Of a stretch of 34,277 bases of DNA, positions 1-34,277 are shown in pieces. The number at the start of each line of letters is the position of its first letter. Position 1 is the first letter of the stretch. The notes below the pieces were generated by a model. That model saw nothing but the letters and a program-made list of their open reading frames with translations. It was not told the origin of the DNA and did no database searches. Origin of the DNA: Fulvivirga sp. (GTDB lineage Bacteria > Bacteroidota > Bacteroidia > Cytophagales > Cyclobacteriaceae); the NCBI GenBank assembly GCA_028280565.1, contig JANQLQ010000201.1:1-34277 (forward strand). The letters are read 5' to 3'. The translations under genes and the position numbers were made by a program.

Positions 1-209
1 GTTTTCATTTTCTTTTGCACGCCCATGCCATAGGCATCCCTTCGGGGAAAGAAAACGAAACAAAAGAAAAGGGCGCCAGGAACAAAGCCCATTTTCCCCT
101 CGAAACGCGCTATCCAGCCCCTATGGGCCGCTTACCCACGGGCCTCAAATGTGCCGCGCTGTTCCTGGAGGTCTCCCCTCCATACGCTACTTGAATTTTC
201 AATGATACA
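1..209. repeat. Dispersed repeat A, copy 1 (cut by window edge)
   Basis: This non-coding block is nearly the same as 28346-28556 and 33446-33634. All copies share a TTTTCTTTTGC segment, an AAAAGAAAAGGGCGCCAG segment, and a later block containing CTCAAATGTGCCGCGCTG. This copy carries a small hairpin-forming insert (ATGCCATAGGCAT followed by a CCC..GGGG stem) that copy 3 lacks. The other two copies extend about 90 bases further upstream, so this one is probably truncated by the window start. No coding potential is convincing. Confidence 0.85.
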
Positions 210-212
210 CTG

Positions 213-400
213 GTGTTAAGTTAAGCCTCAAATTGCGTACCGGGTACGGGATTACCCATGTTCGAGGTGTTGATCAGGGGGCAAAAGGCAAAAAGCAGTA
301 GGCAAAAAAATCATGGGTTGCCTACTGCCCTTTGCCAACTGCCTACTTTAAGAACGGAATTGGAAAAAATAGCGAACCGTCCAATTACACTTGACTTAAC
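213..400 (+). repeat. MITE-like repeat B, copy 1 (degenerate right end)
   Basis: The left end reads GTGTTAAGTTAAGCCTCAAAT, as in the intact copy at 27280. The right end, CTTGACTTAAC, is a degraded form of the inverted end. Inside is a long hairpin: 287-305 pairs with 318-336 around a 12-nt loop, with an 11-bp perfect core (GCAGTAGGCAA / TTGCCTACTGC). It begins four bases after repeat A ends. It has no coding capacity of its own. Confidence 0.7.
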
Positions 401-479
401 GAGTTCATTTCATTTTTTTGAGCCGGTAAATTTTTCTGAAAAACTTGTCATATAAATCGAGGGTTATCCAGACTAACCT

Positions 480-974
480 ATGATTATGAATAAAAACTGG
501 CTCAACTATATCTTAGAGCAACTTCATAGGGAAGCTTTTATTTGGGCCAGGCAGTGTTGTGATTATGACGATGAAATGGCGAAAGAGGTACTGCAGGTGG
601 TTTACTTAAAAATGCTGGAAGGAAGGGCTCGCTACCGGGAAAAGTCGAAGGTGAAAACCTGGTTGTTTTCAGTAATACGCTTTACGGCCATTGACCTACA
701 GAAGGAACGCCACCATTTCATAGGATTGGAAGGACTTGCCAACACTGTCGAGGAGAAAAATAATGATTGTGATCTTGATTATGAGCCATTGCTCCGGGAG
801 CTGTCTCAAAAACAGCATCAAGTGTTGGTCTTAGCTTTCTATCACAATATGACGCTGGCAGAAATTGCCGAAGTGACCGGAATGACAATAGGCACGGTAA
901 GGACCCATTATGATCGTGGAAAGAAAGCATTGAAAGAACTCATATTAAAAGAAAAGGCAAATGGAGGAAGATGA
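480..974 (+). CDS. ECF-type RNA polymerase sigma factor
   Basis: A 164-aa sigma-70 family protein of ECF size. Region 2 lies at about residues 12-85, with a helical core and a KTWLFSVIRFTAIDL stretch typical of the -10-recognition and DNA-melting helices. Region 4 lies at about 103-155, with the helix-turn-helix segment LAEIAEVTGMTIGTVRTHYD. It would direct core polymerase to a specific promoter set in the cytoplasm. It overlaps the next gene by 14 nt, which suggests coupled translation with that putative anti-sigma partner. A second Met three codons in (482-aa numbering aside, residue 3) is an alternative start. The family call is firm; the inducing signal is unknown but probably reaches it through the two downstream genes. 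Confidence 0.93.
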   Translation: MIMNKNWLNYILEQLHREAFIWARQCCDYDDEMAKEVLQVVYLKMLEGRARYREKSKVKTWLFSVIRFTAIDLQKERHHFIGLEGLANTVEEKNNDCDLDYEPLLRELSQKQHQVLVLAFYHNMTLAEIAEVTGMTIGTVRTHYDRGKKALKELILKEKANGGR

Positions 975-1281
975 TAAAATAATCCGGCAATTCTTTGATA
1001 GGATCAAAGAAGTGGATGAAAGGCGGGCGGTTCCTAGGTATCCGATGAAAAAGAGCCATCGGGTAAGGACCAGGCCCCTATTGGGTATCGCCGCTGCGGT
1101 GATTGTCTTGGTGGGAAGCTATTTTCTCATGAAACAAAGCTCCCTGCGCGATGATACAAGAGCAGTCTTTTTGGAGATTTCGGTTAACCCGAAAGAGGGA
1201 GAGTCCACGGGATCATTGGCCGTACCGGCCTCTATGGATTCATGGGAATCTCCTACGAATTCGTTGATCGCGGATTTTTAA
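961..1281 (+). CDS. Small single-pass membrane protein, putative anti-sigma factor
   Basis: A 106-aa protein with a charged cytoplasmic N-terminus (residues 1-37), one clear membrane helix at about 39-57 (LLGIAAAVIVLVGSYFLM), and a roughly 48-residue extracytoplasmic tail. No recognisable zinc anti-sigma motif is present. The assignment rests on position: it overlaps the ECF sigma gene and precedes a periplasmic Spy-like gene, the order seen for sigma / membrane anti-sigma / periplasmic sensor sets such as CnrH-CnrY-CnrX. Size and topology (short cytoplasmic part, one helix, short outer part) fit a CnrY-like antagonist. It could equally be an uncharacterised small membrane protein. Confidence 0.7.
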   Translation: MEEDDKIIRQFFDRIKEVDERRAVPRYPMKKSHRVRTRPLLGIAAAVIVLVGSYFLMKQSSLRDDTRAVFLEISVNPKEGESTGSLAVPASMDSWESPTNSLIADF

Positions 1282-1324
1282 TGTGTGTGAATTTGAAAGT
1301 TGTAAGTTATAAATTAAGATAAGT

Positions 1325-1981
1325 ATGAAAAGGTATATTCTATTGCTTTTAGTCACTACGGTAGGCGTAGTGCAGGGACAAGACGTATTTCGAGAGAAGC
1401 TGTTTTCCGTCGATTTGATCCTAAAGTATGCGGAAGACATCGCTCTTTCTGATCAGCAAGAAGCCTCGGTGAAAAAGATCTACAATGATCACATCTCGGA
1501 ATTTAACTCATTGAAATGGGAGCTAGATGCGCAAATGGTGAAAATGGACCGGTTGATCTCCACAGGCCAGGTGGATAACGAGGCGGCGTTGAAAAAAATG
1601 GATCACCTGCTGGATCTTGAAAATAAGCTAAAAAAGATGCGTTTTAAAGTGATGCTGGCTTTAAAAAGCCAGCTCACCGAGACACAACAAGAACAGCTCA
1701 AGGGGTTGAGATCGAGCTCCGATGGGGTAGGCTTGAATATGATGACTCCCATCAATGAAAACCCTAGGGTAATGCTTAAAGTAGATGGCCCAAAATCAGC
1801 AGGTGATCCTCTTTACATCATTAAAGACCAATATGGCCAGCGGCGTGCTAATTCAGTCTCAGGGATCGAGCCCGCGGATATTGAATCCGTGGAGGTGATC
1901 AAAGGGGAAATGGCGCTAGATGAGTACGGGCAAGATGGGAAAAATGGAGTGATCATCGTGACTTTGAAATCCCGGCTTTGA
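1325..1981 (+). CDS. Secreted Spy/CnrX-like helical protein with C-terminal TonB-plug-like domain
   Basis: A 218-aa protein. Residues 1-18 form a signal peptide (cleavage probably after Gly18). Residues 25-130 are strongly helical and charged, bracketed by LSDQQ (41-45) and LTETQ (117-121), the LTxxQ-type pattern of Spy/CpxP/CnrX periplasmic proteins. After a short linker, residues about 148-218 resemble the end of a SusC-type plug: DPLYII (161-166), IEPADIESVEVIKG (181-194) and YGxxGxNGVIIVT (201-213). No beta-barrel follows, so it is not a receptor. It lies 43 bp after the membrane protein gene and closes the sigma operon. A periplasmic sensor role is inferred from operon order. A palindromic terminator follows at 1997-2029. 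Confidence 0.8.
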   Translation: MKRYILLLLVTTVGVVQGQDVFREKLFSVDLILKYAEDIALSDQQEASVKKIYNDHISEFNSLKWELDAQMVKMDRLISTGQVDNEAALKKMDHLLDLENKLKKMRFKVMLALKSQLTETQQEQLKGLRSSSDGVGLNMMTPINENPRVMLKVDGPKSAGDPLYIIKDQYGQRRANSVSGIEPADIESVEVIKGEMALDEYGQDGKNGVIIVTLKSRL

Positions 1982-1996
1982 TAGGATCGTAAAACC

Positions 1997-2029
1997 AACC
2001 TTACTAAGCTTTTAAAGCTTAGTAAGGTT
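1997..2029. terminator. Bidirectional intrinsic terminator
   Basis: A perfect inverted repeat: AACCTTACTAAGCTTT, one central T, then AAAGCTTAGTAAGGTT. It lies between the stop of the Spy-like gene (1981, + strand) and the restored stop of the last permease (2040, - strand). This convergent placement and symmetry fit a terminator used from both sides, although the T-tracts are short. Confidence 0.85.
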
Positions 2030-2039
2030 TGCCATGAGC

Positions 2040-4693
2040 CTATTCATCCTTCAAACAATCCACAGGGTTCTCCTTAGCCGCTTTCAAGGTTTGCACGCTG
2101 ACTGTGAGCCATGCCACGATACCTGTAAACATCCCGGCCAGCGCAAAGGGAAAGGGGGTGAGTGTATGCGGTACGCAAAGTCTTCTAACCAGTGTCTCAG
2201 TACTATCCAGGCGATGGGAGCCGCCAATAAAAAGGCAAGGCCCATCACCTTTATAAGATCTTTTGACAGTAGGATCAAAATGTTCTTTACACTGGCTCCA
2301 ACTACTTTGCGGATTCCAATTTCCTTTGTGCGTAAACTTATAGTATAAGCAGAAATGGAGAAAAGGCCGATGCAGGCAATAAAAATACCCAGCCCTGAAA
2401 AAATAAAGAACACCTTCCCTAGGCGTTGTTCAGCGTTGTATTGAGTGTCCAAGGTTTGGTCTAGGAATTTAAAATTAAACGGACGATCCGGCACTAATTT
2501 CTCCCATGCGGCTTCAAGCTGGGCTAGCGCTTGCTGGGTACCTCCCGGTTTTATCTTTACCAAAATATACTTTGCTCTCCCCCGGTAACGGTCCGTGCTC
2601 TGGACCACAAGGGGTTTGACATGTTCGTGGAGTGTTTGGTAATGAAAATCTTTGACTACACCTTTGATGGTGAATTCAATCTCTGCGTCCAAAGTCTCCT
2701 GGATGATCTTCTTCCCGAGAGGGTTTTCCAAACCGAGGAACTTAACCGCCGATTCATTGATCATTACATAATGTGAGTCGTCTGATCCCCGGGAAAAGAA
2801 TTGACCCTCTAATAATTCATAACCCATTACTTCTGAAAATCCATCCCCTACCACTGCCCTAGTAGTGGTGAACATTTGGTCGGAACCTTGGAGACGGTAC
2901 CCGTTAAAATTTTCGCCCTCTATTTCTTGCACCCAGTAGCTTCCTGCCCCGCTTTGTACCTGGGAAATATCTTCTACGGCATTCAAAAAAGGCTGTATGA
3001 AGCCAGGGTCCCTATGGTTAGTCCCTTGTATGACGATTATCTGCTCTTTGTCAAATCCTAGGTCTTTTTCTAGGAGAAAGGTGAGCTGTTGGTGTATTAC
3101 CAAGGTAACGGTAATAACCACCACGGAAATGCAAAACTGGAAAGCGACCAGCCCGTTCCGGGTCCTCTTACCTTGCAGGTTTGAGTTAGATCTCCCCTTA
3201 AGTGCGTTTATTGGTTTAAATGAAGAGAGTACCCAAGCCGGGTAGGCACCGGAGAAGACAGTGATGACCAGTGCTGATCCCATGAGAACCCAAATGACGC
3301 CACTGTCAAAATTGATGACCAATTCTTTTTCGATCAAAATATTGAAGTAAGGAAGGAGGATCGTGGTAGATGCAAGGGCAATTGAAACAGCAACCAGGGC
3401 AAGGATAAAGGACTCGGTGAAGAACCGGAGGATCAATTGGGGCTTTGTAGCACCGATCACTTTTCTCACCCCTATCTCGTGTATGCGTACCATAGATCGT
3501 GCGGCCGCCAGGTTAATGAAGTTAACGCATGCAATAATGAAGATCAGCGCGGCAATAGCGACCAATATCCTAACTGTAGTCATACTTCCCCCGGGCTTAA
3601 ATCCCCCTAAATTTCCCGGGTCCAGATGCAATGAAGTTAAGGGTTTGAAATGGTATTGGGACCTGTTCCCGGCTTTTCGATACTCTTCCCATGAGACCCC
3701 AAAAGCCTCTTCAACAGCGTTGGGCATATATTTTTTGACCATGGCTGGAAATTCTCTTTCCAATGCATGTGGATCTGCGCCACGCTGTAGTTTAAAATAA
3801 CAATGAGCGGTGGCCAGGTTAAAATGATTTAAGTTAAACCAACTGATCGAAGCGGAAGAGCCTATGTAGTTGAATTCAAAATGAGAGTTGGGAGGAGGAT
3901 CTTCACAGATACCTGTTACCCGGAAATCCCTATTGTTCATGAAAATTGATTTGCCGAGTGGCTCGTCGTTGCCAAAGTATTTTTGAGCCATGCTCTCGGT
4001 GAGTACCACACTATTTGGCTCGCGCAGTGCCGTTTTGGGGTTGCCTCTTAACAGTTTAAAACTAAAAACGAGGAAAAAATTACCATCGGCGTAATACCCG
4101 GAATTTTCCAAAAAACTCACGTTCCTATCATCATCTTTTACCACCGTAATGGGCTCACTATGGTAGGGCCCCGCGATGGCCGTGGCACTTTCAACTTGGG
4201 CATAATCCTGTGCCATAGACCTCGTGAAAGAGTAGGCAACTTTTGGGTCCCATTCGTAAGCTCCTTCTTTTTGCCGCCCTGCTACCATTTTGTAAATGCG
4301 GTCTGCATCGGTGAAGAAACGGTCGTGAGATAGCTCATCTTGAACAAATAGCGAGATCAAAAGGGCACTAGTAACCCCCACAGCTATGCCCATGGCGCTC
4401 ACGAAGGAATATTCCTTTCTCTTCATTAGACTGCGAGCGCTTACTTTCAAGTTGTTTTTGAACATATCACAAGAATTTAACTGTTGAGGATCACCGAAAG
4501 TCCGAATGATCCCGGGACGAAAAAGCCGTAGTACATCCCAAAACAGTGCCCAGCGAGCAACCTTTGCCCCTTTTCCCAGCCTCCTTTTTTCAAACCTCTC
4601 TAGCAAATCCCCTTCCAGGTCTTCGAGGTAGCCCGGGTGGCAATACCAACGAAAGAAACGAAGAGGCAAACGAGGCAAATGTTTTTTACTCAT
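2040..4693 (-). pseudogene. Permease-prefix-domain ABC permease, fifth of array, 3' frameshift
   Basis: The intact frame from 4693 to 2084 gives 869 aa. Its N-terminal prefix domain (RFFRWYCHP...EDLEGDLLERF, about residues 12-36), first membrane helix (about 95-117), MacB-type periplasmic region and two FtsX-type membrane cores match its four paralogues. After FAYRIHS near the end, the frame runs into a non-homologous tail stopping at 2084. Reading one frame over from about 2155 restores the family C-terminus: PFALAGMFTGIVAWLTVSV, then a stretch ending NPVDCLKDE, stop TAG at 2040-2042. The restored protein is about 884 aa. The break is one missing base, most likely in the five-C run at 2154-2158 (GGGGG on the + strand). 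It may be a real late frameshift, which would scramble the last helix, or a sequencing error. No ATPase gene is nearby. Confidence 0.85.
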
Positions 4694-7289
4694 CTCTTAA
4701 GCATTCAACCGGGTTCACATAGGCAGCTTTAAAAGTTTGGACGCCTACGGTGAGCCATGCTATGACCAAGGTGGTGAACCCGGCGCCGAAAAAGAACCAC
4801 CACTCCAATGCAATGCGGTACGCGAAGCCGTCGAGCCAGTTTTTCACTAAGAAATAGCTGGCAGGGAGCGCCAGTAAAACGGCGATCACGATCATTCTGG
4901 TAAAATCACTCGAAAGCAGGTAGATAATGCCGGCGGTTCCGGAGCCCAGGATCTTGCGTATCCCGATCTCTTTTAGCCTTCTTTCTACAATGAATGCCAC
5001 GAGGCCGAAGAGCCCTAAACAGGAGATCAGGATGGCCATGCCACAGAAATAGCCCGATAGTACAGATGCTTGCTTCTCCGGTGCGTACAGTGTACGGTAA
5101 TCATCCTCCAGGTATTCGTATTCAAAGGGAAAACCGGGATTGATTTCCTCATGCAGGGTTTGTATTTGTGAAATAGTGATCTTTTCGGTGCCTTCTTGTA
5201 TTTTGATCAGTGTTTTGTTCGCCGAGTTTACAAGCTGCAGAAAGCAAGGCTTGATCTCTTCATGGATAGACTCAAAGTGAAAATTTTTAACCACGCCTAT
5301 GATCTCCCGTTCCGTACCCCATAGGTTGATCTTTTTGCCAATGGGATCTTTCAAGCCCATGGTGGCAATGGCGGCTTCGTTAAAGATGATCTTACCCTCA
5401 CCATCCTGGTGGTCTTTCGAGTAAGATCTTCCCGCGGCCATTTCTATCGATAGTGTTTCGATGAAATCATAGCCTACCTCGAGGTTGCCGAATCTTATGG
5501 TAGCGTCCGGGTCTTTTCCTTCCCATGACAATCCCCAGGTACCTCCATGGTCGCCGACTAAGTCATGGAAAAAAGTGGTGGCGTTAACTACCCCGGGAAT
5601 TTCCCTTAGTTTGGCAAAAAATGTTTCTTTTTTTTCAAGAAGCTGGCCATCGTTATTGATGTAAAGGATGTTTTTGCGGTCATAGCCCAGGTCTTTGGAT
5701 TGAATGTAGGCCACCTGTTGGTACATTACGATCACCGAGGTAATGAGTATGATGGAAACGGCGAACTGGAAAACGACCAATCCCTTACGAAGTTGTCCTG
5801 TGCCTTGCCGTGAAGCTACCGTGCCTTTCAGTACATGTACCGCGTTGAATTTAGATAAATAAAAGGCAGGGTATATCCCGGACAGGGTAGAAGTGAAAAA
5901 TGTCGCTGCCGTGATCCCTAAGATCATCCAAGGATCCGGGTGGAGGGTAAGTTGTTTCCCTACGATAGTGTTAAAGTAGGGTAAGAGGATGGCTACCATA
6001 AGTAGCGATACGGCCAAGGCTAGTAAGGTCATTAAAAAAGACTCTCCTAAGAATTGCCACGCAATTGCACCACGGCCGGCGCCTATCGTCTTTTTTACCC
6101 CAATTTCTTTCATTCTACGCGAAGCTTTTGCGGTGGACAGGTTAATAAAATTAATACAGGCGATAACAAGGATCAGCAGTGCCGTCGCGGAAAATAGCTG
6201 TACGTATTGTATTCTCCCGCCGGCGATCAACCCATTTTCGTAACACCCGTTAAGGTAACGTTCTGAATAGCGCTGAAGGAATAAAGTGCTGGCAGACTTT
6301 GATAGCTTAGTCTTAATAAAGTTTTCTATGCTCTCGTTGACAGATATAGGGTCCGCTTCTTTTTCTAATAGGACATAGGTCCTTGGATCACTATTCCACC
6401 ATTTTTTTAAGTAAGGTTCCTTTTCCAGGAAAAATTCCATGCTAAATACCAAGTCAAATTGCTGCGAGGAGTTTTTAGGTGGCTTTTCAAAAACACCTGT
6501 GATCACAAAATCACCGCTGTAGTCTTCTTTAACCCATTTTATGTCTTTGCCTACCAGGTCCTGGGTGGTGTTAAAAAGCCGTTGGGCCAGCTCATTTGAA
6601 ATGACTACCCCTTCTTTAGTTGACAGTGCTCGCGATCTATTCCCCTCGAGTAACCGGTAGCTAAAAATGTTAAAATAGTCTTCGCTGGCGTATTGCTCGG
6701 CGGCTTTGATGTAATTGTCACCAGTCGCGGAGATAAGACCGAATTCATTGAAGAATCCAACCGGTATGACACTGGTAGCCTGTTTGATACCCGGTACTTC
6801 TTCTACCAGCGCTTTGCCCAACGGGGCTGGGGTACTAGTACTCGTAGTGATCCCCGTTTCCTGGTGCAGGTTATTCATGACTTGGTACAAGTATGGATCG
6901 TTAGCATGGAATTTATCCATACCCAACTCATCGCGCACCCATAATGAAATAAGAAGAAAGCAAGCAAGCCCGGTGGATAAGCCCGTGATGTTAACGAAAA
7001 AGGAGTTTTTATAGCGTTTGAAGCTTCTCAGGTTAAGTATAAGATTGTGTCGTAACATATCGTAATCGTTGAGTTTTTGGCGTTCGTTCAGTGATCTTAT
7101 AATGCCCGGTCTAAAGAGCCGTATTACGTCTTTGGTGAATTTCCTTTGTGCGCTGGTCGTCCCTTCAGCTTCAACATTTCTTTCGAACCTTTCCACCAGG
7201 TCCCCTTCCAGGTCTTCGAGGTAGCCCGGGTGGCAGTACCATCGGAAAAATTGTAGCGCGAGCTTGGGTGGAGAGGCGCTTTTATTCAT
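4686..7289 (-). CDS. Permease-prefix-domain ABC permease, fourth of array
   Basis: An 867-aa inner-membrane protein. The prefix domain occupies about residues 10-70 (QFFRWYCHP, EDLEGDLVERF, then LFRPGIIRSL). The first helix is at about 97-117 (FVNITGLSTGLACFLLISLWV), followed by a large extracytoplasmic MacB-like domain. Then come three helices with the FtsX signature (LLILVIACINFINLSTAKA, MKEIGVKKTIGA), a second extracytoplasmic domain, and a second FtsX core near the C-terminus (LKEIGIRKILGS) ending NPVECLRDE. It overlaps the preceding and following genes by 8 nt each. Family members act as MacB/LolCE-like mechanotransmission permeases, but the ATPase partner is not encoded here and the substrate is unknown. 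Confidence 0.92.
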   Translation of the reverse strand: MNKSASPPKLALQFFRWYCHPGYLEDLEGDLVERFERNVEAEGTTSAQRKFTKDVIRLFRPGIIRSLNERQKLNDYDMLRHNLILNLRSFKRYKNSFFVNITGLSTGLACFLLISLWVRDELGMDKFHANDPYLYQVMNNLHQETGITTSTSTPAPLGKALVEEVPGIKQATSVIPVGFFNEFGLISATGDNYIKAAEQYASEDYFNIFSYRLLEGNRSRALSTKEGVVISNELAQRLFNTTQDLVGKDIKWVKEDYSGDFVITGVFEKPPKNSSQQFDLVFSMEFFLEKEPYLKKWWNSDPRTYVLLEKEADPISVNESIENFIKTKLSKSASTLFLQRYSERYLNGCYENGLIAGGRIQYVQLFSATALLILVIACINFINLSTAKASRRMKEIGVKKTIGAGRGAIAWQFLGESFLMTLLALAVSLLMVAILLPYFNTIVGKQLTLHPDPWMILGITAATFFTSTLSGIYPAFYLSKFNAVHVLKGTVASRQGTGQLRKGLVVFQFAVSIILITSVIVMYQQVAYIQSKDLGYDRKNILYINNDGQLLEKKETFFAKLREIPGVVNATTFFHDLVGDHGGTWGLSWEGKDPDATIRFGNLEVGYDFIETLSIEMAAGRSYSKDHQDGEGKIIFNEAAIATMGLKDPIGKKINLWGTEREIIGVVKNFHFESIHEEIKPCFLQLVNSANKTLIKIQEGTEKITISQIQTLHEEINPGFPFEYEYLEDDYRTLYAPEKQASVLSGYFCGMAILISCLGLFGLVAFIVERRLKEIGIRKILGSGTAGIIYLLSSDFTRMIVIAVLLALPASYFLVKNWLDGFAYRIALEWWFFFGAGFTTLVIAWLTVGVQTFKAAYVNPVECLRDE

Positions 7290-9885
7290 CTTTCAGCGAA
7301 TCTACCGGGTTGGCTACAGCAGCTTTTGCACTTTGGAAACCAATCGTGAGCATGGAAATGACCAGGCATATCCCCAGTGATAAGGCAAAGACCCATAGCC
7401 CGATATCAATTTTATAGGTGAAGCCTTCCAGCCATTTGGACATCACCCACCATCCCAAAGGAGCAGCAATAGCGGTAGAAACGAGGATGAGTTTTAAAAA
7501 CTCCATACTGAAAATAGCGAGGATATTGGAAACGGCTGCCCCCAGTATCTTGCGTATGGCCACCTCTTTCTTTTTACGAGAAGCCATAAAAGAGACCAGG
7601 CCGAAAAGTCCTATACAACCAATAAGAATGGCCAAACCGGTGAATACTTTGACAAGGTTCAAGATCACGTTTTCCGTTTCATAGAGTTGAGCCACGCGAT
7701 CATCAAGAAAGTGGTACGTAAAGACCTGGTCGGGGTAGCTCTCCTTCCAATATGACCCGATAGTAGCCAAAGCTTCGTTGTAATCGGTACCTTTCAACTT
7801 AATAGCGTAGCGATTGTAATACTCAAGCTGGGTAGTAAAACAAACTGCATTTCTCTCCTGGTGGAAGGATCGGTCGTAAAAGTCCTTGACCACCCCTACG
7901 ACGGTTCCTTTCCATCGCCCCGCGTTGATGGCCAGCTCTTTCCCAATAATTTCATCCGGCGCCGATAGGTTGAGCTGTTCCACCAAAGTCTCGTTGACCA
8001 GGAACTCTCGTAGCGTATCGCTGGGGAGAAGATTCCTACCGGCAACTAAGTCCATTTCGAATGTAAAAAGGTAATTCGTGTCAGCCGGTTTGAAATCGAT
8101 ATCAAACTTCTCCGGCTCTTCGCTATTGTCGAAACTAACGGTGGTGGTCCAATTATTCTCACCTGCTGCGGGTGGAGCCAAACAAGCGGTTATGTTTTCT
8201 ACATAGGTCAACTCTAAAATCCGGTTTTTTAGGGTTTTTAACTTCTCATCCTTAGATCCCGTGCGTACCATGACTATAGCATCTTTCTTGAACCCCAGGT
8301 CGGATTGGGTGAACTTCATTTGGTTCACGATCACGATCAGCCCTACGATCAACAACTGGGAGATCACGAACTGGCCGATGATCAATGTACGACGTACGTT
8401 GAACCCCCCGATATTATGTTGGGCTAATTTGCCTTTCAAAGTGATGATCGGCGAGAGCCTGGCCAGTAAAACCCCTGGATAAGCCCCTGAAACAAATACT
8501 ACGAGCAGGAAGAGAAGGGGAAGAAAAAGCAAAAGATCAATACCCAGTCCGCTATCAAATCGTAGTGAATCTCCCAGCCAAAGATTGACACGGGGTTCGA
8601 AAATCCAAGAAAGCAATAACGCCAAGCTGATGGACAACAGGGTAACCAAACCCGTTTCTGTCATAAACCGCCAAAACAAGAGGCTCCTTGAGCCACCGAT
8701 CGCCTTACTGATCCCCACCTCCTTTGATCGTTTCAGCACCAGCGCAGTAGCTAAGTTGATAAAATTAAAGCAGGCGGCAATCAGCAAAAACAACCCGATG
8801 ACTACCAGCACCACCAGGTTCTTTTTGGAAATCACACCCCCATACAACGTACTGAAATGTATGTCCTTCAGCGGCTGTAATTTATAAATGTACTTTTCAG
8901 GGCGATCAGGCCTGAATCTTTCGTGAAACCCTTCGAGGGATTTTTCTACGCTCTCAGCAGTAACCCCCTGCTTCACACGCGTAAAACACTGCATACTGGC
9001 CGACAAGCCTCCCCAAGAATCATCATCTGCATACCATTCATTGTATTCGGGCAATGTGCTGTAAGAAATGTAGAGTTGGGTCTGAAAGTCTGAATTTTTG
9101 GGTTTGTCTCTCATTATCCCTGTTACGGTGAGCAAGACTTTGTTATCCAGTTCCATCGTGCGTGAGATAGGATCGCTTTCGCCAAAATATTTTCGTGCCA
9201 AGCTCTCCGTAAGCACTACAGAATTGGGCTGACTCAACGCTTTTTCCACGTTGCCCCGGACTAATGGGAAATTCATAATTGAGAAATACTCGGTCTCTGC
9301 AAAGGCAATGGTTTCGTGGTACTTGTCCTTCTCGTCCACGGTGATCAAACGCCGGCTTTGTGTAACGACCCGGGCCACCTGCTCAGCGTATGTAAATTCT
9401 TCCCGGAATACCTTGCCAAAGGGATTATGTACCGAGGCATTATAGTACAAATTATCCACATGCTCTTCCGTGACGAAACGGTAGATCCTTTCGGTATCCG
9501 TATGGAAATCGTCAAAACTGGCATGATACTTTACAAAAGAATAAATGAGGATACAACAGCTGAGCCCCAGGGCTAGTCCTACGATATTAATGACAGAAAA
9601 CTGGAGGTTCCTGGTCAGGCTTCTCCAAGCGAATTTGAAATGGTACTTGTACATAATCAATGGATTGAGTTTTTGACTTTTGAAAAGTGGTTTTATGAGC
9701 GCTGGCCTAAAAAGCCGCAAGACATCCCCTAGAAATCTCCATTTTGCTGACCCGGCTCCATTCCTTGTGAGCCGATTTTCAAACCGCTCCTTTAGGTCGC
9801 CCTCTAGATCCTCCAGGTAATCCGGGTGGCAATACCACTGGAAAAAGCGGAAGGGGATTTTCGGTGGCTGATGTTCCTTACTCAT
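7282..9885 (-). CDS. Permease-prefix-domain ABC permease, third of array
   Basis: 867 aa. The prefix domain begins RFFQWYCHP and EDLEGDLKERF (about residues 12-37). The first helix is at about 96-115 (VINIVGLALGLSCCILIYSFV). The first FtsX core contains LFLLIAACFNFINLATALV and SKEVGISKAIGGS. The C-terminal FtsX core contains KKEVAIRKILGAA and ends NPVDSLKDE. Start ATG 9885 overlaps the upstream stop in ATGAGTAA, and its own stop overlaps the downstream start in ATGAATAA. Divergence from its neighbours is concentrated in the extracytoplasmic parts, as expected if each paralogue handles a different ligand or partner (inference). Length matches its neighbours; it appears intact. Confidence 0.92.
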   Translation of the reverse strand: MSKEHQPPKIPFRFFQWYCHPDYLEDLEGDLKERFENRLTRNGAGSAKWRFLGDVLRLFRPALIKPLFKSQKLNPLIMYKYHFKFAWRSLTRNLQFSVINIVGLALGLSCCILIYSFVKYHASFDDFHTDTERIYRFVTEEHVDNLYYNASVHNPFGKVFREEFTYAEQVARVVTQSRRLITVDEKDKYHETIAFAETEYFSIMNFPLVRGNVEKALSQPNSVVLTESLARKYFGESDPISRTMELDNKVLLTVTGIMRDKPKNSDFQTQLYISYSTLPEYNEWYADDDSWGGLSASMQCFTRVKQGVTAESVEKSLEGFHERFRPDRPEKYIYKLQPLKDIHFSTLYGGVISKKNLVVLVVIGLFLLIAACFNFINLATALVLKRSKEVGISKAIGGSRSLLFWRFMTETGLVTLLSISLALLLSWIFEPRVNLWLGDSLRFDSGLGIDLLLFLPLLFLLVVFVSGAYPGVLLARLSPIITLKGKLAQHNIGGFNVRRTLIIGQFVISQLLIVGLIVIVNQMKFTQSDLGFKKDAIVMVRTGSKDEKLKTLKNRILELTYVENITACLAPPAAGENNWTTTVSFDNSEEPEKFDIDFKPADTNYLFTFEMDLVAGRNLLPSDTLREFLVNETLVEQLNLSAPDEIIGKELAINAGRWKGTVVGVVKDFYDRSFHQERNAVCFTTQLEYYNRYAIKLKGTDYNEALATIGSYWKESYPDQVFTYHFLDDRVAQLYETENVILNLVKVFTGLAILIGCIGLFGLVSFMASRKKKEVAIRKILGAAVSNILAIFSMEFLKLILVSTAIAAPLGWWVMSKWLEGFTYKIDIGLWVFALSLGICLVISMLTIGFQSAKAAVANPVDSLKDE

Positions 9886-12523
9886 CCTTCAACGTCATTG
9901 CAGGATTGGCCATCACTGCTTGCAGAGATTGGAAGCAGATGGTAACAAAAGAAACTATTAGGGTCAAAACGCCGGCCATTACAAAAGCGCTCCAAGGGAT
10001 ATCGATGCGATAGGAAAAAGTCTGTAGCCAGCTATCCGTCACGACCCATACCAGTGGGACCGTAACAACTAAAGCTACCAGTATAAGCACGAGGAACCGC
10101 TTGGCTAATATCCCTAAAAGATGGCGGATGGAGGCGCCTAGCACTTTACGGATGCAGATCTCTTTCTTGCGTTGCTGTGTAATATAACCCACCAGGCCCA
10201 GTAGCCCCAACAAAGCGATCGATGCAGTAAGCCCGGAGAAAAGCTTAAAGATCGTTTTTACCTGCAATTCACCTTTGTAAAGATTGTTATAGTGATCATC
10301 CATGAAAAAATAGGTCATGGCTACCTCGGGTATGAATCGTTTCCAAGTCGTTTCGACATGGCTTATAATTTCCTGTAGGTTGCCGCCAGCAACACGAATA
10401 GATAAATAGTTGTCGCGATAAGCCCTCCTGTAAAAATTGGGGAGGACCAGGATTGGGATTTTGGAGTGATGTAGTGACTTGTGATGGAAATCCTCGATCA
10501 CACCGATAACTTCAAAGGTGAGGTCGGCATTGCCGTAGAGTTGTACTTGTTTCCCGATGGGCTCTTCCCAGCCTAGTTTCAGCGCCATGGCTTGGTTGAT
10601 CACTAGCGCCATAGAGTCCGAGGCAAATTCGGTTGAGAAAAACCTGCCCTTGTCTAGCGTGACACCATAGGTTTCAGCAAAGTCCTCATCGGCAAAAATG
10701 AAATCGAACGCCATGTTTTCATGATCTTGAGGCTTAAACTGGACATTGCTAAAAGGTATTGTCGGGACCGACAGCGAGGCGGAAGTAGCAATGATCCCTG
10801 CATTCTGCTCAAGCGCATATTTAAATTCATCAATTTCTTCACTGAGAAAATAAAGATTTTCGAGAACCAATACCCCATCTTTTTCAAAGCCCAGCTGCTT
10901 GTTTTGGATATAATGAAGCTGTTTGGAAATGATCAACGACCCAGTGATGATACTTATGGAGATCACAAACTGGAAGATCAGAAGGCCGTGTTTGAAGGCT
11001 ACTTTTGTGCCTTTTTTATTCAAAGTGCCTTTTAGGGTATTGATAGGGGCAAACCGGGTAAGGTAAAATGCGGGGTAGAGGCCGGCCAGCGAACCTAATA
11101 GCAGTGAGAATAGCAATAAACCCGGGATTATAATTTTGTAGTCGAAATAGTCGAGGGTAATGTTAACGTCGGCAAAGGACCGGAAGGTGGGCATAACCAC
11201 CAGCAGTAGTACTAAAGCCAGTAATACGGCAATAAGGCAATAAACTTGACTTTCCACCAAGTGCTGGAAAACCAGTTGTGATCGTGTAGAGCCGATCACC
11301 TTCCGTATTCCTATCTCTTTAAAACGATTATTGGCGCGCGCAATGGTAAGATTGACAAAATTGACACAAGCCATGACCAGGACCAGTACGGCAGTCACCA
11401 GGAAGATATAAACGTAAATGATGTTGCCATTGGGCTCGAATTCACCCGGGAGGTTGGACTTCAAGTGAATGTCGGCCATGGGCTGAAGGAATGACCACCA
11501 TTCGTTCCCGTTTTCAAATGCTTTGGGAGGAAGATGTTTTTCATATAAGGTAGGAAGTTTAGCCTCCAGCTCTTCCGCAGATGCTCCTTCATTAAGCAGC
11601 AGGTAAGTGATATAGCTGTTATTCCACCAATTGGTCTCTTTGCTATTGGGTATGTTTTCATTAGATATAAGGAAATCGAAATGAAAATGTGACTGGCTAG
11701 GCATATCCCTCACTACCCCTGCGATAGACATATGGATCGGTTGGGCGCCAAAGTTGATGACCATTGACTGGTTTAACAGGTCCTTCTCGGCCCACTTATT
11801 CCCAAAGTACCGTGCAGCGCTGCTTTCTGATAAGATCACTTTACCCGTACTCGATAGGGCTTCCTTGGGATTACCCACTAAAATCTCTATGGAGAAAATA
11901 TCAAAGAGAGCAGGATCAACAGCATAAACTGAATTTTCCAAATACGTTTGGGTGGCGACGGAATCTTCCAGCAATTGAAAATTGATAGTGCCCAGCCGTA
12001 AAAATCGTGTGGCATCCTCGACCTCGGGAAATGTTTTTTTCATTTCCGAAGCCAACATGGCCGTGGTGTACAACTGGTGAAATTCGGAGTCTTGCAGCTT
12101 GCCATGAAGCCCTACACGATAGATACGGTCCGCCTGGGTATGGTGCTTGTCGTAGCCCAGTTCATACGATACGTACATAAGCATCAATAAAGTGGTGGCT
12201 ACTCCTATGGCTAGTCCTGAAATGTTGATAATCGAGTGACCTTTTTGTCTCTGCAGGTTTCGATAAGCAATTTTAAAATAGTTTTTGACCATGTCGTACG
12301 TATTGAGTTTTTGAATGCCTGGTAATGACCGGATAATTCCGGGTCTGAAAAGCAATAGGACCTCTTTGAGAAAAAGCCATTTTGCTGTCTTTGGCCCTTG
12401 TTGATCTGCCACCCTTTCAAAACGCTCCAATAGATCACCTTCCAGGTCTTCCACGTAGTCCCGGTGACAGTACCATCGGAAGAAGCGAAGAAATGGGCCC
12501 GGTGGATAGTATTGTTTATTCAT
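9878..12523 (-). CDS. Permease-prefix-domain ABC permease, second of array
   Basis: 881 aa. The prefix domain carries RFFRWYCHR, with Arg where the other four have Pro, then EDLEGDLLERF. The first helix is at about 98-118. The first FtsX core contains VLVLVMACVNFVNLTIARA and FKEIGIRKVIGST. The C-terminal core contains KKEICIRKVLGAS, and the protein ends NPAMTLKDE. This terminal motif is less conserved than the NPVxxLKDE/RDE of the others. Its start lies inside the last codons of the first permease (AAT GAA TAA), giving the shared 8-nt overlap. Predicted inner membrane, with two large extracytoplasmic loops. The gene appears intact. Confidence 0.92.
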   Translation of the reverse strand: MNKQYYPPGPFLRFFRWYCHRDYVEDLEGDLLERFERVADQQGPKTAKWLFLKEVLLLFRPGIIRSLPGIQKLNTYDMVKNYFKIAYRNLQRQKGHSIINISGLAIGVATTLLMLMYVSYELGYDKHHTQADRIYRVGLHGKLQDSEFHQLYTTAMLASEMKKTFPEVEDATRFLRLGTINFQLLEDSVATQTYLENSVYAVDPALFDIFSIEILVGNPKEALSSTGKVILSESSAARYFGNKWAEKDLLNQSMVINFGAQPIHMSIAGVVRDMPSQSHFHFDFLISNENIPNSKETNWWNNSYITYLLLNEGASAEELEAKLPTLYEKHLPPKAFENGNEWWSFLQPMADIHLKSNLPGEFEPNGNIIYVYIFLVTAVLVLVMACVNFVNLTIARANNRFKEIGIRKVIGSTRSQLVFQHLVESQVYCLIAVLLALVLLLVVMPTFRSFADVNITLDYFDYKIIIPGLLLFSLLLGSLAGLYPAFYLTRFAPINTLKGTLNKKGTKVAFKHGLLIFQFVISISIITGSLIISKQLHYIQNKQLGFEKDGVLVLENLYFLSEEIDEFKYALEQNAGIIATSASLSVPTIPFSNVQFKPQDHENMAFDFIFADEDFAETYGVTLDKGRFFSTEFASDSMALVINQAMALKLGWEEPIGKQVQLYGNADLTFEVIGVIEDFHHKSLHHSKIPILVLPNFYRRAYRDNYLSIRVAGGNLQEIISHVETTWKRFIPEVAMTYFFMDDHYNNLYKGELQVKTIFKLFSGLTASIALLGLLGLVGYITQQRKKEICIRKVLGASIRHLLGILAKRFLVLILVALVVTVPLVWVVTDSWLQTFSYRIDIPWSAFVMAGVLTLIVSFVTICFQSLQAVMANPAMTLKDE

Positions 12524-15188
12524 TTTTCAACGAATCGACGGGATTAGCGAAAGACACCTTCAAAGCTTGTGTACTTATCGTGATCAAGGCTATGGCCATG
12601 ACCATGACCCCGGCTACTCCAAAAAACCACCACGCCAGGTCGATCTTATATACATAATCCTCCAGCCATTTTTGCATGAGGTACCCACCAACGGGTACAG
12701 CTACCAGCATGGAAAACAGGATAAGCTTGATGAAATTAAAAGTCAGCAAACGGAAGATATTGCTGACAGAGGCCCCCAACACCTTGCGTATGCTCATCTC
12801 TTTATTACGCTGCTCAGCGATAAACGCCGACAGTGCAAACAATCCAAGGCATGCTACGATGATGGCAAAAACAGCAAAGGTGAAAAATACTCGTTTCATG
12901 CGTTGTACATCACCATACATCATCTCGAACCGGTCATCTAAGAATTCGTAGCGTAAGGATTGCTTCGGGGAGAATTTGTTCCAAGTAGTTTCAATGGAGC
13001 GTATAAGCTGTGGCATGTCTGCTGTATTGGCCTTTACTGATACCATATAAGGACTATTCCCAATGATCATACATACCCCTTTGATGCCCTCCTTGAATGA
13101 CTGGAAATTGAAATCTTCCACCATTCCAACAATTTCTAGGGTATTTCCCCCATCGCCACCGCCTTTCTCCATGCGTTGACCGATGGGATGATCCAATCCA
13201 AGCTTTTGGGCCAAAGTTTCATTGATGATCGCTTTTTCAAGATTGTTATTCTCTCGGTCTGCAAAATCCTGCCCCTTGAGGATTTTCATACCCATGGTTT
13301 CGACATAATCTTCATCTATTTGCCATAATTGCCCTATCACCATGCCTTCATCCTTTTTTGCCTCTTTCCAGAAGCCTACACCGTTACGCTTCACCTCGTT
13401 TCCGGTGATGGGCAGGTAATCGCCAACAGATGCATTTTGCACACCGGGTAAACCTAAGAGTTCATTTTTGAAGGGTTGCACTTGATCCCCAAGGGTATGA
13501 GTGCCTTGTATTAGGATCACCTGGTCCTTTTCAAAGCCTACTTTTGAATTTAAGATGAAACCTGTCTGCTGGTGTATCACTATTGTGCTGATAATTAGAA
13601 CGATAGAAACTCCGAATTGAAAGACCACCAGTCCATTTCTGAGCGTAACATTTTTCGCTCCCCTGCCGCTGGTCCCTTTAAGTGCTTGTATGGGCTGAAA
13701 AGCCGAAAGATAAAGTGCAGGATACATCCCGGAAACAAAGCCAACTCCCAAAATAAACAAGGGTATGCTGAGGATAAACCAAGGCGAGTCCCAAGGGAAT
13801 AGTAAGGCCTTGGCGGCGAGCAGGTTAAAATAGGGCAAAAACCACCAAGCCAGCAAAACACCAATAAGCGACGCAACAACACTCAAAAGAATCGATTCAG
13901 ATAGAAACTGTATGATCAAGTGGATCCGGAACGACCCCATCGTCTTTCTAAGGCCCACTTCTTTTGCGCGGTTAGCAGATTTGGCGGTGGAAAGATTTAC
14001 AAAATTGATACAGGCCAGGCACAAGATAAATATCGCGATTGCCGCGAATAGCCCCACCACTTTAATATCTCCGCCACCGGCCTCCCCCGTATGTGTCGAC
14101 TTTAAGTGTACATCCCGTATCGGTTGAAGGTGGAACTTGAAATTGTCCTTGATAGCTGCCACTTCAAGCTCTAGCTCCTGGGCTAGTACGGGAGCGCAAT
14201 ACTGTTGAAGGATAGTGCTTAGTTTATCCTCGAAAGCTTGAACATTGCTGTTAGGCTTCAGCTTGAGATAGGTTAAGTAATTGGTATTTACCCATTCTGT
14301 TTGTTCATCGGTCCAAAACTCCTTTTCGGCCAGCGTTAATAAAAAATCATAATCCAGGTGGCTGTTAGCAGGGAAATCCTCCATTACGCCACCTATGACA
14401 TAAGGGGCTTTATCCTTGTTGTCCAATACCAGGGTTTTTCCCAGCGCATTCTCTCCTGGGAAATACAGGTCTGCCTTGCTCTTGGATATCACCATCGTAC
14501 GTGGCTCGACCAGTGCAGTGTGCAAGTCCCCTTCTACCATACGGGGTTGGAACACTTCCAATAGTTCCTGGTCTAAATAGGCGGTATGCTTTTGATGCAT
14601 GCCCCTAGGGCTGCCTGTACGCCTTATTTCATTTCCCCCTACCCCAAAGAAGGCATAAGGATTTAGCCTGCCGGCTTGCTCTACTTCGGGAAAGTGTTCC
14701 TTAAGCGTTCGGGCGAGTGGGGCCTGTGAAGCCACATCAAACCCACTTTCCCCCTGGTAGTTATATTCAAATAACACCCTGAAAATGCGGTCATGATCGG
14801 GGAAATGCTGGTCATAGCTAAGCTCATGTTTTACATATAGGGTGATTAATAAACAAGCTGCAACACCTATGGATAAGCTGCTTACTTTAATGGCAGAATA
14901 CATTTTATAACGCAACAGGTTGCGCCAAGCCATCTTAAAATAATTTTTAAGCATACCGTAATGATTTAATGTTTGATCAGCCCCTAGGGAGCGAATGATA
15001 CCTGGCCTGAACAGTTGCATGACCTCTTTGTACAGGCTCCACTTAGCTGTACCAAGACCTTTGGCTTTTAACCTATGCTCAAACCTTTCCAGCAAATCCC
15101 CCTCCAGGTCCTCCCGGTAGTCTGGGTGGCAATACCACCGGAAGAAGCGGAGGGGGAGTTTTGGCGGCGTGTTCGTGTCGTTTTTCAT
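12516..15188 (-). CDS. Permease-prefix-domain ABC permease, first of array
   Basis: 890 aa, the promoter-proximal member. Residues 13-38 hold the prefix motifs (RFFRWYCHP, EDLEGDLLERF) and LFRPGIIRSL follows at 59-68. The first helix spans about 97-118 and is followed by the MacB periplasmic domain. The middle FtsX core carries FILCLACINFVNLSTAKSA and AKEVGLRKTMGS. The C-terminal core carries NKEMSIRKVLGAS and the protein ends NPVDSLKNE. ATG 15188 was chosen because it starts just before the prefix domain, as in all paralogues. Upstream lies repetitive DNA and the DUF559 gene rather than an obvious native promoter, so expression may come from padR-side or repeat-borne signals. Orphan permease: no nucleotide-binding subunit is encoded within the window's cluster. 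Confidence 0.92.
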   Translation of the reverse strand: MKNDTNTPPKLPLRFFRWYCHPDYREDLEGDLLERFEHRLKAKGLGTAKWSLYKEVMQLFRPGIIRSLGADQTLNHYGMLKNYFKMAWRNLLRYKMYSAIKVSSLSIGVAACLLITLYVKHELSYDQHFPDHDRIFRVLFEYNYQGESGFDVASQAPLARTLKEHFPEVEQAGRLNPYAFFGVGGNEIRRTGSPRGMHQKHTAYLDQELLEVFQPRMVEGDLHTALVEPRTMVISKSKADLYFPGENALGKTLVLDNKDKAPYVIGGVMEDFPANSHLDYDFLLTLAEKEFWTDEQTEWVNTNYLTYLKLKPNSNVQAFEDKLSTILQQYCAPVLAQELELEVAAIKDNFKFHLQPIRDVHLKSTHTGEAGGGDIKVVGLFAAIAIFILCLACINFVNLSTAKSANRAKEVGLRKTMGSFRIHLIIQFLSESILLSVVASLIGVLLAWWFLPYFNLLAAKALLFPWDSPWFILSIPLFILGVGFVSGMYPALYLSAFQPIQALKGTSGRGAKNVTLRNGLVVFQFGVSIVLIISTIVIHQQTGFILNSKVGFEKDQVILIQGTHTLGDQVQPFKNELLGLPGVQNASVGDYLPITGNEVKRNGVGFWKEAKKDEGMVIGQLWQIDEDYVETMGMKILKGQDFADRENNNLEKAIINETLAQKLGLDHPIGQRMEKGGGDGGNTLEIVGMVEDFNFQSFKEGIKGVCMIIGNSPYMVSVKANTADMPQLIRSIETTWNKFSPKQSLRYEFLDDRFEMMYGDVQRMKRVFFTFAVFAIIVACLGLFALSAFIAEQRNKEMSIRKVLGASVSNIFRLLTFNFIKLILFSMLVAVPVGGYLMQKWLEDYVYKIDLAWWFFGVAGVMVMAIALITISTQALKVSFANPVDSLKNE

Positions 15189-15339
15189 GCATGATCCATT
15201 GTTCTTTTTGACGTCGGTTCTCCTGTTGGGGTGATCAACGGTTACACCAATTTAAGGGGGTCGGGTTACCTTCAGGGATTAAGGGTAGCGTGGGGGTTTT
15301 ACTCTTATACCCTCGCACCCCTAAACAATGCTATTAAGC

Positions 15340-15440
15340 TAAGCACACCCATCGCACCCCCAACCCCTGAAGGGGCGAACCACCGCGCGGCTGGTTTCCC
15401 CTCCAGGGGATCAAGGGGTGAACGCAGGGCTTGACTTGGT
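15340..15440. repeat. Dispersed repeat C, copy 1
   Basis: The block with ACCCATCGCACC, GGCGAACCACCGCGCGG, CTGGTTTCCCCTCCAGGGG and AGGGGTGAACGC matches 33220-33310 (ACCCATCGCACC, GGCGCAATCCACCGTGCGG, TTGGTTCCCCTTCAGGGG, AGGGGTGAGCGC). It contains several CCCCT/AGGGG palindromes. It is non-coding and lies just downstream of the DUF559 stop. Confidence 0.75.
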
Positions 15441-15472
15441 AACATTGATCCCCTAAAGGGGCATCCCGTCGC

Positions 15473-15877
15473 TCAGTTAGTTTTTAAGGTTAATTCCTTC
15501 ATTCTCTTTTCTTCGTAAGTCCTTATTTTGTTTACAGTTTTGGTTAAACCTTCTTCAATTTCATTGTTGGTAAACCGCAGCACTCTTATACCGTAATTCT
15601 CTATTATGCGCTGCCTTGCTAGGTCATATCCTGTTTGTTCGGAAGTATTATGATATTCTCCATCGACTTCAATCACCAGTCTGAGTTTATGGCAATAGAA
15701 ATCTGCTATGAAGTTGTCAATCGGATGTTGAGCTTTAAACCTCAGTCCTAGTATGTTCTTGAACCTAAGCTCCTCCCAAAGTAATTTTTCATGATGGGTC
15801 ATATTCTTTCTAAGTACCCTTGCCTTTTCAAATACGGGTGGGGTGGCTCCGTAAAACATTTCCCTATTGTCATTCAT
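15473..15877 (-). CDS. DUF559 (PD-(D/E)XK-fold) endonuclease-like protein
   Basis: A 134-aa protein of the DUF559 family, related to very-short-patch-repair endonucleases. Visible features are a helical N-terminus (ARVLRKNMTHHEKLLWEEL, 19-37), the core FIADFYCHKLRLVIEVDGEYH with Asp59, Glu70 and Asp72 as probable metal ligands, and the C-terminal strand IRVLRFTNNEI (97-107). Length is normal for the family and the core residues are intact. It is a lone gene flanked on both sides by repetitive DNA and lies between padR and the permease genes it probably once adjoined. A role in DNA cleavage or repeat mobility is inference; the cellular function of stand-alone DUF559 proteins is unclear. Confidence 0.9.
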   Translation of the reverse strand: MNDNREMFYGATPPVFEKARVLRKNMTHHEKLLWEELRFKNILGLRFKAQHPIDNFIADFYCHKLRLVIEVDGEYHNTSEQTGYDLARQRIIENYGIRVLRFTNNEIEEGLTKTVNKIRTYEEKRMKELTLKTN

Positions 15878-16093
15878 ATATTGTAAAATTCATCTGTCTT
15901 TGAACCTGGTCTACCTGTCCTCAGTTAGGAGGGTTGGCTCCCTTTAGGGATTAAGGGTAGCGTGGGTTTTCGCAATTTGAGCCTTCACGCTTCCTCTCCT
16001 AACATGTCACCCTCACTCGTCTTTTATCAGGAGTTAAGTCGTACCGGGATTAAGCGAAGTAAATGACATTAATTCCATTATTTCTTGAACCCG

Positions 16094-16423
16094 TTACTCC
16101 CCGAAAACGAACTTCGGTATAGCATTCCAAAGCCCTAGACGCTGTTCCTTTACCTCTGCCAATACTTTCTTGCCGTAAGAAGTCAACATGAAAAATCGCT
16201 TTCGCTTACCCCCTCGTGCTTTGGTAGCCTCTCCCAGCTTTGACGATAGGTAGCCTTTCTTTTCTAATCTCCTCAAAACGGTTTGCAAAGCCCCTATGCT
16301 CACTTTCCTGTTCAACCGCTGCTCCATTTCATCGATAATGGCTACACCATAGGCCTCATCATGCAGTATGGCAACGGTCAACATGACGATCTCTTCAAAT
16401 TCTCCCAGGTGATGTTTACTCAT
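16094..16423 (-). CDS. PadR family transcriptional regulator
   Basis: A 109-aa winged-helix protein of the short PadR type. It starts MSKHHLGEFEEIVML and continues through YGVAIIDEME (helix 2), SIGALQTVLRRLEKKGYLSS (recognition helix leading into the wing) and the wing segment GGKRKRFFMLTSYGKKVLAEV. It is a DNA-binding repressor acting in the cytoplasm, usually as a dimer. PadR genes next to large permease-prefix permeases are a known pairing in Acidobacteria (ADOP permeases) and other groups, so its target is probably the downstream permease array and its own promoter. Two matching boxes lie upstream (16438-16450 and 16479-16491). The 216 bp downstream, before DUF559, hold repeat sequence. 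Confidence 0.92.
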   Translation of the reverse strand: MSKHHLGEFEEIVMLTVAILHDEAYGVAIIDEMEQRLNRKVSIGALQTVLRRLEKKGYLSSKLGEATKARGGKRKRFFMLTSYGKKVLAEVKEQRLGLWNAIPKFVFGE

Positions 16424-16435
16424 GGTTTTAATTTA

Positions 16436-16494
16436 TTTACCTTAAATGTAGTTAATATTAATTTACGATCCTAATTTTTACCTTAAATGTAGTT
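16436..16494 (-). promoter_or_regulatory. Twin pseudo-palindromic boxes upstream of padR (putative operator)
   Basis: An 18-bp perfect direct repeat, TTTACCTTAAATGTAGTT, occurs at 16436-16453 and 16477-16494, 41 bp centre to centre (about four helical turns). Within each copy the 13-mer TACCTTAAATGTA is an imperfect palindrome (TAC.TT.AA.GTA). On the coding strand it reads TACATTTAAGGTA, close to the Bacteroidota -7 pattern TAnnTTTG, so the boxes could overlap a promoter. The nearest lies 15 bp from the padR start, which suits autorepression. Confidence 0.6.
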
Positions 16495-16638
16495 TTTTAC
16501 TTGCCATAAAATGATACTCTACTGACCAGGACAGGGCCCTGTTTTTCAAGTCATGAGATTCTTACGCATGGCATTTGGCTTCCGAGTGTATGCCGGTCAT
16601 AGGTCATAACAGCGTTTAGATCTGTCCTTCGTAGCGGC

Positions 16639-18351
16639 TTATTCGGGGGTATATTCCCAAAAATCGCTGTAAAATTGGTCTCTTATACCTCCCATACCGA
16701 TATATCCTTTTTTGCCTATGGAGAAGCCTGCGGCATCAAATCGACTCTCACCTTCAAAGGTAGCTTTTTCCGTCCATGTGTCAGTGGCAGGGTCATATTC
16801 CCAAAGATCTTTTGCGGCGTTATCAATTACCGTGCCCATATATCCTAAACTGATGTAGCCTTTCGTACCTATTGAAAAACCAGCAGCCCCGTCTCTGCCC
16901 GATCCTTTAAAGGTAGCTTTCTCCGTCCATTTGCCGGTGGAGGGGTCATACTCCCAAAAATCGTTCAAATAATTTCCGTTTTGATCCTTACCGGTACCTA
17001 TATAGCCTTTACCGTTCAAAGAAAAGCCCAGGGCGCCCCACCTGCCTTCACCTTCAAAGGCCGCTATCGCTGTCCATTTATCCAAAACGGGGTCGTATTC
17101 CCAAAAATCGGTCAAATAGCTGCCATTGAAGCCGGTGCCTATGTAGCCCTTGCCGTCTGCGGAAAATCCTAAGGCATCATATCGAGCCGCTCCCGGAAGC
17201 GCTGCTTTTTGCGTCCATTGGTCCGTAGCAGGGTCGTACTCCCAAAAATCCTTCAAAAAAAGATTGTTGACATCGTGACTAAGACCGGTTCCAATGTATC
17301 CTTTTCCATTGATACTAAAACCTACCGCCTTCCTCCGGCTTGCTCCATCAAAATCCGCTTTCCGTGTCCAGGTATCTGTGGCTGGATCATACTCCCATAA
17401 GTCTTTTAAAACGTCACTTCCACTAAACCCAGTGGTGATATACCCTTTATCGCCAATGGTGAAACTCACGGCCTCTACCCTATGGGAACTCCAGAATTCA
17501 GCTTTTTTGGTCCATACATTGCTTAAAATTGTAAAGTCCGATGCACTTTTCACCATTTGATCTCTTACTTGTATCGTGATTCGCCCGGTAACAGCTTCTT
17601 CGGGGACCACTACCATGAGTTTATCGATAGTGGCCGTAGATACCACGGCCATCAAATCATTGAATTTGACCAGGTTCCCGGTAAGGCTGGTGGAAAAATT
17701 ATTTCCGTTGATCGTTACCCAGGTGCCTACTACGCCTTGGGAGGGCGTGAAGCTGGTTATGGTGGGAGGTACTATAAAATCGGTTGTAGTGGTCGCCCTT
17801 CGACCGTCCATTTCAACCCTTATAGGCCCACTCGTAGCCCCAGCAGGAACAATAACTGTAAGATGGCTGCTAGTCGCGTTGATGACTTCGCCAGCAATGA
17901 AGTTGAAGTGAACCTTGTTCTCGATGGCGGTCGTGGAAAAATTTGTGCCCTCTATTCGTACTTCGGTTCCTGCTACGCCGACATTGGGCGTAAACCCGGT
18001 GATGGTAAGTGCTTCTGAAATTACCGTAAATACCTCGGTACTTGTAACGGTTTGACCTCCTGTCTCTACCGTGATATTACCCGAGGTAGCCGTGGCAGGT
18101 ACCCTAACTACCAGTTGATTGGCACTGGCCCCGGTTATTGGGGCTTTTACTCCATTAAAGCGTACAGTGTTTTCGTCTAGGCTGCCAAGGAAGTTTGTTC
18201 CGTTGATGACCACTTCTGTCCAAACTGTTCCTTCCGTAGGGCTGAAATTTGTTATCGCTAAAACGTTAGGGCTCTCGTCATCGTTGGCGCATTGTGAAAA
18301 TAAGACAGGGATAAACAAAAGGAGAACGGGTAAGTTGGGGTGTTTTATCAT
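16639..18351 (-). CDS. Lipoprotein with three IPT/TIG domains and six kelch repeats
   Basis: A 570-aa protein. A signal peptide ends at Cys21 (LFSQC followed by ANDDE), suggesting a surface or periplasmic lipoprotein, although Gln at -1 is atypical for a lipobox. Three IPT/TIG immunoglobulin-like domains follow at about 31-110, 112-195 and 197-275; each begins IT.F.P..G and contains GTNF or GNNF. Six kelch units (about 278-570) each end D(L/F)WEY(D/T)P and begin WT.KA, with GKGYIGTG in the strand; six units suit a six-bladed propeller. Carbohydrate or protein binding at the cell surface is inferred. It is monocistronic as far as can be seen. Confidence 0.88.
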   Translation of the reverse strand: MIKHPNLPVLLLFIPVLFSQCANDDESPNVLAITNFSPTEGTVWTEVVINGTNFLGSLDENTVRFNGVKAPITGASANQLVVRVPATATSGNITVETGGQTVTSTEVFTVISEALTITGFTPNVGVAGTEVRIEGTNFSTTAIENKVHFNFIAGEVINATSSHLTVIVPAGATSGPIRVEMDGRRATTTTDFIVPPTITSFTPSQGVVGTWVTINGNNFSTSLTGNLVKFNDLMAVVSTATIDKLMVVVPEEAVTGRITIQVRDQMVKSASDFTILSNVWTKKAEFWSSHRVEAVSFTIGDKGYITTGFSGSDVLKDLWEYDPATDTWTRKADFDGASRRKAVGFSINGKGYIGTGLSHDVNNLFLKDFWEYDPATDQWTQKAALPGAARYDALGFSADGKGYIGTGFNGSYLTDFWEYDPVLDKWTAIAAFEGEGRWGALGFSLNGKGYIGTGKDQNGNYLNDFWEYDPSTGKWTEKATFKGSGRDGAAGFSIGTKGYISLGYMGTVIDNAAKDLWEYDPATDTWTEKATFEGESRFDAAGFSIGKKGYIGMGGIRDQFYSDFWEYTPE

Positions 18352-18882
18352 GGGTCTCGTAAGCCAGGTTGTTGTTAAGCAATTTTTACAAACATCATGC
18401 CTTATTTATGAAAGAAGATTCTACATTACCAAAAATGTTGTAGAACTGTTTGGTATTTAGACATGGGTTAGAATTAATTAAGCATTGGAAAACACTTATG
18501 TATCTACAGGAAGAAAAGGTACAGTGTTGGTTCTCATTTTTCTGTGGTGGTATGAAAATTGCGAATTTACTATTAGTGGCGCCTGGGAAAATACTGGGAC
18601 AGAAGGGAGTCGGAGATAGAAGAATATTGATTTTAACGATTTTGGTAGTAAAAAATAAAATCTTTTGAATTTCACAGCCTTTTCTTTTCCTATTTCTGAT
18701 TTCCGCTTTCCTATGTTCTTGCAAACTTGTAACGATCTTCTCTTGGCCGTGATAGGGGGTATTTTTGAGAAAGGTAAAAAGAACCCAACAGGAGCTTAAA
18801 AACAAGGATTTTCTCCTAGTGTCTATTTTAGTCGAATGCCACTAATTTATAACTTGGTGCAAAAATCATTGATTAAAGCCTC
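18352..18882. other. Intergenic region between divergent genes
   Basis: 531 bp between the TIG/kelch lipoprotein (-) and the AraC regulator (+). It holds an imperfect hairpin at 18420-18447 (TTCTACA ... TGTAGAA) and a TATTTTTG (TAnnTTTG type) at 18760-18767, without a well-spaced -33 TTG. No credible gene was seen; the reverse-strand frame at 18395-18805 has no family features. Confidence 0.5.
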
Positions 18883-20025
18883 GTGAGCACTATAGATTTA
18901 AACTTTAACTGGATCAACCTTCTCATTCTCTTCGGGGCTTTACACGGACTGATCTTCGGTATTATCCTTAGCTTCAACAAAAAGCATCCGGGAGCTAAAT
19001 TCCTGGCTGTATTCATGTTCACACTGGCCTATAACGGGTTCGAGACTTTCAATTGGAGTTCTTCACTGGGAAAATATATCTTTTTCTTTGACTTGTTCCC
19101 CTTTGTCATGATTTACGCGATAGGTCCGAGTATTTATTTGTACGTGCGGTCTTTAGTTCACCCCCAGGGTCGACTTTCTTTTGGTGAGGTCCTGGCTTGG
19201 TATGTGCCGGTTGTTTTTCAATTCCTGTTCCGGCTCGTGATCATTACCATTTTCCTGTTGACCACATACCAAATCATTTCAGCTGATGCTGTATTAGAAC
19301 AGTTGGACAAGCTGTATTATACATATTCCGAACCCTTGAGTGTGATCACGTTTCTCTTCTATTTATACTTAACCATTAGGGTATACCGGCAATCTCGTAC
19401 CTTTCCTAATTCACCCGCCCGTTCCAATGAGACCACCCAGGAAGTTTACAAATGGACCAGGCTCCTCCTGTTTTCTATGGTTATACTGGCTATGGCTTGG
19501 CCTATCACACTATTGGCTCCTTTGGTGTTGAACCTCCGGTATGATTCGTACTACTATCCGCTGGAGTTGGGGCTGGTCATCTTCATTTACTGGATTGCCT
19601 TTGTAGGCTACCTCCGGACTCGGGTGATACTCATCAAGGAGCCGAAGTCCCTGGTGGAGCCCATACCAGGGGAAGAGGTAGAAAAAATGTCTGAACTGCT
19701 TCGCCAGGCAATGGAAGGTGATAAGCTTTACCTAGACCCGGGTTTAAACCGTCAGAAACTGGCTGCCCATACCGGTATCCATGCCAAAATGATCTCCGCG
19801 ATCCTCAACCAGCATTTGCATCAAAATTTCAATGATTTTATCAATGCTTATCGCGTGCGTGAAGCTTGTGAAAAACTGTTGTCCCCTGCTCATCAACACC
19901 TTACGATCTCGGGAATAGCCTTTGAATCAGGGTTTAACTCCCAAGCTACTTTTCAACGCGCTTTCAAGAGTTATACCGGCATGTCGCCACGAGAGTATGT
20001 GACCAGGCAAACGGTGAAACAATGA
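18883..20025 (+). CDS. Membrane-bound AraC family regulator (seven-TM sensor + HTH)
   Basis: 380 aa starting at GTG; the ATG-less start fits because the first helix begins at once (NLLILFGALHGLIFGIILSF, about 11-30). Roughly seven hydrophobic helices fill residues 10-245, the last being LVIFIYWIAFVGYL. The cytoplasmic C-terminus (about 270-378) is an AraC/XylS double HTH: KLAAHTGIHAKMISAILNQ for the first and ISGIAFESGFNSQATFQRAFKSYTGMSPREY for the second, a strong match to the family signature. It probably links a membrane or periplasmic signal to transcription. No partner gene is adjacent, so the target is unknown. Confidence 0.9.
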   Translation: MSTIDLNFNWINLLILFGALHGLIFGIILSFNKKHPGAKFLAVFMFTLAYNGFETFNWSSSLGKYIFFFDLFPFVMIYAIGPSIYLYVRSLVHPQGRLSFGEVLAWYVPVVFQFLFRLVIITIFLLTTYQIISADAVLEQLDKLYYTYSEPLSVITFLFYLYLTIRVYRQSRTFPNSPARSNETTQEVYKWTRLLLFSMVILAMAWPITLLAPLVLNLRYDSYYYPLELGLVIFIYWIAFVGYLRTRVILIKEPKSLVEPIPGEEVEKMSELLRQAMEGDKLYLDPGLNRQKLAAHTGIHAKMISAILNQHLHQNFNDFINAYRVREACEKLLSPAHQHLTISGIAFESGFNSQATFQRAFKSYTGMSPREYVTRQTVKQ

Positions 20026-20034
20026 TCATAGGCC

Positions 20035-20232
20035 TAATGTTACTTTTAAGTGCAACTGGACGGCTTGCTATTTTTTCCAATCTCGTTTTTAAAGTCGGCA
20101 GTTAGCAAAGGGCAATCGGCCATCCTATATTTTTTTGCCTACTGTCATTCCCCGATTGCCGACTGATCGAGAACCTTCCATTGCCTCAAACCTACTCACC
20201 CTCTACCCGGTACGTCATTTGAGGCTTAACAC
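20035..20232 (-). repeat. MITE-like repeat B, copy 2 (inverted orientation, degenerate)
   Basis: Read on the - strand, this matches copies 1 and 3: the right end degenerates to TAATGTTACTTTTAAGTG, and the internal arms GTCGGCAGTTAGCAAAGGGC and ATTGCCGAC form a long imperfect hairpin. The left end ATTTGAGGCTTAACAC has lost five bases of the inverted repeat. It lies 10 bp after the AraC stop. Confidence 0.65.
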
Positions 20233-20445
20233 GAGTCTATGGTTTGGTCACGTTCAAAAATGAATGCCCGGTCCAGTAGGCGGGACCTCTTTGCCAACCG
20301 GGACGAAGTATACCACTCACAAAAGACAACCCCTGCAAGAGCGCTTTTTACGACCCCGGCAGGGATGTCTTGTAGTTTTTATAACCTCCAGGAAATAAGA
20401 CTTCTTAAAGAATCCGGGTAAAGATCTACTGTCTTGCCGGAACTG

Positions 20446-21141
20446 CTATCGAGTGTATATATCTATTCCTAAGTGATCTATAAAAGATCCTGCTCTTCCC
20501 CAAAATGCAAAAATTTGGTGTCGTTGGTCGTTCCATGGTAACCTATATTCAAATGGGTTTCCTCCACGGCCTCCATAACTAAACGACCTGGAGTTGGTTT
20601 CAATGGTTAACTGGTCCAAAAACTGCCCGGACCGTCCTCGGATACCCCTAATATATTCACCGCGATTGAAAGCCTGGAGATAAAAGCTTCCTCCTCTCGA
20701 ACCTGCTTCTCCTGCAAAGTACACCGTCCCGTTGCTATCCTCGTACCAGGTCATGATTCCATCTATAAGATCACCACTTTGAATGCCAATGGCATAAATC
20801 CTGGAGTTTGCACCATTTAATCTTGGCTCAAGGTAGAAGCGACTTCCACCGTTTCCTCCCCAAACTCCCCTGGAATAGGCATACCGAACCCTGCTGCGTG
20901 GTGGCCGAATAGGGGCCGGTGTAGTTCCTCGCCGATTGCTTTCGGCCGATTCAGAGCGTTTTTCTATGGGAATAGCATTCTTTAAATTATCGGGAAGATC
21001 GTCCCAGCTTATTTTTTCAGAGTTACTTTCGTCATAGTGTGGCACTACTGCCGTAGGTTGGGCGGCTTCTTCTGCATTTTCTTCACAAGAAAATATAAAG
21101 CACGTCACAAAAACAAAGGCTGCCAAACGGAATTTTTTCAT
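20446..21141 (-). CDS. Lipoprotein with C-terminal jacalin-like lectin domain
   Basis: A 231-aa protein. A lipoprotein signal ends at Cys19 (FIFSC followed by EENAEE, an acidic stretch suited to surface export in Bacteroidota). A low-complexity linker (about 40-88) precedes a jacalin-like beta-prism, about 90-231. Evidence is three Gly-rich units with family motifs: GGNGGSRF near 95, then RIYAIGIQSGDLIDGI; GSRGGSFYL with RGIRGRSGQFLDQLTIETN; and GGRGGNPFEYRL with IFAFWGRAGSFIDHLGI. Jacalin domains bind mannose- or galactose-type glycans. The domain call is by eye but the triplicated pattern is clear. Divergent from the M1 peptidase gene; no operon partner. Confidence 0.8.
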   Translation of the reverse strand: MKKFRLAAFVFVTCFIFSCEENAEEAAQPTAVVPHYDESNSEKISWDDLPDNLKNAIPIEKRSESAESNRRGTTPAPIRPPRSRVRYAYSRGVWGGNGGSRFYLEPRLNGANSRIYAIGIQSGDLIDGIMTWYEDSNGTVYFAGEAGSRGGSFYLQAFNRGEYIRGIRGRSGQFLDQLTIETNSRSFSYGGRGGNPFEYRLPWNDQRHQIFAFWGRAGSFIDHLGIDIYTR

Positions 21142-21419
21142 AATATGTAGGTTTTAGTAAGTAATAAATAGATCCGCGGATAGTGATGTAATGTTATTCC
21201 TTTCCTCTTGATGATCAATCCCGGAAAACAGGGCTTTTTAATAATGGCTGTTTCATGGTACCCGGGTTCGGAGAACTTGCTGATCATGAGGTATAGGTCC
21301 AGGCAGCCTATGCTAAAACCGCTTTTACAGGGTAAAAGATTTGTTCACGAATATATCTCAAATCAGGATTTGACAAGACAATGGCCTCCTCTATTCGCTT
21401 TTTTGTGCAGAACTGGTGA

Positions 21420-24332
21420 ATGGATATGAACAACGTCTCAATATACTATATTCTTTCTTTTATACTTTTTACAGCTCCTCTACAAGTCAATGCCCAAAAC
21501 ACTCTTATCAAAGGAAAGATAATTGACAAACATGATAGGGCAGCAATTCCATTCGCACATGTATTCATAAAGGGAACTTCCTTAGGTGCTATAACAGACC
21601 TTTATGGCAATTTTATACTAAGCTATCCCGAGGAATATCAAGCAGGAACATTGCAAATCTCTTGCCTGGGGTACAAGCCCGTTCAGCTTGTTCTTAAAAG
21701 TGTAACACAATTTCCAAAAGAGATCACACTAGAACAGGATGTGATCCGGCTACAAGAAGTAATAGTAACACCGGAAGACCCTGTTGAACTATTAAAAGAG
21801 GCATTCCGTAGAATACCTGAAAACCATGACACTACGGCTCTTAAACTTTCCGGGTATTATAAGATGTCCTCCATGCTGGGAGAGAAAACTACTCGGTATA
21901 CCGAAGCTTTTTTGGATATTCACAAGCCTTCATGGGAAACGGTGCGCAGGAGTAAAAAGCTCCCCGGTGACTCTATCCACTTAAGAGAGATAAGGACAAA
22001 AGCGTCGGAGATCAGTGATTGGAAACTCAAAACAATGATCGACTGGGAGAGCAATCTCTATTATTTGAACGGCCGGGATATCGTAAAAGAATTCGGCTTT
22101 ATGAAAGACCCGGCCAAGAGCTTTTTCCCTCGTTTCCAACTTCACCTGGAAAAAATGGTGTGGATCAATGGCAGGAAGACATATAAGATCCATATTAAAC
22201 CGAAAAAAATTACTCGAAAGACCTTCTGGCATGGAAATATCTTCTTGGATGAAGCCACCAAGGCCTTTGTGAAGCTAGATTATAAGTCACCTCCTAACCA
22301 ATTGAAAATGATGAAAGCCGAGTTTGGCTATAAAGTGCTGTCCAAGCTATATAATGTTTCATACCAAAGCGCCTTATGGAATGAATCCGTCAATTACGAG
22401 CAGTTGGATGGAAAATGGTACCTCGAAGAGTTACAGGCAAGTAAGGAGTTTTTGATCACAAGCAAAAAGAGAGGGTTGGAAAAGGTGCCGGGTTATGTTT
22501 CGCTTTATTATTCCACGGACTCGGTACAAAGTAATGTGGGTAATATCGATTCGTTAGAGATACTTCCTTATCTTAACAAGGGATGGTGGTTCGTAGAACA
22601 GTTTATCCGTGACCGCTACGACTCCTCCTTTTGGCGCTCTTTCGATCAGCGCCGCGGTGTATTCGAAAAGGGTGAGTTTGGCAGAGCAAGCGAGGCCAAC
22701 CACTCAAAACAAGGGTACGCCTTTACTAAGTTAGACACTTTACAAGGTGCCTTATCCCCGTTGCGTACGTGCTATGATGTAGGCTTTTATCACCTTGATG
22801 TGGAGGTTTTACCAAGGGAGGAGATCATCAAAGGGAGCAGCTTGATCCGTTTTTATGTGACTGATCCTACCCATAGGCTACAGGTAGACCTATATTCGGG
22901 AATGTTGATTGATAGTATTATTTATCGTGGTAAGCGGCTACCTTATGAACGGGATTACAATGCAGTCTATATAAAGTTCCCAGGGTTGTTGCAACAAGGT
23001 TCGATAGAAGAGATCAAATTCTATTTTTCAGGCCGCCCGGTGGACATTAACCCTAGGGTCCCTCTTTATGCTGCGTTTATTTGGCTTACGGATGAAGAGG
23101 ACAGTCCTTTTTTACAAGCAATTTGCCAAGGGTACGGCGCCAGTGGTTGGTGGCCCAACAAAGACCACCTTTCCGACGAGCCGGACAGCGCTGCCATTAG
23201 CATCACTGTTCCCACCGAGCTTGACGTAGTGGCCAACGGGCGTCTGCGACATAAAACAATGCTTCAAAACGGCAAAACCCGTTACGATTGGTTCGTGTCT
23301 TACCCTATTAATAATTACAATCTCACATTGAACGTGGGCAAGTATGCGCACTTTTCAGACCGGTACGTCAGCGGCATGGATACGCTGGACTTGGACTACC
23401 ATGTACTGAGATATAACCTGGAAAATGCCCGCAAAAAAGTGGCGATGGTTAAGCCAATGCTCAAAACGTACGAAAAGTACTTTGGGAAATATCCCTTTCC
23501 ACGCGATGGCTTTAAGCTAGTGGAAACGCCGCATGCCATGGAGCACCAAAGCTGTGTATCCTTAGGATATGAGTATTTCAGTGAGCCCTACGAATACGAT
23601 GCCGAAACGCTAGAGTATGACTTGCAAAATGGGCAGGTGGAGGGGCAGATTGTCTTGCATGAGACGGCTCATGAATGGTGGGGGAATAGTCTTAGCTGTA
23701 CGGATAATGCTGAACTCTGGATCCATGAGGCTTTTGCCACCTACGCCGAAGCACTGTATATCGAAGACCATCATGGGTACGCTAACTCCCAGCTCTACCT
23801 TAACGCTATGAAGGACGGGGTAAGAAATGTTGACCCGATCATCGGGAGGTTTAATGTGAACCATATCCACTATGATATCAACGATATGTACCTAAAAGGC
23901 GCGTTGATGTTGAATACTTTGCGTCATGTCATAGGTAATGATAGCCTGTGGTTTTCAATAATCAAAGGTATACCTTCCGCATTCAAGTACCAGTCGGTTA
24001 CTACGGGAGATCTTGTGGGCTATGTAAACCAGGCCACCGGGGTGGATTATGGAGGGTTCTTTCATCAATACCTTCGTACCACCCAGGTGCCCAAACTTGA
24101 GCTGGTCTTTGAGCAGGTGGAAGGCCGGGCCTATGTGAATTACCGGTGGAACGCTGAAACCCAAGATTTTAAAATGCCGGTAAAGTATTCTTTGGGTAGT
24201 AGGAGCCCATCTTTTTTGTTTCCAACACCCACTTGGCAGAGATTAAAACTTCCTCTCAATGCCGTTAAGAGTGATTTTGAGGTGAATATGGAACAGTTTT
24301 ATATCGAGGTGGAGGTGAAAAACTCAAAGTAA
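21420..24332 (+). CDS. Secreted M1-family metallopeptidase with N-terminal CarboxypepD_reg/DUF5686-like region
   Basis: 970 aa. The signal peptide ends near residue 25 (QVNAQ). A CarboxypepD_reg beta-sandwich follows at about 28-115 (GKIIDKHDRAAIPFAHVFIKG, then ITDLYGNF). Residues 120-430 resemble the DUF5686-type extension of Bacteroidota surface proteins. The C-terminal half (about 445-970) is an M1 gluzincin: a GxMEN-like substrate loop reading HAMEHQ (about 704-709) and HETAH at 747-751, with Glu770 eighteen residues later, giving the HExxH-18-E zinc site. The catalytic residues are all present. Predicted periplasmic or surface aminopeptidase. ATG 21420 is followed by a second Met two codons on, which may be the true start. 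Confidence 0.88.
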   Translation: MDMNNVSIYYILSFILFTAPLQVNAQNTLIKGKIIDKHDRAAIPFAHVFIKGTSLGAITDLYGNFILSYPEEYQAGTLQISCLGYKPVQLVLKSVTQFPKEITLEQDVIRLQEVIVTPEDPVELLKEAFRRIPENHDTTALKLSGYYKMSSMLGEKTTRYTEAFLDIHKPSWETVRRSKKLPGDSIHLREIRTKASEISDWKLKTMIDWESNLYYLNGRDIVKEFGFMKDPAKSFFPRFQLHLEKMVWINGRKTYKIHIKPKKITRKTFWHGNIFLDEATKAFVKLDYKSPPNQLKMMKAEFGYKVLSKLYNVSYQSALWNESVNYEQLDGKWYLEELQASKEFLITSKKRGLEKVPGYVSLYYSTDSVQSNVGNIDSLEILPYLNKGWWFVEQFIRDRYDSSFWRSFDQRRGVFEKGEFGRASEANHSKQGYAFTKLDTLQGALSPLRTCYDVGFYHLDVEVLPREEIIKGSSLIRFYVTDPTHRLQVDLYSGMLIDSIIYRGKRLPYERDYNAVYIKFPGLLQQGSIEEIKFYFSGRPVDINPRVPLYAAFIWLTDEEDSPFLQAICQGYGASGWWPNKDHLSDEPDSAAISITVPTELDVVANGRLRHKTMLQNGKTRYDWFVSYPINNYNLTLNVGKYAHFSDRYVSGMDTLDLDYHVLRYNLENARKKVAMVKPMLKTYEKYFGKYPFPRDGFKLVETPHAMEHQSCVSLGYEYFSEPYEYDAETLEYDLQNGQVEGQIVLHETAHEWWGNSLSCTDNAELWIHEAFATYAEALYIEDHHGYANSQLYLNAMKDGVRNVDPIIGRFNVNHIHYDINDMYLKGALMLNTLRHVIGNDSLWFSIIKGIPSAFKYQSVTTGDLVGYVNQATGVDYGGFFHQYLRTTQVPKLELVFEQVEGRAYVNYRWNAETQDFKMPVKYSLGSRSPSFLFPTPTWQRLKLPLNAVKSDFEVNMEQFYIEVEVKNSK

Positions 24333-24420
24333 CGTTAGGCTGGAATGCGTTTTTCAATTCTCGAAACCAGGCTGCTTGGTTTTCCTGTGGTGACTCTATC
24401 GTATAAAGCAAAACTTTCAT

Positions 24421-24428
24421 TAAATTTG
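24421..24428 (+). promoter_or_regulatory. Putative -7 box of the ABC-F promoter
   Basis: TAAATTTG matches the Bacteroidota -7 consensus TAnnTTTG exactly. No clear TTG lies at the expected distance upstream. Transcription from here would start near 24434 and leave a leader of about 105 nt before ATG 24541. Confidence 0.45.
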
Positions 24429-24451
24429 TGATCCAACAAAAAGCCAGGTCA

Positions 24452-24542
24452 ATGAAAATATAATTTCTTTCCAAAAGAGAAAATAGTGAAGTGCTGAAAA
24501 GCACTTGGCTGTAATTATCCACCTTTTAAAGAAAGAAATTAT
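24452..24542 (+). promoter_or_regulatory. Structured leader of the ABC-F gene (putative translation attenuator)
   Basis: The arm ATAATTTCTTTC (24460-24471) is a perfect 12-bp reverse complement of GAAAGAAATTAT (24531-24542), which contains the A-rich ribosome-entry region and the first two bases of the start codon. Between them is a local hairpin, AAGTGCT-GAAA-AGCACTT (24489-24506). A minimal reading frame, ATG AAA ATA TAA (24452-24463), overlaps the left arm; an in-frame GTG at 24428 would extend it to 11 codons. Ribosome stalling there would free the start codon, as in erm- and ABC-F-type attenuation. This is inference. Confidence 0.55.
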
Positions 24543-26130
24543 GGTTGTCCTTCAAAATGTTAGCTATATACATCCGGGTAAAGATTTATTGTTTGAAAAC
24601 ATAAATCTCACCATTAACAAACATGATAAAGTAGCCCTGATCGGTAATAATGGGGTTGGTAAATCTACCCTGCTCAAAATTATTGCAGGCGCTTTAAAAC
24701 CATCACGAGGTACGGTAATCCTTGGCACCCGTCCGTATTACATTCCACAGCTTTTTGGCCAATTCAATGAATTCAGTATTGCAGAGGTATTAAATGTGAA
24801 GGATAAGTTAAAGGCATTAAAAGAAATACTGGACGGTAAAATGAATGAAACCAACCTGGCCCAACTTGGTGATGACTGGGCAATAGAAGAGAGATGTGAA
24901 GAAGCCCTGGCCCACTGGCAGTTGGATGGGCTGGACTTAAAGCAAAAACTAGGAACCCTAAGTGGTGGACAAAAAACCAAAATTTTCCTAGCAGGAATGT
25001 CCATTCATCAACCGAGGTTAGTTTTAATGGATGAGCCAGGCAATCACCTGGATACGCAGGGTAGACACTTGTTAAACGATTTTGTGCAAACAACCTCCTG
25101 CACCCTGGTTATGGTGAGCCATGATAGAAAGCTGTTGGACCTGGTACATCCTATGTATGAATTGAGCAGGCAAGGGATAACAATTTATGGTGGTAACTAC
25201 CATTTTTATGCCGCTCAAAAGACTATTGAGAACAAAGCGTTGAACGAGAATATAAGAAGTAAGGAAAGCATGCTCAGGAAGGCCAGGGAAATAGCAAGAA
25301 AAACAGTAGAAAAAAAACAAAAACGGGATGCCCGGGGGAAGAAAAAACAGGCAAAAGCAGGACTTCCAGCCGTAGCGATGAATGCCCTCAAGAATAAGGC
25401 AGAAAAAGGTACAGCCCAAATAAAAGGGATCCATGCTGAAAAAGTAGGCAGTATATGCAGGGAGCTAACTCTATTGCGAAGAGAATTACCCGGCGTGGAC
25501 AAAATGAAATTTGGCTTTAATGATTCTGCCTTACATCATGGAAAAGTCTTGGTCCATCTAAAAAATGTCAACTTTGGGTATAGCCATGAACAACTTTGGA
25601 AACAGCCGGTAAGTTTCATGATCAAGAGTGGCGAAAGAATGGCGGTAAGAGGGGCTAACGGCTCAGGCAAAACCACTTTGATGAAAATAATTTTAGGGAA
25701 GATCAAGCCCCAATCCGGTTCTGTGTGGAAAGCTGATGCTAAGGCGGTATACATCGACCAGGATTATTCATTAATTGATGACACATCTACCGTTTTCGAG
25801 CAGGTTCAACGGTTTAACTCAACACTTTTACAGGAGCATGAGATCAAAATCCGGCTGAACCGGTTCTTGTTTGCCAAAGACTATTGGGACAAACCTTGCA
25901 GTGTTTTAAGTGGCGGGGAAAAAATGCGCTTGATGCTTTGTTCTCTAAATATAGCCAACCAAGCGCCGGACATGATCATACTAGATGAGCCTACTAACAA
26001 CCTGGATATCCAAAACATGGAAATATTGACCGCTGCTCTTATCGAATACCGAGGTACGCTGGTCGTTATTTCTCACGATGAATACTTTTTAGAACAAATA
26101 AATGTAAACCGCACACTAGATTTGATGTGA
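24541..26130 (+). CDS. ABC-F family ATPase, ribosome-protection type likely
   Basis: 529 aa from ATG 24541. An upstream in-frame TTG at 24505 would fall inside the leader hairpin and is rejected. There are two nucleotide-binding domains with no membrane helices. NBD1: GNNGVGKST (35-43), LSGGQ (140-144), MDEPGNHLD (163-171). NBD2: GANGSGKTT (371-379), LSGGE (456-460), LDEPTNNLD (481-489). The basic interdomain linker (about 235-290) is rich in Lys/Arg, as in ABC-F proteins that enter the ribosomal E site. In NBD1 the usual DEPTNHLD has Gly167 instead of Thr. Members either tune translation or dislodge ribosome-targeting antibiotics; the attenuator-like leader favours resistance, but the class cannot be fixed by eye. 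Confidence 0.88.
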   Translation: MVVLQNVSYIHPGKDLLFENINLTINKHDKVALIGNNGVGKSTLLKIIAGALKPSRGTVILGTRPYYIPQLFGQFNEFSIAEVLNVKDKLKALKEILDGKMNETNLAQLGDDWAIEERCEEALAHWQLDGLDLKQKLGTLSGGQKTKIFLAGMSIHQPRLVLMDEPGNHLDTQGRHLLNDFVQTTSCTLVMVSHDRKLLDLVHPMYELSRQGITIYGGNYHFYAAQKTIENKALNENIRSKESMLRKAREIARKTVEKKQKRDARGKKKQAKAGLPAVAMNALKNKAEKGTAQIKGIHAEKVGSICRELTLLRRELPGVDKMKFGFNDSALHHGKVLVHLKNVNFGYSHEQLWKQPVSFMIKSGERMAVRGANGSGKTTLMKIILGKIKPQSGSVWKADAKAVYIDQDYSLIDDTSTVFEQVQRFNSTLLQEHEIKIRLNRFLFAKDYWDKPCSVLSGGEKMRLMLCSLNIANQAPDMIILDEPTNNLDIQNMEILTAALIEYRGTLVVISHDEYFLEQINVNRTLDLM

Positions 26131-26192
26131 ACTCAATGCCCTGGTGCCTGCCCCGTTACATTTACCGGGACAAAAAAACAATCTATGGACCG

Positions 26193-26753
26193 ATGAAACA
26201 CCCTGCAAGAAAAATTGCGATCATTTACGCTACGATAGACGGACAGACATTAAAAATATGCCAGGTCATTTCAAAGTTTTTGAATAAAAATAACCTGCAA
26301 ACCGAAATGTACCCGGTTGAAAGTTTTAAAGAGGACCCCTTGACTTTTGATGCCTTGGTTATAGGGGCTAGCATTCGATATGGAAAACACAGTCCCTTGA
26401 TCTCAAACTTCATATCGAACAACAGGGACAAGTTAAGCAGGATCAAAACGGCATTTTTTTCTGTTAACCTGGTAGCGCGTAAAAAAGGCAAGGATGATCC
26501 GGGTTCAAATCCTTACCTGACCCGGTTTTTAAAAAAGATGGTATGGAAACCTGGTCTTTCGGGGGTGTTTGCCGGGAAACTGGACTACCCTTCTTATTCG
26601 TTTATAGACAGGGTAATGATCCAATTGATCATGAAACTTACTGGGGGACCTACAAGGTCGGAAAAACCGGTTGAATACACGGATTGGGAAAAAGTGGAAG
26701 AGTTCAGCCGGGAGATCTGTAAAATGAATGATCTGCCGGGTTCTGGCGAATAA
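26193..26753 (+). CDS. hemG: Menaquinone-dependent protoporphyrinogen IX dehydrogenase (HemG)
   Basis: 186 aa from ATG 26193, the size of E. coli HemG; a longer frame from 26127 overlaps the ABC-F stop but adds a non-homologous N-terminus. It is a flavodoxin-fold protein: the FMN phosphate loop is YATIDGQT near residues 11-18, and VIGASIRYGKH, SVNLVARKKGK and DRVMIQLIMKLTGGPTRSE match the E. coli protein closely, including the long insert loop that distinguishes HemG from plain flavodoxins. It oxidises protoporphyrinogen IX to protoporphyrin IX in haem synthesis, passing electrons to menaquinone at the membrane. No other haem gene is adjacent. It lies 62 bp downstream of the ABC-F stop and could share its transcript. 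Confidence 0.92.
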   Translation: MKHPARKIAIIYATIDGQTLKICQVISKFLNKNNLQTEMYPVESFKEDPLTFDALVIGASIRYGKHSPLISNFISNNRDKLSRIKTAFFSVNLVARKKGKDDPGSNPYLTRFLKKMVWKPGLSGVFAGKLDYPSYSFIDRVMIQLIMKLTGGPTRSEKPVEYTDWEKVEEFSREICKMNDLPGSGE

Positions 26754-27277
26754 GACCTGTAGACCAATTTTACTAGCAATAGTGTGTGGGGTGGACTATC
26801 AGGGAACATTTTGCTTCCTCACCGCTTTGGTTAAGTGACTACTGCACCGCCTGTGTTCAAAGTTATGTTTTTAGTTCTACTTTTCCAGGCTTAAGTCATT
26901 GATAATAAGATTTTTATTCTCAAACCTAGTGCCAGCGAATTGCAAAGGATTGGGGACCAACCTCCTGTTCTAAATCCATCCCATACCCATACCTAAGAAC
27001 GTCATCCCTTACTTTCTACCCTCGTCATTCCTTGCAGCTTGTGTTGGGCTAGGCGTGACAAGGAATCTGTGAAGTCGTGAAACGAAAACCCAGAACATTC
27101 AAAAAAAGGTTCACGTTCAACGACACAGCAGGTTCCTGCTCTCGCACATCGCTCGCCCTGCAAGGCCGGCAGGAATGACGATAGAGAAGGTTTTCTCGTT
27201 TTTGATAAGGATACCCAACGGTCTCATTTTTCGCTAAATCCCTGTTTGCCAAATAATTGAATGTGACAAAGTAATCT
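26754..27277. other. Gene-free region with degenerate inverted repeat
   Basis: 524 bp without a credible gene. CGTCATTCCTTGCAG (27023-27037) and GCAGGAATGACG (27169-27180) form the ends of an inverted repeat element of about 160 bp, of the widespread GTCATTCC...GGAATGAC type. The short reverse-strand frame at 27049-27252 lies inside it and is not supported. Confidence 0.55.
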
Positions 27278-27483
27278 TAGTGTTAAGTTAAGCCTCAAAT
27301 GATATACTGGGTAGAGGATGAGTAGGTTTGAGATAATGGAAGGTTCTCCGATGAGTCGGCAATCGGCAAAGGGCAGTAGTCAAAAAAATGTAGGATGGCC
27401 GATTGCCCTTTGCTAACGGCCGACTTTAGAAACGGGATATGAAAAAAATAGCTAACCCTCCAATTACACTTAACTTAACACTA
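27278..27483 (+). repeat. MITE-like repeat B, copy 3 (most intact)
   Basis: 206 bp bounded by perfect terminal inverted repeats TAGTGTTAAGTTAAG (27278-27292) and CTTAACTTAACACTA (27469-27483). The outermost TA on each side can be read as a TA target duplication flanking a GTGTTAAG...CTTAACAC element, as for IS630/Tc1-type transposition. Internal arms GTCGGC..GCAAAGGGCA and TGCCCTTTGC..GGCCGAC form a long imperfect hairpin. No coding capacity, so movement would need a transposase in trans. Confidence 0.8.
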
Positions 27484-27540
27484 GTTCTCATAAAAGTTTA
27501 CAACCCTATGCCGTATGGTGTCCTTTACGGGCATGCGGTA

Positions 27541-28173
27541 TTAAATTTCCTGCAAACCTGTTTTTCGTCCTACAAAGCGTATCACTGAGCCTTTCCCGAT
27601 ATGATATTTCCCTTCATTCAAAAGAATTTCTTCTTCTTCGAGCATGAGCGCTTCATAATTTTCAAAATCCGTTGTGATTTCTGTCTTGGAAAACAGCATA
27701 TCGATATCCATAGGCCCGCCAACTTTCGGATCCAGCTTTTTAAAGTGTATATGCCTTTTGCTGAACGCTTCGAAAATAATTATGCCTCCTGGCTTGAGAT
27801 AGTCATTTAGCTTTTTGTGAAACATGGACTTATTCTCACTTGGAAAATGTGCATACACAAGTCCAATGGCGTCAAATCCTTCTTGTTCAAACTGGAGTTG
27901 TTCAAAATCTCCGACGATGTACTCAAGCGAAACACCGTGTTCTTTCGCTAGTCGTAATGCTTTTGACTGCCCTGTTATGCTTAAATCAAATGAAGTCACT
28001 TTCCACCCGAGCTGGGCGGCAAATACCCCGTTACGTCCTTCACCATCTGCGGGCATGAGTATAGAACCGGCATCGAATTTTGGAAGCCATTCTTTAAAAA
28101 ACAGGTTGGGGTCTTTGCCGTAAGCAAATTCATCATCTTTATACCTTTCGTCCCAATTTGGCATATTCATCAT
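27541..28173 (-). CDS. Class I SAM-dependent methyltransferase (TehB-like)
   Basis: A 210-aa Rossmann-fold methyltransferase. The opening PNWDERYKDDEFAYGKDPN is typical of TehB/Tpm-like small-molecule methyltransferases. Motif I is degenerate, ILMPADGEGRNG (about 38-49); the acidic residue after beta-2 lies in SFDLS (about 64); motif IV/post-II is GFDAIGLVYAHFP (about 98-110); and LKPGGIIIFEAFS follows near 125. The substrate is not evident. Met residues at 1, 2 and 4 leave the exact start open, but the WDERY block fixes the domain start. No operon partner is visible; repeat B and repeat A copies lie close downstream and upstream. Confidence 0.88.
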   Translation of the reverse strand: MMNMPNWDERYKDDEFAYGKDPNLFFKEWLPKFDAGSILMPADGEGRNGVFAAQLGWKVTSFDLSITGQSKALRLAKEHGVSLEYIVGDFEQLQFEQEGFDAIGLVYAHFPSENKSMFHKKLNDYLKPGGIIIFEAFSKRHIHFKKLDPKVGGPMDIDMLFSKTEITTDFENYEALMLEEEEILLNEGKYHIGKGSVIRFVGRKTGLQEI

Positions 28174-28258
28174 TGTTTTTGTTTAAGTTGACTAACTTCT
28201 AACGATTCTTTAAAGTAGGTCGTCTTGATAATTAGCTTTGATAGTAAAACGTTTAATT

Positions 28259-28556
28259 TTGGCAAGCTAGGCTATATTTTTAAAGTGTTTTGGGTAATGC
28301 TAGCCTCGCAATGCGCAGTTTAAGCGGGATTTTGTGGTTCTAAGTCCAGTTTTCATTTTCTTTTGCGTGCCCATGCCATAGGCATCCCTCGGGGAAAGAA
28401 AACGAACCAAAAGAAAAAGGCGCCAGCAACCAAGCCCATTTTCCCCTCGAAACGCACTGTCCAGCCCCTACAGGCCGCTTACCCACAGGCCTCAAATGTG
28501 CTGCGCTGTTCCTGGATGTCCTCCCTCCATATGTCACTTTAATTTTCAACGATGCC
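28259..28556. repeat. Dispersed repeat A, copy 2
   Basis: It matches 33358-33634 along its whole length, including an upstream part (GCGGGATTT(T)GTGGTTCTAAGTCC) not visible at the window start. The hairpin insert ATGCCATAGGCATCCC is present, as in copy 1. It fills most of the gap between the methyltransferase and the AraC gene; short frames inside it are not conserved as protein. Confidence 0.85.
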
Positions 28557-28672
28557 TAAAGTAAAATCAAGGTGCCGTGGTTTTTATTTTTGGTATCCTA
28601 TCCATCTATTGATATCAAAGCTAACGCCAATAGCGACCTGCAGGATAGGATAAAAATGTAATTCAATAGGAC

Positions 28673-29530
28673 TTACCTGGAATTGTGCCTAAAGGCTTCC
28701 GGGGAATATCCCGTGTGCTTTTTAAAAAACCTTATAAAATAGGAAACGTCTTCATAGCCTAAGTGATATGCGATTTGGTTTACCTGGTTTGAGGAGGCCA
28801 GGAGGTACCTTTTGGCTTGCAAAAGAATATGTTCATTGATAAGTTCCGAACATGTTTTACCTAGTGTTCCTTTGGTGATCGCATTAAGCTGGTAGGGGGA
28901 CAGGTTCAGCATATCGGCATATTGAGATACTTGCTTAACACTAGCGGTATTCTCTTCCAAAAGCTCTAAAAATTCCTCTAGGCGTTCCTGCATGTAGAGA
29001 TTGGCATGATTCAAATGCCCTTTTCCTTGCCATCTCACAAGTTCGATAAAGAAAAGGGTGAGGTTCGCTTTGATGGCTTCTTGATACCCCTCGTGTTTGT
29101 TAGTATACTCATACAAAATATGAGTCAACAGGACCAGCAACCTGTTAAACCCATTGGAATCAAATTGGTAAAGGTTCAATTGACTGGCCTTACGAAATTG
29201 CTGTTTTAATACCTTATCGTGTTGATCATAAAAACCGGGTGTGAATTGTACCAGGTGCCCTGTACCTCCGGCCTTTAGCATGAGCTGATGTACTTGACCG
29301 GGACGGATAAAGAAAACAGAGCAATCACTGACTTCATAAGATACAAAATCTATCTCATGGTGCCCTTTTCCTTTTTCCAGCGCCAGGATAAAAAAGAAAT
29401 CATGCCTGTGAAGCTGATGTACCATGTCTTTTTCTGCTAACATCCCACGAATATCACGTATACAAAAGCTTCCAAGAAAACCGGGTTCTTTTTGAGCGGC
29501 GTTAATATTTCGTACTGGGATGTTTTGCAT
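28673..29530 (-). CDS. AraC family transcriptional regulator with cupin sensor domain
   Basis: A 285-aa soluble regulator. Residues about 20-110 form an AraC-type cupin: HQLHRHDFFFILALEKGKG holds a His-rich ligand pocket and PGQVHQL closes the barrel. The double HTH occupies about 185-283: VSQYADMLNLSPYQLNAITK for the first and VNQIAYHLGYEDVSYFIRFFKKHTGYSPEAFR for the second, which matches the family signature. It is cytoplasmic, probably sensing a small ligand. The nearest co-oriented gene is the ABM-fold protein 355 bp upstream; a joint function is only conceivable. Confidence 0.92.
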   Translation of the reverse strand: MQNIPVRNINAAQKEPGFLGSFCIRDIRGMLAEKDMVHQLHRHDFFFILALEKGKGHHEIDFVSYEVSDCSVFFIRPGQVHQLMLKAGGTGHLVQFTPGFYDQHDKVLKQQFRKASQLNLYQFDSNGFNRLLVLLTHILYEYTNKHEGYQEAIKANLTLFFIELVRWQGKGHLNHANLYMQERLEEFLELLEENTASVKQVSQYADMLNLSPYQLNAITKGTLGKTCSELINEHILLQAKRYLLASSNQVNQIAYHLGYEDVSYFIRFFKKHTGYSPEAFRHNSR

Positions 29531-29884
29531 GTTGCCTGGTCATAGTAATCTTAGGTAGCAACCCATACAATTCCAAATGAGTTCTGTGCTAGCTGGTCAC
29601 CCTGCGTTAAAGGGAGCGTTTTGGACAGTTTGGTCTACAGTAAGATTTAAAGCCAATAAAACTTTATTAACGTGAGTTATAAAAATAAGGCTAGATTAAA
29701 TCGTAAAGAAGATCCCTTAGTGATTCTTTGAGCCTTGGTGCCTTAGTGGCGAAGCTTACCCGGCCACTAAGACGCAAATACACCAAGGGTCACCAAGCTT
29801 ACGAGCTAAAACTGCCCTGGATAACATCAAATTGATAAACAATTATCGAGTCGAGATTTATTAGCACAATGGATTATGTTGTAG
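29531..29884. other. Gene-free region with bulged palindrome
   Basis: 354 bp. CCTTGGTGCCTTAGTGGC (29733-29750) pairs with the reverse complement spread over 29763-29788 (GCCACTAAG ... CACCAAGG), leaving an 8-nt bulge. This looks like the widespread 'CTTGGTGCCTTAGTGG' type of bacterial palindromic repeat. No gene seen. Confidence 0.55.
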
Positions 29885-30193
29885 TTAATATTCGTAGGTT
29901 TCATAGTGTACCACTTTCTCCTCAAACTCTAGGAGATATTTTTTGTCCTCTTGATAATACTTTGCTTTTTCGTAATCCTCACCGGCAAATTCTTTGATGC
30001 TCTCGTAAGAATCCCATTCGGTTACGGTTAGGAAATGACAAATATCACCTTCCACTCTTCTCAGGATCTTAGCAGATAAATTTCCACCTACATTCTTATA
30101 CTCGGAAATCCCTGTTTTTTCTACATATTCCAAATATTCATCGGCGTGTTCCGCTTTGGTCATCCCGTGCCAGGTTCTCGTGATCGTTTTCAT
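29885..30193 (-). CDS. ABM-fold (antibiotic biosynthesis monooxygenase-like) small protein
   Basis: A 102-aa protein with the layout of a dimeric alpha/beta-barrel ABM-fold protein: strand ITRTWHGMTKAEHADEYLEYVEKTGI (first strand and helix), then NLSAKILRRVEGDICHFLTVTEWDSYESIKEFAG (central strands and second helix), and a final strand VVHYETYEY. The 'TEWDSYESIKEFAG' segment is typical of the family. Catalytic assignment is not possible; members include haem-degrading enzymes and quinone monooxygenases, and many have no known activity. It appears monocistronic and intact. Confidence 0.8.
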   Translation of the reverse strand: MKTITRTWHGMTKAEHADEYLEYVEKTGISEYKNVGGNLSAKILRRVEGDICHFLTVTEWDSYESIKEFAGEDYEKAKYYQEDKKYLLEFEEKVVHYETYEY

Positions 30194-30538
30194 AGTGAAT
30201 AGGGTTTATTTCAATATACGGTTTTATTGCGTGGGGTAGTTCCCAAGGCCTGTAAGTACTTTCCAATCGACTAAACCTTCAACCTGGTTTCTACAAAACC
30301 TGGACCCGGGATAAGGACAAAGTAAGACGAAGTGGAGCTGCCTTACCGTTTTCACGCCAAGTGTGCAAAAATATGACCACAAAGCTCGCAATGCCGCTTT
30401 TGTGGGCCTTGCGCTTATTAGGTTGCTTTGTGTGAAAGGCCTGGTTTCGTCGCAGAGCATTAAACTATTTCTTATCCCAAACTGGAGTTGCAACTACGAA
30501 ATCCAAACCGGGTAGCCGGTGAATAGGCTCTTTTGTAC
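30194..30538. other. Gene-free region
   Basis: 345 bp. The only structure seen is an imperfect hairpin at 30377-30405 (CCACAAAGC ... GCTTTTGTGG). A reverse-strand frame at 30224-30493 has no recognisable domain and an unusual composition; it is not called. Confidence 0.5.
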
Positions 30539-31148
30539 TTATCCATTCCAACCCGGTGGACTAACTCCATTAGGTCCAATGGAAGCATCCCCTTTGGCCA
30601 TAAGCCGGAGGCGGTAGTCTGATGGGGTCATCCCTGTTACATTTTTAAAGACCCTGTTAAACGTGACCTTGGAATTGAAACCAGGCTCTAGGCTAATGGC
30701 TACCAAGGAGTAATTTTTAAAACTCGGATCTTTGATCATTCCTTTGGCTTTATTTACCCTAAACTGGTTTATGAAAGATAATAAAGTGCCCTGTTGAGTT
30801 ACTTTTAGAGCCTCGGAAACTTTCTTAGGGGGTTCGCCTACTAATACCGCGAGTTTAGCAATAGAAAATGCCGGGTCCAGGTAAGGCTTATCGTTTTTCA
30901 TAAGTTCCTTTATTTTTTGATTGAGGCCGATGACAGGTTTGCTAAAAGGCATCAACGGCTTGTTGGACTTGTAGATATCTTCTTGCCGGTTGCTGAAAAA
31001 ACCAAACAGCGAAATAATGAACAGGGCTATTGTACCTCCATACAAATTGATTGCTTCACGCTTTAAAGGTGAAGGGATGGAATACCATACAAGAACAACT
31101 AAGAAAATGGCAATGAAAGAGGCGATGAGATTTTTATAAGAAGGAAAG
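30539..31148 (-). pseudogene. 5'-truncated seven-TM AraC family regulator
   Basis: The open frame from TTG 31045 encodes 168 aa with an AraC HTH (SIAKLAVLVGEPPKKVSEAL; then SLVAISLEPGFNSKVTFNRVFKNVTGMTPSDY). Reading the same frame upstream continues sensible membrane-protein sequence (PFFPSYKNLIASFIAIFLVV, then VWYSIPSPLKREAINLYGG) back to about 31148, where a TGA interrupts it; no ATG or GTG occurs in between. The rest of the N-terminal membrane domain seen in intact relatives such as the 18883-20025 gene is missing. In the second HTH, Glu-Pro replaces the usual Glu-Ser-Gly start of the signature turn. Probably a gene remnant. Confidence 0.7.
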
Positions 31149-31277
31149 AAAGGGTGAAGTCACTGGTTAGGGGCGGGCTTTAGATTTTAGGTTAGAGGAT
31201 TACAGAAGCTAGAAAGTGCATTTGGCGTCCAAATGTATTAGAAAGAGGCTTTCTAACTATCTCGGATGCGATACCTC

Positions 31278-31982
31278 TTATATCCTCAATAAAACCATGA
31301 TACTTAAGGCTCTTTGCACTAATGATACAGAGCCATTAGGTGGGTTTTCAACGTGGTATAAGTTGTAAGAACCCTTAAGTGCAGGTTCAAAGCTATGCCT
31401 ATATCGTAACCCTAACAATAGCCAGTCACGCAGATGAGCCTGGGCAGAAGACTCTACAAATCCTTTGATTTGCGTGCTTGTTGTTTGCATATTGTATTCA
31501 AAAACCACTTCACATGGGTCCACTTCGCAACGTAATGATCTTCCAGACGTGAACGATTCATAGTAGTACGTAAAGCCACCTCCTAGGAATAAATACAGGT
31601 TAGGCAAGTACTTGTTCAAGACTATTTGTTTACCAAATGCAAGATTACCACCCGCATAAATTGTGTTATAGTTAGGATAAGAGGAATAAAAATTAGGATC
31701 GTTGCCCACAGATAGGGTATCAAATTCTGCCAGGATACCTATTTTGTAGCCCAAGGTGCCTATTGATCCTCCATACTGCAAATACCAATTTTCTTTAATG
31801 AGCTCTTGAATGATCACGGCTACACTGCCGGAAGGTGTGATTGAACGTTTTAACAATTCTTCGTCATGAGGAGAATATTTTACCGCGTTGCCAAAATCCG
31901 CTGTTATTCCTACAAATACTTGGGCAATGGAATTTAGAGAGCAAGAGATCAACAGCATAGGTACCAAAAGGCTGAGCTTCAT
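31278..31982 (-). CDS. Outer-membrane beta-barrel protein
   Basis: 234 aa with a signal peptide (MKLSLLVPMLLISCSLNSIAQ, cleavage after Ala20). The rest alternates polar and hydrophobic residues in strand-length segments, with aromatic girdles (YLQYGGSIGTLGYKIGIL; LYLFLGGGFTYYYESF; WLLLGLRYRHSF) and a short terminal strand ALSIMVLLRI. Length suits an 8-strand barrel. No specific family is recognised. It starts 5 bp after the stop of a second barrel gene, so the two are co-transcribed. Confidence 0.78.
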   Translation of the reverse strand: MKLSLLVPMLLISCSLNSIAQVFVGITADFGNAVKYSPHDEELLKRSITPSGSVAVIIQELIKENWYLQYGGSIGTLGYKIGILAEFDTLSVGNDPNFYSSYPNYNTIYAGGNLAFGKQIVLNKYLPNLYLFLGGGFTYYYESFTSGRSLRCEVDPCEVVFEYNMQTTSTQIKGFVESSAQAHLRDWLLLGLRYRHSFEPALKGSYNLYHVENPPNGSVSLVQRALSIMVLLRI

Positions 31983-31987
31983 TCCAT

Positions 31988-32677
31988 TTATAGTTTAAAG
32001 GCCATGGCCACTCTTAAAAAGTTTGGTCTTACCTTTACCTGTCCTGAGCCTTGAGCCCTGTTATGGAAACGGTAATCGCCGTTGGCCATATCGGTAAGAA
32101 AATGTTCTATGCCTAGTCGTATTTGGAGGCGTTTTGATGCGTCGTATCTTAACGCCGCCCGGACTAACAAACTGAATGGTACCTCTTCGTTGTCTAAATT
32201 CATTGTTAAATAAAGATTTTCAGGCTGCGGAGGCTGACGGTTGTTGACGTCGATTTGGTAATATTGAACGTCCCCTTCGATCGTGGGACTAAAGGCAAAG
32301 CCAGGGCCTATGGCCAAACTCCAACGTGGTAGGAAGGATTTACCGCCTAGCACAACATTAGATATTGAAGAGAAAGATAAGTAACCAAATTCGGTACTTG
32401 AAAGTACCGTCGGGGCGCCAAAACTGTTTTCATCTAAGTATTCATAAGCGTATCCAAAGATCATGAAGTCTACACCGACCTCTATCGAAACATCACATAC
32501 TTTCTTTGTAAAGGAATAGGAAGTCCCCAGGGAGAAACTCCTGGGGGACGTCATTACATCACCGACTTGCTGATCGAACTTCAGCCGATGACCATACCCG
32601 GTATGAAGCGTTATGGTGTGCTGACCGAATAATATTAACGGAAGCGTTATGAGCAGTGTAGTTATAAATATTTTCAT
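31988..32677 (-). CDS. Outer-membrane beta-barrel protein, first of pair
   Basis: 229 aa with a signal peptide (LLITLPLILFGQ, cleavage near residue 18). Strand-like segments include HTITLHTGYGHRLKF, SFSLGTSYSFTKKVCDVSIEVGVDFMIFGYAYEY, WSLAIGPGFAF and RLQIRLGIEHFL, and the protein ends FLRVAMAFKL, a typical terminal barrel strand. It is similar in size to the following protein but not an obvious close copy. Function unknown; predicted in the outer membrane. Confidence 0.78.
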   Translation of the reverse strand: MKIFITTLLITLPLILFGQHTITLHTGYGHRLKFDQQVGDVMTSPRSFSLGTSYSFTKKVCDVSIEVGVDFMIFGYAYEYLDENSFGAPTVLSSTEFGYLSFSSISNVVLGGKSFLPRWSLAIGPGFAFSPTIEGDVQYYQIDVNNRQPPQPENLYLTMNLDNEEVPFSLLVRAALRYDASKRLQIRLGIEHFLTDMANGDYRFHNRAQGSGQVKVRPNFLRVAMAFKL

Positions 32678-33219
32678 CTGTGAAATCTAAAAAGTCAAAG
32701 AGTGGTTGTATCCTCCTATCTTAGAACTGTAGCGATATGACCTGCCATCGCCTGGAAAGGCCTCGTTAAGTTTTCCTCATTCATGGAGTTATTTTAGTGA
32801 CTAACGTAAAAATAAAATTGGGTAATCCTACTTTATATTGTTTATCCCGCATAAATATACGATGTCAAAGTACCTTTGAATATTGATAAGACTTGCAATT
32901 CATTACTTTGAGAAATCATAAAGAAAATCCATTGATATTGTCAATCCTAGATGTCATTGTCAGGTTATGATCGATATTAGGTAATGGTCTGACCATAAGC
33001 CTAGTGGTCCTGGTTTGTCGTTTCGTTTTCCAGTAGTTAGGCTTTCAAAAAAGTAATGTTGTATTCATCCTGGTAATATCATATGCACCTTGGAGAAGCG
33101 CCTAGAAAGGAGATCATACTATGTAATGTTTAATTTATTTATATAAAAATAATGTATTAATTAAACAAATTTCAAAATTGGCTTACATCATAAATTTAAC
33201 CCGGAAAAGCCATTTAGTT
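32678..33219. other. AT-rich gene-free region upstream of the barrel pair
   Basis: 542 bp with no credible frame. The stretch 33120-33200 is very AT-rich (TTTAATTTATTTATATAAAAATAATG). It probably contains the promoter for the two barrel genes, but no exact TAnnTTTG with a proper -33 was identified. Confidence 0.45.
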
Positions 33220-33310
33220 AAACGTACCCATCGCACCTCTTACGTCTAAAGGCGCAATCCACCGTGCGGTTGGTTCCCCTTCAGGGGTTTAGGGGTGAGC
33301 GCTGGCCTTA
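33220..33310. repeat. Dispersed repeat C, copy 2
   Basis: Homologous to 15340-15440: it shares ACCCATCGCACC, a CCACCGTGCGG block, TTCCCCTTCAGGGG and AGGGGTGAGCGC in the same order and orientation. No DUF559 gene is next to this copy. Confidence 0.75.
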
Positions 33311-33357
33311 ATTAGGGCACCCTTTAAAATTAGATTTGCAAATAAACGTCTATTTTT

Positions 33358-33634
33358 TAGCAAATTAGGCGATATTTTTAAGATGTTCCGGGTAGTGCGA
33401 ACCTCGAAATGAGCAGTATACGCGGGATTTAGTGGTTCTAAGTCCGTGTTCATTTTCTTTTGCACGCCCAAAAGAAAACGAACCAAAAGAAAAGGGCGCC
33501 AGCAACAAAGCCCATTTTACGCGCAAAACGCGCTATCCAGCCCCTATAGGCCGCTTACCCACAAGCCTCAAATGTGCCGCGCTGTTCCTGGATGTCTCCC
33601 CTCCACACGCCACTTGAATTTTAATGATGCACTC
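33358..33634. repeat. Dispersed repeat A, copy 3
   Basis: Full-length relative of 28259-28556. It lacks the hairpin insert of about 24 bp after GCACGCCC, so CACGCCC runs straight into AAAAGAAAACG. Short frames on both strands follow the repeat and are not taken as genes. Confidence 0.85.
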
Positions 33635-33938
33635 ACTTAACGGCATTGGGTCGGGGTTTAAGCCTTGGGATTGGTGTTCGATCGTAGGGAAAAGCGTCGA
33701 GGGGGTCAGCCTTTGGAGTTATATGAAAATTTACAGGTTGTATCTTTGTATATTTCGACTTATCTCCCTTCATAGCTATGTTATTGTACCTCATTAATTC
33801 GTCTTGTAGTTCATGCTTTTCACTTTGTAAAGAGTGAATATTCTTTATGAGGACCCTCTTAAGCTCGTAAAGCTGTTTTTGATCATACTTCTTTAGCCTC
33901 TTTCTTAAACTGACCTGGTTCAAAACTGTTGCCTGCAT
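33633..33938 (-). CDS. Small hypothetical coiled-coil protein
   Basis: 101 aa from ATG 33938. The frame stays open to 34178, but its first 40 or so codons read through the hairpin of a repeat B-like element, so the later Met is preferred; an internal start between them cannot be excluded. Residues about 10-55 form a charged helix with heptad-like spacing (LRKRLKKYDQKQLYELKRVL, then LQSEKHELQDELM), followed by a Pro-rich basic tail (DAFPYDRTPIPRLKPRP). Its 3' end touches repeat A. No family is recognised. It may be a real small gene or a chance frame. Confidence 0.4.
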   Translation of the reverse strand: MQATVLNQVSLRKRLKKYDQKQLYELKRVLIKNIHSLQSEKHELQDELMRYNNIAMKGDKSKYTKIQPVNFHITPKADPLDAFPYDRTPIPRLKPRPNAVK

Positions 33939-34077
33939 GTAGCAGGGGTCTGAGGCTAACACGAAACTGGGTGACCATTTGCCTTGCTCAAACGAGAATT
34001 TCCGGTAGCCGCAAGTGCCTACGCCCCAGCCTTCAAACCTTTTGAAAAAGCTACATCGGTGATAACTACCGCCAGCG

Positions 34078-34140
34078 GTATGCAAAGGGCAATAGGCAAT
34101 TACGGTAACACTGGCCGACTGCCCTTTGCCGACCACCGAC
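34078..34140. repeat. Repeat B-like hairpin core
   Basis: GCAAAGGGCAATAGGC and GGCCGACTGCCCTTTGC form an imperfect stem of about 17 bp, as in the cores of the repeat B copies. The ends are not preserved well enough to define an element. The last bases of the window (TTAGCAATAGGCAAA) look like the start of another such core. Confidence 0.5.
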
Positions 34141-34277
34141 CAAAAGCGATGAACTTTGAAATTAACGTGTGAGCCCAAATCACTAGTGTCGTGTCAATCC
34201 CCAATTGACGTGTAGGATTAAACAATGAACTCTATTTGCCAAGTTGGGAAGTTTTCGACAAGTTAGCAATAGGCAAA

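Follow-up and report, generated by a model that had tools for sequence, protein, structure and literature searches.

The locus studied here raises a question of origin and a question of function: how did five large permeases, encoded one behind the other, come to stand behind a single PadR-type regulator gene, and what do they share with this regulator, with each other and with an ATPase that might drive them? The window, i.e. the whole stretch of DNA that was analysed, is contig C79 (34,277 nucleotides) of a Fulvivirga genome (G000; 9.05 Mb in 337 contigs), in which start codons and gene borders were assigned within this analysis.

The array, its proteins and described systems

A sequence-only reading of this DNA had described five large MacB/FtsX permeases on one strand, with a prefix domain, a PadR neighbour and no adjacent ATPase gene, and all of this was borne out. 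The five open frames (Table 1) encode proteins that each match perm_prefix_2 (NF038404; 51-66 bits, cut-off 35) and contain two MacB_PCD and two FtsX stretches; MacB_PCD, FtsX and a coupling helix are found in each half, as in type VII (MacB-type) ABC permeases. One ABC ATPase gene (24505-26130) was all that the window yielded; it encodes a chain with two ABC domains, and was rejected as a MacB-type partner.

Table 1. Features of the permease locus and their positions in the window
Feature	Position	Strand	Basis
Permease 1 (transcribed first), prefix_2 plus two MacB_PCD/FtsX halves, 890 aa	12516..15188	-	open frame, domains
Permease 2, 881 aa	9878..12523	-	open frame, domains
Permease 3, 867 aa; 74-75% identical to two relatives in G010 contig C19	7282..9885	-	
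Permease 4, 867 aa; AlphaFold model pLDDT 77, pTM 0.66	4686..7289	-	
Permease 5 (transcribed last), 869 aa from the open frame 2084-4693; position includes the out-of-frame tail	2040..4693	-	
Prefix tag and linker, permease 1, residues 1-72	14973..15188	-	
Prefix tag and linker, permease 2, residues 1-72	12308..12523	-	
Prefix tag and linker, permease 3, residues 1-72	9670..9885	-	
Prefix tag and linker, permease 4	7074..7289	-	predicted helices 9-18, 21-42, 44-58; linker 61-74
Prefix tag and linker, permease 5, residues 1-72	4478..4693	-	
PadR regulator, with which the prefix tag presumably pairs	16094..16423	-	
DUF559 gene, between PadR and the array	15473..15877	-	
8-nt stop/start overlap ATGAATAA, permeases 1/2	12516..12523	-	
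8-nt overlap ATGAGTAA, permeases 2/3	9878..9885	-	
8-nt overlap ATGAATAA, permeases 3/4	7282..7289	-	
8-nt overlap ATGAGTAA, permeases 4/5	4686..4693	-	

Several features of the surroundings recur elsewhere. Upstream of the array, the DUF559 gene has a relative at the equivalent place in G010 contig C125, and a gene for a kelch/TIG protein (16639-18351, minus strand), which adjoins the PadR gene, is also found beside related PadR genes in G010 and G013. Beyond the 3' end of the array and convergent to it (480-1981, plus strand) are genes whose products are a sigma factor, a small protein and a Spy-like protein that weakly matches the TonB plug; sigma factor and Spy-like genes flank the array on G010 contig C19 as well. 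By eye, the A-rich stretch at 280-350 may contain an imperfect inverted repeat. Rfam and tRNA scans of the window gave no matches.

In the AlphaFold model of permease 4, three N-terminal helices are followed by a low-confidence linker and then by the membrane part, and the prefix modelled alone formed the same three helices (pLDDT 85). Each protein is accordingly predicted to begin with a prefix of three helices, which a linker joins to a complete permease of two halves; from the topology of MacB we take the prefix to be cytoplasmic. The best Foldseek match of the whole model was YbbAP (9ge6; E 3e-20, TM 0.45), followed by MacB, BceAB and LolCDE entries. The coupling helices of the model (393-402 and 772-780) carry the motif R-x-K-E-I/V-G-x-R-K-x-x-G, which is the most conserved part of the prefix_2 permeases and whose consensus is near-identical in 87 prefix_2 and 11 ATPase-adjacent permeases. 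Calculated per 20 residues, conservation was 0.72-0.74 at the two motifs and lowest (0.26-0.55) in the periplasmic stretches, in agreement with the earlier impression that divergence is greatest in the outer loops.

The one named relative found comes from the Flammeovirgaceae MAG LYSV01000038.1 (75% identity to permease 3), and such genes have been reported, in the accessible text of one study, as 'orphan permease of unknown function' (PMC11573002). The acidobacterial duplicated orphan permeases (ADOP, TIGR03434) likewise have two MacB/FtsX halves per chain, no adjacent ATPase and a PadR nearby, but all five window permeases score 247-299 bits against this model, below its cut-off of 622.3, and carry prefix_2, while the window PadR reaches 36 bits with padR_acidobact (cut-off 101.8). 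Against DarB the scores are 98-140 (cut-off 700), and assignment to DarB or to ADOP proper was rejected on these values. MacAB-TolC and the darobactin exporter also combine a MacB-type permease with an ATPase, whereas here the ATPase is not adjacent to the window array. In YbbAP of Escherichia coli, a full-length pseudosymmetric permease works with a separate, known ATPase, two copies of which bind via the coupling helices; the accessible part of that paper mentions neither a PadR nor a prefix for YbbAP (PMC12646458).

As far as its accessible text goes, one paper proposes from gene neighbourhoods that HAAS-PadR dyads are an alternative to two-component systems, and counts FtsX/MacB_PCD permeases among the HAAS fusions (PMC11237479). 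Our locus shares with these dyads a three-helix N-terminal domain on an FtsX/MacB_PCD permease and a standalone PadR neighbour; it differs in having several permeases under one PadR, an array-specific tag and exchanged bodies. The three consecutive helices of a HAAS domain are present in the prefix model of permease 4, and a standalone PadR gene is adjacent in the window and at 13/13 prefix_2 loci of G000. We have nevertheless not filed the prefix as HAAS, because our searches tied it to no known family, by sequence or by fold: with the five prefixes a Pfam search gave no match at E <= 10, the HAAS models DUF1700, DUF1129 and DUF1048 included (the scanner filters drop most very weak matches), and PDB sequence and fold searches returned nothing significant (best fold E 2.5). 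A PadR-type repressor operon that includes a DUF1700 gene is described in the accessible text of PMC6624303. No report of prefixes shared within such arrays was found in literature searches that were worded in other terms and covered few subscription journals.

Prefix_2 was present in 11 of 148 genomes of the phylum (G000 included). In G000, 13 PadR matches and 23 prefix_2 matches fall on the same 13 contigs. A prefix_2 permease followed 35 of the 36 PadR genes in our first set of stretches, the 36th too once its stretch had been extended, and 19/19 in further stretches, that extended one included; since the stretches were chosen around permeases, these figures from outside G000 are no unbiased count. 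The prefix-less arrays fetched gave no PadR match, whereas prefix_2 loci nearly always had one; of the 21 loci in a further set, two showed no PadR, and one of these two begins where its contig does. The one exception encountered is the prefix_2 permease G016:C407:13310-15958, with no recognisable PadR in the fetched stretch upstream. On Spirosoma and Adhaeribacter plasmids (L195, L196, L197 and L198) such a permease lies behind a PadR or an unnamed HTH regulator, and their incomplete gene tables list no ABC ATPase beside the regulator-permease pair; in L195 an unclassified ABC ATPase is listed about 4 kb away, and in L196 the annotation splits the permease into two genes.

Gene overlaps and the origin of the array

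The four junctions of the window array all show the 8-nt ATGARTAA overlap that had been read from the sequence, with ATGAATAA and ATGAGTAA alternating in the order of transcription. The accompanying claim that the proteins end in (D/N)E-stop is seen directly in four of the five; in permease 5 the frame is broken near the 3' end and the conserved tail (...NPVDCLKDE-TAG, stop at 2040-2042) is out of frame, a change at 2084-2250 (minus strand) that may be either a sequencing error or a real defect.

In a survey of 92 same-strand permease junctions, exact 8-nt overlaps were found at 21 of 56 prefix_2 junctions and at 0/36 prefix-less ones (Fisher p = 6e-6). They occur in six genomes, including G021 of another family, and the idea that the overlap is peculiar to the window array was rejected. 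At prefix_2 junctions this spacing accompanied an upstream ATGAR-stop in 20 of 26 cases and was present once, with a GTG start, among the 30 junctions without it; 14 prefix-less junctions also had an ATGAR-stop end, yet the overlap was present in 0/14 (Fisher p = 3e-6 against 20/26). A C-terminal Glu is found in 149 of 154 full-length permeases, and ATGAR-stop, present in 26/56 internal genes, is just as common in genes that come last, stand alone or lie at a contig end (16/32; p = 0.83). At the sequence level, the junction counts, the Glu ends and these equal frequencies show that the motif comes from the protein C-terminus, i.e. from a family-wide ...NPV..L(K/R)xE-stop, and that the 8-nt overlap appears if the upstream end by chance holds ATGAR-stop and the next gene is of the prefix_2 kind. 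ATGAR-stop would be used as a start if the following protein can accept M-(N/S)-(K/N) at its N-terminus; the usual beginning of prefix-less proteins is M, then L/I/V, then K/R, then N. Short overlaps are known to couple translation, and in H. volcanii those of the -8 type have been recorded as one of the less common classes (62 pairs; PMC10666635, accessible text). Equal output of the five permeases through such coupling is possible.

The sequence-only reading had gone further, proposing that the array grew by unequal tandem duplication which preserved the coupling, so that five permeases made at a fixed ratio might pair with each other. The same-strand arrangement and the equal overlaps fit this proposal, as do two neighbouring genes of G010 contig C19, both close relatives of permease 3 (Table 1). 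The overlap is, however, no mark of tandem duplication, because the Glu end is family-wide and ATGAR-stop is equally common outside internal genes. Moreover, in a tree of 100 permeases (94 prefix_2 and 6 prefix-less; a quick tree with SH-aLRT support only, 23 of 97 inner branches being below 80) the five form no clade but are scattered, with prefix-less genes interleaved, and their bodies are 28-32% identical to each other, no closer than to those of other loci. Tandem duplication as the source of the five was rejected on these grounds. Mutual pairing is disfavoured as well, because each protein is itself a two-half permease and the YbbAP permease, the best structural match, alone binds two ATPases. 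Taken as a whole, we consider the proposal highly improbable.

Related loci give a picture of an array of variable length, since the number of permeases differs among them. Relatives of the window PadR (79-92% identical) are encoded in nine other genomes of the genus. In G001, G002 (in two pieces), G009, G011 and G014 a single permease follows the PadR gene, whereas G008 has at least two, G003 at least four, its contigs ending there, and G013 four. In G010 there are four on contig C125 and five on contig C19, the last truncated where the contig stops; the outer flanks of these contigs match the two ends of the window locus and both contigs end there, so that we labelled them one locus, which would hold nine or more permeases if joined.

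Prefix and body in relation to the locus

Judged by alignment, the first ~72 residues of these permeases are specific to array and PadR, and the remaining ~790 carry almost no array signal. For pairs within one genome, the median identity of the prefix (residues 1-62) was 0.667 within loci (124 pairs), a value lowered by coarse binning of the G021 loci and by one misgrouped G008 gene, against 0.339 between loci (538 pairs); for the body the values were 0.323 and 0.312. When labels were permuted, the prefix excess of 0.339 was reached by 0/1000 permutations and the body excess of 0.023, a small signal, by 20/1000. Along the protein, the ratio of within- to between-locus identity was 1.48-2.79 at residues 1-84, 1.24 at 85-96 and 0.93-1.27 thereafter; in this profile, as in the analysis of silent sites, G003 contigs C268 and C382, which both end inside an array, were by assumption treated as one locus. 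In 62 prefix-less permeases, used as a negative control (82 within- and 329 between-locus pairs), 0/11 regions exceeded a ratio of 1.10, the N-terminus included.

These comparisons, together with those that follow, show for the sequences analysed that prefix type tracks PadR type gene by gene, that bodies are assorted across arrays and that the switch lies at about residues 73-78. In trees of 90 genes with 19 PadR types, the prefix required 18 label changes, which is the minimum, and the body 46. Over 35 loci, prefix identity correlated with PadR identity at r = 0.80 for the first and 0.78 for the last gene (body: 0.31 and 0.34). The two parts also dissociate in both directions: 386 between-genome pairs with PadR identity above 0.7 and body identity below 0.36 had a mean prefix identity of 0.58 (minimum 0.46), and 137 with PadR below 0.6 and body above 0.45 had a mean of 0.32 (maximum 0.48), pair counts which are not independent tests, the genomes of the genus being related and pairs sharing genes. 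Permease 1 is a case in point: two genes, one in G010 and one in G013, that belong with a different PadR type match its body at 48% and 47% identity and its prefix at 27% and 24%. The tag rule recurs in loci of other families and classes. In the further set (20 stretches, 28 genes and 21 loci picked from prefix_2 matches and not used to form the idea), the eight within-locus pairs, three of them from a contig-cut locus, all had prefix identities of at least 0.58 with bodies averaging 0.43, against a mean of 0.31 (maximum 0.53) for the prefixes of 39 between-locus pairs.

Met78 is kept in 90 of 93 prefix_2 permeases and corresponds to the start position of prefix-less permeases; in permease 4 its codon lies at 7056-7058. 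This residue could mark the scar of a fusion, or could act as an internal start that yields an untagged form.

Taking into account where the switch lies, the prefix might simply stay with its locus and PadR because recombination breaks near residues 73-78, with no functional contact between the two. Two neighbouring genes of G027, with a PadR gene between them, have bodies 67% and prefixes 34% identical, and change abruptly at residue 73 (9/12 identical at 73-84, 12/12 at 85-96); in the five other discordant pairs shown, identity rises within residues 73-96. Within loci, the prefix also shows a higher likeness at silent sites (0.456) than the baseline of 0.31, and thus part of the likeness reflects a recent shared DNA history. 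Mantel tests within genomes revealed no prefix-PadR correlation (r = 0.01 for the first and -0.02 for the last gene at 13 loci of G000; -0.04 and -0.50 at five loci of G021), so that the overall correlation rests on orthologous locus types and not on graded co-change. Against an account by linkage alone stands the retention of tag type to the last gene of the array (r = 0.84 for the prefix and 0.27 for the body at 20 multi-gene loci), as does the restriction of PadR genes to prefix_2 loci among the arrays fetched. In addition, the five window prefixes are 57% identical with silent sites near baseline (0.336, n = 149, against 0.301 in the body), which suggests selection on the protein. We regard linkage alone as unlikely.

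It could also be imagined that the prefix is a homotypic docking domain which gathers the permeases of one array, the PadR merely sharing their operon. An array-specific prefix and short overlaps would be expected of such an assembly tag, and overlapping gene pairs are generally enriched for subunits of heteromeric complexes (PMC10666635, accessible text). However, single-gene loci (G001, G009, G011 and G014) keep the prefix, which groups with their PadR type, and each permease is already two-halved like YbbP; a role in assembly therefore seems to us rather improbable.

ATPase supply and a proposed mechanism

A shared ATPase encoded elsewhere, as the sequence-only reading had supposed, is plausible, and a search of the genome yielded a candidate. 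Three ATPases of G000 match the C273 query at E <= 1e-60. The C273 ATPase itself (G000:C273:356-1045), whose best score is with DarD (291 bits, cut-off 375), is 98-100% identical in 14/14 other genomes of the genus (LolD: 67-83%). Pairwise medians, based on stop-to-stop frames and on differing genome sets, are 97.8% for C273 and 81.9% for its HlyD neighbour (11 genomes), against 90.6% and 87.2% for the other MacB-type ATPases C243b (12 genomes) and C233 (9 genomes). Outside G000, where the contig ends just past the gene, 16 C273-type operons were mapped; in 12 of them (G003, G004, G005, G006, G007, G008, G010, G011, G012, G013, G021 and G027) the ATPase has a prefix-less permease as its direct neighbour, in G002 four permeases lie on the far side of a response-regulator gene, and in G001, G009 and G014 no permease was found in the stretch searched. 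In G027 a PadR gene and a prefix_2 array follow about 1 kb after the ATPase-adjacent permease, and G021 encodes another such ATPase, together with HlyD and a half permease of 413 aa, at a distance of about 2 kb from a PadR array and on the other strand. ATPase genes of the C243b class adjoin permease genes in G021 and occur close to arrays in G002 and G012; the assignment to C273 is therefore not unique, and C243b is a second candidate.

The prefix_2 permeases might, alternatively, be independent of ATP and act as ligand sensors that signal to PadR only. No MacB-type ATPase gene was found inside any prefix_2 array in the stretches searched, the ATPase operons of G021 and G027 being a few kb away, and G000 encodes some 63 long permeases (our own table count) as against three C273-matching ATPases. 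Both coupling-helix motifs are nevertheless the most conserved parts of these proteins and are nearly the same as in ATPase-adjacent permeases, which argues against this possibility; we assign it a low probability.

The explanation that we favour, and consider fairly probable, is that the prefix reports to its own PadR, that the bodies are interchangeable sensors or pumps, and that the ATPase is supplied from elsewhere and shared. The window array, apparently a single operon, would then place exchangeable type VII (MacB/YbbP-like) permeases under the control of PadR. The cytoplasmic prefix would dock on its own PadR or signal to it, and any tagged permease could alter repression when its periplasmic domain meets a ligand, the 8-nt overlaps presumably coupling translation. 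ATP hydrolysis would occur in trans, most likely by the near-invariant C273 ATPase, whose gene lies with one for a HlyD adaptor and, in the majority of relatives, also with genes for prefix-less permeases. The sharing of one tag across an array of seemingly exchangeable bodies suggests that several different transporters report to a single repressor. More tentatively, and with somewhat less than even confidence, we envisage an address-tag system in which one PadR reads the prefix, bodies recombine at the old start codon Met78 and keep or acquire the local tag, and a single near-invariant ATPase powers several dozen permeases. If this is true, the arrays would amount to libraries of exchangeable ligand detectors, all connected to one switch that stays the same.

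The double dissociation of prefix and body assigns testable roles to the parts of these proteins (prefix to PadR, body to ligand and pump) and indicates which ATPase to try first. It would also add gene-by-gene evolutionary support to the HAAS-PadR idea, as set out in the accessible text of PMC11237479. With 23 prefix_2 matches in G000 and up to 43 in a genome of the genus, these permeases are numerous, and their arrays may offer a natural system for the rewiring of sensors.
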